The notes beneath the pieces are model-generated. The model saw only the letters and a program-made list of their open reading frames with translations. It was not told the DNA's origin and did no database searches. The position numbers were made by a program, and so were the translations under genes. Of a stretch of DNA of 55,426 nucleotides, positions 1-55,426 are shown in pieces (the stretch's first letter is position 1; every line of letters begins with the position of its first letter). The DNA comes from Candidatus Gastranaerophilales bacterium. Lineage in GTDB: Bacteria; Cyanobacteriota; Vampirovibrionia; Gastranaerophilales; Gastranaerophilaceae. The stretch is from assembly GCA_944327245.1 (NCBI GenBank), contig CALVHD010000012.1:1-55426 (forward strand). The letters are read 5' to 3'.

Positions 1-295
1 AGTAATTGATAGATATGATATTCTGTTTTCAATGTGCAAGTTTAGATTTAAACTTGTTTGTGCAGGCAAAAAAAATTATTTATTTCATTCCTGTTCTTAA
101 CTGCGCTTTTGTAGCTTGCGCATTTACTAAGTTATCACTTCAAATTTATTTGTCAACAAGTTTTTTTATTTTAATTAACTTGTGGGAAACTTAGCCAAGC
201 TCGATTGCTCGTAGACATTATAATAAAACATAAAAAAAATTTTGCAAGCACTTTTTTTAACTTTTTTTAAATATTTTTTTAAAAAAAGTTAAAAA
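1..295. other. Gap with inverted repeats, no supported gene
   Basis: I find no convincing gene here. A 62-codon reading frame at 6-194 has no family resemblance and no Shine-Dalgarno. The stretch is rich in inverted repeats. An 8-bp hairpin joins 37-44 and 49-56 with a 4-nt loop. AACTTGTT at 51-58 could instead pair with AACAAGTT at 155-162, which is followed by seven Ts. AACAAGTT could also pair with AACTTGT at 177-183. An A/T-only hairpin lies near 258-290, just beyond the minus-strand gene ending at 296. It may be a 3' untranslated region, a small RNA or chance pairing in AT-rich DNA. The neighbour on the left is outside the window. Confidence 0.3.
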
Positions 296-796
296 TCAAT
301 CTATATTATATTCTTCCCACTCTTTTGTGACTAAATCAACTTCTTTTATTCTTTTAGCTTCTTTAATCCAACAATCACTTGATTTTATTCTTATTTCAAA
401 ACAAGATGAACAACATTGGCAATATGTGCTAACGGTAGTCGGAAATCTTCTTCTGGAAGGATTTTCTTCAAAAGCATCATAGGCAATTTCTTCTTCATGC
501 TTTTGATAAATTAAATCAAGATTAATTCTCATTCTAACAGGAATTAACTCAACTCTTTTACATTTCGGGCACTTTTTAACAGTGAAATATTTAGCCAAAA
601 CTAAACCTTCTTTTTCATCATAATCTCTTGCGCCATATGCAAAACTTACAACAGTCAGAAAAATGTCTTTTTCTTCAGAAGAATATGTATAATAAGGGTT
701 AATCTGTGCAACTCCCATAATTTCAAGAGATTCAAGGGGAATTTCTCTCATAGTGTGAAGTTGTATTTTGTTTTTTGGCATTAAAAAATTTAACAT
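296..796 (-). CDS. Zinc-ribbon-like protein, unknown function
   Basis: I do not recognise this 166-residue protein as a named family. Two cysteine groups, CxxC at residues 76-79 and CxCCxxC at 126-132, look like the halves of a zinc-binding fold, with an extra Cys at 142. There is no signal peptide or membrane segment, so it is probably cytoplasmic. The first ATG has no Shine-Dalgarno, but a TATTAT hexamer sits exactly six bases upstream, as for several other genes here. A second Met at residue 6 is an alternative start. It follows pheA on the same strand with 32 bases between them and may share its transcript. Confidence 0.6.
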   Translation of the reverse strand: MLNFLMPKNKIQLHTMREIPLESLEIMGVAQINPYYTYSSEEKDIFLTVVSFAYGARDYDEKEGLVLAKYFTVKKCPKCKRVELIPVRMRINLDLIYQKHEEEIAYDAFEENPSRRRFPTTVSTYCQCCSSCFEIRIKSSDCWIKEAKRIKEVDLVTKEWEEYNID

Positions 797-802
797 AGGA
801 TT

Positions 803-808
803 ATAATA
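803..808 (-). promoter_or_regulatory. -10-like hexamer 6 nt before start
   Basis: On the minus strand TATTAT (5/6 to TATAAT) is followed by AATCCT and then ATG. An overlapping TATAAT lies 3 nt from the ATG, so the exact -10 is ambiguous. No Shine-Dalgarno is present. This would give a leaderless transcript for the zinc-ribbon gene. Confidence 0.35.
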
Positions 809-828
809 CTACATTTTTAAAATTTAAT

Positions 829-1647
829 CTATATAACAGGATAAGTTCCAAGAAACTTATAATAATTACATTCTTTTTTAATTTCTTCAATTGCTTCTTT
901 AATTTCATCAAGCCCCTTGTCAATATCTATAAAGAAATTATATTCGCCAAAAACCCTTTTAGAAGGGCGAGATTCAATGTAAATTAAATTCAAATTATAT
1001 TTATAAAATATTTCTAAAACCTTTAACAATGCTCCTGATTCATTTTTTGTATTAAATGCAATTGATGTTCTTGTTATAGAAAAATTTAACTTTATTTCAT
1101 TTTTAGATACTAAAATAAACCTTGTTTTATTATCTTTTACATCACCTATATTTTTATCAATTAAATTTAACTTTAATTCTTGTCCTTTTTCAAACGAACA
1201 AATTGCAGCATATGTATTATCTTTATCATTTAACATTGTTGCAGCATATGCTGTAGACGCCGTTTCAATTAAATCTATATTTTCATCAAAATTTTCTAAA
1301 ATATATTTTTGAGATTGCGCTAAAGCCTGAGGGTGGGAAATAATATGTTTTATATTCTTTTTTTCTCCTTTTGAAAAAATACAATGTTCTATTTTTATAT
1401 CTGTTTGCGCCCAAATTTTAACATTTGAAGAATATAATGCATCCAAACTTTGTCTAACTATGCCTTCAATTGAATTTTCAATAGGCAAAACTCCGATATT
1501 TTTTTCTTCAATGTTTAAAAATTCAACAATTTTTGCAATAGTTGAAACAGGCTCTATTATATATTTTTCAGTCAACATAGAAGCAATTTTTTTTGCTGCA
1601 ATTTCTGAATATGTGCCTTTTGGACCTAAAAAATATAATTTTTCCAA
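829..1647 (-). CDS. pheA: Prephenate dehydratase (monofunctional)
   Basis: Converts prephenate to phenylpyruvate in phenylalanine synthesis. The 272 residues hold a periplasmic-binding-like catalytic region (about 1-185), with the conserved Thr-Arg-Phe motif in GDVKDNKTRFI, and a C-terminal ACT domain (about 195-272) carrying the ESRP motif used in phenylalanine feedback binding. There is no chorismate mutase domain, so that step must be encoded elsewhere. The start codon lies 2 bases past the smpB stop, so the two are probably cotranscribed. With tyrA at 14671, both branches from prephenate are covered in this window. Confidence 0.93.
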   Translation of the reverse strand: MEKLYFLGPKGTYSEIAAKKIASMLTEKYIIEPVSTIAKIVEFLNIEEKNIGVLPIENSIEGIVRQSLDALYSSNVKIWAQTDIKIEHCIFSKGEKKNIKHIISHPQALAQSQKYILENFDENIDLIETASTAYAATMLNDKDNTYAAICSFEKGQELKLNLIDKNIGDVKDNKTRFILVSKNEIKLNFSITRTSIAFNTKNESGALLKVLEIFYKYNLNLIYIESRPSKRVFGEYNFFIDIDKGLDEIKEAIEEIKKECNYYKFLGTYPVI

Positions 1648-1649
1648 TA

Positions 1650-2108
1650 CTATTTCATCCTCTGAATATCTCTTTGTATATCTTTTTTCTTTATAGAGTC
1701 TCTTTTATCGTATATTTTTTTACCTTTTGCAAGAGCAATTTCAACTTTTGCCCAACGACCCGAAAAGAACATTCTAATTGGAACAATTGTATATTGTTCC
1801 TGTTTAACTTTATTTAAAATTTTCAAAATTTCTTTTTTGTTTAATAACAGTTTTCTGTCTCTTTTTGGGTCATGGTTATAAATATTTCCAAATTCATATG
1901 GAGATATATGACAATTAATTAAATATGCTTCAAGATTATCTGTTATTTTAATATAGCTGTCTTTAAGATTAATTTGCCCTTTTCTGACCGACTTAATTTC
2001 CGTTCCCAAAAGACAAATGCCTGCTTCATATTTGTCAAAAAGATTATAATCAAAATTTGCTTTCTTGTTTGAAGCTATTAATTTGTTTGTTTTTGTTTCA
2101 TTTTTCAT
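1650..2108 (-). CDS. smpB: SsrA-binding protein SmpB
   Basis: Partner of tmRNA in rescuing stalled ribosomes by trans-translation. The 152-residue length is normal. Family hallmarks visible are the N-terminal NKKANFDYNLFDKYEAGI segment, GTEIKSVRKG, the SPYEFGN loop, RKLLLNKKEI, and a basic C-terminal tail rich in Lys, Arg and Asp that enters the ribosomal A-site channel. The ATG has no Shine-Dalgarno but has TATACT exactly six bases upstream. It is divergent from the histidine kinase across 46 bp. No ssrA gene is visible in the window. RqcP, a factor of a second rescue pathway, is at 8708. Confidence 0.95.
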   Translation of the reverse strand: MKNETKTNKLIASNKKANFDYNLFDKYEAGICLLGTEIKSVRKGQINLKDSYIKITDNLEAYLINCHISPYEFGNIYNHDPKRDRKLLLNKKEILKILNKVKQEQYTIVPIRMFFSGRWAKVEIALAKGKKIYDKRDSIKKKDIQRDIQRMK

Positions 2109-2114
2109 ATAATC

Positions 2115-2120
2115 AGTATA
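2115..2120 (-). promoter_or_regulatory. smpB -10 element, leaderless arrangement
   Basis: TATACT on the minus strand, then GATTAT, then the smpB ATG. The 6-nt gap puts the expected transcription start on the A of the start codon. A weak -35 (GTAACA, 18-nt spacing) can be drawn. No Shine-Dalgarno. Confidence 0.45.
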
Positions 2121-2141
2121 TATTAAAAATTTATATTATGT

Positions 2142-2147
2142 TACAAT
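2142..2147 (+). promoter_or_regulatory. Histidine kinase -10 element
   Basis: TACAAT (5/6) lies seven bases before the kinase ATG at 2155, and no Shine-Dalgarno is present. The upstream part would overlap the smpB promoter, so the two divergent promoters are interleaved. No good -35 is seen. Confidence 0.35.
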
Positions 2148-2154
2148 TTTTAGT

Positions 2155-4224
2155 ATGAAGAAAAAATTTAATATTGATTTAACTACCCAAAACAAGCTAA
2201 TTATTACAGCCCTCATTATTTCAACAAGCTTAATCGTAGCAATAGCACTTTGGGCAGTTAATAAAATCAAGATAGAATTAGATGAAAGTTACAGAAGTTT
2301 CGGGCAATTATTAACCAAAACACTTGCAATTCAAAATTATGAAATTGCACAAACTTCGCTTAATCCGACAGCGCTCAGTTTTATAAAAACGCATGTTAAT
2401 TCCATTCTTTCTTCTACAGACGATATATCTTACATAACATTTAAAAATAAAGTTGGAGATGTAATTTATTCAACTATTGAAAACTACAACAAACGAGCTC
2501 AAAAAGCAGACACTAATATTTCTTCTCCAATGTTAGATTCAAACGGAAAACTGGTTGGAACAGTTGAAGTAGGTTTATCTGCAGATTTAGCCAAAAACGT
2601 TACGCACACAACCAAAAACTCTCTTCTAACTGTTTTTAGTGCAATTTGGCTTGTTTTTACTCTTGTTATTTTAACAAATGCTTTTTTAATAAGACGAGAA
2701 TTAACCCTGTTGCACCACGGTGTTAAAGAAATTGAACAAGGAAAATTTGGAACGGTTTTAAACTACAATCAAGCATCAGGTGAAATTAAAGAGCTCTTTG
2801 ATGCATTTAATGACATGTCTAAAAAACTCCACAACTACGAAGAACAAAATATAGACCAACTAACCGTAGAACGCAATAAGCTGGAAGCAGTATTGATGAG
2901 CATTGCAAACGGAGTTGTTGTTTGTGATAACTATGACAAAATCTCTATGATAAATTCTGCTGCTCAAAAAATTCTTAACAGCTCAGAACCGGAAATTCTA
3001 AATACCTCTATTCAAGAATTTTGTGATTCAACAGGAGAATTATGTTTTAGAGATAAAATATCCATATTCAAAAATACACCTTTAGACGTAATTGAGAAAA
3101 AACCTCTGGAATTTAACGTTAATGTTGACAATAGAATTATTAAATCAATAATTTCTCCTATGTATTCTAAAATGCATGATTATCTTGGATATATTATTGT
3201 TTTAATTGACATAACAAAAGAAGCCGAAGTTGACAGATTAAAAAATGATTTTATTTCCAATGTTTCCCATGAACTGAGAACTCCTGTCACAATTTTAAGT
3301 TCTTATGCCGATACTCTTTATAATTACGGAGAACAATTTAATTTTGAAGAACAAAAAGAATTCATAGGAACAATCAACCAAGAGGTTATTAGACTCAATA
3401 AGATGGTTAATGATATTTTGGATTTTTCAAGATTAGAATCAGACTCTGAACTTGAAAAAGAAAAACAAGATATAACAGAAACAATTAACAAAATCGCTCA
3501 AAGTCACAAGGTTTTGGCTGATGAGAAAAACATTTCAATTACTTTTATCAAAGAAGAAAACCTGCCTATGCTTTCATATAACACTCAAAGCATAGAAAGA
3601 GTTATGAGCAACTTAATCACAAATGCAATCAAATATTCACCAAACAATTCAAGAATTAAAATAAGAGCAGAAATCGCCAAAGATCCAAAATATCTTGAAG
3701 TTACCGTTGAAGATAACGGCATTGGAATTTCACCAGAACATCAAAAAATGATTTTTGAAAGATTTTATAGAATTGAAAATCAAGTCCATACAATTAAAGG
3801 AACGGGGCTTGGACTGCATCTTGTTAAAGTTGCCATTGAAAAACACCACAAAGGAAAAGTTTTTGTCAAATCAAAATTAAATGAAGGTTCAACTTTTGGT
3901 TTTTGGCTGCCTTTAGATGAAGCTGACGTAAAAGAAATATCCCTTAAAGAATTAAAAGATAAAAGTTTAAACGATATTACAAAAGAAAATAACGAAAACT
4001 ATAAAGAATACAAAATTGAAAAAATTGAAGATTACTCAAAAAAAGCTGAATTTGATGCAAAATTCATAGACATGCAGCCCATAGAAAGCAACACAAAAAA
4101 ACAAACCAATATCGAAATTAAAGAAGAAAATCCAAACAAAGAAAATCCGATTAAAAAAGATTCTGCTCAAAAACAAGATATTGACGACGAATGGGAAATA
4201 ACTTTTGAAGTTAGAGATAACTAA
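2155..4224 (+). CDS. Membrane sensor histidine kinase (PhoR/WalK-like)
   Basis: Two-component sensor kinase of 689 residues. In order: transmembrane helix about 16-34, an extracytoplasmic sensor of about 120 residues, transmembrane helix about 156-178, HAMP about 178-231, PAS about 238-350, HisKA with phospho-acceptor His372 in SHELRTP, and HATPase with N box NLITNAIKYS, G1 DNGIG (520-524), FERFYR and G2 GTGLG (549-553). After about residue 590 comes a roughly 100-residue Lys/Glu/Asn-rich tail ending DDEWEITFEV, not part of the standard kinase. No response regulator is adjacent, so the partner is unknown. Its stop overlaps the stop of the convergent GH57 gene by four bases. Confidence 0.9.
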   Translation: MKKKFNIDLTTQNKLIITALIISTSLIVAIALWAVNKIKIELDESYRSFGQLLTKTLAIQNYEIAQTSLNPTALSFIKTHVNSILSSTDDISYITFKNKVGDVIYSTIENYNKRAQKADTNISSPMLDSNGKLVGTVEVGLSADLAKNVTHTTKNSLLTVFSAIWLVFTLVILTNAFLIRRELTLLHHGVKEIEQGKFGTVLNYNQASGEIKELFDAFNDMSKKLHNYEEQNIDQLTVERNKLEAVLMSIANGVVVCDNYDKISMINSAAQKILNSSEPEILNTSIQEFCDSTGELCFRDKISIFKNTPLDVIEKKPLEFNVNVDNRIIKSIISPMYSKMHDYLGYIIVLIDITKEAEVDRLKNDFISNVSHELRTPVTILSSYADTLYNYGEQFNFEEQKEFIGTINQEVIRLNKMVNDILDFSRLESDSELEKEKQDITETINKIAQSHKVLADEKNISITFIKEENLPMLSYNTQSIERVMSNLITNAIKYSPNNSRIKIRAEIAKDPKYLEVTVEDNGIGISPEHQKMIFERFYRIENQVHTIKGTGLGLHLVKVAIEKHHKGKVFVKSKLNEGSTFGFWLPLDEADVKEISLKELKDKSLNDITKENNENYKEYKIEKIEDYSKKAEFDAKFIDMQPIESNTKKQTNIEIKEENPNKENPIKKDSAQKQDIDDEWEITFEVRDN

Positions 4225-6476
4225 TCTTCTATTTTAATATTTATCATAACATCTTGAGGATAAACTTCATTTATCAATTCATTTGAAGCATCTATAATAC
4301 AAAATGAAAACTCTTTAGTTTCAAAATCTAAATCTTCAAAAGCTATTTTTAATTCAATTACATCCTTATAAGCAATTTTTGATTTCTTTGCCACACTTTG
4401 ACACCATAATCCATATGGTATTGCTTTATTAAAAAATATCCTTGAAATATTGTTTTCATCAAAAACAAACCTAAGCTCGTTCGAAAAATGTTTTTTGATA
4501 ATAGGATAAAAATTTTCATTTTTATTTACAAAACGAACGGGAGAAAAATATCTGCTTTTTTCATATGAAAAATATATGGCAATTTGATTTTCTATCGCTT
4601 GATAACTAATTTTAGGAGATTTCTTATTTAGCTCAAACCTGAAATACAGATAATCTTTATCAAAACCAAAATGAATATTTTTAACAAGTCGAGCCATATT
4701 TGCGGTAGGACCGTCCGGAATAAAAATACATCCTGCATTATCCCATTCATCATTTTCGTCGTTACTGTCGCAATTCAAAGAAGGACTGATTTGACTTATC
4801 GGATTTCTCAAAGGACGCGTTGAGGCATTCGATAAAGGCATAGACAAATACTGAGGAACCTCAAGCCCTAATGTTTCATAAACATTCATCAAATGACTTC
4901 TGAATAAATAATCAAAAATGCTGTCATTCTTGGATTCATTGGGTTCACCATACCACCAATACCAATCACTGCCCTGTGCAATTAAAAGCTCTTGTCTGGC
5001 ATTTTTAATTCTGATTGAACAAATCTTCTTGTCTTCAGGTGTTTTAATAGAGTTAACCAATTGTTTTGAATATTTATCAAAATCAGCACATACGCTTGAC
5101 AAATATAGCCAAGCAACATTTTTTGTAGGTTCACCTATCCATAAATCAAAATTTCTGTTTATCCAAGAACCTGATTTCAAATTTTCAAGAACTTCAGGTG
5201 AATTATTTTTAACAAAATCATCCACCAATACAGTTTCAAGAGAATCGTCCTCATCAATCAATTTATAAAAAGTTTCTAAAAATTTTGTTCCGTCATCTTG
5301 ATATGTTTCCCAACAATTTTCCCCATCCATAGCAATTGTTAATATATGATTTTCTTTCGGAGAATTTTGTAATTTTGACTGAATTGTTTTTATTTTTTCA
5401 TAAATATCATTTGCAGCGCTAATTGAATCATAATTGCCGTATCCGAAATTCAAAAGATTTGCGAAAAAAGAGTCTGCAAACAAAATGTTCAAAGGATTTT
5501 TGCTTTTTGTCTTATAATTTATATTTAAATTGAAAGGATTTTCTAAATTACCCTCAAAATCTCTAATAAATTCACTTTTTATTGTTTTTGAAAGTATACC
5601 TTCGTCTAATACCGTCCAATTTATTCCCATTTTAGACAAAAGTTCCGTGCTTTTAGGACATACGCACTGCTCAGAAAGCCACATTCCGCGAGGTTTTCTG
5701 TTAAATATTTCAACATATTTTTTAATGCCTAATTCAATTTGTTCCTTTGCATCTTGAGGTCTTGAAAAATTTTCAGGCAAATTTTCAAAATCCTTTATTT
5801 CTTTATTTTTAAAATCAAACAACAAAGGCAAAATTGGATGATAATACGGGCTTATTGAAACTTCAATTTTATTTAAATCCTGATATGTTTTATACTCAGT
5901 CAAAATTCTTTTTATAATATCTAATTGAATTTCATAAATTTCAATTCTTTCATCGCGTGTATAGCCTTTTTCTTTTTGAAAAAGATAAGCTAAATTAGGA
6001 TAATCATCACAAAAACTTTTATCTATCCAACAAAGGGTAAAATTTGCCATGATGTCGCAGTATTCTTGCAAACTAAACATCTCAAGATTTAATTCTCTTG
6101 CATCCGCTCTTCTGTTGTACAGTTGAGTAAAGTGAGATCTTGTTAAAACCATGTTTTTATAATTAAGATCAAAATAATTATTAAGAATGAAAATCTTATC
6201 TTCAGAAGTTAATTTATTTTCATCTTTAACTAAAAGTCTTAAATGCAGGTCTTTAGCCCCTTGGGAATATTTTTGCAAAGAAGCCAATAAAATAGGAGAA
6301 AAATTAAAATTAAGCTTTATATTTTTAAATTTATCAATTCTTTTAAGCATATCAAGATAATCTTTTGAAGCATGCAGCCTAACCCAAGGCAAAAGAAAAT
6401 CACTATCAAATTTGGATTGATAATTTGGCTGATGAAAGTGCCATATAAAAGCTATGTTTAATTTTTTCATACCCAT
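4221..6476 (-). CDS. Glycoside hydrolase family 57 (alpha-amylase/4-alpha-glucanotransferase type)
   Basis: Retaining alpha-glucan-acting enzyme, 751 residues. GH57 motifs seen: HFHQP at 13-17; FNFSPILL near 57-64; the nucleophile region GMWLSEQ with Glu269; and the acid/base region AMDGENCW with Asp384. The last 250 or so residues form a beta-rich domain with a segment like SLNCDSNDENDEWDNAG, as in the larger GH57 enzymes. There is no signal peptide, so it probably acts on cytoplasmic glycogen or maltodextrin. A second start, two codons in, is possible. Exact specificity (amylase, transferase or branching) cannot be read from the sequence. A GH13-like enzyme lies at 33890. Confidence 0.85.
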   Translation of the reverse strand: MGMKKLNIAFIWHFHQPNYQSKFDSDFLLPWVRLHASKDYLDMLKRIDKFKNIKLNFNFSPILLASLQKYSQGAKDLHLRLLVKDENKLTSEDKIFILNNYFDLNYKNMVLTRSHFTQLYNRRADARELNLEMFSLQEYCDIMANFTLCWIDKSFCDDYPNLAYLFQKEKGYTRDERIEIYEIQLDIIKRILTEYKTYQDLNKIEVSISPYYHPILPLLFDFKNKEIKDFENLPENFSRPQDAKEQIELGIKKYVEIFNRKPRGMWLSEQCVCPKSTELLSKMGINWTVLDEGILSKTIKSEFIRDFEGNLENPFNLNINYKTKSKNPLNILFADSFFANLLNFGYGNYDSISAANDIYEKIKTIQSKLQNSPKENHILTIAMDGENCWETYQDDGTKFLETFYKLIDEDDSLETVLVDDFVKNNSPEVLENLKSGSWINRNFDLWIGEPTKNVAWLYLSSVCADFDKYSKQLVNSIKTPEDKKICSIRIKNARQELLIAQGSDWYWWYGEPNESKNDSIFDYLFRSHLMNVYETLGLEVPQYLSMPLSNASTRPLRNPISQISPSLNCDSNDENDEWDNAGCIFIPDGPTANMARLVKNIHFGFDKDYLYFRFELNKKSPKISYQAIENQIAIYFSYEKSRYFSPVRFVNKNENFYPIIKKHFSNELRFVFDENNISRIFFNKAIPYGLWCQSVAKKSKIAYKDVIELKIAFEDLDFETKEFSFCIIDASNELINEVYPQDVMINIKIED

Positions 6477-6535
6477 CTTGTAATCACAACTATATTTTCA
6501 ATATATCACAAATTACTGCACCCGTGCAAAATCTG

Positions 6536-7627
6536 TTACACAATCTTTCCTTGCGATATTTTTATTATATCAACATCTTGTAAAAAATCATCATCAAAAG
6601 CTAAAGTATCAACGCTAGTGATAATCATTTGAATGTCATTTGTTATTGCGCTTAAAAGATAATTCTGTCTGATATCGTCTAATTCCGCCAATACATCATC
6701 CAATAACAATAGCGGAGTTTCATTTATTTTATCTTTAATAATTTGGAGTTCCGCCAACTTTAGCGCCAAAACAATTGTTCTTTGTTGTCCTTGTGAAGCG
6801 TATTTTTTTGAATCAACATCGTTAATGTAAAAATCAACATCATCCCTATGAGCACCAATTAGACACTGAGCCTTTTTAATTTCTTCGTGTTTAATTTCAT
6901 TTAATTTTTCATAAATTAAATTATTTAATTCTGCAACAGGCAAAAATTCGTCTGTTATTGACCTGTAATTTATTTTTAAATCTTCATTTTCCGCCATTTT
7001 AGAATGTTTTATTTTGGCTATTTTTTCCAACTCCAAAAGATACTTTTTTCTCAAATAAATAACATTAGCACACGCTATAGCAAACTGCTGATTAAAAACA
7101 TCGAGCATATCGGGATTAATCATCCCCTGCATTAAATAATTTGCTTTTTGAAGACGAATTTTATTAAATTTAGACAACTTTTCACCATACAAAGGATATA
7201 CCTGAAAAATTGCCAAATCCAGCCACTTTCTTCTATTTTGCGGTTCACCTCTTAACAAAAGCAAATCAGATGAAGAAAAATTAACCCCTGACAATATCCT
7301 CAAGAAATCTTTTGATTTTGCTTTTTTAACCCCGTTTACTTTTAAAATTTTATTTTTGGGCGGATTTATTTGAATTTCAAGTTCTAAATCAATATCATTT
7401 TTTATAATTTCAGCTTTTATACATAAATTATCAAAACCAAAACGAATAAGCTCAGAATCCTTTTTTATTCTTGATGAATCAAGAGCACAAAGATAAAAAA
7501 TTGCTTCTAAAATATTTGTTTTACCTTGGGCATTTTTACCTATTATTAAAGTCTTATTTTTTGAAAAATTATATTCAAAATTTTCATAATTTCTATAATT
7601 TTTCAAAATTAATTTTTTCAATTTCAT
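6536..7627 (-). CDS. recF: DNA replication/repair protein RecF
   Basis: SMC-like ATPase that helps load RecA at gapped DNA. The predicted 363 residues match the family length. Walker A is GKNAQGKTN near residue 33, the ABC signature region is YASQGQQRTIVLALKLAE, and Walker B is LLLLDDVLAELD. I start at the ATG of MKLKKLILKNYRNY because this is the conserved RecF N-terminus. A longer frame upstream adds only nine unlikely residues. The chosen ATG has TACAAT exactly six bases before it and no Shine-Dalgarno. It is divergent from the pfkB-type gene with overlapping -10 elements. There is no dnaN or gyrB neighbour. Confidence 0.93.
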   Translation of the reverse strand: MKLKKLILKNYRNYENFEYNFSKNKTLIIGKNAQGKTNILEAIFYLCALDSSRIKKDSELIRFGFDNLCIKAEIIKNDIDLELEIQINPPKNKILKVNGVKKAKSKDFLRILSGVNFSSSDLLLLRGEPQNRRKWLDLAIFQVYPLYGEKLSKFNKIRLQKANYLMQGMINPDMLDVFNQQFAIACANVIYLRKKYLLELEKIAKIKHSKMAENEDLKINYRSITDEFLPVAELNNLIYEKLNEIKHEEIKKAQCLIGAHRDDVDFYINDVDSKKYASQGQQRTIVLALKLAELQIIKDKINETPLLLLDDVLAELDDIRQNYLLSAITNDIQMIITSVDTLAFDDDFLQDVDIIKISQGKIV

Positions 7628-7643
7628 ATTGTTATTGTATAAT
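7615..7643 (+). promoter_or_regulatory. Promoter of the pfkB-type gene
   Basis: TTTTCA (7615-7620), a 17-bp spacer and TATAAT (7638-7643). A Shine-Dalgarno AAGGAG at 7654-7659 then serves the ATG at 7668. The -10 overlaps the minus-strand recF -10 by two bases. Confidence 0.55.
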
Positions 7644-7662
7644 AGAAGTCGCAAAGGAGCAA
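7634..7662 (-). promoter_or_regulatory. recF promoter, leaderless arrangement
   Basis: On the minus strand TTGCTC (7657-7662), a 17-bp spacer and TACAAT (7634-7639), then AACAAT and the recF ATG. The transcription start would fall on the start codon. It overlaps the opposing pfkB promoter. Confidence 0.45.
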
Positions 7663-7667
7663 AAATT

Positions 7668-8717
7668 ATGTATGATTTTATAACTATCGGTTCGGCAACT
7701 CAAGATGTTTTTGTGCAATCTGACGTTGCAAGCATTGTAACAGTTAGCCAAATGGCAAAAAAAAGCGAATTTATGTCTTTTCCTTATGGAGCTAAAACAG
7801 AAATCGCAGATTTCTCCAAAAATCTCGGCGGTGGCGCTGTAAACACCGCAACAAACTTTGCTAATTTAGGCTGTAAAACTTCAACAATAATTAAGCTTGG
7901 AAACGACGAATTAAACAATGTAATTAAATTAAAACTGGCAAAATCAGGAATTGATATTATGAATATTATTGATTCAAATAAATATTTAACCGGTTTTTCA
8001 ATTGTATTGGTAAGCTTTCAAGGAGATAGAACAGTTTTAGCTCACAGAGGAGCAAATGCGCACGTTCACGAAAAAGAAGTTAACTTCAATGCCATTAAAA
8101 ACTCTCGCTGGGTATATGTTTCACCACTTTCAGGCGATAGTAACAAAATCTTAGATAAAATTTCAAAATTCTGCGAAGAAAATAAAATTAACCTTGCGAT
8201 AAATGCAGGGACTACTGCTCTTAAAAAAGGTGCAAAATATTTTTCTAAAATTCTAAAAACAGCTCAAATTGTTGTTATGAACAAAGAAGAAGCAACTCTG
8301 GTTACTAAAATTCAAATAAGACAAGACACTAAAGAATTAAAATTCTCAAAAGAAGAAATTCATCCTGATATTGTAGCTATGCTAAAAGCCCTAAGAGGCA
8401 ACACGGAAGCGATTGTTGTTATTACAGACGGCAAAAACGGTGTTTATTGTTATGACGGTAATAAAATCTATATTTGCCCTGTTTACCCTGCCGTTGTAGT
8501 ATCAACTCTTGGAGCAGGAGATGCTTTTTCATCAACTTTCTGTGCTTCAATGGATAAATATAATTGGGATATAGAAAAAGCTCTAAAATATGCAACCATT
8601 AATTCTGCCTCTGTTTGCACACATTTTGGCGCACAAGAAGGTTTTTTGACTTTTGATGAGATAGAAGAAAAAATCAAAAAAGCTCCTGATTTCAAGGTTA
8701 AAATAATATGCGCTTAG
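7668..8717 (+). CDS. PfkB/ribokinase-family carbohydrate kinase
   Basis: Phosphorylates a sugar or nucleoside using ATP; the substrate is not readable from sequence. The predicted 349 residues show the N-terminal family start (ITIGSATQDVF), the glycine-rich substrate region NLGGGAVNTATNFANLG, and the C-terminal signature STLGAGDAF with the catalytic Asp. I start at MYDFITIG, which has AAGGAG eight bases upstream. The longer in-frame start would overlap recF's promoter and lacks a ribosome site. The last ten bases overlap the start of rqcP, indicating translational coupling. Confidence 0.88.
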   Translation: MYDFITIGSATQDVFVQSDVASIVTVSQMAKKSEFMSFPYGAKTEIADFSKNLGGGAVNTATNFANLGCKTSTIIKLGNDELNNVIKLKLAKSGIDIMNIIDSNKYLTGFSIVLVSFQGDRTVLAHRGANAHVHEKEVNFNAIKNSRWVYVSPLSGDSNKILDKISKFCEENKINLAINAGTTALKKGAKYFSKILKTAQIVVMNKEEATLVTKIQIRQDTKELKFSKEEIHPDIVAMLKALRGNTEAIVVITDGKNGVYCYDGNKIYICPVYPAVVVSTLGAGDAFSSTFCASMDKYNWDIEKALKYATINSASVCTHFGAQEGFLTFDEIEEKIKKAPDFKVKIICA

Positions 8718-8956
8718 ATAAATTTTTAAAGGTTTCAAGGCTCATAAAAAGAAGAACGGTTGCAAATGATGTTTGCGATTCGGCCAGAGTTTTTGTAAAC
8801 AACAATCCCGCAAAACCCTCTAAGCAATTAAAAGTCGGAGATATTATTTCGATAGAGTACAAAAATCTTATTAAAACATACAGAGTGCTTATTGTTCCAA
8901 CGGGCAATGTTGCAATCAATGTTGCCAATACATTATATGAAGAAATTGATAAATAG
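8708..8956 (+). CDS. rqcP: S4-domain ribosome quality-control protein RqcP
   Basis: Small S4-fold RNA-binding protein of 82 residues. It begins MRLDKFLKVSRLIKRRTVA, nearly the same as RqcP (YabO) of Bacillus. RqcP binds obstructed large ribosomal subunits with tRNA and RqcH and supports C-terminal alanine tailing of stalled chains. The conserved RLIKRR and GDIISIEY segments are present. Hsp15-like heat-shock S4 proteins are the alternative, but this lacks their C-terminal extension. It overlaps the upstream kinase by ten bases. RqcH is not in the window. Confidence 0.82.
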   Translation: MRLDKFLKVSRLIKRRTVANDVCDSARVFVNNNPAKPSKQLKVGDIISIEYKNLIKTYRVLIVPTGNVAINVANTLYEEIDK

Positions 8957-8969
8957 TTAGTTTTTATAA

Positions 8970-8998
8970 TTGCAATAATATTTTAAGAATGCTAAAAT
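8970..8998 (+). promoter_or_regulatory. Promoter of ald-proB-proA
   Basis: TTGCAA (8970-8975), a 17-bp spacer and TAAAAT (8993-8998), followed by GTGAGG as Shine-Dalgarno before the ald ATG at 9028. Confidence 0.5.
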
Positions 8999-9027
8999 TA
9001 ACTCAATATACTAAAAAGTGAGGCTAT

Positions 9028-10164
9028 ATGAAGTATAATTTCGGTGTTGTTAAAGAATTAAAAAAAGGTGAAACAAGAGTAGCTATTACTCCTGATGTTG
9101 TTTCGATGCTTAATTCGGACGGTTTCAGTATATTAATAGAATCCGGAGCCGGAATATTATCGGGTTTTAGTGATGAAGACTACATTCAAAGCGGTGCAAC
9201 GGTTGTAAAAGACGCTAAAGAAGTATGGCAAAATTCTAAAATAATAATCAAGGTTAAAGAACCTCAATTGCAAGAATATCAATATTTTAGACCTGATTTA
9301 ATTATATTCTCATATCTTCATCTTGCGGTAGAAAAAGAACTTACAAAAGAACTTTTGAAAAAGAAAGTTACAACAATTGCATCTGAATCAATAGAAACAG
9401 CTGACGGGCAGCTTCCTCTTTTGACTCCAATGTCAGAAGTAGCCGGAAGACTGGCTGTTCAAATCGGCGCACGTTTTCTTGAATCAAATAACGGCGGTTC
9501 AGGAGTCTTATTATCTGGAGTTCCGGGAGTTCAACCGGGTAAAGTTATTATAATAGGCGCAGGCGTTGTCGGTAGAAATGCCGCACAAGTTGCTATTGGA
9601 ATGGGAGCAGATGTATCTATCTTCGATGTTAATCCTAAAAGACTTGTCCTAATAGATGGAATTTATGGAACATCAATTAAAACGCACTACTGTAATCCGG
9701 CCAAAATTGCTCAAGAAGTTCCAAAAGCCGATTTATTGATTACTTGTGTACTAAGACACTCTCATGTAGCGCCAAAAATAATCCCCGAAAGTGTTGTTAA
9801 ACAAATGAAAAAAGGCTCTGTCATAGTTGATGTTGCAATAGATCAGGGCGGTAACGTTGAAACAATAGATAAATGTACAACGCATGAAGACCCGATATAT
9901 GAAAAATATGGCGTGTTGCATTGTGCTATACCCAATATTCCTTCAGCTGTACCCAAAACTGCTTCATACGCTTATTCATATGCTATGTATCCGTATTTAA
10001 AATCATTGGGCGAAAAAGGACTTATAGAATCAATAAAAGAAAATCAAGATTTGTCAAACGGTGTTAATACATTCAACGGAGAAATTACAAATCAATCAGT
10101 AGCAGAGTCTTTAAATCAAGAATTTACCCAAATTGAACTTTTGGTAGGTTTTAAAATAAAATGA
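9028..10164 (+). CDS. ald: Alanine dehydrogenase
   Basis: NAD-dependent interconversion of L-alanine with pyruvate and ammonium. The 378-residue protein starts with the family's VVKELKKGETRVAITP. Substrate and catalytic residues are visible as Lys75 in KVKEP and His98 in YLHLA. The Rossmann motif GAGVVGRNAA follows, then DQGG near residue 271. A Shine-Dalgarno GTGAGG precedes the ATG. The stop overlaps the proB start (ATGA). The operon links pyruvate/alanine balance with proline synthesis. Saccharopine dehydrogenase-like relatives share the fold, but the whole-length match favours Ald. Confidence 0.93.
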   Translation: MKYNFGVVKELKKGETRVAITPDVVSMLNSDGFSILIESGAGILSGFSDEDYIQSGATVVKDAKEVWQNSKIIIKVKEPQLQEYQYFRPDLIIFSYLHLAVEKELTKELLKKKVTTIASESIETADGQLPLLTPMSEVAGRLAVQIGARFLESNNGGSGVLLSGVPGVQPGKVIIIGAGVVGRNAAQVAIGMGADVSIFDVNPKRLVLIDGIYGTSIKTHYCNPAKIAQEVPKADLLITCVLRHSHVAPKIIPESVVKQMKKGSVIVDVAIDQGGNVETIDKCTTHEDPIYEKYGVLHCAIPNIPSAVPKTASYAYSYAMYPYLKSLGEKGLIESIKENQDLSNGVNTFNGEITNQSVAESLNQEFTQIELLVGFKIK

Positions 10165-11267
10165 TAAAAAATTCGAAAAGAATAGTATTCAAATTTGGTA
10201 CAAATATTTTAAGAAATGAAGATGGTGAAATTTCTTTATCACATTTGTATTCTTTTATTGAAGATATTTCATATCTATTTAAACAAGGAAAAGAAATCCT
10301 AATTGTAACTTCAGGTGCCGTTGGCTTAGGTGCCAAAAAACTAAATATTGATACATCAGGTTCAACCACCCTAAAACAAGCAGCAGCAAGTGTAGGACAA
10401 CCTTTGCTTATGAGCATGTGGCAAGACGGATTTGAAAAATACAATATTACAACAGCTCAAATTCTTCTTGTTGAAGATGATTTTTCAAACAGAAAAAAAT
10501 ATTTATCATTAAGGTTAACCCTGAATAAATTATTGGAAAATAAGGTTATACCAATTATCAACCAAAATGATGCAGTTTCGCCCTCTGAACTGGAGCATGC
10601 AAGTTTTTCCGATAACGACAAACTTTCTGCAATCGTTGCTTCTAAATTAGATGCAGACTTATTGGTTATGGTTTCAGATATAAACGGACTATACGACAAA
10701 AACCCGAAAATATATGATGATGCCAAATTAATTAAAGAAGTTGAAAAAGTTACACCAAAAATAGAAAAATTGGCTCAAGGCGCATCTGAAGGCGGCAGAG
10801 GAGGCATGATAACAAAATTAATAGGCGCAAAAGTTGCAACCACAAGCGGATTATACGCTAAAATAGTAAACGGAAAAATACCGGGGATTGTAAGAAAAAT
10901 ATTTGATGAAAACGTTGGAACGGTTTTTCTTCCAAACAAAAACCTTTCCCATAAAAAACGCTGGATAGCATATGCTACAAATATCATGGGTTCAATAACA
11001 GTTAACAACGGTGCAAAAGAAGCTATAATCGAAAAACAAAAAAGTCTTCTTTCAATTGGTATCATAGCCGTTAAGGGAAATTTCAACAGAGGAGATGTTA
11101 TTTCTATATTAGATGAAGACAAAAACGAATTTGCAAGAGGCATAACAAGCTACAACTCTTCTGATGTGGACAAAATAAAAGGGGTGCACAGCGATAAAAT
11201 CAGTGAAATTTTAGGTTATAAATTTGACGATGATGTAGTAATTAAAGATAATTTAGTTATAATTTAA
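10161..11267 (+). CDS. proB: Glutamate 5-kinase
   Basis: First step of proline synthesis: glutamate to gamma-glutamyl phosphate. The 368 residues comprise an amino-acid kinase domain (about 1-255; KFGTNILRN, VTSGAVGLGAKKL, INQNDAVSPSE, and SDINGLYDKNP) and a C-terminal PUA domain (about 275-368), the usual long form. The start overlaps the ald stop by four bases, and proA follows 10 bases after the stop, so the three genes form one operon. Proline feedback inhibition is typical of this family; nothing in the sequence argues against it. Confidence 0.95.
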   Translation: MIKNSKRIVFKFGTNILRNEDGEISLSHLYSFIEDISYLFKQGKEILIVTSGAVGLGAKKLNIDTSGSTTLKQAAASVGQPLLMSMWQDGFEKYNITTAQILLVEDDFSNRKKYLSLRLTLNKLLENKVIPIINQNDAVSPSELEHASFSDNDKLSAIVASKLDADLLVMVSDINGLYDKNPKIYDDAKLIKEVEKVTPKIEKLAQGASEGGRGGMITKLIGAKVATTSGLYAKIVNGKIPGIVRKIFDENVGTVFLPNKNLSHKKRWIAYATNIMGSITVNNGAKEAIIEKQKSLLSIGIIAVKGNFNRGDVISILDEDKNEFARGITSYNSSDVDKIKGVHSDKISEILGYKFDDDVVIKDNLVII

Positions 11268-11277
11268 AGGTTAAAAT

Positions 11278-12525
11278 ATGGAAGATATAACAACTATTGC
11301 ACACAAAGCAAAAGAAGCTTTTTTAAAAACGATGAATATGGATAATACTACAAAAAACCATGCTCTTGAATTAATTGCAAAAAAACTTCTTGAAAAAAAA
11401 GAGCTTTTATACAGTGCAAATAGAGCTGATTCCAACAACGCAAAACAACTCTTGGAAGAAAATAAAATCAACCAAGCAACCTTTGACAGACTGAAATTAA
11501 ACGGAACAAAAATAAGAGAACTGATAAAAGGAATAAACGATTTAATTAAACTTGATGATCCTGTTAATAAACCAATTTGGCAAAAAGAACTTGACAAGGG
11601 ATTAATTTTAAAAAAAATCTCAACGCCAATTGGTGTTATAGGAGTAATTTTTGAATCAAGACCAGATTGTTTTATTCAAATTTCATCTTTGATAATTAAA
11701 TCAGGCAACTGTGCCATTTTAAAAGGCGGAAGTGAATGTGCTAATACAAATAAAGCATTATACGAAATTGTTCAAGAAGTTCTCAAAGAAGCAAATATGC
11801 CTGAAAATACGATTAATTCAGTATATTCAAGAGATGATATCAAAAAAATGCTCAGTCTTGATAAAGATATTGATTTGATTATTCCAAGAGGGTCAAACAG
11901 TCTTGTGCAATTTATTCAAGAAAACACAAAAATACCGGTTTTAGGACATGCCAGCGGTATTTGTCATACTTTTATTGACGAAAGTGCAGATTTTGAAAAT
12001 ACAAAAAAAATCATAATTGATGCCAAAACTCAATATCCAAGCGCATGCAATGCCACTGAAACCATTTTAATTCATAAGAACTACCCATATATAAATGAAT
12101 TGAAAGAAGCTCTTAAAAAAAGTGATATTGAACTTATTGAAAATCCTCTTGATTATCATAAAGAATATGGAGATAGAATTTTAGCCGTTAAAACAGTTAA
12201 CAACCTTGATGAAGCTATTGAACATATAAACAAATACGGCTCAGGACACACCGATGCAATTATTTCAAAAAATCAGGAAAATATTGAAAAATTTATGAAT
12301 TTAGTCGATTCATCCTCGGTTTTCTCTAATTGCTCTACAAGATTTTCAGACGGATACAGATACGGTTTTGGTGCTGAAGTCGGAATTTCAACAAACAAAA
12401 CCCACGCCAGAGGCCCTGTGGGGTTAGAGGGACTAACCATCTACAAATATAAATTATATGGTTCAAATGATATTGTAGATGATTATTCTAAAGGACTTAA
12501 AAATTTTCACCATAAATATATTTAG
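11278..12525 (+). CDS. proA: Glutamate-5-semialdehyde dehydrogenase
   Basis: Second step of proline synthesis: NADPH reduction of gamma-glutamyl phosphate. The 415 residues show the family stretches GVIFESRPDCFIQISSL, LKGGSECANTNKAL, and the catalytic cysteine Cys257 in TQYPSACNATE. GHTDAI and the C-terminal GAEVGISTNKTHARGPVGLE are also present. It is the last gene of the ald-proB-proA operon. The final step, ProC, is not encoded here. No hairpin terminator is visible in the 102 bp after the stop. Confidence 0.96.
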   Translation: MEDITTIAHKAKEAFLKTMNMDNTTKNHALELIAKKLLEKKELLYSANRADSNNAKQLLEENKINQATFDRLKLNGTKIRELIKGINDLIKLDDPVNKPIWQKELDKGLILKKISTPIGVIGVIFESRPDCFIQISSLIIKSGNCAILKGGSECANTNKALYEIVQEVLKEANMPENTINSVYSRDDIKKMLSLDKDIDLIIPRGSNSLVQFIQENTKIPVLGHASGICHTFIDESADFENTKKIIIDAKTQYPSACNATETILIHKNYPYINELKEALKKSDIELIENPLDYHKEYGDRILAVKTVNNLDEAIEHINKYGSGHTDAIISKNQENIEKFMNLVDSSSVFSNCSTRFSDGYRYGFGAEVGISTNKTHARGPVGLEGLTIYKYKLYGSNDIVDDYSKGLKNFHHKYI

Positions 12526-12627
12526 TTAAGAAATATTACAATTTATCAAAAGCTGTTAATTTAAGATAAGAAAAATACTTTTTTTATATAAGGATATATA
12601 ATTTTTATATAAATTGAAAGTGTTAAT

Positions 12628-13542
12628 ATGATTCAATTAAACGTAGACTATTCATTATTAACTAAATTTTTCGGCATTTCACCTTCTAAAATTCCGCAAT
12701 ACGCAAACAAGGATTTAGAAGAAATTATGGAGCTCGAAGCAGCTCAAGGCAACAAAAAAGCACAAGACTACAAAAAAATACTTTCTGACCCTGATAAACT
12801 TTTTGAAATCTTTAAATTAACAAATGTTGAAAACAAACTTATAATTCTTCAAAACATGTCTGAACAAGATGTAGATAAATTATTGCCCTATTTAACACAA
12901 GAGCAATTATCTAAAGGCTTGCAATTTTTCACTGAAGAAAAATTAATGTCTATGACAAAAGAACTTCCCATCGAGGAACTTGTTGGCATGATTTTTGAAA
13001 AATTTAATCTTTTTGATGTTCTTTCTTTAATGGAAGATGACGCTATGGACGTATTTTTAAAACAACCGGATGTTGAGCGAAAATATGCGCAAAAATATTT
13101 CGAAACGCTCGACCAAAAAACGCTTGAAAAAATCATGACATATTCTTTTGGCGCTAATTTTGAGGGAAAAAGCCAAGAAGAATACCTTGAACATCTAGAA
13201 AATCTTGACGATAAAGATTTTCAAAACTTTTTATTGTCTATGGAACGCGAACAAAAAATAAATCTTATCAATGGAATTGTAAGCCAAGATGAAGATTTAT
13301 TGTTATTATTCAAAGCAGATGACCTGACTGCACCAATGGAAATGCTTATGAAACAAGATAAAATTAAATTAATGAGCACACTTGATTCTGAATTTTTAAT
13401 ACCAATGATTCAAGAACTTCCTCTTGATTTAACTCAAATTGTTTTAACTCAAATTGACCCTAGGGATTTTAGCGAAATACTGGCTGAAGACTTTCAAGAT
13501 ATTCTTTCTGAAGTTGTCTTGTTCTCAACAAAAGCAGCTTAG
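12628..13542 (+). CDS. Helical-repeat protein, MgtE-N/FliG-like
   Basis: I do not recognise a named family for this 304-residue protein. It is almost entirely helical and acidic, with short repeats of the type LxxMSEQDVDKLLPYLT and EELVGMIFEKFN. These resemble the superhelical repeats of MgtE N-terminal domains and FliG. There is no signal peptide, membrane helix or FliG C-terminal charged motif. The Shine-Dalgarno is weak (GAAAG). It is convergent with the lptF/G gene, and their stop codons overlap by four bases. A role in the flagellar switch is possible given the genome's other flagellar genes but is speculation. Confidence 0.55.
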   Translation: MIQLNVDYSLLTKFFGISPSKIPQYANKDLEEIMELEAAQGNKKAQDYKKILSDPDKLFEIFKLTNVENKLIILQNMSEQDVDKLLPYLTQEQLSKGLQFFTEEKLMSMTKELPIEELVGMIFEKFNLFDVLSLMEDDAMDVFLKQPDVERKYAQKYFETLDQKTLEKIMTYSFGANFEGKSQEEYLEHLENLDDKDFQNFLLSMEREQKINLINGIVSQDEDLLLLFKADDLTAPMEMLMKQDKIKLMSTLDSEFLIPMIQELPLDLTQIVLTQIDPRDFSEILAEDFQDILSEVVLFSTKAA

Positions 13543-14687
13543 ATTTTATATGCCTTTTTATAAAACAAATAACTGCCAACCACCATAATTGTAATAACAG
13601 GAAGCCAAGCGGCAAATATCGGCGGGATTGTTCCTGTTGCGCCAAGATTTAAAGACAATGCTCTTATTACATAATAAACAAATATAATTAAAATACTAAA
13701 CAAAAAACCCCTGTTATAACGAACCCTTGGAGGAGTAATTGCCAAAGGCACACCAATTACAGCCAGAGCAAAAGTTGTTAACGGAAGTGCCAGCTTATCA
13801 AAAAGGTTAATTTCATATTCAAGTCTGATTTTCTTTTCTAAATGGGCCTTTTGCTTTTTAATATGTTTCATCAGCTTAAAGAAATTAAATTCATTTGTTG
13901 TTTCTTTAACCATTTCATTAACATCGCCAATGCCAAACGAAACGTTTGATTCTTCAAAAAGACTTGTGTTAAAAACTTTACCGTTTTTTGAAATGGTATA
14001 AATCACTCCATTGTCAAACTTCCAGCCATAATCAGAAGTTGTACCTTTTTTTGCTTGAACAATTTGAATATTTTTCGGATTTGAAATATCCACAACAGTA
14101 ACATTATTTAAAGTTTTATCTTTGCACCATTGGGCATAAAAAAGCCGTTTTAATTTTCCATCTTTATCTATATCTTTAATGGTAAAATTCATTTTATTTT
14201 CAGGAATATGTTTTTGCTCTAATGAATATATAGCAAGCGATTTAGACTGAACAGACGCAACAGGAACAATAAATTCATTTATAAAAAAGCTTACAAAAGT
14301 CATTACTATAGCAAAACAAAATATCGGGCGGGCAACACGCTCAATACTAATTCCGCAAGCTTTGAAAATTGTTATTTCAGATTTTAAACTTAAATCATTA
14401 ACTGTCATAACAGTTGCAAAAAGCGTTGAAATAGGAATGGTCAGCACAAAAACCTGAGGCAAATTTAAAACAATCATCATTATTGCAATATGAAAAGGAA
14501 TGCCATATAAAGATATTTGTTTAATCAACTGTGTGAATGTTTCAGAAGCAAAAATAATTGATGTAAAAATAATTACACCCAAAATAAAAACATCACTTAA
14601 TTGCTTTAAGATGTATCTGTCCAAAATAGATAAAGAATTATATTTTTCTTTAATTTTAGCTTTTAATTGTTTATATTTTGAATACAT
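13539..14687 (-). CDS. LptF/LptG-type permease (YjgP/YjgQ family)
   Basis: Inner-membrane component of the exporter that moves lipopolysaccharide to the outer membrane together with LptB. About 382 residues: LDRYILKQL at the N-terminus, three membrane helices, a periplasmic beta-jellyroll region (about 165-290), then three more helices with the typical YNRGFLFSILIIFVYY segment. I prefer the ATG at 14687 because the longer frame (to 14759) would add a basic tail lying within tyrA; even so it overlaps tyrA by 17 bases. Only one such permease gene is in view, so I cannot say whether it is LptF or LptG. It implies a diderm envelope. Confidence 0.85.
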   Translation of the reverse strand: MYSKYKQLKAKIKEKYNSLSILDRYILKQLSDVFILGVIIFTSIIFASETFTQLIKQISLYGIPFHIAIMMIVLNLPQVFVLTIPISTLFATVMTVNDLSLKSEITIFKACGISIERVARPIFCFAIVMTFVSFFINEFIVPVASVQSKSLAIYSLEQKHIPENKMNFTIKDIDKDGKLKRLFYAQWCKDKTLNNVTVVDISNPKNIQIVQAKKGTTSDYGWKFDNGVIYTISKNGKVFNTSLFEESNVSFGIGDVNEMVKETTNEFNFFKLMKHIKKQKAHLEKKIRLEYEINLFDKLALPLTTFALAVIGVPLAITPPRVRYNRGFLFSILIIFVYYVIRALSLNLGATGTIPPIFAAWLPVITIMVVGSYLFYKKAYKI

Positions 14688-15477
14688 TTTTGCCGTCTTT
14701 GTCGTACATTTTTGCTCTTGATTTTGATATTTCTTCAAATAATTTGATTTTCTCATCATCAGAAATATTTTTCAAGCAATTAAATTTGTCTATTAAGATT
14801 TCAAACGCTTTTACAATATTTTTTTCATTATTTTTAAGCATTCCATATGCTAAAGGAGCATTTGTCATAGCTAAACGAGTAGTATCTCGAAAACCGCTTG
14901 AAGCAATTAATTTTGAATCATCCAATGCGCAATCAAACAACAAAAATGACAATATCATGGGCATATGGGATACTTGAGCACACATAAAATCATGATTTTT
15001 CATATCAATTTTAAATGAAATTGCACCAAGGTTTTTTATAATTTTTTCCAGAATTTCATTTTTCCTTCCCACAAGCCATTTTGCACCTTTGAATAAGTCC
15101 TTTTGCCCTGCATCAAACCCCTGTTTTTCAGTTCCTGCCATAGGATGAGATAAAATAAAATCAAAATTATATTTTTTATTTAATAAAATTGATTTAACAG
15201 AAGCAACATCAGCTACTATAGTCTTTTTATCCAAAAAAGTATTTAATTCATCTAAAACTTCCGTGGTTTTTAATAACTCGCAGCAAACAAAAATAATATC
15301 ACAATCTTTTAGAATTTTTATGTCCGATGAAACGTTTTTTGTATATTCAACGGCCTTTTTAACACTTGAATTAGAATGACAATACAATTCATACTCAGGA
15401 TTTTGAGCTAATCCTTTTAAAATAGAAGAACCTATTAAACCAAGTCCCGAAATTCCAACTTTCAATCTAAATTCCAT
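14671..15477 (-). CDS. tyrA: Prephenate dehydrogenase
   Basis: Oxidative decarboxylation of prephenate (or arogenate) toward tyrosine. The 268 residues start with a Rossmann motif GISGLGLIGSS and contain the TyrA signature SHPMAGTEKQGFDAG, with the catalytic histidine and the helix following. ACT or chorismate mutase domains are absent, giving the compact form common in cyanobacteria and related bacteria, where arogenate is often the substrate. The ATG has TATAAT seven bases upstream and no Shine-Dalgarno. It is divergent from the leuD-like gene. The downstream lptF/G gene overlaps its end. Confidence 0.92.
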   Translation of the reverse strand: MEFRLKVGISGLGLIGSSILKGLAQNPEYELYCHSNSSVKKAVEYTKNVSSDIKILKDCDIIFVCCELLKTTEVLDELNTFLDKKTIVADVASVKSILLNKKYNFDFILSHPMAGTEKQGFDAGQKDLFKGAKWLVGRKNEILEKIIKNLGAISFKIDMKNHDFMCAQVSHMPMILSFLLFDCALDDSKLIASSGFRDTTRLAMTNAPLAYGMLKNNEKNIVKAFEILIDKFNCLKNISDDEKIKLFEEISKSRAKMYDKDGKNVFKI

Positions 15478-15484
15478 AAAACTA

Positions 15485-15513
15485 ATTATAACATATTTAT
15501 TTTTTGTTGTAAT
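15485..15513 (-). promoter_or_regulatory. tyrA promoter, near-leaderless
   Basis: On the minus strand ATTACA (15508-15513), a 17-bp spacer and TATAAT (15485-15490), then seven bases and the tyrA ATG. No Shine-Dalgarno. Confidence 0.45.
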
Positions 15514-15519
15514 TACAAT

Positions 15520-15548
15520 TTTTCAAACAATCAATTTTGTTATATAAT
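15520..15548 (+). promoter_or_regulatory. Promoter of the leuD-like operon
   Basis: TTTTCA, a 17-bp spacer and TATAAT, the same hexamers and spacing as the pfkB promoter at 7615. AAGGGAG then precedes the ATG at 15576. Confidence 0.5.
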
Positions 15549-15575
15549 TCAATATAATAGTTAAGGGAGTATAAA

Positions 15576-16088
15576 ATGTCTTCAAGCTACATAAAAAAGG
15601 GGAAAGCATTTAAATTCGGCGACAATATTACAACAGATCATATTGCCCCCGGCAGGTTATTTCATTTAAGAAACGATTTAAACGAATTTTCTAAACACGT
15701 ATTGGAAGATGCTGACCCTACATTTGCCTCAAAAGTTACATACGGCGATTTTATAGTAGCAGGAAACAATTTCGGGCTTGGTTCATCAAGAGAACATGCT
15801 CCTCAGATTATTAAATTAGCAGGCGTTGGCGCAGTTATAGCAAAATCATTTGCAAGAATTTTTTATAGAAACGCAATCAACATCGGGCTTTTGGCAATTG
15901 AATGTGATACAGATAAAATTGATAATAACGATATTTTAGAACTGGATATTAAAAACGGCTTTTTAAAAGACATTACAAAAAATATCACTATTAAAATCAC
16001 TCCCCTGCCGGAAGTAATGATTAAATTGCTTCATGACGGAGGACTTGTAAAACATCTGAATAAACACGGGGATTTTAAACTTGTATAA
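15576..16088 (+). CDS. Aconitase-superfamily small (swivel) subunit, LeuD-like
   Basis: Small subunit of a two-subunit hydro-lyase (isopropylmalate isomerase, homoaconitase or a split aconitase). The 170 residues show KFGDNITTDHIAPGR and the substrate-gripping loop NNFGLGSSREHAPQ. The FeS-bearing large subunit is not adjacent. The following gene, overlapping by eight bases, looks more like an isocitrate dehydrogenase than LeuB, which hints at a role in citrate to 2-oxoglutarate conversion rather than leucine synthesis. Good Shine-Dalgarno AAGGGAG. Family placement is firm; the substrate is inferred. Confidence 0.8.
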   Translation: MSSSYIKKGKAFKFGDNITTDHIAPGRLFHLRNDLNEFSKHVLEDADPTFASKVTYGDFIVAGNNFGLGSSREHAPQIIKLAGVGAVIAKSFARIFYRNAINIGLLAIECDTDKIDNNDILELDIKNGFLKDITKNITIKITPLPEVMIKLLHDGGLVKHLNKHGDFKLV

Positions 16089-17085
16089 CATTACTTTAAT
16101 AGATGGTGACGGCATTGGACCCGAAACAACCAAAAGCGTAGTTGATATTATTGAATCCACAGGAATTAAAATAAACTGGGATGAATGCCTTATAGCTTCA
16201 AGGGCTCTTGAAAAATTCAATAAAACTCTTCCTGATGAAACAATTAAATCTATAGAAAAAAATAAAATTGTTCTAAAGGCTCCCTCAACTACTCCCATTG
16301 GAGAAGGATTTAAGTCTGTTAATGTTGAACTCAGAAGATATTTTGATTTATATGCAAATGTCCGTCCGAGCCAAAATCTACCCAATATAAAAACTCCCTT
16401 TGATAATGTAAATTTAGTAGTAATAAGAGAAAACACTCAAGATATATATGCCGGCCTTGAAGAACAGGTGGATAAAGATACTGTTCATGGCATTAAATTA
16501 ATTACAAGACAAGGCTGTGAAAGAATTTGCGATTATGCTTTTAAATATGCTCAAGAAAACAACAGAAAAAAAGTAACCGTGGTAACTAAAGCAAACATAT
16601 CAAAACTTGCTGACGGAATGTTTTTAAAATGCTTTAGAGAAATTGCAAAAAAACACCAATTAATTGAAACAAGTGAAATTTTAATTGATAATCTATGTAT
16701 GCAATTAGTGCAAAATCCGTCACAATTTGATGTTTTAGTTATGCCAAATTTATACGGCGACATCGTTTCAGACCTTTGCGCCGGACTTGTCGGCGGTTTG
16801 GGAATAGCTCAAAGTGCCAATATCGGAAAAGATTGCGCCATTTTTGAAGCAGTCCACGGCTCTGCTCCAGACATTGCAAATAAAGGTATAGCCAATCCTA
16901 CAGGGCTTTTAAGAAGCGCTGTTATGATGCTTAACTACATTAAAGAAAATGAAACAGCAAACAAAATAGAAAATGCTCTTTTTGAGGTTTTAAAAGAAGG
17001 AAAGGTTTTAACAAAAGATTTAAAAGGAAATGCCTCAACAAAAGAATTTAGTGATGAAATAATCAAAAAAATACGTATACTTTAA
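16081..17085 (+). CDS. Isocitrate/isopropylmalate dehydrogenase family, probably NAD-isocitrate dehydrogenase
   Basis: Beta-decarboxylating dehydrogenase, 334 residues, starting at TTG. No ATG fits the conserved N-terminus ITLIDGDGIGPE, and GGGGA lies about ten bases upstream. Substrate-loop residues FKSVNVELRRYFDLYANVRP and IRENTQDIYAGLE resemble NAD-dependent isocitrate or homoisocitrate dehydrogenases rather than LeuB. The metal-binding region PNLYGDIVSDL and the cofactor motif EAVHGSAPDIA are intact. It would produce 2-oxoglutarate for glutamate and proline. It overlaps the LeuD-like gene, and the rubrerythrin gene follows 18 bases later. Confidence 0.8.
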   Translation: MYNITLIDGDGIGPETTKSVVDIIESTGIKINWDECLIASRALEKFNKTLPDETIKSIEKNKIVLKAPSTTPIGEGFKSVNVELRRYFDLYANVRPSQNLPNIKTPFDNVNLVVIRENTQDIYAGLEEQVDKDTVHGIKLITRQGCERICDYAFKYAQENNRKKVTVVTKANISKLADGMFLKCFREIAKKHQLIETSEILIDNLCMQLVQNPSQFDVLVMPNLYGDIVSDLCAGLVGGLGIAQSANIGKDCAIFEAVHGSAPDIANKGIANPTGLLRSAVMMLNYIKENETANKIENALFEVLKEGKVLTKDLKGNASTKEFSDEIIKKIRIL

Positions 17086-17103
17086 AGTAAAAAGGAGAAA
17101 AAA

Positions 17104-17637
17104 ATGACAAAATGGGTTTGCGCAGTATGCGGTTACACAATCGAACAAGATACTATGCCTGAAATTTGCCCTCAATGTAAGGCTACAAAATTTAACAAAG
17201 CTGATGATATTAAAGGCTTTGCTTGTGAACACAAAGTTGGCGAAGGAAAAGATGTTGATGCCATTGTTCTTCAAGGCTTAAAAGACCACTTTAATGGAGA
17301 ATGCACAGAAGTTGGCATGTATTTAGCTATGTCAAGAGTAGCAGACAGGGAAGGCTATCCTGAAGTAGCTGAAGCATACAAAAGAATAGCTTACGAAGAA
17401 GCTGAACATGCTGCAAAATTTGCAGAATTATTAGGTGAAGTTGTATCTCCATCTACAAAAGAAAACCTTCAAGCCAGAGTTGACGCTGAAACAGGGGCAT
17501 GCGCCGCTAAATTAGAAATTGCTTCAAGAGCTAAACAATTAGGCTATGATGCAATTCATGATACAGTTCATGAAATGGCAAAAGACGAAGCTCGTCATGG
17601 CGCAGCATTTAAAGGATTGTTAGAAAGATTATTCTAA
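17104..17637 (+). CDS. Reverse rubrerythrin
   Basis: Non-heme diiron peroxidase that reduces hydrogen peroxide in anaerobes. The rubredoxin domain is N-terminal (Cys6, Cys9, Cys22, Cys25), the reverse of classical rubrerythrin. The ferritin-like four-helix domain follows, with iron ligands in [16 protein letters not shown] and KDEARHG. The 177-residue length is typical. Shine-Dalgarno AAAGGAG. A strong shared terminator follows. It implies an anaerobe that meets oxygen, consistent with the activase gene for an oxygen-sensitive glycyl radical enzyme next door. Confidence 0.92.
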
Positions 17638-17651
17638 TTAAACCATTTAAT

Positions 17652-17681
17652 AAAAAGCCGCTTAATTATAAGCGGCTTTTT
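17652..17681. terminator. Bidirectional terminator between rubrerythrin and pflA
   Basis: A 12-bp perfect stem (17653-17664 with 1769-17680 in the last four digits, loop ATTA) has a GC-rich core, GCCGC/GCGGC. Ts follow on the plus strand and As precede, so it can serve both convergent genes. Confidence 0.9.
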
Positions 17682-17685
17682 ATTA

Positions 17686-18435
17686 TTATAATTTCATTCT
17701 TTTTTCTTTCATAGCTTCAAAAATTATATTTCTTGCATCCAGCGCCTGTTCTTTTGTTAAAGGAGGAATACCTCTTAAATGGTACTCAAGCCCTAAATTT
17801 TCATATTTTGGTATTGCTAGATCATGATAAGGTAAAACATCAAGCGCTTGAATGTTATTTAAAGTTGCCAAAAATTCACCCAATTGTTTCAAATATTTTT
17901 TATTATATGTAATTGTAGGAACAACAACATGTCTTATCCAAACGGGAATTTGTTTATCTGATAAATATTTTGCAAATTCCAGAATATTTTTATTGGGATG
18001 TCCGGTTAATTTATTGTGTTCATTTGAATCAATATGCTTAATATCAAGCATAACCAAGTCCGTATACTTTAAAAGTTCATCAATTTTTAAAGTATCATAA
18101 GGATTAAATGTAACCCCTGAAGTATCAAGAGCGGTATGAATATTTTTATTTTTTGCCTGTCTGAATAATTCCGTTACAAAATCAATTTGAGCCAAGGGTT
18201 CACCCCCTGTAACCGTCAGACCGCCATTTTTAAGAAATTCTTTTACACTATCATATTTTGAAAGAATTTCATCAACACTCATTTTTTTATTGACATTAAA
18301 ATCCCAAGTATCAGGATTATGACAATATAAACATCTCATCGGGCACCCCTGAACAAACACAACAAAACGTATCCCAGGGCCGTCTACTGTTCCGCAAGAT
18401 TCTATAGAATGAATATTTCCAATTGTTTGAACCAT
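17686..18435 (-). CDS. pflA: Pyruvate formate-lyase-activating enzyme
   Basis: Radical SAM enzyme that installs the glycyl radical on pyruvate formate-lyase. The 249 residues carry the CxxxCxxC cluster motif (Cys31, Cys35, Cys38) after GTVDGPGIRFVVFVQG, then CHNPDTWD and the GGEPL motif. I start at MVQTIGN, which has AAAGG upstream. A longer frame would begin inside the promoter. The substrate enzyme is not in the window, so activation of a related glycyl radical enzyme cannot be excluded. It is convergent with the rubrerythrin gene, sharing its terminator. Confidence 0.88.
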   Translation of the reverse strand: MVQTIGNIHSIESCGTVDGPGIRFVVFVQGCPMRCLYCHNPDTWDFNVNKKMSVDEILSKYDSVKEFLKNGGLTVTGGEPLAQIDFVTELFRQAKNKNIHTALDTSGVTFNPYDTLKIDELLKYTDLVMLDIKHIDSNEHNKLTGHPNKNILEFAKYLSDKQIPVWIRHVVVPTITYNKKYLKQLGEFLATLNNIQALDVLPYHDLAIPKYENLGLEYHLRGIPPLTKEQALDARNIIFEAMKEKRMKL

Positions 18436-18453
18436 TTTTATACCTTTTTTGTG

Positions 18454-18482
18454 ATTATATAACACAAATAACATAATGTAAA
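18454..18482 (-). promoter_or_regulatory. pflA promoter
   Basis: On the minus strand TTTACA (18477-18482), a 17-bp spacer and TATAAT (18454-18459). It is the best sigma-70-type match I see in the window. Confidence 0.65.
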
Positions 18483-18509
18483 CTTTTGTAAAAAATACTT
18501 CATTTATAC

Positions 18510-18537
18510 TAAAGTTTCATTAAATAAAACCCGTAAC
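18510..18537 (+). promoter_or_regulatory. Sigma-28-like (FliA) promoter candidate
   Basis: TAAAGTTT (18510-18517) matches the flagellar -35 consensus in all eight bases. After 12 bases comes CCCGTAAC, which shares the CCG core and one A (4/8) with GCCGATAA. It sits about 25-30 bases before the Shine-Dalgarno of the axial-like gene. The same TAAAGTTT octamer also occurs by chance inside flgI on the opposite strand, so this is suggestive only. Confidence 0.4.
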
Positions 18538-18578
18538 AAATAATATAAATCAAACAAACAATGGAGGCAATGACAATT

Positions 18579-19640
18579 ATGGGTATGGCAGCATCGCAAG
18601 CAAGGTTTCTAGGTTTAACAGCCAGAAAGAGCAACGTTGAATATCAAGGCCAACAAATAAACCAACAAAGAACAGCTTTAGCTAACGAAAGCTCAAATTT
18701 ATATACTCAAATGATGGATTTAACAGTTCCAACTCCTCCATCTACATCTGATTATATGAAAACTTCTTATGTTTTAGAAGATTCAGGCAGTTACGATCAA
18801 AGCGATTATCAAATTACTAATTTAACAAAAACTTACGATAAATCAGGTGAATATTTAATCAATTTAACAACCAAAAAAGAAACAGTTGCTGTAAGCAATG
18901 AAACTTATGATTTTAGCGGAATTGTTAATTCTGTTGACCCAAATTCAGGTGCTGACGTTAAAACAATCCGTATGACAGATAGAACAGATAATAGCAAAAC
19001 TTTATCTTTAAACTATATTGAAGATGATTTAAGTGCTTATGATGATAAAGGTGCGCTATCTGTTACAGCTAATCAAATCTATGAAATTGACCCTTCTAAA
19101 GAGCTTGATGGCTACGAACAATGTGTAAAAGATAATCCTGATATTGCATATTTCTATCAAGATAAAAGCGGCAAAAACCACTTTTTAACCCAAGAAGACC
19201 TAACAAGAATGCTAGCAGGTGATACTGATGAATCTTATTCATTCTCTAACACTTATACATACACTAAAGATGTATCAACTCAAGTTAAAGGTTATGTAGA
19301 AACATCAGAAACAGGTCGTTACAGCACAATTCAAATTCAAGATAATGAAAACTATCCTAATGATTTAAGAGGTAAAACTTTCTCTTTATCAACAGTTCAA
19401 GAAATGGATCAAAATTCATATGATGATGCTTATAACGATTATGAATATCAAAAAGCATTATATGAAAAATCTATTTCAGATATCAACGCTCAAACAGAAC
19501 AAATTCAAAAGAAAGACCAACAACTTGAATTAAGATTAGACCAATTAGATACTGAACAAAACGCAATCGCAACCGAAATGGATTCAGTAACAAAAGTTAT
19601 TGAAGATAACGTTGAAAAAACTTTCAAAATATTCGCATAA
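18579..19640 (+). CDS. Lineage-specific protein with axial-protein-like layout (MGMAASQARF type)
   Basis: I know no assigned function. The 353 residues consist of an N-terminal helical segment (MGMAASQARFLGLTARKSNV, then a Gln/Asn-rich stretch to about residue 50), a beta-rich middle, and a C-terminal coiled coil rich in Gln, Asp and Leu (about 285-353). Terminal helices flanking a variable centre are the layout of flagellin, FlgL and other secreted axial proteins. No signal peptide. I chose the ATG at 18579: GGAGG at 18563-18567 lies 11 bases upstream and itself overlaps an earlier in-frame ATG (18561). It is next to the flagellar operon and behind a sigma-28-like promoter. A secreted flagellum-associated role is inference. 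Confidence 0.75.
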   Translation: MGMAASQARFLGLTARKSNVEYQGQQINQQRTALANESSNLYTQMMDLTVPTPPSTSDYMKTSYVLEDSGSYDQSDYQITNLTKTYDKSGEYLINLTTKKETVAVSNETYDFSGIVNSVDPNSGADVKTIRMTDRTDNSKTLSLNYIEDDLSAYDDKGALSVTANQIYEIDPSKELDGYEQCVKDNPDIAYFYQDKSGKNHFLTQEDLTRMLAGDTDESYSFSNTYTYTKDVSTQVKGYVETSETGRYSTIQIQDNENYPNDLRGKTFSLSTVQEMDQNSYDDAYNDYEYQKALYEKSISDINAQTEQIQKKDQQLELRLDQLDTEQNAIATEMDSVTKVIEDNVEKTFKIFA

Positions 19641-19648
19641 AAGCAATT

Positions 19649-19675
19649 AAAAGGCGGACAAAAGCCGCCTTTTTT
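19649..19675 (+). terminator. Terminator of the axial-like gene
   Basis: A 9-bp stem (AAAAGGCGG with CCGCCTTTT, 7-nt loop) followed by further Ts. Confidence 0.9.
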
Positions 19676-19728
19676 ATCGTCCATTTATATTATTTTGTAG
19701 AAAAAATCAATCTTAGGGTTTATAATAT

Positions 19729-19757
19729 TAAAAAAAGCTCCTTAATAAATTAAGGAG
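19729..19757 (-). terminator. Terminator of the flagellar operon
   Basis: An 8-bp stem (19738-19745 with 19750-19757, loop TAAA on the plus strand). On the minus strand the hairpin is followed by GC and a run of Ts. It lies 30 bases beyond the flgL stop. Confidence 0.8.
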
Positions 19758-19786
19758 AAATAATGGTAAGTTAAACTTTTATTTTA

Positions 19787-20698
19787 TTAGATGTAATCTA
19801 ATAATGATACGCCTTGTAGAACCATAGAGCCTATTTGATAACTCATCTGCAAAGAGTTTTGAGCATTAGAAAGCTCTGTTGCCACTTTTATTATATCTAT
19901 GTCTTCTAAATCGGATTTATCCTCTGTTAGAGAAACAATAGTTGATTCATTAATAGATTTAGTAGAATCAAGCTTTGTAACTAAAGCAGAAACACTACCT
20001 TGTGCTTTAGTTACATTATTGCTTGTGTCATCTAATATTTTTAATTTTTCTCTGATTGCATTATAATCAAGGTCATCTGCATTTAGTAAATCATCCAATT
20101 CTTTCATTTGACTGAAAAAATTATTAACATCATCATTTGACCCCATAATATCTTCACCAACAACATTATAAGTAAATGTAGTATCTTCAGATATCGTCAG
20201 GTTTCTTTTTCCGCCATTAGATGATGAACCTTGATAAGTGATGTTTCCATCTACATCTTCAGAATATGGCATAGTTTCGGTATATGTACCTGAAAAAATA
20301 TAATTATCCATATACTTTGTATTCATTTTATCCATAATGGTTGCAACTCTTTGCTTTATTTCAGTTGCAATAGCTTTAGCTGAATCAGGAGTAGTTGCTC
20401 CGTTTGCAGCTTCCACAACAAGAGAATTAATGGCCGTTACCTCATCTTGAATATCGCCTAAAGTATCATAAGCTAAATTCATCTCGTTTGTTGCAGCTTC
20501 AATATTACTTTGGTATAAATTCAACTTAGATAATTGCTCATTTAATTTTAAAACTCTTGTAGCGTCAACAGGATTTTCGGAAACTTTTGTAAAATTCTTA
20601 CCTGATGAAATTTTATTTATAATATCAGCATAATTATTATATGCTCCATTCATTGAGCCTGTTGCAATGTTTGTAATTGTAGAAGTTGCTATACGCAT
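19787..20698 (-). CDS. flgL: Hook-filament junction protein FlgL
   Basis: Second junction protein between hook and filament, exported through the flagellar apparatus. The 303 residues start MRIATSTITNIATGSMNGAY and contain the flagellin-type N-terminal helix with SGKNFTKVSENPVDATRVL, plus a C-terminal helix with LSNAQNSLQMSYQIGS. The middle carries the FSGTYTETMPY segment typical of FlgL. Shine-Dalgarno AAAGGA. It is the last gene of the operon, followed by a terminator. Flagellin is the alternative, but the position after flgK and the sequence favour FlgL. Confidence 0.92.
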   Translation of the reverse strand: MRIATSTITNIATGSMNGAYNNYADIINKISSGKNFTKVSENPVDATRVLKLNEQLSKLNLYQSNIEAATNEMNLAYDTLGDIQDEVTAINSLVVEAANGATTPDSAKAIATEIKQRVATIMDKMNTKYMDNYIFSGTYTETMPYSEDVDGNITYQGSSSNGGKRNLTISEDTTFTYNVVGEDIMGSNDDVNNFFSQMKELDDLLNADDLDYNAIREKLKILDDTSNNVTKAQGSVSALVTKLDSTKSINESTIVSLTEDKSDLEDIDIIKVATELSNAQNSLQMSYQIGSMVLQGVSLLDYI

Positions 20699-20718
20699 AA
20701 TAAAAATCCTTTTTTATT

Positions 20719-22266
20719 TTATACCATATTAATAACTACACCAAATAAATCGTTCACGGTTGAAAAAAGCTTGGCTGAAGCTTCATATGCCCTTTGAAAT
20801 CTAATCATATCGGACAATTCTTCATCAAGATTTACACCGATTAAATTTGTAAAATTCATTGCGCTGGAATCAGCTATATCTTGGTATGTATCTGCTTTTG
20901 AAGCAATATTTGATGCATCAAGTCCGTTTTTAGCTGCATTATTAATTAAAAATTGAGATAATGTGCAATTATTGTTGCCGCCGCCATAAGAACATATTTT
21001 AGCATTTTGCAAGGCAGTAATTTCAGTAGCATTATCAGAATTTCCGATTGCATTAACCCAACCAGGGTCAACAGCACCTGTTTCATCTTTAAAATTATTT
21101 AAATCAATTCTTGCAGCGCTTACTAAAAACGGATTTTGAACAATATTACTATTTACTTTTATATTCGAAGCATTAATTACTCCTGAACCGTCAGAAGCTA
21201 CAAACATAGCTTCGGTTGCTTTTTCTAAAATTATGTTTCCATCAACATCCGTTGTTAAAGATGCTGCAAAAACATCACCGTTATCATAAGTTTGAATACC
21301 GTTTAGGGCATTTGCAAATGCAGTTGCTGCGCTATTTAGCGCTTCTTTCATATCATTAACATTTGCAAATTTATCACCGGATCCATTTAAAAAGTCAATA
21401 TATGCTTTCATTGAACCTGATTTAATAGAATCATTTACACCATTTTCAATAATATAAGCTTCGTTTTCCGTTGATTGCAAGCTGAACTTAACCGCATTAT
21501 CTTTATCTTGAGGGTCATATTGAGCATTCAGAGTATATTTTTGTTCACAACCCTGAACAACTGCAACATTTCCGATATATACGTTAACCGTTCCATTTGC
21601 ATTTTTATCCGTTGTAACATCAATATAATTAGATAGTTCTTCTAAAATACTATCAATTTGAGTTTGAGTAGAAGAGCCTTGGTTGTTTTTAATGTGCGCT
21701 TCATTGGCATCTGCCAAATTTTTCAATAATGAATTTACAATTTGAGTATTTGTTTGAACAGTATCAAAAGTATCTTGTTGTAAATTATCATATTTTTTTG
21801 AAACTTCATTAAATTTATCACACACATTTTGAGCAGCCAGAACATATTGCTGTCTTATAGACATATCTGTCGGGTATTTTTCCAAATTAGCCGCAGCTGT
21901 ATAAAATTCATTTAAAAGATTATTTAAGCCGTTATCTCCTAAATCATCAGCTATATCTTCTAAACCGCTTAAAGCATCATTTAAAGTATTATAATATTGG
22001 GCATCAGAATTGGTTGAAAGCTTATCTCTAAAAGCTCCATCATTGGCATAATCACTCAATGAAGAAATAGAAGCACCATTCATGCCCTTTATGGTAGAAA
22101 TTACACCATTACAATTTGTTGTATATTCGTTTGTTTGAAAATCTACTCTTTGCCTTCTGTAGCCTTCAACATTAACATTGGCAATATTTTGAGAAACAAC
22201 AGTCATAGCATACTGGTTGTTTTTCAAAGAACCTAAGGCAATATTCATACTTTGATTAAGCGACAT
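20719..22266 (-). CDS. flgK: Hook-associated protein FlgK
   Basis: First hook-filament junction protein, 515 residues. The N-terminal heptad region holds the axial-protein motif VVSQNIANVNVEGYRRQRVD. The C-terminus has GVNLDEELSDMIRFQRAYEASAKLF, the axial C-terminal motif. The centre has the FlgK-type NDMKEALNSAATAFANALN segment. There is no cleavable signal; export is by the flagellar type III machine. FlgN, its likely chaperone, is encoded just upstream. Shine-Dalgarno AAAGGA. Confidence 0.95.
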   Translation of the reverse strand: MSLNQSMNIALGSLKNNQYAMTVVSQNIANVNVEGYRRQRVDFQTNEYTTNCNGVISTIKGMNGASISSLSDYANDGAFRDKLSTNSDAQYYNTLNDALSGLEDIADDLGDNGLNNLLNEFYTAAANLEKYPTDMSIRQQYVLAAQNVCDKFNEVSKKYDNLQQDTFDTVQTNTQIVNSLLKNLADANEAHIKNNQGSSTQTQIDSILEELSNYIDVTTDKNANGTVNVYIGNVAVVQGCEQKYTLNAQYDPQDKDNAVKFSLQSTENEAYIIENGVNDSIKSGSMKAYIDFLNGSGDKFANVNDMKEALNSAATAFANALNGIQTYDNGDVFAASLTTDVDGNIILEKATEAMFVASDGSGVINASNIKVNSNIVQNPFLVSAARIDLNNFKDETGAVDPGWVNAIGNSDNATEITALQNAKICSYGGGNNNCTLSQFLINNAAKNGLDASNIASKADTYQDIADSSAMNFTNLIGVNLDEELSDMIRFQRAYEASAKLFSTVNDLFGVVINMV

Positions 22267-22284
22267 AACAATAAATCCTTTTAA

Positions 22285-22680
22285 TTATGCTTCTTCCGTG
22301 ATTGATGATATATCTAAACTCTCGCTATTAGCGCAGCTTTCTCCTTTAGAATTATATGAAGAATTTTCCTGCTGCACTATATTTAAAATACCAGATAATA
22401 TATTATTTATAACACCCAAAGAGTGTTTTATTAAGATTTCGTTATTTTCTTGTATTGTTTTTATTTCTTGACCAAGAGCCTTAAGCTCTTTTTTTTGTTC
22501 GTCCGTAAAGCTGTTTTGAATATTTGCCAAGTCAAATTTTTTAATTTGCTCACTCAATTCAATCGTCATTTCGTCCGTTGTGTTTAATTCATCAAGATTT
22601 TTTTTAATGATTGCTTGTTTTTTTTGAATTAAAACATCTTTTAATTTACTGTATATTTCAAATATTTCACTGTAACTCAT
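22285..22680 (-). CDS. flgN: FlgN-like flagellar export chaperone
   Basis: Small, highly helical protein of 131 residues. Its sequence (EIYSKLKDVLIQKKQAIIKK, then a long coiled coil) and its position immediately before flgK fit FlgN, the cytoplasmic chaperone that delivers FlgK and FlgL to the export gate. Identity rests mostly on position and helical character, because FlgN sequences diverge quickly. It ends in a Ser/Asn/Glu-rich tail. Confidence 0.7.
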   Translation of the reverse strand: MSYSEIFEIYSKLKDVLIQKKQAIIKKNLDELNTTDEMTIELSEQIKKFDLANIQNSFTDEQKKELKALGQEIKTIQENNEILIKHSLGVINNILSGILNIVQQENSSYNSKGESCANSESLDISSITEEA

Positions 22681-22692
22681 TAATTCCCCTAT

Positions 22693-23007
22693 TTAAGCAG
22701 AATAATCTGCTATTACACTTCTGCCATACATTAGACCATAATTTATATCATCAATTGATAAATTTTCGCCCATTTGATTTGCGTATTTTTGAATTTCTTC
22801 AACATCTATCCTGCGCCCCTGTTTATCTAAATTTTGCTGAACCTCCTGTTCATTTAAAAGGGCAATATCATCCTTCTTAAAATCTTCAGCATTTGTTTCA
22901 CTTGTTTCCATAGAGGCCTTAAAAGCTCTATTGGCACTATTTAAATTAATTTTTGAAACAGAATTTATGTTTATTGAAGATATTTGAGAATTATTATTGA
23001 TATCCAT
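22693..23007 (-). CDS. Possible FlgM-like anti-sigma factor
   Basis: Unassigned 104-residue protein between the flgJ-type and flgN genes, where many bacteria place flgM. The first half is disordered and Ser/Asn-rich. The second half has VEEIQKYANQMGE followed by SIDDINYGLMYGRSVIADYS. That loosely follows the FlgM pattern (V..I...A..G.Y.ID...IA..L) that binds sigma-28. The match is weak, and it could be a lineage-specific flagellar protein. Shine-Dalgarno AAAGG. If FlgM, it would be secreted to release sigma-28, fitting the sigma-28-like promoter at 18510. Confidence 0.45.
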   Translation of the reverse strand: MDINNNSQISSININSVSKINLNSANRAFKASMETSETNAEDFKKDDIALLNEQEVQQNLDKQGRRIDVEEIQKYANQMGENLSIDDINYGLMYGRSVIADYSA

Positions 23008-23009
23008 TT

Positions 23010-23345
23010 TTAACCTTTAACAGTCTTTTCTAATTGTGTATACAATTGTTTAGCTATACCCAAACTTGTTTGAGGATTATTGGCAATATTTCTTGCAATA
23101 TCATTATACATAAATGATTTTAAGTTATCCATATATTTAGATTCTTGAAATAAAGACCCCTCTTTATCCACTGTTTTATCGAGTTCATGTAACATTTTTG
23201 CAACAAATATAGATTCAAACTCTTTTGAAACTTTTTCTAATTGTTCTTTTTCATTTTTTGATGTTCTTTTAATATTATCGATTTCAGCTAAATCAGAGCT
23301 GTTTTGAAAATAACTTGAACCGATTGAGTTAACATAATTATCCAC
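23010..23345 (-). CDS. flgJ: Flagellar rod-binding protein (FlgJ N-terminal domain)
   Basis: Rod assembly protein of 111 residues. The segment LEKVSKEFESIFVAKMLHELDKTV, followed by FMYNDIARNIANNPQTSLGIAKQLY, is the rod-binding domain of FlgJ. The peptidoglycan hydrolase domain found in enterobacterial FlgJ is absent. A separate lytic transglycosylase opens this operon at 28180 and may supply it. The start is GTG (23343-23345), overlapping the flgI stop by one base, with GAGGTGAT as Shine-Dalgarno. Confidence 0.88.
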   Translation of the reverse strand: MDNYVNSIGSSYFQNSSDLAEIDNIKRTSKNEKEQLEKVSKEFESIFVAKMLHELDKTVDKEGSLFQESKYMDNLKSFMYNDIARNIANNPQTSLGIAKQLYTQLEKTVKG

Positions 23346-24463
23346 TATATCACCTCGATTTCTGCTTGAAGACTGCCTGCTGATGATAACGCCTGTAAAA
23401 TTGCTATTAAATCAAGAGGAGTAACACCGATATTATTTAAAGCGCTAACTAAATCAGATAAACTTGAATTAGCTTCCATTTCAATTAAAGAGCCTTGTTT
23501 TTCGGTTATTTGAATAGCAGCATTTTGCTGAATTGCAGTTTGTCCTTGGGCTAAAGGATTAGGCTGTACTACTTCGTTTTGAGTTTGAATTGTAATAGTA
23601 ATTCCGCCATGGGCAATAGCTGCAGGCATTAGTTTGGTATTTCCTCCTATAACAATCGTTCCTGTTCTTTCATTAACAACCACTTTTGCTTTTTCTGAAA
23701 TTGCTCCGACAACCTGATTTTCAATTAAAGATAAAAATGTTACTCTGTCATTTTTATATCTTTGAGGAATTGTAACTCTAACAGCACCACCATCAATAGC
23801 TTGCGCCGGTGCAACTCTGGTTGAGATTGTTTTAGATATTCTGCTTGCCATAGTATAATCCGCTTTATCTAAAAGCAAAGTCAAACTTGTTTCATCACCT
23901 ATTGTAGATAAAATATCACGTTCAACTATACCGCCATTTGGAACTCTCCCTGTAGTAGTAACACCCTTTGAAGCACTTGCTCCTCCTTGAGAGGCTCTAA
24001 TACCACCAACTGTAACAGGACCTTGTGCTACAGCTACAATTTCACCATTTGGCGCTCTCAATTGAGTTTGAACCAAGACTCCGCCTGCAAGACTCTTAGC
24101 ATCAGCCATAGCAGACACGGTAACATCAATTTTATCTCCTTCTTTAGCAAAAGGAGGAATATTAGCAGTAACAATAACAGCAGCAGAAGTACCCTTTTGA
24201 ATATAGTTTGATTGGTCAATAACAGTACCCAACGCCAATAACATTTGCTGGCTTGTCATTTGAGTATGACGAGAATTATCACCTGTATTTTGTAAACCAA
24301 CCACAAGCCCATAACCCACAACTTGGTTTTCTCTAATTCCTTTAACATGAGTTATATCTTTTATTCTTAAAGTTTGCTCTGAAATTGCCTTAACTTCACT
24401 TGCAAATCCAAAGAAAATCATAAGAATTAATAATATTGCCGCTGTTATTTTTTTATTTTTCAT
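23345..24463 (-). CDS. flgI: Flagellar P-ring protein FlgI
   Basis: Periplasmic P-ring subunit in peptidoglycan. The predicted 372 residues start with a signal peptide (MKNKK, hydrophobic stretch, cleavage near VKA-IS), then the conserved RIKDITHVKGIRENQVVGYG and LVVGLQNTGD region. NERTGTIVIGG and the C-terminal ALNNIGVTPLDLIAILQAL are also present. I start at the ATG at 24463 because AGGA lies eight bases upstream; an ATG three codons earlier touches that AGGA. FlgA, needed for P-ring assembly, is encoded two genes upstream. It indicates a diderm flagellum. Confidence 0.96.
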   Translation of the reverse strand: MKNKKITAAILLILMIFFGFASEVKAISEQTLRIKDITHVKGIRENQVVGYGLVVGLQNTGDNSRHTQMTSQQMLLALGTVIDQSNYIQKGTSAAVIVTANIPPFAKEGDKIDVTVSAMADAKSLAGGVLVQTQLRAPNGEIVAVAQGPVTVGGIRASQGGASASKGVTTTGRVPNGGIVERDILSTIGDETSLTLLLDKADYTMASRISKTISTRVAPAQAIDGGAVRVTIPQRYKNDRVTFLSLIENQVVGAISEKAKVVVNERTGTIVIGGNTKLMPAAIAHGGITITIQTQNEVVQPNPLAQGQTAIQQNAAIQITEKQGSLIEMEANSSLSDLVSALNNIGVTPLDLIAILQALSSAGSLQAEIEVI

Positions 24464-24480
24464 ATCTGTCATCCTATATA

Positions 24481-25086
24481 TTAGAATATTGTTCTTATTG
24501 TTCTGTTTAAGATACCTTCATTTTGACCACGAGAAACAGTACCTGCACCATTCATGGCAAATTGAAGATTAGCTACTTGGCTTGAATAAATTTCACCTGA
24601 CTGATTAATCCATTTAGGATCAACGATTCCTGAAATAATCAAATCAAGCCTTTCATTTTGATTAACTAAACTTTTTTTACCTTGCACTAATAAATTGCCA
24701 TTAGGTAAAACCTGTACAACTTGTGCTACAACTACGTCTGATAATGTAAGACTTCTTGATAATTGAGTTTGTCCTTGGACATCCAAAGTGCCGTCTGTTC
24801 CGTTTAGCGCACCTTTTAATTTTGTTTTAAAAATTATGTTAATAGCATTTGTGAAATTTTCGGCTAAAGAACTTGATTTTTGGGTATTATAGGCTCCTGT
24901 ATCCACCATATTAGGTGCTTCATCAATAACTATTGAAACTAAATCCCCAACTCCTCTTGCTCTTACTGATGAATACAGTGCTCTGGGTTCAATGACTGCA
25001 TTTTGAGAAGCATTCAAAGAAAACAAACTTTCTGCATGCACCGATATTGTTGATAAAATTATTAAAGACACCATTAACTTTTTCAT
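24481..25086 (-). CDS. flgH: Flagellar L-ring protein FlgH without lipobox
   Basis: Outer-membrane L-ring subunit, 201 residues. Family motifs include RARGVGDLVSIVIDE, LPNGNLLVQGKK, ISGIVDPKWI and a C-terminal GILNRTIRTIF. Usual FlgH is a lipoprotein anchored through a cysteine after the signal peptide. Here the signal peptide ends SVHA-ES and the whole protein contains no cysteine, so it cannot be lipidated. Shine-Dalgarno AAGGAT. It lies between flgA and flgI. Assembly may rely on protein contacts alone. Confidence 0.94.
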   Translation of the reverse strand: MKKLMVSLIILSTISVHAESLFSLNASQNAVIEPRALYSSVRARGVGDLVSIVIDEAPNMVDTGAYNTQKSSSLAENFTNAINIIFKTKLKGALNGTDGTLDVQGQTQLSRSLTLSDVVVAQVVQVLPNGNLLVQGKKSLVNQNERLDLIISGIVDPKWINQSGEIYSSQVANLQFAMNGAGTVSRGQNEGILNRTIRTIF

Positions 25087-25088
25087 TT

Positions 25089-25811
25089 TTATATCCTTAC
25101 TATAACCTCTGATGATGAATGCACTATTGCATTATATGTTTTATTGTACGTATTTGAGCGAACAGGTATAGATTCGCCCATTGCACCTTCTTTAAGAGCT
25201 TTGCCTTGCAATCTGATTTTTAAACCTTTACTTGATAAAAATACAATATCTACCATAGAATTTTTTGCTATAACAGACTTTTCTTTAACCCCGTTAGACA
25301 AAATTATGCTCCCTTTTGGAAAATTTCTTTTTGCAATAAAATTTGAAATATTAGAACTATAAGTATTTCCCAAAAATCTTGAAATTTCTTTTTTAGCTAA
25401 GATTGTATTTTTATTATTTATCTCACCATTAAAAGGAATTTGTTCATTAGCTACTAAAACATCTTTATATATAAGAGTTTGAACATTTATATTGATAACT
25501 TTAACAACATTATTAAAGCCATCTTTTATAACCACTCTTTTATATGAATTAGGATTAAATGTTGTTTGTTGATTAATTATTTCAACTTTAGGAATTGAAT
25601 TATCTCTTGTGATTATATTTTCTTTTGGAATACCTTGAATGTTAACCTTGATTTCAGCATTATATGAAGACAGTGCCTTTTTTGCTTCATTTAAAGCTTT
25701 TGTTTTTACAATTGAATTTAGATTGTCATAAGTTAAACAATAGCAAAAAGCGCTCTGTGTCATTAAGATAAGAGTTAAAAATAATATTAAATTTTTAAAC
25801 ATCTTTTTCAT
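25089..25811 (-). CDS. flgA: Flagella basal body P-ring formation protein FlgA
   Basis: Periplasmic chaperone for P-ring assembly. The 240 residues start with a signal peptide (hydrophobic stretch NLILFLTLILMTQSAF). A SAF-like domain and the C-terminal module follow, with NFPKGSIILSNGVKEKSVIAK and IRLQGKALKEGAMGESIPVR, then SNTYNKTYNAIVHSSSEVIV, the last of these typical of FlgA C-termini. The N-terminal region is divergent. It is located between flgG and flgH, the usual order. Confidence 0.9.
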   Translation of the reverse strand: MKKMFKNLILFLTLILMTQSAFCYCLTYDNLNSIVKTKALNEAKKALSSYNAEIKVNIQGIPKENIITRDNSIPKVEIINQQTTFNPNSYKRVVIKDGFNNVVKVININVQTLIYKDVLVANEQIPFNGEINNKNTILAKKEISRFLGNTYSSNISNFIAKRNFPKGSIILSNGVKEKSVIAKNSMVDIVFLSSKGLKIRLQGKALKEGAMGESIPVRSNTYNKTYNAIVHSSSEVIVRI

Positions 25812-25826
25812 GCTTCAATTTTCAAC

Positions 25827-26612
25827 CTAAACTATTTGATTTGTTTGCTGTAATATATTAGATCCGGCTGTAATTACTTTTGAATTTGATTCATAAGCAC
25901 GTTCGGTTTTAATTAGCCCAATCAATTCTTCGACAGTTTGAACATTCGACCCTTCAATAAAACACTGTTCTATTGTTCCATAACCTTCTTCGCCCGCTGT
26001 TCCTTGTAGCGGCGTTCCTGAAGCCTGTGTTTCACGATATAAATTGTGTCCTATTGCCAATAATCCTGATGGATTTTGAAATTTTACAAGCTGAATTTGA
26101 CCCAATTGAGTTTGTTCAGAATTTGTTCCTGTTGTGCAAGATACAATCCCCGCTTGTGAAACTGAAATATCTTTGGCGTTAACAGGAATAGTTATGGGTG
26201 GTTGCAGTTGGTAACCATCTGAAGTTACTAATGAACCATTTGAATCCATTTGCCAAGAGCCATCACGAGTATAGGCAATTGAACCGTCATCAAGAGTGAT
26301 TTGAAAAAAACCATCACCTGCTATTGCCATATCAAGCTGCCTGTCTGTAGATTGAAGTGTTCCCGGAGTAAATATTCTTGTTGTAGCTGAAGTTTTAACA
26401 CCAAGACCAACTTCTAAACCAACCGGCTGATATGTACCTTGACCCATTTGAGCCCCAGGAGTTCTATGAACTTGAGATAATAAATCTTGAAATTCCGCTC
26501 TAACTTTTTTATATCCATAGGTAGACAAGTTTGCGATATTGTTTGAAATAACGTCTAAATTATTTTGTTGTGCAATCATCCCTGTTGCTGCTGTTGTAAG
26601 TGCTCTAAGCAT
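25827..26612 (-). CDS. flgG: Flagellar distal rod protein FlgG
   Basis: Distal rod subunit of 261 residues. It starts MLRALTTAATGMIAQQNNLD with the axial motif NNIANLSTYGYKK. The FlgG-specific loop region with TPGTLQSTDRQLDMAIAGDG follows, and it ends with NVQTVEELIGLIKTERAYES and SNKVITAGSNILQQT. Length and motifs are standard. Shine-Dalgarno GAGG. It follows flgF directly. Confidence 0.96.
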   Translation of the reverse strand: MLRALTTAATGMIAQQNNLDVISNNIANLSTYGYKKVRAEFQDLLSQVHRTPGAQMGQGTYQPVGLEVGLGVKTSATTRIFTPGTLQSTDRQLDMAIAGDGFFQITLDDGSIAYTRDGSWQMDSNGSLVTSDGYQLQPPITIPVNAKDISVSQAGIVSCTTGTNSEQTQLGQIQLVKFQNPSGLLAIGHNLYRETQASGTPLQGTAGEEGYGTIEQCFIEGSNVQTVEELIGLIKTERAYESNSKVITAGSNILQQTNQIV

Positions 26613-26624
26613 TATATCCTCTTT

Positions 26625-27482
26625 CTATCGTGAAATATTTCCTAAACTGATGGCTTGTGAGACAGTATCACTTTGAGTTTTTAAAATTTTACTCATTGAT
26701 TCATAGCCTCTTGATACATTTATAGAATTCAACATTTCTTGTATTGTATTAGCATTTGACATTTCGACCATACCCTGTTGAATATTATATGTTCCGTCTG
26801 CCATAGTATAGAGTCCTGCATCTTTACCGTATATCGGAAGAAACTTACCCTCTCCTATTGCTGAAACATTTGTTTTATCCATAAAATCACACACTTGAAT
26901 TTTTTGAAGCGTTGCTCTAAACAAAGGGTTATTTATCTCAATTAAACCGTTTTCTCCAATAATTAAATCTTTTTGAACATCAAGTCTGTTCATTTCTCTT
27001 AAATTATCGGCATCCGGATCTCTTGTAATTCTAATCCTGCGATTTTGAACATCCATTACATAATCGCCTTCTTTATTAACAAGATAATTATCTGATGTAA
27101 GAGCAAAATTGCCCGTTCTTTGATAATAATAATTTCTTTCATCATAAGGCGCATCATCAGGAATATCACCATATCTAACCTTAAAAAATCCGTTTCCCTG
27201 AAAAGCTAAGTCCAGTTTATTGGCTGATTCTTGTAAACCGCCCTGAGAAAAATCAATATATGTTCTATCTGCTCTTGTGCCATTACTCAATAGACCGACA
27301 TTTTTATATACGCTATTTACATCTTTTGCTTGCACTTGCGCTTTCATAATATCTTGAAAAGTTATGTTAGTTCTTTTAAAACCGGCTGTTGTAACGTTAG
27401 CAAGATTATGTGCTGTTACATCTTCAAAATCAATTAACGCCTGCATGCCCTTTGCAACAGTACCTATACCTCTTGTTATCAT
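26625..27482 (-). CDS. flgF: Flagellar proximal rod protein FlgF
   Basis: Rod protein of 285 residues. It has the axial N-terminus (DVTAHNLANVTTAGFKRT), the LDLAFQGNGFFKV motif, a YYQRTGNFAL segment and the C-terminal ANTIQEMLNSINVSRGYES. The non-FlgG pattern and placement before flgG identify it as FlgF. Its ATG overlaps the transglycosylase stop (ATGA), with AAGGGGG about seven bases upstream. Confidence 0.88.
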   Translation of the reverse strand: MITRGIGTVAKGMQALIDFEDVTAHNLANVTTAGFKRTNITFQDIMKAQVQAKDVNSVYKNVGLLSNGTRADRTYIDFSQGGLQESANKLDLAFQGNGFFKVRYGDIPDDAPYDERNYYYQRTGNFALTSDNYLVNKEGDYVMDVQNRRIRITRDPDADNLREMNRLDVQKDLIIGENGLIEINNPLFRATLQKIQVCDFMDKTNVSAIGEGKFLPIYGKDAGLYTMADGTYNIQQGMVEMSNANTIQEMLNSINVSRGYESMSKILKTQSDTVSQAISLGNISR

Positions 27483-28180
27483 ATTTTTGCCCCCTTAAGT
27501 TTTTCATAAGTTGACATTATAGATTTAACATAATTTTGTGTTTCTTTATAAGGAGGAATACCACCATATCTTTTAACTGCATTAGGACCTGCGTTATACG
27601 CTGCAAGAGCTAATTTTTCATCATTATTAAATCTATCCATTAAACCTTTTATATATTTAACTCCGCCCTCAACATTTTCCCAAGGATTATAAGCATCAAC
27701 TACCCCAAGACTTTTTGCCGTCGAGGGCATTAATTGCATTAAACCCATTGCTCCTTTTTTACTTGTAGCATTAGGGTTAAAACCTGATTCTTGTTTAATC
27801 ATAGCCTTTATGAAATCGCCGTCAATATTATATTTTTGAGCAAATGTTTCAACAATTTCATCAATATTTGCCTTTTGGCTCATTAAATCAATTTTAGATT
27901 TTAAATCAACATTTTCTTTTTTATTTGCTTCAATTTTTTTTGTATATTCGTCAACTGGTCCAAGTTCAATTTCTTCAACTGGATTTTGTTCTTTTTTAAT
28001 ATCTTCTTTAATTTTTCCGTCCAAAACAGATTGAAAACTACCCTTTTCAATATTAGCTGTACTATTATTATTTATAGAATTAATTTGACCCATAACATTT
28101 TCTAAAGCTTGAAAATTACTTTCTATAGCATTCAATCTTGCAAGCGTCAAATTAAGGCTGGAAGATATGCCTTGTGTCAT
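27479..28180 (-). CDS. Lytic transglycosylase (SLT) of the flagellar operon
   Basis: Peptidoglycan-cleaving enzyme, 233 residues, first gene of the flagellar operon. The first 105 residues are polar and probably flexible. Residues 105-228 are an SLT domain with catalytic Glu131 in KQESGFNP, KGAMGLMQLMPSTA, and ALAAYNAGPNAVKRYGG. No signal peptide is present, so export is probably through the flagellar apparatus, as for FlgJ. Its role would be to open the wall for the rod, complementing the short rod-binding FlgJ at 23010. Confidence 0.9.
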   Translation of the reverse strand: MTQGISSSLNLTLARLNAIESNFQALENVMGQINSINNNSTANIEKGSFQSVLDGKIKEDIKKEQNPVEEIELGPVDEYTKKIEANKKENVDLKSKIDLMSQKANIDEIVETFAQKYNIDGDFIKAMIKQESGFNPNATSKKGAMGLMQLMPSTAKSLGVVDAYNPWENVEGGVKYIKGLMDRFNNDEKLALAAYNAGPNAVKRYGGIPPYKETQNYVKSIMSTYEKLKGAKI

Positions 28181-28296
28181 CCTTACTAATTCTACCTCTT
28201 ACCATTATCTAGTTTTTTTGTGAAATTTAAACCTTCACATCAATAATATAGACTAATTTTACCTAAAAGCTCATCAATCAAAAGATGGAATTTAAT

Positions 28297-28325
28297 AAAA
28301 AAACTAAACCTTGGGGTTTAGTTTT
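28297..28325 (-). terminator. Terminator downstream of apt
   Basis: A 10-bp stem (28301-28310 with 28315-28324, loop TTGG on the plus strand), followed on the minus strand by a run of Ts. It separates apt from the flagellar operon. Confidence 0.85.
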
Positions 28326-28349
28326 AATTATATTTTATAAAATTTATTT

Positions 28350-28877
28350 TTAATATTTAACTAATGATACAACTTTTATATCTTTTGGAAGTTTTTTTCT
28401 GCCATCTAAGTCTTCCAATTCAATTACAAAAGCAATTCCTATTGGTTCAGCCGCTTGAGAAACTAATTTTATTGCAGCCTGAGCAGTTCCTCCTGTTGCC
28501 AATAAATCATCAACTACAAGCACCCTGTCGCCTTTTTTTAGTGCATCTTTATGCATTTCAATTTTATCAGTACCATATTCAAGCTCATATTCTTGAGAAA
28601 TAACTTCACAAGGAAGTTTTTTAGGCTTTCTTATGGGAATAAAACCACAATTTAACTTATATGCTAAAGGCATGCCATAAATAAAACCTCTTGATTCAAT
28701 TCCTGCTACATAATCAATCTTTTCATCTTTAAAGGCTTCATATATTTCATCAACCGTCAATTTTAGAGTTTGCGCATCTTTTAGGGCAGTTGTAATATCT
28801 CTGAACATTATTCCTTCTTTTGGAAAATCAGGAACATTTCTTATCATGGATTTAATCTTTTCAATATTTGAGCTCAT
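28350..28877 (-). CDS. apt: Adenine phosphoribosyltransferase
   Basis: Purine salvage: adenine plus PRPP to AMP. The 175 residues begin with the typical [18 protein letters not shown] and carry the PRPP-binding motif [16 protein letters not shown], and [13 protein letters not shown]. Length is standard. Shine-Dalgarno AAAGGAA. It is divergent from prfB across 81 bp and ends before a terminator. Confidence 0.96.
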
Positions 28878-28946
28878 CTTAAATTCCTTTATTTTTTAAC
28901 CATTAATTATTTTATCAAAAACACAATAAAATGACTATTTTTATAG

Positions 28947-28952
28947 TAAAAT
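28947..28952 (+). promoter_or_regulatory. prfB -10 element, leaderless arrangement
   Basis: TAAAAT, then TATTCT, then the prfB ATG at 28959. The six-base gap and lack of a Shine-Dalgarno suggest transcription starts on the start codon. The -35 region is poor. Confidence 0.45.
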
Positions 28953-28958
28953 TATTCT

Positions 28959-30057
28959 ATGGATAATCTTTTAATTGATGAATTAAAACAAAAAATAAGC
29001 GCCTTATCTGATAGATTTAATTCTATAGAAAGGTGTCTTTGACAAAAATAATCTTGATTTTCGCCAAAAAGAAATCGATGAAGAACTAAAAAAAGAAAAT
29101 ATCTGGTCTAATCAAGAACTATCTTCAAAACTTTTAAAAGAACAAAAAGAAATTAAATCTAAACTTGAAAATCTTCAAAAATGGAATTCAACCCTTGAAG
29201 ATTCAAAAATTGCTCTTGAATTAGAAGATGAAAATTTAATTTTAGAATGTCAAAACAATCTTAATCTTTTAGAAAAAGAATTTGATAAATTTGACCTTGA
29301 AAACATGCTAAACGGCGAATACGATAAATCTGATGCCATTTTAACCGTTAACTCAGGTGCCGGCGGAACTGACGCTCAAGATTGGGCAGATATGCTTTTA
29401 AGAATGTATTTAAGATGGGCACAATTAAAAGACTACAAAACAGAATTATTAGATAAATCTGATGGAGATGAAGCAGGGATTAAATCCGCCACAATTAAAA
29501 TCTCCGGACTTTATGCTTACGGCTACATAAAAGCAGAAAAAGGAGTCCATAGATTAGTCAGAATTTCTCCTTTTAATGCTAACGGAAAAAGACAGACAAG
29601 CTTTGCTTCGATTGAAGTTTCTCCTGTTATAGAAGATTTTGAAAAAGAAATAAATATTCCTCCTCAAGATATAGAAGTTGACACCATGCGCTCAGGAGGT
29701 GCCGGCGGTCAAAACGTTAATAAAGTTGAAACAGCGGTCAGAATTAAGCACATTCCAACAGGCATCGTTGTAAAATGTCAACAACAACGCTCTCAATTAC
29801 AAAATAAAGAAACAGCCATGCAAATGCTTGCTTCAAAACTTCTTTTAATTAAACAGCAGGAACACGAAAAAAAATTAGGTCAATTAAAGGGTGAAGTTAT
29901 GGACGCCAATTTTGGCTCTCAGATAAGAAGCTATGTTTTTCATCCGTATAAAATGGTTAAAGACCATAGAACAAATTTTGAAACAACAAATGTTGAGGCA
30001 GTTATGAATGGCGAAATTGATGACTTTATTGAAAGTTATTTAAGAAAAAAAGATTAA
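28959..30057 (+). CDS. prfB: Peptide chain release factor 2, with programmed +1 frameshift
   Basis: RF2 recognises UGA and UAA and releases the finished chain. The gene is in two frames: 27 codons (28959-29039), then a UGA at 29040-29042 bypassed by a +1 shift, then 29041-30057. The product is 365 residues, the same length as E. coli RF2. It carries the GGQ motif in [13 protein letters not shown] and [14 protein letters not shown]. The RF2-type helical N-domain is complete only if the shift occurs. This is normal autoregulation: low RF2 favours the shift. No Shine-Dalgarno precedes the ATG. Confidence 0.95.
29031..29042 (+). promoter_or_regulatory. prfB programmed frameshift site
   Basis: AGG TGT CTT TGA C: an internal Shine-Dalgarno (AAAGG), a 3-nt spacer, slippery CTT and an in-frame UGA followed by C. 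Every element of the conserved RF2 autoregulatory site is present. Confidence 0.95.
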
Positions 30058-30133
30058 AATTTACTATTTGTTATTGTCTGGCAATTGAAAATATTAAGTT
30101 CTACTTTAATTTAATAAAAAAATAAAATTTATA

Positions 30134-30142
30134 TGATATAAT
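30134..30142 (+). promoter_or_regulatory. Extended -10 promoter
   Basis: TGATATAAT (TG-n-TATAAT), 29 bases before the ATG at 30171, with a GGGGA Shine-Dalgarno in between. The -35 is weak, as expected for an extended -10. Confidence 0.5.
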
Positions 30143-30170
30143 GACCCTGTAATATAGATGGGGAATTAAA

Positions 30171-30635
30171 ATGAAAAAGTTACTTTTAATTTTATCAATA
30201 ATATTAATAAGTGCAACGGTTGCGTTTGCAAATGATGATAAAACTGACGTTTTAAACACTTTCAACAAATATATTAATGATGCTAATTCATATTCAGAAA
30301 ATTTAGCAAGCTACTACATCAATAATGCCAAAATTGTTCGTGTAGTAAACCGCAAACAAGGCGGACAAAAAATTGTTGTAATTCCTTTTGATAGATACGT
30401 AAAAGAACTAAAACAACATGCAGCACTAGCTAAAACAGTAAGATATAAAAACACATACACAAACAAAAAAGTTGAAAAAATAGATAAAGACTATAAAGTT
30501 AGCGCAAAAAGAATACCAAGAAACGATAAGACAGGACTTGATTGCTACTTTATTTTCACAAAAACTAATTCAGGATGGAAAATTAAAGAAGAAAGTATGA
30601 CAACTAACGTTCAAACTTTTATAAATGCAAAATAA
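30171..30635 (+). CDS. Secreted NTF2-like protein, unknown function
   Basis: A 154-residue protein starting with a signal peptide (MKKLLLILSIILISATVAFA, cleavage near AFA-ND). The mature part of about 130 residues looks like an NTF2/SnoaL-type fold: an alpha-helical start, a variable-length helix region, then strands with DKDYKVSAKRI and a final KTNSGWKIKEES hairpin common in these domains. No catalytic residues can be assigned. Shine-Dalgarno GGGGA. A terminator follows, so the gene is monocistronic. Confidence 0.7.
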   Translation: MKKLLLILSIILISATVAFANDDKTDVLNTFNKYINDANSYSENLASYYINNAKIVRVVNRKQGGQKIVVIPFDRYVKELKQHAALAKTVRYKNTYTNKKVEKIDKDYKVSAKRIPRNDKTGLDCYFIFTKTNSGWKIKEESMTTNVQTFINAK

Positions 30636-30645
30636 TTAAAATAAG

Positions 30646-30673
30646 AAAGCGAGAGCAAAAACTCTCGCTTTTT
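30646..30673 (+). terminator. Terminator after the NTF2-like gene
   Basis: A 10-bp GC-rich stem (30646-30655 with 30662-30671, loop CAAAAA) followed by Ts. Confidence 0.92.
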
Positions 30674-30690
30674 AGTATAATAGCGCAAAA

Positions 30691-30873
30691 TTAAGCCATA
30701 ATATCTAATTTTTGACCATTTCTTGATAATGAACGACAATCATTACAATCAATGTTCAATTTTTCCCCACGGAATGCAAAATTTGTATTATTTTTGTATG
30801 CCATTTGAGGATTTAGAGCAATAGGATTAGACATCATGGTCCTATTTGCGATTGCTTTTATAGGTTGTATCAT
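30691..30873 (-). CDS. Small protein with FRG motif
   Basis: A 60-residue protein of unknown function. It starts MIQPIKAIANRTMMSNPIAL, with an Asn-rich disordered first half, then NFAFRGEK and a short CNDC cysteine pair near the end. The longer frame upstream starts inside the Shine-Dalgarno. I choose the ATG at 30873 because AAAGGAGG lies five bases before it, the strongest ribosome site in the window. A clear promoter precedes it. From memory, short peptides with an F-x-F-(K/R)-G motif recur in gut Melainabacteria genomes, but I cannot verify this here. Confidence 0.7.
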   Translation of the reverse strand: MIQPIKAIANRTMMSNPIALNPQMAYKNNTNFAFRGEKLNIDCNDCRSLSRNGQKLDIMA

Positions 30874-30905
30874 ACTAACCTCCTTTAAGCACACACTACA
30901 TCTAT

Positions 30906-30934
30906 ATTATACCATGAATAATAAACCCGCTCAA
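30906..30934 (-). promoter_or_regulatory. Promoter of the FRG-motif gene
   Basis: On the minus strand TTGAGC (30929-30934), a 17-bp spacer and TATAAT (30906-30911). It lies divergent from and close to der. Confidence 0.6.
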
Positions 30935-30976
30935 TATAAAAAATTGCCATGGGTTTTTAAAATATTCCTTTTATAT

Positions 30977-30982
30977 TATAAT
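30977..30982 (+). promoter_or_regulatory. der -10 element, leaderless arrangement
   Basis: A perfect TATAAT is followed by TTTTCT and then the der ATG at 30989. The six-base gap places transcription start on the start codon. No Shine-Dalgarno; the -35 is poor. Confidence 0.5.
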
Positions 30983-30988
30983 TTTTCT

Positions 30989-32308
30989 ATGAAAGAAAAA
31001 GTTATAGCCGTAATAGGACGTCCCAATGTCGGAAAATCAACTCTTGTTAACAGAATAGCCGGTAAAAGGCTTTCTATAGTTGATGATATGCCAAATATAA
31101 CAAGAGACAGAATTTATATTAATGCTTCTTGGCAAGATAAAAATTTTATTTTAATTGATACAGGCGGTATCGTCGAAGGTAATGAAGATGAATTTGTTAA
31201 AAACATCAATGCTCAAGTTGACCTTGCAATTGAAGAAGCAGATTTGATTTTATTCATTGTTGACGCTAAAACAGGTTTAAATCCTTATGATTATGATATA
31301 GCCAATAAATTAAGGCAAATTAAAAAAGAAGTTTTGCTGGTTGTAAACAAAGTTGATTCTAAAGCTCAAAAGGATTTAGCAAACGAATTTTGGGCATTAG
31401 GATTTAGCGATATGCACCTATTATCAGCTCTCCATGGCGATGGCGGAGTGGGTGATTTATTGGATATAATAACAAAAGACATTAAAAATGAAGAAATTGA
31501 AGAAAATAAAAATGACACATCTATAAAAATCGCAATAGTCGGAAAACCGAACGCAGGTAAAAGCTCTATTTTAAATAATCTTCTAAAAAAACAAAGAGCA
31601 ATTGTTAGTGATGTTTCAGGTACCACAAGAGATTCAATAGATGAAGAAATAATCTTTGAAGACAAAATTTTTAGATTGGTTGACACAGCCGGCATCAGAA
31701 AAAAATCAAAAGTGGACTACGGAGTTGAAATGTTTGCCGTAGATAGAGCCATAAGAGCAATAAGAGAATGTGATGTTGCACTTTTAGTTATAGACAGCAC
31801 CCAAGGGCTTTCAGACCAAGATAAAAAAATTGCAAGCATTTGCGAAGAAGCAGGCTGCGGCTTAATTTTGGCTTTTAATAAATGGGATTTAATTAAAAAC
31901 GTACAAACTCATAAATTTGAAGAAGAAATTGAAAAAGATGCACCTTTCTTAAATTACGCAAAAAAAATATTCATAAGTGCAAAAACAGGTCAAAGACTGG
32001 ATAACATTTTTAAAGCCGCTATTGAAGTACAAAATGAAAGAGAAAAAAGGATTTCCACAGGTCTTTTAAACAAAGTTATTAATGAAGCATATAACCTTAA
32101 TCCGCCTTCATCAATTAAAGGCAAAACGCTTAGAATTTATTATTCAACACAAGCAAAAAATAACCCTCCGACATTTGTTATTTTCATTAACAACAAAGAT
32201 TTAATCCAAGACCACTACAAAAGATATTTATCAAAAAAATTAAGAGAAAATTTTGGCTTTAAAGGTACGCCTATAGTGGTTTCATATAGGCAAAAAGGAG
32301 ATAAATAA
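30989..32308 (+). CDS. der: Ribosome-biogenesis GTPase Der (EngA)
   Basis: Essential GTPase for 50S assembly, 439 residues with two G domains (GRPNVGKST near residue 9 and GKPNAGKSS near 180), DTGG and DTAG switch motifs, NKVD and NKWD specificity motifs, and a C-terminal KH-like domain ending in RENFGFKGTPIVVSYR. I start at MKEKVIAVIGRP, the conserved N-terminus. A longer frame adds 51 implausible residues over the neighbouring promoter. TATAAT lies six bases before the ATG. The stop overlaps the plsY start (TAATG). Confidence 0.95.
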   Translation: MKEKVIAVIGRPNVGKSTLVNRIAGKRLSIVDDMPNITRDRIYINASWQDKNFILIDTGGIVEGNEDEFVKNINAQVDLAIEEADLILFIVDAKTGLNPYDYDIANKLRQIKKEVLLVVNKVDSKAQKDLANEFWALGFSDMHLLSALHGDGGVGDLLDIITKDIKNEEIEENKNDTSIKIAIVGKPNAGKSSILNNLLKKQRAIVSDVSGTTRDSIDEEIIFEDKIFRLVDTAGIRKKSKVDYGVEMFAVDRAIRAIRECDVALLVIDSTQGLSDQDKKIASICEEAGCGLILAFNKWDLIKNVQTHKFEEEIEKDAPFLNYAKKIFISAKTGQRLDNIFKAAIEVQNEREKRISTGLLNKVINEAYNLNPPSSIKGKTLRIYYSTQAKNNPPTFVIFINNKDLIQDHYKRYLSKKLRENFGFKGTPIVVSYRQKGDK

Positions 32309-32904
32309 TGAACTATTTATATATTTTAATTTTTGCAATTATTGCTTATTTAATCGGCTCAATTCCAACAGGCTATATAATTGTAAAATTAAAAACAAAT
32401 CAAGACATTAGAACTATAGGTTCAGGCTCAACAGGCGCAACAAACGTCAAAAGAGTTTTAGGGAAAAAATGGTTCTTTATTGTAATGCTTTTAGATGCTC
32501 TAAAAGGAGCTTTGCCTGTTGTTTTAGCAAAGACTCTAACAGTTGATATTTATGGAATTTATGCTGTAGTAAGCGCGATTTTTGTTATAATAGGTCATTC
32601 TAAACCAATATTCTTACAATTTAAAGGCGGAAAATCAGTTGCTTCAGGAGTAGGCACAATTTTAGCCCTTAATCCTCTTGTTGGGCTTTCAATAGCAGCC
32701 ATCTGGGGAATTATAACTTATATTTCTAAATATGTTTCCTTGGGTTCAATTATTGCTTTAGTTTTATCGCCATTTTTAATGTATTTATTTAAAAATCCTA
32801 TAGGCTACATTGCATACTGTGCAATAGCAGCTATATATATTGTTTGGCTGCACAGAGAAAATATTGTAAGACTAATTAAAGGCGAAGAAAACAAAGTTCG
32901 CTAA
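32308..32904 (+). CDS. plsY: Glycerol-3-phosphate acyltransferase PlsY
   Basis: Membrane enzyme that acylates glycerol-3-phosphate from acyl-phosphate, the first step of phospholipid synthesis. The 198 residues show the three PlsY motifs: GSIPTGYII plus GSGSTGATNVKR, LDALKGALPV, and GHSKPIFLQFKGGKSVASG. About five membrane helices are visible. Shine-Dalgarno AAAGGAG. It is translationally coupled to der. PlsX is not in the window. Confidence 0.95.
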   Translation: MNYLYILIFAIIAYLIGSIPTGYIIVKLKTNQDIRTIGSGSTGATNVKRVLGKKWFFIVMLLDALKGALPVVLAKTLTVDIYGIYAVVSAIFVIIGHSKPIFLQFKGGKSVASGVGTILALNPLVGLSIAAIWGIITYISKYVSLGSIIALVLSPFLMYLFKNPIGYIAYCAIAAIYIVWLHRENIVRLIKGEENKVR

Positions 32905-33000
32905 ATTATCTTGACTTTATAAATAAAAACATTAAAAAATCAATAAAATACATTATAGAATTTCTCTCAACTATCTAATAAACTATATATTGAGGTAATT

Positions 33001-33816
33001 ATGTCTTACAAAAATGACCATGAATTAACAATTGCAAACAGATATAGCGGAGCAAGCTCCGCAGCCAAGGCTGAATTATATGAAACTTATGATAGGTTAA
33101 GGGATTTAACTGTTTCAGGTTCAACTGCAACAGGGGCAGGCTTTGGAACAGCAGGTGGTTTTTTGTGGCAATTAGCAAACTTATTTTCACCATCCAGCTT
33201 TATGACAACTCTGGGCGGTTCATCTATGATGAACATCCCCGGAACTTCATACTGGTCCCCTAATTATGCTTCTAAATCATACTATGACTCAGGGACAAAT
33301 TCTTTTGGAGTTTCAGGGCTTTCAAGCTACTCAGGCTTCCCGTCTGGTGCTGCAGGCATATCATTAGGTTTTGGCACAGAAGGCTCGCCCACAGGTGGAG
33401 CAGCAGGAATGGCAACCTGTTATGCTGTATCTGCCGCAGGTATTGCAGCACTAAACAGTGCATCATACGCCGCAGGGGCAACTTCAGGCTTTGGTTTTGG
33501 ACAAAATATTCTATTACCTATTGCAGGTTTAGTATCCGGATGGGGCGGCATTTTACAAGCAATAGCGCCATATGCAGGCGAATTTGGCTTAGGGGCAATT
33601 GTTGCAGGTAACTTAATGCAAGGTACAGGTTCAGCTGCTTTATCAGCCTATCAAAATATTACAGGCAACATTACAAATAATGCCGATGTAATATTGGAAG
33701 ACAAAGTAAGAAATATTGAAACAATATGTAAAATGCTTGATACACAAGCAGATATTGTTCGTCAAACCTTGAAATCCAATATGGAATCTGATTCAAAATT
33801 AGTTGATGAATTATAA
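33001..33816 (+). CDS. Gly/Ala/Ser-rich protein, unknown function
   Basis: I do not recognise this 271-residue protein. Residues 1-35 are helical and charged. The long middle (about 38-220) is dominated by Gly, Ala and Ser, with aromatic residues and patches such as SGFGFGQN, and hydrophobic stretches near 175-215. The last 45 residues are a charged helix with VRNIETICKMLDTQADIV. No signal peptide is seen. GAGGT serves as Shine-Dalgarno, and a terminator follows, so it is monocistronic. It might be a surface or assembly protein, but nothing in its neighbourhood shows the job. Confidence 0.65.
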   Translation: MSYKNDHELTIANRYSGASSAAKAELYETYDRLRDLTVSGSTATGAGFGTAGGFLWQLANLFSPSSFMTTLGGSSMMNIPGTSYWSPNYASKSYYDSGTNSFGVSGLSSYSGFPSGAAGISLGFGTEGSPTGGAAGMATCYAVSAAGIAALNSASYAAGATSGFGFGQNILLPIAGLVSGWGGILQAIAPYAGEFGLGAIVAGNLMQGTGSAALSAYQNITGNITNNADVILEDKVRNIETICKMLDTQADIVRQTLKSNMESDSKLVDEL

Positions 33817-33829
33817 AAATTTATAAATT

Positions 33830-33873
33830 AAAACCCTAAAATCTATTTTTATTTTGTCTGATTTTAGGGTTTT
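33830..33873. terminator. Bidirectional terminator
   Basis: A 14-bp stem (33830-33843 with 33860-33873) with a 16-nt AT-rich loop. Ts end the plus-strand arm and As begin it, so it can stop both the Gly-rich gene and the convergent GH13-like gene. Confidence 0.7.
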
Positions 33874-33889
33874 AATATATTTATGCTTT

Positions 33890-36220
33890 TTAAATCATTT
33901 TATAAACTTTAAACTCACCTGGGCGAAGTTCATTAAAAGTGATTTCTTTTGTTATATCGTTTTCTAAAGGTTTTTCAACAAAAAGACATTTATTTAATTC
34001 ATCCAGTTCAAAATCAAAATAAGAAACAAGCTTTTTGCCTTTTTTGATTTTTACGGTATTGTTTCTTGTAATTGTGCCTCTTACATTTTTCTTTTCAATA
34101 TGACCTAAATTATCTTGGACATCTTTAATCTCATAAGGTGCAAAATAATTAGCTACAATTAAATAAGTTGCTTGTTTTTCGCCTTTTTTCGGTTTTTGTT
34201 TATCATAATCAGGGACAACCTCCCAACATACAAAACCGTTACTTTCCTGATTGTGTAATACGGCTCTGCCTTGATTTAGAAGTTTATCGTGTTGAGCAAA
34301 ATAATTAATTGCATTAAACTTTTCAAAGAAATTCCAATCATAATTTCTTACCATAGAAGTTTCTTTTGAAATTACTCTTTCAATACCGACTTTTGTAAAA
34401 CTTTCATCACCGTCAATCAATAATGTAGGACGAGATGCAAACTTGCCCCCTGGGATAAATTTCAATTTAAACCATTTAAACAATGCCCCTTGAGCGCCTA
34501 ATTGCCCCGGATACTGATTAATATCTCTAAATTCACCGTCTTGGTTATTATATCCTTTTAAAATAGACAGAGGATTAGTTTTTGCATTTTTTTGATTGTA
34601 TGTTGATAGTCTTAAATTATCATTAACTATTTGCTCGGGAGTCTTGATGCTTTGAGCAACAATGTCATCGCCCCACAATACATCAAATTTCATATCTTTA
34701 TGATATTCCTTAAAATATCCGTCCCAAAGCATATATTCAGCTAATGTTGCAAAATAAGGAACTTTCTTTTTAAGGTTAGAATTGATATTACCCAGAACTT
34801 TTGCAGGTATTCTGTAGCTTAAAGGCTGCCCTTTTTTATCTTGCGATACTTCATCCACAATATGATCAATATGATCTACCCTAAAACCATCAAAATTAAA
34901 TTCTTTTTGAAGATTTTCGGTATAATTTTTATAAAAATCAACAACATCACCATTATATTTATTTAATTCAAAATGATAGAAATAATATGGCGTTTGACAG
35001 TCTAAATTTGCAAAATGAGTTACATCTTCACCTTTATGATTATAATGTTTAGAAATAGGATATTTATTTCCCTTGCTCATCTTATCAAAAACAGGAACTC
35101 CTGCTGAACACCATGCCCCGCCTGACATTGTCCATAAACCTTGTTTAATTAGTTCTTGCACTATTTCATCTTGATTTTCAATGTCTGACTCTGTTTTTAT
35201 ATGTTTTTTTGCAACTTTTGTAATTATTTCTTCAGCTCTTTTTTGCAATTCATCTTGTTTTTGAGCAAAACTCATCTTATAAGAAACTAAAATTTTATAT
35301 TCTTTAATGTCGTTTTCAATTTCATCAACAATTTTTTGTTCAATTGCATTATATTTTTTATAATTTCCTTTTAAATTTTCAATATACAATTTTTGAACAT
35401 TTAAAACATCTTCGTCTTTATAGGTTCTTTTTTGCATAAGTTGAGCACACAAAGCATTAAAATAACCTGAAATACTTTGAATTAACTCATTTACATCCAT
35501 CCACCTTGCAACATAAGGCTTTGATAATACAATTTTAGAAAATCTTGCAGTTTGAGGTAAAATGTCATAAATTACAGGATGATTGCATAATTGAGCCAAT
35601 TCAATAAACAATTTTACTTGACTTGTTGCATCAAGCCCTAAAAATTTCATCAAATTATCGTCTTGTAAATTATCGGATACTTCTGATGATTTTGGAAGAT
35701 AAGCACAATCAAATTCACGTTTAAAAAACGGAATTAAATATAGCGTTGCAGGTAAAATTTCAAGTTCATCATTACCAAAGTCAAGAGTAATTAAACATTT
35801 TACCCAATCGATAAAATGCCCCGGATAATCTGAAGAATTTCCATCCCCTAAAGCACTTAAAGATAGAAGTTTTATATTATGACCTTCTTTTTTAAACCAA
35901 TTAGAATTTTTGATTTTTCTTCTTGCTAAAACAGACGGATTAGAAAAATCTATAAATTTACCATCAACAAAAGTTTTAGCTTTTTTTAATTTTTCAATAA
36001 GACAAAATATGGTTTCAGCATTTGTTAACTCTTGCAAAACCTTAAATTGAGGATATGGTAAATAGCCATATTTTTCTATTGTTTCAGATAAATATTTTTT
36101 CCTATCTTCATTTATTTCTTCTACTCTATAAATTTGTGCCATTTTTGCAAGCAATACATTAAGCTCGCTTGGCTTAAAATTTGCTTCGTGCTTGTTTTTC
36201 TTCGCTAATAAATTCAACAT
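33890..36220 (-). CDS. Divergent GH13-like alpha-amylase family enzyme
   Basis: A 776-residue enzyme with alpha-amylase catalytic motifs. Region II FDGFRVDHIDH carries the nucleophile Asp449, region III ATLAEYMLWDG carries acid/base Glu495, and FAQHDK near 641-646 may be region IV. The first 210 residues and a helical insertion at about 250-350 are unlike common amylases. The last 100 residues are beta-rich. No signal peptide, so it is probably cytoplasmic glucan metabolism alongside the GH57 enzyme. Shine-Dalgarno GAGGTT. Exact activity is not readable; a glucanotransferase or lyase-type member is possible. Confidence 0.72.
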   Translation of the reverse strand: MLNLLAKKNKHEANFKPSELNVLLAKMAQIYRVEEINEDRKKYLSETIEKYGYLPYPQFKVLQELTNAETIFCLIEKLKKAKTFVDGKFIDFSNPSVLARRKIKNSNWFKKEGHNIKLLSLSALGDGNSSDYPGHFIDWVKCLITLDFGNDELEILPATLYLIPFFKREFDCAYLPKSSEVSDNLQDDNLMKFLGLDATSQVKLFIELAQLCNHPVIYDILPQTARFSKIVLSKPYVARWMDVNELIQSISGYFNALCAQLMQKRTYKDEDVLNVQKLYIENLKGNYKKYNAIEQKIVDEIENDIKEYKILVSYKMSFAQKQDELQKRAEEIITKVAKKHIKTESDIENQDEIVQELIKQGLWTMSGGAWCSAGVPVFDKMSKGNKYPISKHYNHKGEDVTHFANLDCQTPYYFYHFELNKYNGDVVDFYKNYTENLQKEFNFDGFRVDHIDHIVDEVSQDKKGQPLSYRIPAKVLGNINSNLKKKVPYFATLAEYMLWDGYFKEYHKDMKFDVLWGDDIVAQSIKTPEQIVNDNLRLSTYNQKNAKTNPLSILKGYNNQDGEFRDINQYPGQLGAQGALFKWFKLKFIPGGKFASRPTLLIDGDESFTKVGIERVISKETSMVRNYDWNFFEKFNAINYFAQHDKLLNQGRAVLHNQESNGFVCWEVVPDYDKQKPKKGEKQATYLIVANYFAPYEIKDVQDNLGHIEKKNVRGTITRNNTVKIKKGKKLVSYFDFELDELNKCLFVEKPLENDITKEITFNELRPGEFKVYKMI

Positions 36221-36294
36221 AAATAACCTCTATCCTAATAGAATTATTGTATCAAAAAAATGTGTTTTAATCTGCATTTGAAACAATAATTAAC

Positions 36295-36328
36295 AAAAAA
36301 AATGGTAAAAGACTAAAGTCCTTTACCA
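36295..36328 (-). terminator. Terminator of the Hyf/Ehr operon
   Basis: A 12-bp stem with one mismatch (36303-36314 with 36317-36328), followed on the minus strand by eight Ts. It lies 22 bases beyond the last gene of the complex. Confidence 0.85.
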
Positions 36329-36349
36329 CTCAAATTTCACCAATTTAAT

Positions 36350-37108
36350 CTATTTTTTTCTTATAAAATCCAATACTGCATTGATAAATGTCAAAGGATG
36401 AGTCGGACATCCTGGGATATAAAGGTCAATTTTGTATTTATCAATAAATTCTCGATTTATTTCTTGCGAATTTTGGAAAATTCCACCGGAAATAGCACAA
36501 GCTCCGCACAAAATCACAACCTTAGGGTCAGGGCAAGATTTATAGCAATCTTCAAGAGCATATGCCATATTTTTTGAAATCGGACCTGTTACAACAATTC
36601 CATCGGCATGACGAGCAGAAGCAACAAAATCAATACCAAATCTGCCCATATCAAAATTTGCATTTCCTGCCGCATTCAATTCCATTTCACAACCGTTGCA
36701 ACCGCCAGCTGAAACTTGGCGAAATTTAATTGAACGATTAAAAATAGAATAAATTTCTTTTCTTACTTCAATTGCTTTTTTGTGATATTCTTCAGGAGTC
36801 ATTTCTTCAGTTACTATTAACTTTTCTCTTTTATCTGCTCCTAATTTATAATAATTTGTAAAATCAATTGCATGGTTTTCGCAAAATCTTTTACATTTAC
36901 CGCACAAAGTACATTTTCCCAAATCTATTGATAAAGGATTAACATTTAGTGCTCCTGTCGGACAAATTTTAGCACACTCTCCGCAAGAACTACACTTAGA
37001 ATTATCAAGCTTAGGCAGACCTCTAAAAGCTGTTCTCATCGGCGCATTTTTAATATCAGGTATAAACTGATTTTTTTGCCATAATTTCATTTTTAAAGTA
37101 TCAAACAT
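36350..37108 (-). CDS. Fused ferredoxin/NuoB-like subunit of Hyf/Ehr complex (HyfH + HyfI)
   Basis: Electron-transfer subunit of 252 residues combining two usually separate proteins. Residues 35-80 hold two 4Fe-4S motifs (Cys39/42/45/49 and Cys66/69/72/76), as in HyfH/HycF. Residues 130-252 are the small-subunit (NuoB/HyfI/HycG) domain, with GGCNGCEMEL (Cys137, Cys140), GPISKNM, CGACAISGG and PGCPTHP (Cys234) keeping the proximal cluster ligands. It would carry electrons between the large subunit and a soluble donor or acceptor. It is the last gene of the operon. Confidence 0.88.
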   Translation of the reverse strand: MFDTLKMKLWQKNQFIPDIKNAPMRTAFRGLPKLDNSKCSSCGECAKICPTGALNVNPLSIDLGKCTLCGKCKRFCENHAIDFTNYYKLGADKREKLIVTEEMTPEEYHKKAIEVRKEIYSIFNRSIKFRQVSAGGCNGCEMELNAAGNANFDMGRFGIDFVASARHADGIVVTGPISKNMAYALEDCYKSCPDPKVVILCGACAISGGIFQNSQEINREFIDKYKIDLYIPGCPTHPLTFINAVLDFIRKK

Positions 37109-37124
37109 AATATTTTTTCCTTAA

Positions 37125-38576
37125 TTATAAATCAAATCCACAATATGAAAGGTCAAACCCCTTGTTACACAATGGAAAATCGGAAATACCATTTCCTCTT
37201 ACTGCCATAGCTAAACCATACCAATTATTAAATGACGGATCTTTTATCTTATAGCGAGTTAGTTTTCCTGTTTCATCAGTTGTTGCAATATGAACCAATT
37301 CCCCTCTCCAACCTTCAACTATGCTGAGCGCAAAAGAATTAGGGATAAGACTTTTTGCTTCAACTTTAATTTCTTCATCTTTATAATTTTCAAGTTTATT
37401 GAGCAATTTTTTAATATATGAAATAGATTCAATCGTTTCTTTGTATCTGATTCTAAAACGTGAATAAGCATCATTAGTGGCTTTAAATTGTTTGCGTTCA
37501 AAATCTTTATAAAATTCATCGCAAAAATCAAAACGAGAATCGATCTCTAATCCACAGGCTCTGCCCATTAAACCTACTAAATTTAATTCTTGAGCTATCT
37601 CTCTACTTACTGTACCGGTTTTTTCAAATCTTGACATAACGGTTGCACTTTTAAACACCGCTTGAGTCATTTTATTGACTGTCTTTTTAACGCCATCAAG
37701 AACATTAATTATTTTATCAGACATTTCCTTATCTATATCAAAATTTACACCGCCAAAAGCAATTAAACCTCTGCCAAATCTGCTTCCTGAAATTTCAAGC
37801 ATAGTATTAATTACCAAAGTTCTTGTAACAGCATAAACTTCTTTACCCATCAAATAAGCAATATCACCCAATATTGCGCCCATATCACCAATATGTATCG
37901 CGCATCTTTCCATTTCAAGAGCAATTCTTCTTATTAATTTTGCTTTTGTGGAAATTTTTGTGCCTGATAATTCTTCCATAACCTGTGAATAAGCCATATT
38001 ATAGGCTATAACACTGTCACCGCAAATTGATTCAGCCAATTGATTAGAAGGATTTTTAACCATCAAATCTTCACAGCCTCTGTGTTGATAACCGAGCATA
38101 ATTTCAAGGTTATAAACTTTTTCGCCCTGACACATAAATCTAAAATGTCCGGGTTCAATAACACCTGCGTGAATTGGACCAACAGCCACTTGGTGAGTTG
38201 CTTCGCCATCCATTTCAAAAAATTTATAATCATCTTGATTTTTTCTAACAGGTTTCAACCAAGGATGTCCTTTGGGTTCAATATGAAACTGTTCGTAAAA
38301 TTCACGCTCGAACATATGATATTGAGGATTGTCTTTTGTAATAGATTCATATTCTTTAACACTTTTATTAATTAAAGAGGATGTTAAAAGAATTTCGCCT
38401 TTTTCATCATCAGCTAAAGCAACAAATAATTTAATATTTTCGCCCCAATCACAGCCAAAAAATGATAAAGGCCTTAAATTACTTGCAGCCAAGCGGCTTC
38501 TTAATGCACCAAGCTCTAAAGTCGGAATATCCAACAAATTAACTCTTTGATTATTTTTTACAGTATAGTAATTCAT
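37125..38576 (-). CDS. Hyf/Ehr large subunit (HyfG-like) lacking NiFe ligands
   Basis: Large subunit of 483 residues: a NuoC-like N-terminal domain (about 1-115) fused to a NuoD/hydrogenase-like domain, the HycE/HyfG layout. In real hydrogenases L1 reads CGIC and L2 DPCxxC. Here L1 is ESICGDSVIAY (Cys185 kept, Ser188 in place of the second Cys) and the C-terminus is DLSYCGFDL, with Ser477 and Gly480 at the ligand positions. Three of four NiFe ligands are gone, and no cleavable C-terminal extension follows. I start at the ATG at 38576, which has AGGAG upstream. Best read as an Ehr-type, non-hydrogenase complex. Confidence 0.85.
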   Translation of the reverse strand: MNYYTVKNNQRVNLLDIPTLELGALRSRLAASNLRPLSFFGCDWGENIKLFVALADDEKGEILLTSSLINKSVKEYESITKDNPQYHMFEREFYEQFHIEPKGHPWLKPVRKNQDDYKFFEMDGEATHQVAVGPIHAGVIEPGHFRFMCQGEKVYNLEIMLGYQHRGCEDLMVKNPSNQLAESICGDSVIAYNMAYSQVMEELSGTKISTKAKLIRRIALEMERCAIHIGDMGAILGDIAYLMGKEVYAVTRTLVINTMLEISGSRFGRGLIAFGGVNFDIDKEMSDKIINVLDGVKKTVNKMTQAVFKSATVMSRFEKTGTVSREIAQELNLVGLMGRACGLEIDSRFDFCDEFYKDFERKQFKATNDAYSRFRIRYKETIESISYIKKLLNKLENYKDEEIKVEAKSLIPNSFALSIVEGWRGELVHIATTDETGKLTRYKIKDPSFNNWYGLAMAVRGNGISDFPLCNKGFDLSYCGFDL

Positions 38577-38598
38577 TTTATCTCCTAACCCTTTTAAA

Positions 38599-40032
38599 TT
38601 AACCAACAAGGGTGTTTCTAATAATTACATCTAAAAATTTTGGTATGTAAACCCCTAAAATAAATGCCAAAGTAAGCATTACAACCTGAGGAACATACAT
38701 TGTTTTTGAAATCTTTGCAATATTTTTCTTTGCAAGAGCAAATTTTTCATCACTTTTTTTGCCATATACCATTTTAATTACTACTCTTGCCATTCCAAAA
38801 AGAACAATGGTCAACAATAACAAAAATAATGCACATAATATAAAGTGTTTTTGTATTAAAAATGCTTTTACAACTAAAAATTCACTTAAAAACAACATAC
38901 TTGGAGGAAATGCGCAAATTCCAAGGAAAGACACAATCCAGAGCCAAGCTGTTTTTTTATCAATCAAACCCAATGAACGGATAGATTTAATTCTTTTTGT
39001 TTCAAAAAGTTCTAAAACATTTCCTGATGTGAGGAAAAAAGATGCTTTAATTAATGAGTGGCCGATTAAATGAAGAATTAAAGCAAAATATGCAATTCCG
39101 CCTAACGCAGTCGCAATAGCCAAAATACCCATATTTTCAATTGACGAATAAGCAAGCATTCTTTTGTAGTTTGTTGTGTGATATAAAAATACTGCAGTTA
39201 CAAACAATGATAAAAATCCCATTGTCATTAACATTGTTCTTGCAAAAATCACACAATTAGCGCAAAGCATTACTTTATATACATTTAAAATAACCAAAAA
39301 TGCGCAATTTAATAATGTTGCTGATAATAAGGCTGAAATCGGACTTGGAGCTTCGGAGTGTGCATCAGGAAGCCAAAAATGAACAGGCGCAAGCCCCATT
39401 TTTGTGCCAAGACCAAACAATATAAACACAAAAGAAACATTTAACCAAAAATGACTGAAAGACTTTGCATTATTCATTAAATCCGAATAATTAAGAGTGT
39501 TTACATCGCCTGTTGCAATTGTAAGTAAAATTATACCCACAAACGCTAAAGCAATTCCGATTGAACAAATAAACACATATTTCCAAGCAGCTTCAATTGA
39601 ATGTTTTGTTTTATTGAAATAAATTAAATAAGCACTTGCTAAAGTTGTACCTTCAATAAATATCCAAGCCAAGCCCAGATTGTTTGATAAGATACCGCCT
39701 GTCATAGAAAAGACAAATATCAATATCATAACACTATATAACATCATCTTTTGAGATGGAAATTCTTTAGCCAAATTCTTGCTATAGCCGCAGTTATAAA
39801 CTGCAACTGCAAGGAAAACTATTGATAATACAAGGTAAAATACAATATTTGATGCACCCAAATTAAAATAATTACATTCACCTAAAAGCTCGGGTTTTAG
39901 AAAATAAGCAACCCCCAAAATTGAATGTACAAGTGCATATAAAGTAATTAATGTATTGTTTAGAATATTATTTTTAAACAAAAACAATATTAAACAAAAA
40001 ACTATAGGTAATATTAAAACTAAACTAATCAT
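38599..40032 (-). CDS. Hyf-type antiporter-like membrane subunit (HyfF-like)
   Basis: Membrane protein of 477 residues and about 14 helices, related to NuoN/NuoM and Mrp antiporter subunits. Conserved ion-channel residues are visible: MGLAPVHFWLPDAHSEAPSP and YKRMLAYSSIENMG. It should be one proton or sodium pumping module of the complex. The ATG at 40032 is preferred: AGGA lies about 11 bases upstream, while the in-frame GTG at 40041 is too close to it. It overlaps the HyfE-like gene by eight bases. Confidence 0.9.
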   Translation of the reverse strand: MISLVLILPIVFCLILFLFKNNILNNTLITLYALVHSILGVAYFLKPELLGECNYFNLGASNIVFYLVLSIVFLAVAVYNCGYSKNLAKEFPSQKMMLYSVMILIFVFSMTGGILSNNLGLAWIFIEGTTLASAYLIYFNKTKHSIEAAWKYVFICSIGIALAFVGIILLTIATGDVNTLNYSDLMNNAKSFSHFWLNVSFVFILFGLGTKMGLAPVHFWLPDAHSEAPSPISALLSATLLNCAFLVILNVYKVMLCANCVIFARTMLMTMGFLSLFVTAVFLYHTTNYKRMLAYSSIENMGILAIATALGGIAYFALILHLIGHSLIKASFFLTSGNVLELFETKRIKSIRSLGLIDKKTAWLWIVSFLGICAFPPSMLFLSEFLVVKAFLIQKHFILCALFLLLLTIVLFGMARVVIKMVYGKKSDEKFALAKKNIAKISKTMYVPQVVMLTLAFILGVYIPKFLDVIIRNTLVG

Positions 40033-40675
40033 TGTTTTCACTGTCCTTTAAGTCTGATAAATGAGCTACTTCCATATCTCCCAATTCTTTATTTATTTGT
40101 GAAACAAATAAACCTAAAATATAAATTGCAATAAATACATCTAACAAAACGCCTATATTTACCAACATCGGCATTTCTTTTGCAACAGATAAAGATAATA
40201 AAAATATACCGTTTTCCATTGTAATAAATTCAATAACATTTGATAAAATCTTTTGCTTGATTGTAATTAACCATAAGCTGATTATTATTGTTGAAAGAGC
40301 AATACCAAAACACATCGGATTTATCATAGATAAAGATGGAATATCTAAAACACTAATCATAAATCCGCCAAACAATATTGCACTTGAAATAAATAAACAA
40401 TAAAAATGTGCAACATTAGCGTCTGTATCTCTTTTTAAATGAGTTTTTCTTAATACTTTATTTAAAAACAAAGGAATTAAAATTGCTTTTACAAGCAGCG
40501 TTTCGATTGTTAAAAACAAAATAATAAACCAAGGCATATGATGAAATCCTGCCGCACAAATTAAAAACAGCAAAATACCTTGTGCAATAAGTGCGTCAAC
40601 ATGCGCTTTTAATCTACTCGTTGTAGACAAATAGAGCATTGTTAAACCAAATAATATTATAAAGCCGTTAACCAT
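40025..40675 (-). CDS. HyfE-like membrane subunit
   Basis: Small hydrophobic subunit of 216 residues with about six helices. It resembles HyfE, related to NuoK/MnhC-type subunits; the helix pair around ITMENGIFLLSLSVAKEMP is the recognisable part. The C-terminus is charged. It lies between HyfC-like and HyfF-like genes exactly as in hyf operons, with two bases separating it from its upstream neighbour. Confidence 0.82.
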   Translation of the reverse strand: MVNGFIILFGLTMLYLSTTSRLKAHVDALIAQGILLFLICAAGFHHMPWFIILFLTIETLLVKAILIPLFLNKVLRKTHLKRDTDANVAHFYCLFISSAILFGGFMISVLDIPSLSMINPMCFGIALSTIIISLWLITIKQKILSNVIEFITMENGIFLLSLSVAKEMPMLVNIGVLLDVFIAIYILGLFVSQINKELGDMEVAHLSDLKDSENND

Positions 40676-40677
40676 TT

Positions 40678-41607
40678 TTATACTCCATACATTTTTACAG
40701 CTACTAAAGAAGCAATAACAAGAGCAAATGAACTCATAACAAATACAAACTCAAATACATGGCTCATTCTTAATCTTGCTATTCCTGATTCAATTGTTCC
40801 GACTAAAACAGAAATTACAAACATCATTAACAGAAAAGCAATCGTTGATACACCCAAACTTAAATTTGAAGGTAAAATCAAGTTTGATATTAATGAAGCA
40901 AGTAAAAACATTTTCATATAAGCACTCCAAGATATAAGTGCTAATTCAGACGAACAATTATCTAATATCATAACTTCATGAATCATTGTTAATTCTAAGT
41001 GTGTTGCAGGGTCATCAACAGGAACTCTGCAGCCTTCCGTTAAAAGCATAATTAATAGCGCCAACACAGCAAAAATTACAATTAAATAACCTATACTGCC
41101 GGCATTTTGAATAACCAAAGCTAAACTATCAAAAGTATAAATTTTGCACAATGCCATTATTGAAGCTATAACAATAAAAAATGCGGGCTCAATTATAGTT
41201 GTAAAGCAAGCTTCACGAGATGCCCCCATTCCTTCAAAACTGCTTGCCGTTTCCATTGCAGCCAATAAAGAAATAAATTTTGATAAACCCAGCGCATAAG
41301 CAAAAATAATCAAACCGCCTTGGATGTTTATTATTGTAGTTCCATTAACAATTGGAATAAAAAGACACGCAAAAATAGTGCAAGCTAAACCAATTAAAGG
41401 AGCAAATCTAAAAATCCAAGTTGTAGTGTTTGAATAAGTTGAAGTCTTTTTCATTAATTTGACAAAGTCAAACAACGGTTGAAAAACACTTGCACCTTTT
41501 CTTCCTCCAAAAAACGCTTTTGTTTTTCTGATTACACCTGTCATCAAAAAAGGAATAATCAACAAAAATAAAATATTTAAAATTTTCATTATAATTTCGT
41601 TTGACAT
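40678..41607 (-). CDS. NuoH/HyfC-like membrane subunit
   Basis: Membrane subunit of 309 residues that joins the membrane arm to the peripheral arm. NuoH-type motifs: KTKAFFGGRKGASVFQP, GLGCT-type helix replaced here by GLACTIFAC, SSFEGMGASREA, and TEGCRVPVDDPATHLELTM. About eight helices. It lacks the complex I quinone-site extension. Second gene of the operon. Confidence 0.92.
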   Translation of the reverse strand: MSNEIIMKILNILFLLIIPFLMTGVIRKTKAFFGGRKGASVFQPLFDFVKLMKKTSTYSNTTTWIFRFAPLIGLACTIFACLFIPIVNGTTIINIQGGLIIFAYALGLSKFISLLAAMETASSFEGMGASREACFTTIIEPAFFIVIASIMALCKIYTFDSLALVIQNAGSIGYLIVIFAVLALLIMLLTEGCRVPVDDPATHLELTMIHEVMILDNCSSELALISWSAYMKMFLLASLISNLILPSNLSLGVSTIAFLLMMFVISVLVGTIESGIARLRMSHVFEFVFVMSSFALVIASLVAVKMYGV

Positions 41608-41623
41608 AATCTATTTTCCTACA

Positions 41624-43594
41624 CTACCCTAAAATCAATGCGGCAATTAAAGCTATTGCCAAAAATATTAATCCGACACGAATATATTGTTGAATATCTC
41701 CGTTTTGTATTTTTTCAAATTTAGATAAGAATTTTTCATCCAATTTTATAATCGGATTAATAACATAAACTTCTTCAATATCATCAAATTCAGCTTCATA
41801 GTGAGCTTCTTTCGGGAATAATCCTTTTGCTTTTCTAACATCAGTATTCCTTTTAAACAAAGGTTTTAAGATACTTGAAAAAGGACTAACATATGAAGCA
41901 GCGCTATATTGAACTTTACTTGTCAATTTATTATATCCACAGCCCCAAGTTGAATATATTTGAGGTGTTTTTGATATTAACTTTTTAACTATTGAAATAA
42001 CCAAAATTAAACCCACAAGAATTAATATATATTTTGAAATATTTGATAAAAACGCAATTGTTTCAACTGCTTGAGGGTTTTCAATTAAAACTGAAGCCGG
42101 TTTCAATACATATTTAAACATATATTGAGGAAATAACCCGATAATAAAACAAGCTGTTCCCAATAAGCCCATCGGAATTAACATTGATCTTGGACTATCA
42201 TTTTCAACAGCTTCCGCTTTTTCACTTCTGGAAGCTCCCAAAAAAGTTATGCTTATTGTTTTTGTAAAACACAATATAGCCATTGTTCCAACCAAAGCTA
42301 GAGCTGAAAAAGCAAACAATATTGCTATAAATACTCCAAAATTATCAATAGCCAAAGCTTTAATAAAACTCAAATATATCAAAAATTCGCTTACAAAACC
42401 GTTAAAAGGAGGTAGAGCACATATTGCAACACCACCAACGATAAAACATAGCGCAGTCATTGGCATTTTTTTAATTAATCCGCCTAAAACTTCCATGTCT
42501 TTTGTATGAGTTTTAACATATACACTGCCTGCGCTTAAGAATAATAACTCTTTAAATATTGAGTGATTTAATATATGAGCCAAACTTCCGCACAAAGCCA
42601 ACAGCGCCATTGTCGGATGATTATAATAAACAGCCAACATATAAATTGAAATACCTATACCGATAATGCCTATATTTTCAATTGATGAATAAGCAAGCAT
42701 TTTTTTAATATCTTTCTGAACTGTTGCATAAGCAATGCCATACAACGCAGTTATTGCAGTTAAAACTAAAATAGTATATATAACTGTAATTTTTGGAATT
42801 GAGCTGAATTGAATTGCCCTTAAAATTCCATAAATACCTGTTTTTATCATAACACCACTCATCATAGCGCTAACATGAGAAGGCGCTTGAGGGTGAGCAT
42901 CAGGCAGCCAATTATGGAAAGGAACAAAGCCTGCTTTTATACCAAAACCTATAAAACCAAAGATAAAAATTAAATTTGCTAAATCTGCATTGTTCAATAA
43001 TGATTCTTTAAACGTTGCAAAATCAAGACTCATAGCATTTGTTGAAAGCAGTACAAAGAATAATATTATAAATATAACTGACACATGCATATAAACCAGA
43101 TATTTAATACCTGAATTAATAACTTCTTTCTTTTCGTGTTCGAATATAACAAGAAAAAATGAAGATAATGACATTAATTCCCAAATAATTAAAAATAACA
43201 ATGCATTTTGACAAGTTACAACCAAAAGCATTGAAGCCATTAATAATGCTAAAAATATGCAATGAGCAGAAACATCTTTTCCTTTGTTAATATAAGGTGC
43301 AAGATATCCGTTTGAATAAATAATTGCCAGAGTTGACATAATCGAAATAAAAATTACAAAAAATGCGCTCAAATCATCAAGCACAAATCTTACATTTTGA
43401 AATATTGAACCAAGATGCAATATACATTCTTGGTTTGAAATAATTAATGCTTTAACTGCGGCGCTCACTGTAGCACAAGAGGCTAAAACCGCCCCTATTG
43501 ATACACATTTTAACTTTGCTGCTTGATTTTTAAAAAACAAGCTGATAATTGCACCGCAAAATAAAATTGCTATTCCTATAAAATAGTTTTCCAT
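41624..43594 (-). CDS. Large antiporter-like membrane subunit (HyfB-like)
   Basis: First gene of the complex operon, 656 residues with 14-16 membrane helices, related to NuoL/HyfB. Key pumping residues appear in IKAGFVPFHNWLPDAHPQAPS and KKMLAYSSIENIG; WELMSLSSFFLV and PPFNGFVSEFLIYL are family segments. After about residue 550 a soluble loop precedes one last helix at 633-653, like the lateral-helix end of HyfB. Shine-Dalgarno GAGGAAA. Only two antiporter-like subunits are present, and hyfA and hyfD equivalents are missing. Confidence 0.92.
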   Translation of the reverse strand: MENYFIGIAILFCGAIISLFFKNQAAKLKCVSIGAVLASCATVSAAVKALIISNQECILHLGSIFQNVRFVLDDLSAFFVIFISIMSTLAIIYSNGYLAPYINKGKDVSAHCIFLALLMASMLLVVTCQNALLFLIIWELMSLSSFFLVIFEHEKKEVINSGIKYLVYMHVSVIFIILFFVLLSTNAMSLDFATFKESLLNNADLANLIFIFGFIGFGIKAGFVPFHNWLPDAHPQAPSHVSAMMSGVMIKTGIYGILRAIQFSSIPKITVIYTILVLTAITALYGIAYATVQKDIKKMLAYSSIENIGIIGIGISIYMLAVYYNHPTMALLALCGSLAHILNHSIFKELLFLSAGSVYVKTHTKDMEVLGGLIKKMPMTALCFIVGGVAICALPPFNGFVSEFLIYLSFIKALAIDNFGVFIAILFAFSALALVGTMAILCFTKTISITFLGASRSEKAEAVENDSPRSMLIPMGLLGTACFIIGLFPQYMFKYVLKPASVLIENPQAVETIAFLSNISKYILILVGLILVISIVKKLISKTPQIYSTWGCGYNKLTSKVQYSAASYVSPFSSILKPLFKRNTDVRKAKGLFPKEAHYEAEFDDIEEVYVINPIIKLDEKFLSKFEKIQNGDIQQYIRVGLIFLAIALIAALILG

Positions 43595-43712
43595 TGTTTC
43601 CTCTTTTTTGTTAATAGTAATTCAGCTAACTTTTTAATTTTGTATCAAATAAAAATCATAATCAAGAAGAAAATATGTCATAGAAAAATTATTTTTTTGA
43701 ATATATGTTTTT

Positions 43713-44264
43713 TTAAAAAAGCATAGCTATAACTTCATCTACGCTTTTATTTAAGGTATTTATATCATCATTATTTTCAATTATTATATCCGCTTTTATT
43801 TTATTGTCATTTTGACAATTCATTCTTTTGAGAGCAGTTTTTCTATCCATATTGTTTCTTTGCATTAAACGATTTAATCTTATTTCTTTTTTAGCATCAA
43901 CAAAAATTATCTTATCAAACAATCCGTCAAATCCTGCTTCATAAATCAATGCACCTGAAACAATAACAGCTTTTTTATCTTTATTAATTTCAAAATAATT
44001 TACAATATACTCTTTTAATTTAGGATAAATAATATTTTCTAATTTTTTTTTCTTATCTAAATCACTAAAGACAATTTTAGCCAATTCATTTCTTTTTAAA
44101 GTTTTAAATTCAGCTAAAATTTTATTTTTTACTTCATTGTCTTCTTCTAATAATTGATGCGAAATTTTATCCAAATCAACAACTAAATAGCCTTTTTTAA
44201 AAAGAATGTTTTCAACTTCTGATTTACCTGAAGCAATATTACCTGTTAAACCTATTTTTATCAT
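43713..44264 (-). CDS. coaE: Dephospho-CoA kinase
   Basis: Last step of coenzyme A synthesis. The 183 residues start with MIKIGLTGNIASGKSEV (P-loop 8-16) and show DLDKISHQLL, and the LID-region arginines RLNRLMQRNNMDRKTALKRM. Length is normal. No Shine-Dalgarno, but TAAAAT lies exactly six bases before the ATG. It is divergent from the BI-1 gene with interleaved promoters. Confidence 0.93.
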   Translation of the reverse strand: MIKIGLTGNIASGKSEVENILFKKGYLVVDLDKISHQLLEEDNEVKNKILAEFKTLKRNELAKIVFSDLDKKKKLENIIYPKLKEYIVNYFEINKDKKAVIVSGALIYEAGFDGLFDKIIFVDAKKEIRLNRLMQRNNMDRKTALKRMNCQNDNKIKADIIIENNDDINTLNKSVDEVIAMLF

Positions 44265-44270
44265 GGCTTT

Positions 44271-44300
44271 ATTTTAACTTAAAATTATTGTATAATTCAA
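44271..44300 (-). promoter_or_regulatory. coaE promoter, leaderless arrangement
   Basis: On the minus strand TTGAAT (44295-44300), an 18-bp spacer and TAAAAT (44271-44276), then AAAGCC and the coaE ATG. No Shine-Dalgarno. Confidence 0.5.
44291..44296 (+). promoter_or_regulatory. -10 of the BI-1 gene
   Basis: A perfect TATAAT, 33 bases before the ATG at 44330, overlapping the coaE -35 on the other strand. The -35 is weak (TTTATT region). AAGGAGGAG is the Shine-Dalgarno. Confidence 0.45.
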
Positions 44301-44329
44301 ATTGATATTTTTATTAAGGAGGAGAAAAA

Positions 44330-45058
44330 ATGACATCTAATCCGATGTTAAACTCAAGAGTCCAAGAAAATGTTATCTTAGACGCCAAACCTATGACAGT
44401 TCAAGGCGCTGTTAATAAAACACTGGTTTTATTGGCTGTTGTTGTTCTTTCCGGTTTCTATACTTGGTATTTATGTGCTACGGGATTTGCAGATAAAGCC
44501 TCATTGTTATCCATAGTAGGCGCCATTGCAGGTTTTGTTTTAGCTATAATTACCTCATTTAATCCAAAGGCTTCTAAATATACAGCTCCTATTTATGCAA
44601 TTTGCGAAGGACTTTTAGTCGGTGCCGTAAGTTTTATGTATAACGCATTATATAATGGCATTGTGGTTGATGCCATAAGCATAACTTTTCTTGCGTTATT
44701 TGCAATGCTTATGTTATACAAACTGAGAATAATTCAAGCAACACCTACATTCAGAAAAGTTATTTTCATTTCTACTGTTGCAATTGCCATTTTTTACCTT
44801 GCAGGACTTATCGGTGCACTTTTAGGTCACCCTATGACAATATTTAACGGCTCTATGGTAGGCATTGGTGTTAGCCTTGTAATTTGTATTATTGCAGCCT
44901 TAAATTTTGTTTTAGATTTTGACTTTATTGAACAAGGTGCAAACAATAATATTCCCGATTATTTTGAATGGTATGGCGGTTTTGCACTTTTAGTTACAGT
45001 AATTTGGTTATACTTTGAAATTTTAAGACTACTGGCACAACTAAGCCGCAAAGATTAA
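44330..45058 (+). CDS. Bax inhibitor-1/YccA family membrane protein
   Basis: Integral membrane protein of 242 residues with seven helices. It belongs to the BI-1/YccA group; the last part, ALNFVLDFDFIEQGANNNIPDYFEWYGG, ending in RLLAQLSRKD, is the recognisable signature with the conserved Asp residues. Members act as pH-sensitive calcium leak channels or regulators of the FtsH protease; which applies here is unknown. Strong Shine-Dalgarno AAGGAGGAG. recJ follows 8 bases later and is probably cotranscribed. Confidence 0.88.
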   Translation: MTSNPMLNSRVQENVILDAKPMTVQGAVNKTLVLLAVVVLSGFYTWYLCATGFADKASLLSIVGAIAGFVLAIITSFNPKASKYTAPIYAICEGLLVGAVSFMYNALYNGIVVDAISITFLALFAMLMLYKLRIIQATPTFRKVIFISTVAIAIFYLAGLIGALLGHPMTIFNGSMVGIGVSLVICIIAALNFVLDFDFIEQGANNNIPDYFEWYGGFALLVTVIWLYFEILRLLAQLSRKD

Positions 45059-45066
45059 TTTAAAAA

Positions 45067-47427
45067 ATGCAATACAGAAAAATAAAAATAAAAGAAAATA
45101 CGAATAAAATCAAAAGCTCAACTAAGGACTCATTCTTAGATGAGCTTTTGGCATTAAGAAATTTAGTTAACGAAAAAGATATAAAAAAGTTTTTAAATCC
45201 AACCAAACAAGATTTAATTTCACCTTATGCTTTTTTAGATATGGAAAAAACAAAAAACCGCATATTTGAAGCCATTGAAAAAAAACAAAAAATCCTAATT
45301 TGGGGAGATTTTGATTGTGACGGAGTAACTTCAAGCGCCATATTATATAAAGCTTTAAAAAAATTAAACGCTGATTTTATTAATTTTATACCTGACAGAT
45401 TGCTCCACGGGCACGGGCTAAATTCAAAAGAACTTTTAAAATTTATATCAAAAGAAAAAGTAAAACTTGTTATAACTGTTGACTGCGGAATTTCAAATGT
45501 TTCTGAAGTTAATCTTTTAAAAGGATTAAATGTTGATACCATAATCACAGATCACCACTCAACAGACACAGAACTTCCTAACGCTTATTGCATAATAAAT
45601 CCTCAGGTTAAAAATGCCCTAAAAGAAGATTTATCTTTTGAAGAAATTCAATCTCTGAGCTCTAATTGCGGAGCAGGAATTGCTTATAAACTTGCTATGG
45701 CGTTATTGGAAAATATTGATGACAATAATCTAAAAGATGAATTAATGTTAATTGCAGCATGTGGCACAATTGCCGATGTTGTTTCCTTATTAGGAGAAAA
45801 TAGGGCACTTGTGAGTGAAGCTCTTAATATTTTAAACACCAAAAAAGAAAATTCTCACAAAGGCATCTATCAACTGTTATCTAAAAATATTAATTCCGAA
45901 ATTACAAGCTACGATATTGCTTTTATTTTAGCACCAAGAATTAATGCTGTTGGAAGATTAGCTAATGCAAAATTATCTTTTGATTTTTTAACTACGGATG
46001 ATGACACAAAATTATCTATGATTATTGAAAAATTGGATAATTATAATAAAATCAGACAATCAAAATGTTCTGAAACTTTTGAAGAAGTTAACGATTATTT
46101 AAAAAAACATAAAGATGAACAAAATAACCCTGCAATTATTCTTTTAAACCCCGAATGGCACATTGGAATTATCGGGATAGTTGCAGCTAAAATTGTTGAA
46201 GAATACAATAAACCCTGTTTTTTAATGACAGTTGATGAAAACAACAATGCAAGATGTTCAATAAGAAGCAACGATTTAATTAACGTTTATAGTGTTTTAA
46301 AAGAAAATGAAAATTTATTCTTAGGCTTTGGCGGTCATAAATTGGCAGGAGGATGTTCATTCAATAAAGATGATTTTGAAATTGTAAAAAATTCTCTTTT
46401 AAAAACAATAAAAGAACAAATGCCCAATGAAAAACAAGAAAACATTCTTTATGCTGATATGGAGTTAAGACCAAACGATATTGAGCTAGACATTTTAGAT
46501 AGCATAAATAAACTTGAACCCTTTGGACAAGATAACCAAGCTCCGATATTTGCAATGTTTGATGTTAACTTAGACGAATTTAAATTAATCGGCAAAGAAC
46601 AAAACCACCTGAGGCTTGTTTTTTCAAAAGATGATAAAAAATTTCAATGCGTAAAATGGAACGAAAATGAAGTAAAAATCCCTCTTAAAGCAAAATGCGA
46701 CATTGCTTTTTATCCGAGATTAAACGAATTTAATGATATTAAAAATGTTCAACTGGAAATAATTGATATTTATTCATCTCAATATACTAACCAACTGCAA
46801 TCTAAAATTAAACTGTTTGACCACAGAAAAAAAACAGGAATTTTATCTCAAATTTCATCCTATTTAGAAAGAGATAACGTAGATGTGGCGATTTGGGCAA
46901 AAAACCCATTAACCAAAGAACTATTATCTAAATATCAAAAAATAAAAGAAAATATTATAGATAAGCTAAACTCCCACAATGGCTTAATGTTTTTTGATTA
47001 TCCCAGCTCCTATGAAGAAATGTCGCAAATTTTATCTCAAATTCGTCCTGATAAAATTCATTTTATGAACTATAAAATCGATGAAAATCTTGAAAATTAT
47101 ATCAAACAAATAAACGGAATGATTAAATTTTGCCACAATAAATTAAAAGGCAATATTGAAATTTCCAAAATTGCTCAAGCTTTAGGCACTAGCGAAAGTT
47201 TTATACAAATTTCACTTGAAATCTTAGAAGATATTAATTCAATAAAAATTTTAGACATAGATAAAATTGAATATTTAAAACCTTTCAACTATGAAGATTT
47301 TAAAAACAATTCACTGTTTGAAGTATTAACCGAAGAATTTGAAAATATTATCAACTTCAAAAAAACAATGCTAAATTGCGATTTTTCAGAAATTGAAGAA
47401 ATGGTGATTTCTGTTTTTAAAAACTAA
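45067..47427 (+). CDS. recJ: Single-stranded-DNA exonuclease RecJ
   Basis: 5'-3' exonuclease of recombination and repair, 786 residues. DHH-family motifs: WGDFDCDGVTSS, VDCGISN, ITDHHSTDTELP, CGTIADVV, and DHHA1 FGGHKLAGGCSF. An OB-type domain follows (about 460-570). The last 200 residues form an extra domain, as in longer Gram-positive and cyanobacterial RecJ, with a helix-turn-helix-like IEISKIAQALGTSESFIQI. No Shine-Dalgarno is visible; it probably relies on coupling to the BI-1 gene. Confidence 0.93.
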   Translation: MQYRKIKIKENTNKIKSSTKDSFLDELLALRNLVNEKDIKKFLNPTKQDLISPYAFLDMEKTKNRIFEAIEKKQKILIWGDFDCDGVTSSAILYKALKKLNADFINFIPDRLLHGHGLNSKELLKFISKEKVKLVITVDCGISNVSEVNLLKGLNVDTIITDHHSTDTELPNAYCIINPQVKNALKEDLSFEEIQSLSSNCGAGIAYKLAMALLENIDDNNLKDELMLIAACGTIADVVSLLGENRALVSEALNILNTKKENSHKGIYQLLSKNINSEITSYDIAFILAPRINAVGRLANAKLSFDFLTTDDDTKLSMIIEKLDNYNKIRQSKCSETFEEVNDYLKKHKDEQNNPAIILLNPEWHIGIIGIVAAKIVEEYNKPCFLMTVDENNNARCSIRSNDLINVYSVLKENENLFLGFGGHKLAGGCSFNKDDFEIVKNSLLKTIKEQMPNEKQENILYADMELRPNDIELDILDSINKLEPFGQDNQAPIFAMFDVNLDEFKLIGKEQNHLRLVFSKDDKKFQCVKWNENEVKIPLKAKCDIAFYPRLNEFNDIKNVQLEIIDIYSSQYTNQLQSKIKLFDHRKKTGILSQISSYLERDNVDVAIWAKNPLTKELLSKYQKIKENIIDKLNSHNGLMFFDYPSSYEEMSQILSQIRPDKIHFMNYKIDENLENYIKQINGMIKFCHNKLKGNIEISKIAQALGTSESFIQISLEILEDINSIKILDIDKIEYLKPFNYEDFKNNSLFEVLTEEFENIINFKKTMLNCDFSEIEEMVISVFKN

Positions 47428-47496
47428 TGTTAAAAAATGTAATAATTAGGCTATATTATAATTCTATGTTATAAATAATATTATAAAGGGGATATA

Positions 47497-47796
47497 ATGT
47501 CGCAAAATATCACTAACGACAGTACTATAGAAAATTTTAAAAACATCTCTAAAGTGAAAAACGTAGAAGTTACGCTTTGTGCTGAACTGGGTAGAGCAAA
47601 GGTTTCTCTTAGAGATGCAATAGAATACGATGAAGGTTCTGTTGTTATGCTTGATAAATTTGAAGATGAACCCGTTAACATTTATGTTGATGATATTTTA
47701 ATTGCAAAAGCAAAAATAGTTGCAATTGAAGACACATATGGAATTAAAATAGTCGAAATAATTGAAAATAAAAACCTTGGAAAACAAGAAAAATGA
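47497..47796 (+). CDS. fliN: Flagellar motor switch protein FliN
   Basis: C-ring component that controls rotation direction with FliM and FliG. The 99 residues are essentially one SpoA domain, with VEVTLCAELGRAKVSLRDA, GSVVMLDKFEDEPVNIYVDD and YGIKIVEIIE. It is separated from the flagellar operon by about 19 kb and sits instead before an E1-like gene. The overlap with that gene (ATGA) suggests translational coupling. Shine-Dalgarno GGGG. FliY or FliM tail fragments are alternatives, but length and start fit FliN. Confidence 0.9.
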   Translation: MSQNITNDSTIENFKNISKVKNVEVTLCAELGRAKVSLRDAIEYDEGSVVMLDKFEDEPVNIYVDDILIAKAKIVAIEDTYGIKIVEIIENKNLGKQEK

Positions 47797-48530
47797 CACA
47801 ACCAATCAGATATAAAAGAAATATAGAACAAAACGGCATCACACAACAAGCGCAAGAAAAACTTTTTAACGCCAGAGTTCTTGTTATGGGCGCAGGCGGG
47901 CTTGGTTCAGGTGTCATTATGAACTTGGCAGCCCTTGGTGTAGGTCAAATAAAAATAATCGACGGAGATATAATTGAAGAAAGCAACTTCAACAGACAAA
48001 TTATCCATAAATATAGAAACATAGGAAGAGCAAAAGTAATTTCCGCTAAAGATTGGGTGCAAGAATACAATCCCGATATTAAAGTTGAACTGGATAAAAT
48101 AAAAATTAACGAATTAAATTATTTTAACATAATTCAAGGGTATGATATAATCATAGATTGTTTTGACTCTTATGAATCAAAATATATGTTAAATGAAATC
48201 GCCATAAGACACAAAAAAATCTTAATCCATGGCGCTACGCAAGGTTTCTGCGGACAAGTTACAACCATAGCTCCCGATAAAACCGGATGCTTAGAGTGCG
48301 TTATGCAAAAACCAAAAAACATAAAAGAAACTGTTTTAGCTTCTTTATCTCCGGTTGTAAATACAATTTCAGCTCTGCAAGCACAAGAAGCGCTTAAAGT
48401 CATAACAGGCATAGGTTCGCCCTTGTTAAACAAACTGCTTGTGTTTGATGGTCTGACATCAGAGTTTAAAACCCTCAACTATTCCAAAAATCCGGCTTGC
48501 TCAGCTTGCTCAATGACAAACATATACTAA
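47793..48530 (+). CDS. ThiF/MoeB-type E1-like adenylyltransferase
   Basis: ATP-dependent activator of a ubiquitin-like sulfur carrier (ThiS or MoaD type). The 245 residues have the nucleotide motif GAGGLGSGV, the ESNFNRQI and DCFDSYESKYMLNE motifs, and a zinc site formed by CLEC near residue 168 and CSAC near the C-terminus. No rhodanese domain. Whether it serves thiamine or molybdopterin synthesis cannot be told, since no thi or moa genes are close. It overlaps fliN by four bases. Confidence 0.88.
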   Translation: MTQPIRYKRNIEQNGITQQAQEKLFNARVLVMGAGGLGSGVIMNLAALGVGQIKIIDGDIIEESNFNRQIIHKYRNIGRAKVISAKDWVQEYNPDIKVELDKIKINELNYFNIIQGYDIIIDCFDSYESKYMLNEIAIRHKKILIHGATQGFCGQVTTIAPDKTGCLECVMQKPKNIKETVLASLSPVVNTISALQAQEALKVITGIGSPLLNKLLVFDGLTSEFKTLNYSKNPACSACSMTNIY

Positions 48531-48531
48531 A

Positions 48532-48969
48532 ATGAATCATCCAAGTCTTAAATATGCCAAAATATTATTATTTTTTTCAGTAGTTATAGCAATAATGTCT
48601 ATAACTGCAAAACAAAGTATCATGGCAGAAATAAAAAACAACAAAACAGTCATCCGGCAACAAGAACAAGAAATTATAAAACAACTTACAAAAGAACAAA
48701 ATTCTATAGTTGAACAAGTCCCTATTGAACAAGCCCCTGTTGAACAAGATACACTTTCTAGGCAGCAGCTGGCACAAGAAGAATTCAATAAAGGCAATAT
48801 AGATAGCGCAATTGCTATTTACCAAGATTTACTAAACCAACCAAATGTTAATCAAGAAGAAATCAAACAAAGCTTAATAAAGTGCTACGAACAAAAAGGG
48901 CTAACTGAAGAAATAGATAAACTTAATCAAGAAGAAAAAACTAATCTAAACGAAAATAATCTTCAATAA
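48532..48969 (+). CDS. Membrane-anchored TPR-like protein with EQ repeat
   Basis: A 145-residue protein with no assigned function. An N-terminal helix (about 8-25) probably anchors it in the membrane. A linker carries three or four EQ-containing repeats (VEQVPIEQAPVEQ), then a TPR-like pair (QLAQEEFNKGNIDSAIAIYQ and an adjoining helix). The end is Gln/Asn/Glu-rich. It starts one base after the E1-like gene. Its last 29 bases overlap the end of wecB on the other strand. Confidence 0.65.
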   Translation: MNHPSLKYAKILLFFSVVIAIMSITAKQSIMAEIKNNKTVIRQQEQEIIKQLTKEQNSIVEQVPIEQAPVEQDTLSRQQLAQEEFNKGNIDSAIAIYQDLLNQPNVNQEEIKQSLIKCYEQKGLTEEIDKLNQEEKTNLNENNLQ

Positions 48970-50059
48970 TTTTTTCTATATAACAACAAGCTTTGCCGTC
49001 CCCATATGGATTTACAGCCTTAGACATTTTTTCATATGCCGCTTTATCTATAAGTAATTCATCGACTTTATTGACTATTTTTTCTTTATTTGCACCGACT
49101 AGACAAACTCCGCCATATTCAAGAGCTTCAGGACGTTCCGTTTCGTCTCTTAAAACTAAAACAGGAATTCCTAAAGCAGGAGCTTCTTCTTGGACCCCGC
49201 CCGAATCTGTTAAAATAATATGAGATTTTTTCATTAAATTACAAAATGGAACATAATCTAATGGTTCAATTAATTTAACTCTTTCAATATTTTCTAAAAT
49301 TGGTTTAACTGTATTTCTAACGTTGGGATTTAAGTGCAAAGGATAAACCACTTGAATATCTTTATGTTTTTCAATTAATTCTTTTATGGCATAACAAATA
49401 TTTTCCAGCGGTTTTCCAAAGTTTTCTCTTCTGTGTGAAGTTAATAAAATTGTCTTTAATTCAGGATTTAAACCAATAAAATCTAAATCTGCCTTTTTGT
49501 TTTCAACAACATACAACAAAGCATCAATTACGGTGTTGCCTGTTTTATATATACCCTTTTTAATTCCTGATTTTTCTATATTTTTACAGGCCCTATCAGT
49601 TGGACAAAACATTAAATCAGAAACAGAATCCACGATTACACGATTAATTTCTTCAGGGAAAGGGTAATCCTTATCAAAAGTTCTAAGACCTGCTTCAACA
49701 TGACCTATTTTAATTCTTGAATAAAATGCACTCAGCGCACTTATTCCGGCTGTTGTAGTATCACCATGGACTAAAATTAAATCCGGCTTTTCTTTTTCAA
49801 AAACTTTTTTTGTTTCCGATAAAATCTCGCAAGATAAATCCCAAAGATTTTGATTAGGCTTCATTAAATTTAAATCATAATCAGGCTTAACATCAAAAAG
49901 CTCTAATACACTATCAAGCATTTGCCTGTGTTGAGCCGTAACTATGGTTAAAACTTCAAAACTATCATTTTCCTTTAATTTCTTAACTAAAGGACACATT
50001 TTAATTGCTTCAGGACGTGTTCCAAAAACTAATGCAATTTTAATTTTCTTATCTGTCAT
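48941..50059 (-). CDS. wecB: UDP-N-acetylglucosamine 2-epimerase (non-hydrolysing)
   Basis: Interconverts UDP-GlcNAc and UDP-ManNAc, a precursor of surface polysaccharides. The 372 residues show GTRPEAIKMCPL, VHGDTTTAG, GHVEAGLRTFD, PFPEEINRV, TSHRRENFG, LTDSGGVQEEAPALGIPV and RPEALEYGG, all the family landmarks. It lies after the glycosyltransferase gene on the same strand, 27 bases apart, which fits a role in envelope glycan synthesis. No Shine-Dalgarno; AATAAT lies six bases before the ATG and TAAAAT nine bases before it. Confidence 0.93.
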   Translation of the reverse strand: MTDKKIKIALVFGTRPEAIKMCPLVKKLKENDSFEVLTIVTAQHRQMLDSVLELFDVKPDYDLNLMKPNQNLWDLSCEILSETKKVFEKEKPDLILVHGDTTTAGISALSAFYSRIKIGHVEAGLRTFDKDYPFPEEINRVIVDSVSDLMFCPTDRACKNIEKSGIKKGIYKTGNTVIDALLYVVENKKADLDFIGLNPELKTILLTSHRRENFGKPLENICYAIKELIEKHKDIQVVYPLHLNPNVRNTVKPILENIERVKLIEPLDYVPFCNLMKKSHIILTDSGGVQEEAPALGIPVLVLRDETERPEALEYGGVCLVGANKEKIVNKVDELLIDKAAYEKMSKAVNPYGDGKACCYIEKIIEDYFRLD

Positions 50060-50086
50060 AACGCTATTATTTTACTATAAAAAATT

Positions 50087-51325
50087 TTATTTAATACCAA
50101 ATCTTGAATAGAAAAATTCAACCAAAGATTTAATGGCTTTCATTCCCCTAACATGTTGAATTGCAATATTTTTGCCATATATAAAATCATAAGTACTCAA
50201 TTGATAATTACTCTGCATAGCTAAATCTACCCATATATTATCTGTTATTCTTCCTTTTTGATACTCAGGTATATTTTCTCTATAATATGGAATAGAATCA
50301 ATAATCGTGTTTACAAAATTTTTTCTTCCGTTATATTTTAAATAATTTTTCCTTGGAAGATAATTTTGAGGATTGTTTATAACCTTGTGTATAGTATCCG
50401 CTAAAGCTTCAGGAGTATATGAAGGCACATATTCGCCGCTATTTTCAAAAAATACCGGATAATCTCCTCTTGAATATTTATTAAAATCTTTAAAAACAAT
50501 AACAGGAGTATTACAGCACATTGCTTCTGATATAAATCGATTTTTACCCTCTAATAAAGCAGCCAAAATACAACATTTTGCACCTGTATAATATACAGGC
50601 AAATCTTTGTAATCAATAAAAGGGAAAAACTCAATATATTTTGTATAATCTCCCAAAATTTCCATAACTTTTTTCAATTGCTCTTGAGCATCAAATCTCA
50701 ATTTTGAAACATCAATAGTTTTATCCTGATGAACTATTAAATCTCTTGAACCTATTGCATATTTAACTTTTAATGATATGCCGTATTTTTTTTCATATTC
50801 TTTTATTCCTTTTGCAATCATAGGCATATTTTTAACGGGAAATGCCGTAGACACGCAAAAAATATCAAATGTTTTTCTAACATTAAAAGCAGGCGCCATT
50901 TTATATTCATTTGTAAAATCAGCATCTTGCAAAGGAAGCATTATAATATCTTTTTTATTCGGATATTTTGTTTTATAGTAATTTTCTCTTTTTTCATTTT
51001 TATAACAAGTAAAATACAAATCAGCATGCTGACTTTGAGGATAACTTGAAAACATTGAATTTGCTATAGGAAAAAATATCTCTTTTAAACGAGGAAATTC
51101 TTCAATAATTATATCTACGCCTTGAGAATAGAAAAAACCTTTTAAAACCTTTGAGTCATATTTTAGAGGAATAAAAGGAATCACAAAATCAATCTTATCA
51201 ATTTTTTCAGGGTGCTCAAACTGAGATTCAAAAGTATAGCCGTCAATATCATCCCAAATTTGCTCAATCGGCTTATCGGAATTTGGATTATGAAAATATT
51301 CAACTGGCCATTTTGCACCTTTCAT
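50087..51325 (-). CDS. GT4-type glycosyltransferase
   Basis: A 412-residue sugar transferase of the group-1/GT4 type. The C-terminal half has the nucleotide-sugar binding region ALLEGKNRFISEAMCCNTPVIVF with the paired glutamates, preceded by FDIFCVSTAFPVKNMPMI, a typical opening of the donor domain. The N-terminal half is divergent, so the acceptor is unknown. No membrane helix. The ATG has TATTAT exactly six bases upstream in an extended -10 context and no Shine-Dalgarno. It is transcribed toward wecB. Confidence 0.82.
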   Translation of the reverse strand: MKGAKWPVEYFHNPNSDKPIEQIWDDIDGYTFESQFEHPEKIDKIDFVIPFIPLKYDSKVLKGFFYSQGVDIIIEEFPRLKEIFFPIANSMFSSYPQSQHADLYFTCYKNEKRENYYKTKYPNKKDIIMLPLQDADFTNEYKMAPAFNVRKTFDIFCVSTAFPVKNMPMIAKGIKEYEKKYGISLKVKYAIGSRDLIVHQDKTIDVSKLRFDAQEQLKKVMEILGDYTKYIEFFPFIDYKDLPVYYTGAKCCILAALLEGKNRFISEAMCCNTPVIVFKDFNKYSRGDYPVFFENSGEYVPSYTPEALADTIHKVINNPQNYLPRKNYLKYNGRKNFVNTIIDSIPYYRENIPEYQKGRITDNIWVDLAMQSNYQLSTYDFIYGKNIAIQHVRGMKAIKSLVEFFYSRFGIK

Positions 51326-51331
51326 AAAAAA

Positions 51332-51340
51332 ATAATACCA
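51332..51340 (-). promoter_or_regulatory. Glycosyltransferase extended -10, leaderless arrangement
   Basis: On the minus strand TGGTATTAT (TG-n-TATAAT type), then six Ts and the ATG. The -35 is poor. Confidence 0.45.
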
Positions 51341-51394
51341 TATATTGTCATTTTTTAAATAATGCTAAGCTAAATTAATCCTTTTGCTTTAGTT

Positions 51395-51422
51395 TTGCTT
51401 TTATTGTAAAATTTAATATTAT
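51395..51422 (+). promoter_or_regulatory. gyrA promoter
   Basis: TTGCTT (51395-51400), a 16-bp spacer and TATTAT (51417-51422). GGAAGGAG at 51434-51441 then serves the TTG start. Confidence 0.45.
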
Positions 51423-51450
51423 ATAGACTATTTGGAAGGAGTTTTTTGTT

Positions 51451-53991
51451 TTGGCTCAAACTAGCTTATTTGATGACGGAAAAATAATCCCCGTTAATAT
51501 ACGCGACGAAATGAAACGTTGTTACATTGATTACGCTATGAGCGTAATTGTAGGACGCGCATTACCTGATGTTAGAGATGGTTTAAAGCCTGTTCACAGA
51601 CGTATTTTGTTTGCTATGAATGAACTCGGAATGACACCTGATAAACCATTTAAAAAATGTGCAAGAATAGTTGGTGAAGTTCTTGGTAAATATCACCCCC
51701 ACGGTGATAGCTCCGTTTATGAAGCTCTTGTTCGTATGGCGCAAGATTTCTCAACAAGATATTTAACAGTAGACGGACACGGCAACTTTGGCTCTGTTGA
51801 TGGTGATGGCGCCGCTGCAATGCGTTACACGGAAGCAAGAATGCACAAAATCACAACCGCAATGCTTGCTGATATCGACTGTGAAACGGTTAATTTTATA
51901 CCTAACTTCGATGGCTCACTGGAAGAACCCTCCGTGCTTCCTACAAGACTACCAATGCTATTATTAAACGGCACATCAGGTATTGCTGTCGGCATGGCAA
52001 CAAACATCCCTCCGCACAATTTAAATGAAGTTGTAGATGGGGTTATAGCTTTAATCGATAACCCGAATATAACAACAGAAGGCCTAATGCAATATATTAA
52101 GGGACCCGATTTCCCAACAGCTGCAACAATTGTTGGTACATCAGAAATCAAAAAAGCTTATGAAACAGGCAGAGGTTCAATTAAAATGCGTGCTGTTTCA
52201 TCTATTGAAGAATTGCAAGGCGGAGGCGGCCGCCAAGGCAGAAGCGCAATAGTAGTTACAGAAATTCCATATCAGGTAAATAAAGCCGAATTAATCAGAA
52301 AAATAGCTGAACTTGTTAAAGATGGCAAAATTCAAGGCATTTCAGATCTTCGTGATGAATCAGACAGAGAAGGTATGAGAATAGTCATTGAATTAAAACG
52401 TGATGCAAAACCTGATGTTGTAAGAAACAACTTATACAAACAAACCGCACTTTCAACAAGCTTTGGTTTTAATATGGTTGCTTTAGTCGGTCAACAACCA
52501 AGACTGTTAAATCTTTACGAAGTTTTATCAGAATTTATTGAGCACAGAGTTGAAGTTATCACAAGAAGAACAATGTTTTTCTTGAAAAAAGCCAAAATGC
52601 GCGCTCATATATTAGAAGGCTTAATGATTGCACTTAATTCATTAGATGAAGTCATTGAATTAATCAAAAAATCTCCTAATACCGAAGCTGCCCGCACAGG
52701 CTTAATAAACAGATTCGGTCTAGACACAGAACAAGCAAATGCAATCCTTGAAATGCAATTAAGACGCTTAACAGGATTGGAACAAGATAAAATCAGAGCC
52801 GAACACGCTGAATTATTAAAGAAAATTGCCGAATATGAAGAACTGTTATCTTCAAGAGATAAAATTTTAGCTCTAATCAAAGTTGAACTAAATGAAGATA
52901 AAGAAAAATACGGCGATGAAAGAAAAACCCAAATTGTTCCTGAAGAAGGCGAAATAAGTGTTGAAGACTTAACTCCAAATACTCAAATGGCAGTATTCAT
53001 AACTCGTCAAGGTTACATCAAAAGAATTTCTCTTGACACCTTTGTTCGCCAAAACAGAGCAACAAGAGGAAAAGGCGGCATGAAAACAAAAGAAGATGAT
53101 GATGTGGCGCATTTCTTTACTGCAATGATGCATGATAAGGTTCTGTTCTTCTCCTCAAAAGGACTTGTTTATTCTCTATCTGTTTATGATTTTCCTGAAG
53201 GCTCAAGACAGTCAAAAGGACTTCCTATCATAAACGTTCTTCCTTTGGAACAAGATGAACAAATAACCGCAATTGTGCCTGTTTCAGAGTTTAAAGAAGA
53301 TTTAAATTTAATCATGCTAACTAAAAAAGGCTATATTAAAAGAATTTCCCTTGATAATTTTACATCAATTCGAAGAAACGGTTTAATCGCTATAGGCTTA
53401 GAAGAAAACGACACTTTGAATTGGGTAAAATTAGCCAAAGGCAATGATGAAATTATAATCGGAACATCTTGCGGTATGGCAATAAGATTCCCGATTGAAG
53501 ATTTAAGACCTTTGGGACGCTCAGCTCGTGGAGTTAATTCTATGAAATTAAGAGCTTCTGATGAAATTATCGGCTGTGATGTCGTTCCAAAAGATTATGA
53601 CGCCGATTTATTGGTTGTAACATCAGACGGTTTTGGAAAACGTTCTAAAATTTCTGAGTTCAGAACACAAAACAGAGGCGGTATGGGTCTTATTGCAACT
53701 AAATTCAAATCATCAACTTCAAGACTGGTTGATTTATCAATAGTTAAAGAAGAAGATGAAATTATGGTTGTAACCGCAAATGGTGTTGTTACAAGAGTCA
53801 GCGCTTCTGATATTTCTCGCCAAGGCAGACCCGCCACAGGTGTTAGAGTTCAAACTCTTGATGGCGATGATTGCGTTGTATCGGTAAATAAAATCATAAA
53901 TACCGATGATGAAGAAAAAGACAAAGACGCCATACAAGAAGCAAAAGAAGAAATTGCAAACTCTGTTGAACAAGGCAACATCTTTGAATAA
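51451..53991 (+). CDS. gyrA: DNA gyrase subunit A
   Basis: DNA cleavage/rejoining subunit of gyrase, 846 residues. The start is TTG with a strong GGAAGGAG nine bases upstream. Catalytic Tyr126 lies in [10 protein letters not shown]. The quinolone-response region [17 protein letters not shown] has Ser87 and Glu91 at the positions of E. coli Ser83 and Asp87, the usual susceptible-type residues. The C-terminal beta-pinwheel has six blades. The GyrA box reads [10 protein letters not shown] instead of QRRGGKG, a variant I associate with cyanobacterial gyrases. gyrB is not in the window. Topoisomerase IV ParC is excluded by the full pinwheel. Confidence 0.94.
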
Positions 53992-53995
53992 AACA

Positions 53996-54029
53996 AATTA
54001 AAAGAGGGTCAATTGACCCTCTTTTAATT
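53996..54029. terminator. Bidirectional terminator after gyrA
   Basis: A 34-base perfect palindrome centred at 54012/54013 with a GC-rich AGAGGGTC arm and T/A runs on both sides. It serves gyrA and the convergent kinase gene. Confidence 0.92.
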
Positions 54030-54033
54030 TAAA

Positions 54034-54705
54034 CTATTTAATTTCCCCGCTATTTAATAATTTTTCTACTTCATTTTTAATTTTTTGATGAATTTCATCT
54101 TGGCTCTTTGTACCGTCAAGCTCAATAAAACCATATTCTTTAATTAATTTTTTATATTCATCAAGACATCTTTTTTGATATATTTCAAAACTGTTATAAA
54201 TATCTGTCGATAAACCAATATCACGCCCTGATTCAAAATAATCAAGCGCTCCATTTTTAGCTATAAGTCTTTTAATTAAAATATCCGGTGCAACATTTAA
54301 ATAAAAAACTAAATCAGGCTTAGGAGCAAAACTGTAGAGATTTTTAACCCAATTGATGTCATGACCCCTAACCGAATCACGCACAAATGCAGTATAAACA
54401 TATCTGTCCATTAAAACAACAAAACCCGCCTTAAGAGCCGGAATTATCTCGTTTTCCAGTCTGTCCGTATAATCAGCCGCATATAAAAGAGAATATGTTG
54501 TTGTATTTAACATATTTTTTTCTTTTGCTTCATTTATTATTCCCGAAATCAATCTTGAAGTTTTCCACTCAGAAACAGTGCAACCGTAACACCTGTCTAT
54601 AACATATTTAGATAATAAATTAACTTGTGTAGATTTACCTGAGCCGTCTGTACCTTCAATAACAACCAACAAGCCGTCATAACCGTGTTTTTTATTATTT
54701 TTCAT
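54034..54705 (-). CDS. Thymidylate-kinase-like protein (second of tandem pair)
   Basis: P-loop kinase of 223 residues, related to Tmk. Walker A is EGTDGSGKSTQ (about 17-27) and the DRYVYTAFVRD motif matches the Tmk DRY region. The substrate loop (REPGGT in true dTMP kinases) is replaced here by SEWKTSR. Its paralogue lies just upstream, with an 11-base overlap, so the two are cotranslated. The pair could form a heterodimer, or one may have changed substrate. A canonical tmk may exist elsewhere in the genome. Confidence 0.82.
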   Translation of the reverse strand: MKNNKKHGYDGLLVVIEGTDGSGKSTQVNLLSKYVIDRCYGCTVSEWKTSRLISGIINEAKEKNMLNTTTYSLLYAADYTDRLENEIIPALKAGFVVLMDRYVYTAFVRDSVRGHDINWVKNLYSFAPKPDLVFYLNVAPDILIKRLIAKNGALDYFESGRDIGLSTDIYNSFEIYQKRCLDEYKKLIKEYGFIELDGTKSQDEIHQKIKNEVEKLLNSGEIK

Positions 54706-55384
54706 TTTGTTCCTTTAAAATTTTTCTTGATTTTAATAGTTCGGATACTTTTTGCCTTATAAATTCTTGTTTAGTATGTATGGTTTCCATAGCATCAATT
54801 TTAATTAAACCAAACTCGTCAATCATAGCTTTATACTGTTCAACTATTCGATTTTGGAATAAAACATAGCTTTTATAAGGATTATTAGACAATTTCATAT
54901 CCATGCCCGCTTCATAAAATTTTGGCTGCCTGTTTGAACAAATTCTCTCTAAGCTATCTTTCGGGCTAACATCAAAATAAAAAGTCATATCAGGTTTAAT
55001 TGCAAAACCATACATATTTCTAACCCATTTAGGGTCAACTTCTCTGGCTACATCTCTTGCAAAAGCAGTATAAACGTATCTGTCTGCCAAAACCACAAAC
55101 CCCGCTTTTAAGGCAGGTTTAATTGTTCTTTCTAATCTATCCGCAAAATCAACTGCATGCAACAGAGAAAAAGTTCTTCCTGATAAAAGATTTTTCTTTT
55201 TTGCCTTTTTGGTTGTATTTGAAATCAACTCTGAAGAATTCCATTGTGTTAAAATTACATCTATTCCTTTTGATTTTAGCCAATTATGCAATAATTCAAT
55301 TTGTGTAGATTTACCCGAACCGTCAATACCTTCTACACAAATTAGTACACCTGAATAGGTATGTTTTTTTGAAAATCTTAACAT
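54695..55384 (-). CDS. Thymidylate-kinase-like protein (first of tandem pair)
   Basis: P-loop kinase of 229 residues similar to the next gene over its whole length. Walker A is EGIDGSGKSTQ (about 18-28), DRYVYTAFARD is the Tmk motif, and the segment corresponding to REPGGT reads TQWNSSE. A following FYEAGMDMKLS element is shared with the paralogue (FESGRDIGLS). The start has AAGG upstream and lies 42 bases from the window edge, so any upstream partner is unseen. Confidence 0.82.
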   Translation of the reverse strand: MLRFSKKHTYSGVLICVEGIDGSGKSTQIELLHNWLKSKGIDVILTQWNSSELISNTTKKAKKKNLLSGRTFSLLHAVDFADRLERTIKPALKAGFVVLADRYVYTAFARDVAREVDPKWVRNMYGFAIKPDMTFYFDVSPKDSLERICSNRQPKFYEAGMDMKLSNNPYKSYVLFQNRIVEQYKAMIDEFGLIKIDAMETIHTKQEFIRQKVSELLKSRKILKEQNEK

Positions 55385-55426
55385 TTTTTACCTTGTTTTT
55401 TTAGTTGCACGTAATATATTAATAAT

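Follow-up and report, generated by a model that had tools for sequence, protein, structure and literature searches.

Several bacterial phyla contain energy-converting hydrogenase-related (Ehr) complexes, none of which has a known reaction, a point made in the original prediction for this locus and in agreement with the literature found (PMC10284858, PMC6349859, PMC7304191). The closest described representatives were reported for gut Melainabacteria in 2013 (PMC3787301) and 2019 (PMC6349859), which belong to the same bacterial order or class as the host of the DNA considered here, and consist of a six-subunit membrane complex resembling a [NiFe] hydrogenase but devoid of the metal-binding motifs. 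Judged by the descriptions in these papers, the complex encoded here does not differ from them in any basic respect. Hence, the Ehr complex itself was known before, and the novelty lies in the tests of the published ideas on its role.

The six genes are located in a window of 55,426 nucleotides, which is the whole stretch of Gastranaerophilales DNA that was analysed. All six open reading frames are encoded on the minus strand, within the boundaries that had been predicted (Table 1), and are separated by gaps of 2-22 bp or overlap by 17 bp. Profile searches retrieved Proton_antipo_M for HyfB and HyfF, NADHdh for HyfC, 'hydrogenase 4 membrane subunit' for HyfE, Complex1_30kDa plus 49kDa for the large subunit, and Fer4 plus Oxidored_q6 for the last gene, with E-values of 1e-15 to 1e-164, far past chance, the exception being the 30-kDa part (4e-5). 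These family matches and the gene order on the minus strand bear out the assignment hyfB-C-E-F-G-(H+I). The order B-C-E-F-G-S was identical in 64/64 loci, namely those in which each of the six subunits was found once and complete, and no conserved neighbouring gene that could represent a candidate partner was found around these complete loci. This makes a partner in the form of a fixed subunit less likely than the original prediction had implied. Comparison with close relatives shows strong purifying selection on every gene (dN/dS 0.02-0.07).

Table 1. Features of the Ehr locus (positions in the window)
Feature	Coordinates	Strand	Remark
HyfB-like antiporter subunit, 656 aa, with ND3-like C-terminal loop Cys (C552)	41624..43594	-	family match
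HyfC/NuoH-like membrane anchor, 309 aa	40678..41607	-	family match
HyfE-like membrane subunit, 216 aa	40025..40675	-	NCBIfam PRK11492, E 1.8e-15, under its curated cut-off
HyfF-like antiporter subunit, 480 aa	38599..40041	-	family match
Large subunit (NuoC-like + NuoD/HyfG-like), 483 aa, without Ni-Fe ligand set	37125..38576	-	
L1 motif C185-G-D-S188 (HycE: CGIC)	38013..38024	-	
L2 motif D475-L-S477-Y-C479-G480 (HycE: DPCYSC; four-Cys sister enzymes: NLCYAC)	37137..37154	-	
Cys470 codon	37167..37169	-	in every Ehr sequence inspected; Val in four-Cys sister enzymes
2x[4Fe-4S] ferredoxin domain fused to NuoB/HycG-like proximal-cluster domain, 252 aa	36350..37108	-	

ATG 38576, preceded by GGAG, is the start codon of the large subunit, so that the predicted numbering of Cys185 is correct. 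Its L1 region reads ESICGDS and its L2 region GFDLSYCGFDL, the latter forming the end of the protein. In the alignment with HycE, C241 corresponds to C185, C244 to S188, C531 to S477, and C534 to G480, which confirms both the CGDS and DLSYCG motifs and the claim that Cys185 is the sole survivor of the four NiFe cysteines. Judging from the aligned sequences, Cys185 is no conserved ligand either, as it is replaced by V, N, A, or S in several orthologues and by A in Ehr of other classes. In L2, two relocated cysteines (C470 and C479) are present where two ligands have been lost; Cys470 is a derived residue of the pocket loop, and the large subunit contains Cys149 as well. The complex could still be a hydrogenase if C185, C479, C470, S477, and S188 together formed a metal site, for which the two relocated cysteines might speak, but C185 and C479 are each replaced in some orthologues and assembly of Fe(CN)2CO is not expected, since HypD, searched for as a check on maturation genes, was not found in the 97% complete genome of the window; a surviving hydrogenase is thus very improbable. 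The equivalents of Glu193, Arg478, and Glu437 of HycE are retained in Ehr, and that of His284 nearly always, all residues with functions described for HycE (PMC9474812). The lack of a C-terminal extension for a maturation protease had also been predicted. The protein indeed ends at L2, but this says little, because four-cysteine Hyf-like sister enzymes (L123-L125) also end right after this motif.

The overall fold of the large subunit is of the hydrogenase type, with HycE (7z0s_E) as the best structural match (Z 34.3, rmsd 2.7 A, 423 residues) to an AlphaFold model that confirms the fold, although its pocket region (residues 112-164 and 460-483) is not reliable. In the large-subunit tree, the Ehr sequences formed one clade (100), sister to four-cysteine NiFe enzymes of the same class (99) and apart from NuoD. 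Homologues of about 375 aa (E about 1e-20) in sister genera, considered as Ech hydrogenases, were of the NuoD type, and long open frames (about 1000 aa) enclosing the large subunit in some other genomes, considered as gene fusions, reflected high G+C. The locus thus combines a group 4-type large subunit without the Ni-Fe cysteine pairs, antiporter-like subunits, and an Fe-S small subunit, whereas the two CxxC motifs and the Hyp maturation system (HypD) of group 4 [NiFe] hydrogenases were not found. This supports the predicted class; on sequence grounds, and by the published descriptions of Ehr, the six genes are taken to encode an Ehr complex.

The fused iron-sulfur protein of the window contains all cysteine ligands for both ferredoxin-type clusters and the proximal cluster. 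Its description as intact is therefore accurate for this protein, but ligands of one ferredoxin-domain cluster have disappeared from half of the orthologues; the proximal cluster and the other ferredoxin-domain cluster have a full set of ligands in 116/116 sequences. None of the literature looked through settles the assignment of the cysteines to N6a versus N6b. Both antiporter-like subunits are intact, as had been claimed, the key Glu/Lys residues being present: E139, K220, K251, K348, and E403 of HyfB are conserved in 66/66 aligned orthologues, and HyfF contains E130, K214, and E387. The E-channel residues of HyfC are mostly kept, with A201 and H203 at the positions of HycD E199 and E201, so that ion coupling may differ. 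Intact antiporter subunits next to a vanished metal site would also suit a dead enzyme that serves only as an ion antiporter. This is hardly credible given the two clusters that have a full set of ligands throughout and the two cytoplasmic subunits, whose genes belong to the most constrained ones (dN/dS 0.02-0.03).

Two other known activities were weighed against the pocket and the proximal cluster. The first is that of a sulfane-sulfur or disulfide reductase like archaeal MBS, which derives from a hydrogenase, has been studied thoroughly, and no longer has Ni-Fe ligands (PMC7684303). Ehr resembles Pyrococcus MBS in its origin, its lost Ni-Fe site, and its ion-pumping membrane arm, and Cys149 and Cys470 could serve such chemistry. 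However, catalysis by MBS needs a three-cysteine proximal cluster, in a loop three residues shorter than that of MBH (PMC7684303), whereas the proximal loop of Ehr is of hydrogenase length, with four cysteines in all sequences, and Ehr keeps the pocket glutamate that MBS has lost, making this activity improbable. The second is that of a complex I-type ferredoxin:quinone oxidoreductase. The large subunit has the same fold as NuoD (Z about 33), and the genome encodes a UbiA prenyltransferase that weakly resembles MenA, although its score falls far short of all curated cut-offs. Cyanobacterial NDH-1 and 11-subunit complex I-like enzymes also possess a related large subunit, with ferredoxin as proposed or known donor, but they have a NuoD-type quinone pocket. 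In Ehr, a hydrogenase-type loop places Glu141 at the position of the complex I His (Nqo4 H38), the L1 loop has no equivalent of the complex I Tyr (Nqo4 Y87), and the adjacent cysteine pair of NuoB is replaced by CNGC, with hydrogenase spacing and an ungapped alignment to MbhJ and HycG. Moreover, Melainabacteria have no quinone or respiratory chain genes according to Di Rienzi et al. (PMC3787301). Quinone reduction is equally improbable.

The genome of the window, searched family by family, yielded no [NiFe] hydrogenase (PF00374), [FeFe] hydrogenase (PF02906), NuoF/HydB/RnfC-type flavoprotein (PF01512), or molybdopterin oxidoreductase (PF00384), nor a complex I-like enzyme with a NuoD-type quinone pocket such as some sister genera possess; Ehr was the only complex I-type large subunit found. 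The searches for PF00374 and HypD concerned this genome only. Two 2-oxoacid:ferredoxin oxidoreductases (two POR gamma subunits) were present. No NfnA was seen in this genome with an indirect probe, the AsrB model TIGR02911, which is not made for NfnA; its match, rejected as NfnA, was pyrK beside pyrD. Matheus Carnevali et al. (2019; PMC6349859) proposed that Ehr of Margulisbacteria and Saganbacteria is linked to formate dehydrogenase, and Ehr of Geobacter reaches a higher abundance on formate (PMC7894505). Nevertheless, PF00384 was absent from 146/146 Gastranaerophilaceae genomes searched, with a control search that retrieved it from 11/14 genomes, and no formate dehydrogenase-like neighbour occurs at the Ehr loci. 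Gene content thus excludes a Mo/W formate dehydrogenase as partner in this family, and the chance that this proposal applies here is next to nil.

Among 228 near-complete Gastranaerophilaceae genomes (at least 95% complete), 82 contained Ehr. [FeFe] hydrogenase was missing from 40 genomes, 39 of which, including that of the window, carried Ehr, although these 40 represent three genera plus one genome, so that the association rests on few independent losses. Within genus g24, 18 genomes had Ehr only, ten had [FeFe] hydrogenase only, and one had both. This suggests that Ehr provides the family with an alternative disposal route for ferredoxin electrons. Complexes of the complex I superfamily are reversible, which counts for a reverse operation, whereby the proton-motive force would drive an uphill electron transfer to ferredoxin, to be used by [FeFe] hydrogenase or by other enzymes that depend on ferredoxin. 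Di Rienzi et al. (2013; PMC3787301) took such reverse electron flow into consideration for the corresponding six-subunit complex of gut Melainabacteria, and 43 genomes indeed possess both enzymes. Yet, the genomes without [FeFe] hydrogenase are precisely those that nearly always contain Ehr, which argues against Ehr feeding that enzyme. Furthermore, the two 2-oxoacid oxidoreductases already supply reduced ferredoxin, and an electron donor would be required at the pocket. Reverse operation is therefore rather unlikely in Gastranaerophilaceae.

The explanation preferred here, with about an even chance of being right, is that Ehr acts as a self-contained six-subunit ion pump, oxidising ferredoxin and passing the electrons to an acceptor in the emptied Ni-Fe pocket. 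Ferredoxin reduced by 2-oxoacid:ferredoxin oxidoreductases would bind to the fused iron-sulfur subunit at its ferredoxin domain, from which electrons would pass via the [4Fe-4S] clusters to the proximal cluster. A small acceptor would then be reduced in the former Ni-Fe pocket, with protons delivered via the retained Glu141/Arg424 relay, and this redox step would drive H+ or Na+ out of the cell through HyfC, HyfB, and HyfF. Ferredoxin would thus be re-oxidised without H2 production, enabling Ehr to stand in for [FeFe] hydrogenase. We infer ferredoxin as the donor, the direction of flow, and the coupling to ion export; the predicted ferredoxin-driven ion pump is compatible with the data and made more likely by gene content, pumping itself belonging to what we infer. 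More specifically, and tentatively, Ehr may be a respiratory pump that replaces hydrogenase and reduces its acceptor in the pocket, possibly by means of the derived and invariant Cys470, and that works in some lineages with only one ferredoxin-domain cluster. Genomes that lack hydrogenases and keep Ehr represent a natural removal of confounding enzymes, so that Ehr is the likely re-oxidiser of ferredoxin in these bacteria and the question becomes directly testable.

Among the enzymes that retain the metal site, E. coli Hyd-4 (Hyf) and Hyd-3 (HycE) share with Ehr the subunits B, C, E, F, G, H, and I, the fold of the large subunit, and the proton relay Glu and canopy Arg, whereas Ehr lacks the Ni-Fe ligands, contains HyfH and HyfI as a fusion, and has no HyfA, HyfD, or HyfJ. 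The Hyf-like enzymes L123-L125, which stem from another family of the same class, are encoded by the same B-C-E-F-G operon followed by the next gene, but they contain complete CGMC and CYAC motifs and a last gene that is unfused and shorter (177-181 aa).

The energy-converting hydrogenase-related (Ehr) operon consists of six back-to-back genes with family matches to HyfB, HyfC, HyfE, HyfF, a NuoC+NuoD-type large subunit, and a ferredoxin+NuoB fusion, on a contig of 31% G+C from a genome of 1.70 Mb (97% complete). Compared with near relatives, Candidatus Gastranaerophilales MAGs with a 96-98% identical large subunit, dN/dS amounted to 0.016-0.07 for all Ehr genes, being lowest for the large subunit, the Fe-S subunit, and HyfE, which indicates that these genes are not decaying. 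The gene order B-C-E-F-G-S (G, large subunit; S, fusion) was found in 64 loci, namely those with all six genes complete and single, and no conserved gene adjoined Ehr in these loci, so that no operon-encoded partner is indicated. Other features are listed in the table; complete flagellar sets are reportedly uncommon in Gastranaerophilales.

Features of the window and of one compared locus
Feature	Position	Strand	Observation
Flagellar cluster	about 18561-28180		FlgK, FlgI, and flagellin/FlgL-like protein by Pfam; further putative genes for rod and ring parts, by impression from the sequence
prfB (release factor 2)	29037-30057	+	programmed frameshift site of the classical kind, CTTTGAC, at 29037
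Gly/Ser/Ala-rich protein	33001-33816	+	271 aa; no Pfam match
Protein adjoining Ehr operon	33890-36220	-	776 aa; no Pfam match; beside Ehr in only 6 loci
Ehr operon	36350-43594	-	six genes
Thymidylate-kinase-like tandem pair (PF02223)	54034-54705 and 54695-55384	-	overlapping; mutually diverged
L129, NuoD-like large subunit (genome G037)	8328-9443	-	very divergent, on a long branch; IEPNHP as degraded form of the GPQHP-type motif; genome also carries Ehr

The predicted loss of the Ni-Fe ligands was borne out by alignment to Escherichia coli HycE, of which C241, C244, C531, and C534 correspond to C185, S188, S477, and G480. Among 110 orthologues, S477 and G480 were invariant where the C-terminus was present, and position 188 was mostly S or T. 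The retention of Cys185 holds for the window protein and is usual, but about ten orthologues carry V, N, A, or S instead (at least six state changes on the tree), and Ehr of other classes carries A. The C-terminus of the four-Cys sister enzymes reads PLVNKSFNLCYACVDR, versus PLCNKSFNLSYCGxDL in Ehr, meaning that two cysteines were lost and two new Cys positions gained; Cys470 occurred in all Ehr sequences inspected with the C-terminus present, distant ones included. The HycE proton-relay E193 (E141), the canopy arginine R478 (R424), and E437 (E380) were kept throughout the aligned Ehr sequences, and H284 (H228) in all except one (pocket roles: PMC9474812). The canopy aspartate is D475 in the window protein, and N in most other genera and in the four-Cys sisters. 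The retention of Glu141 and Arg424 favours an acceptor that would take up protons. Complex I-type quinone chemistry is very unlikely, as its diagnostic residues are missing from Ehr. A ferredoxin-oxidising, ion-exporting complex with a still unnamed acceptor is judged most likely, at about an even chance.

An AlphaFold model of the large subunit (pLDDT 80, pTM 0.86; low confidence at 112-164 and 460-483) matched HycE best (7z0s_E; Z 34.3, 2.7 A over 423 residues), closely followed by NuoD chains. In the maximum-likelihood tree, Ehr formed one clade (support 100) away from NuoD, its sister being the four-Cys Hyf-like enzymes from a different family within the same class (support 99), a join at which long branches meet according to the tree-tool warning. 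The loss of the metal site is most simply read as one event, starting from a NiFe enzyme. The C-terminal extension is indeed absent, but this is no sign of metal-site loss, since the four-Cys sisters likewise stop right after L2. The latter (L123-L125) also carry Asn for the canopy Asp and Lys for the canopy Arg.

Both antiporter-like subunits are intact, as anticipated, with TM5 Glu, TM7 Lys, and TM12 Glu conserved, except for Lys at the HyfF TM12 position in one orthologue. The HyfC E-channel is mostly present, two HycD glutamates being replaced, by A/T/S and by H. The original prediction of an intact Fe-S subunit applies to the window protein, but not throughout the 116 sequences compared: the four ligands each of the proximal cluster and of cluster B in the ferredoxin domain (motif II 1-3 plus motif I 4) were always Cys, whereas only 58 sequences, the window protein included, had Cys at every ligand position of cluster A (motif I 1-3 plus motif II 4), which changed at least eight times on the tree, indicating that one cluster erodes repeatedly. 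Ligand loss was seen in the fusion genes of loci L012, L058, L059, L090, L102, and L109, among others. Some sequences of genus g24 read C, C, D, and a shifted C, possibly reflecting an Asp-ligated cluster. Under the usual complex I naming, cluster A may correspond to the medial N6b, and its erosion would then leave a gap in the wire.

The genome of the window contained no PF00374-type NiFe large subunit, no HypD maturation gene, which the original prediction had suggested looking for, no FeFe hydrogenase, and no 51-kDa flavoprotein (for example NuoF, HydB, or RnfC). No complex I-type large subunit other than that of Ehr was found. Two 2-oxoacid:ferredoxin oxidoreductase gamma subunits, one inside a three-gene 2-oxoacid oxidoreductase cluster, a GltA/NfnB-like protein, and a single, weakly MenA-like prenyltransferase were present. 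Among 228 family genomes, each at least 95% complete, 82 carried Ehr and 40 lacked FeFe hydrogenase, 39 of the latter possessing Ehr (both enzymes, 43; FeFe only, 145; neither, 1); the association (Fisher p 8e-20, computed without correction for descent) reflects few independent losses. The FeFe-null genomes belonged to genera g1 (15), g10 (6), and g24 (18), plus one more; g24 comprised 18 genomes with Ehr only, 1 with both, and 10 with FeFe only, and g1 15, 2, and 2, respectively. An earlier, overlapping sample of 146 genomes gave 14 Ehr-positive genomes out of 15 FeFe-null ones. Reverse operation, in which the pmf would push electrons onto ferredoxin to supply FeFe hydrogenase or other ferredoxin-dependent enzymes, as considered by Di Rienzi et al. 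2013 for the six-subunit complex of gut Melainabacteria (PMC3787301), is unlikely, the Ehr-positive, FeFe-null genomes arguing against it as a general role.

In the 2019 study of Matheus Carnevali et al., four Melainabacteria genomes carried Ehr, and the FDH-Ehr complexes proposed there concerned mostly other lineages (PMC6349859); against such a complex here, molybdopterin oxidoreductases were absent from the genome of the window and from the family (0/146 genomes). For Ehr of Nitrospira, CPR, and Geobacter, too, the published descriptions give no known reaction (PMC10284858, PMC7304191, PMC7894505). Sulfur chemistry as in the Pyrococcus sulfane sulfur reductase complex (MBS) is very unlikely, its diagnostic residues being missing from Ehr. 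The small-subunit domain has CNGC with hydrogenase spacing and aligns there ungapped with MbhJ and HycG; in MBS, the proximal-cluster loop is three residues shorter (PMC7684303), whereas that of Ehr has hydrogenase length.
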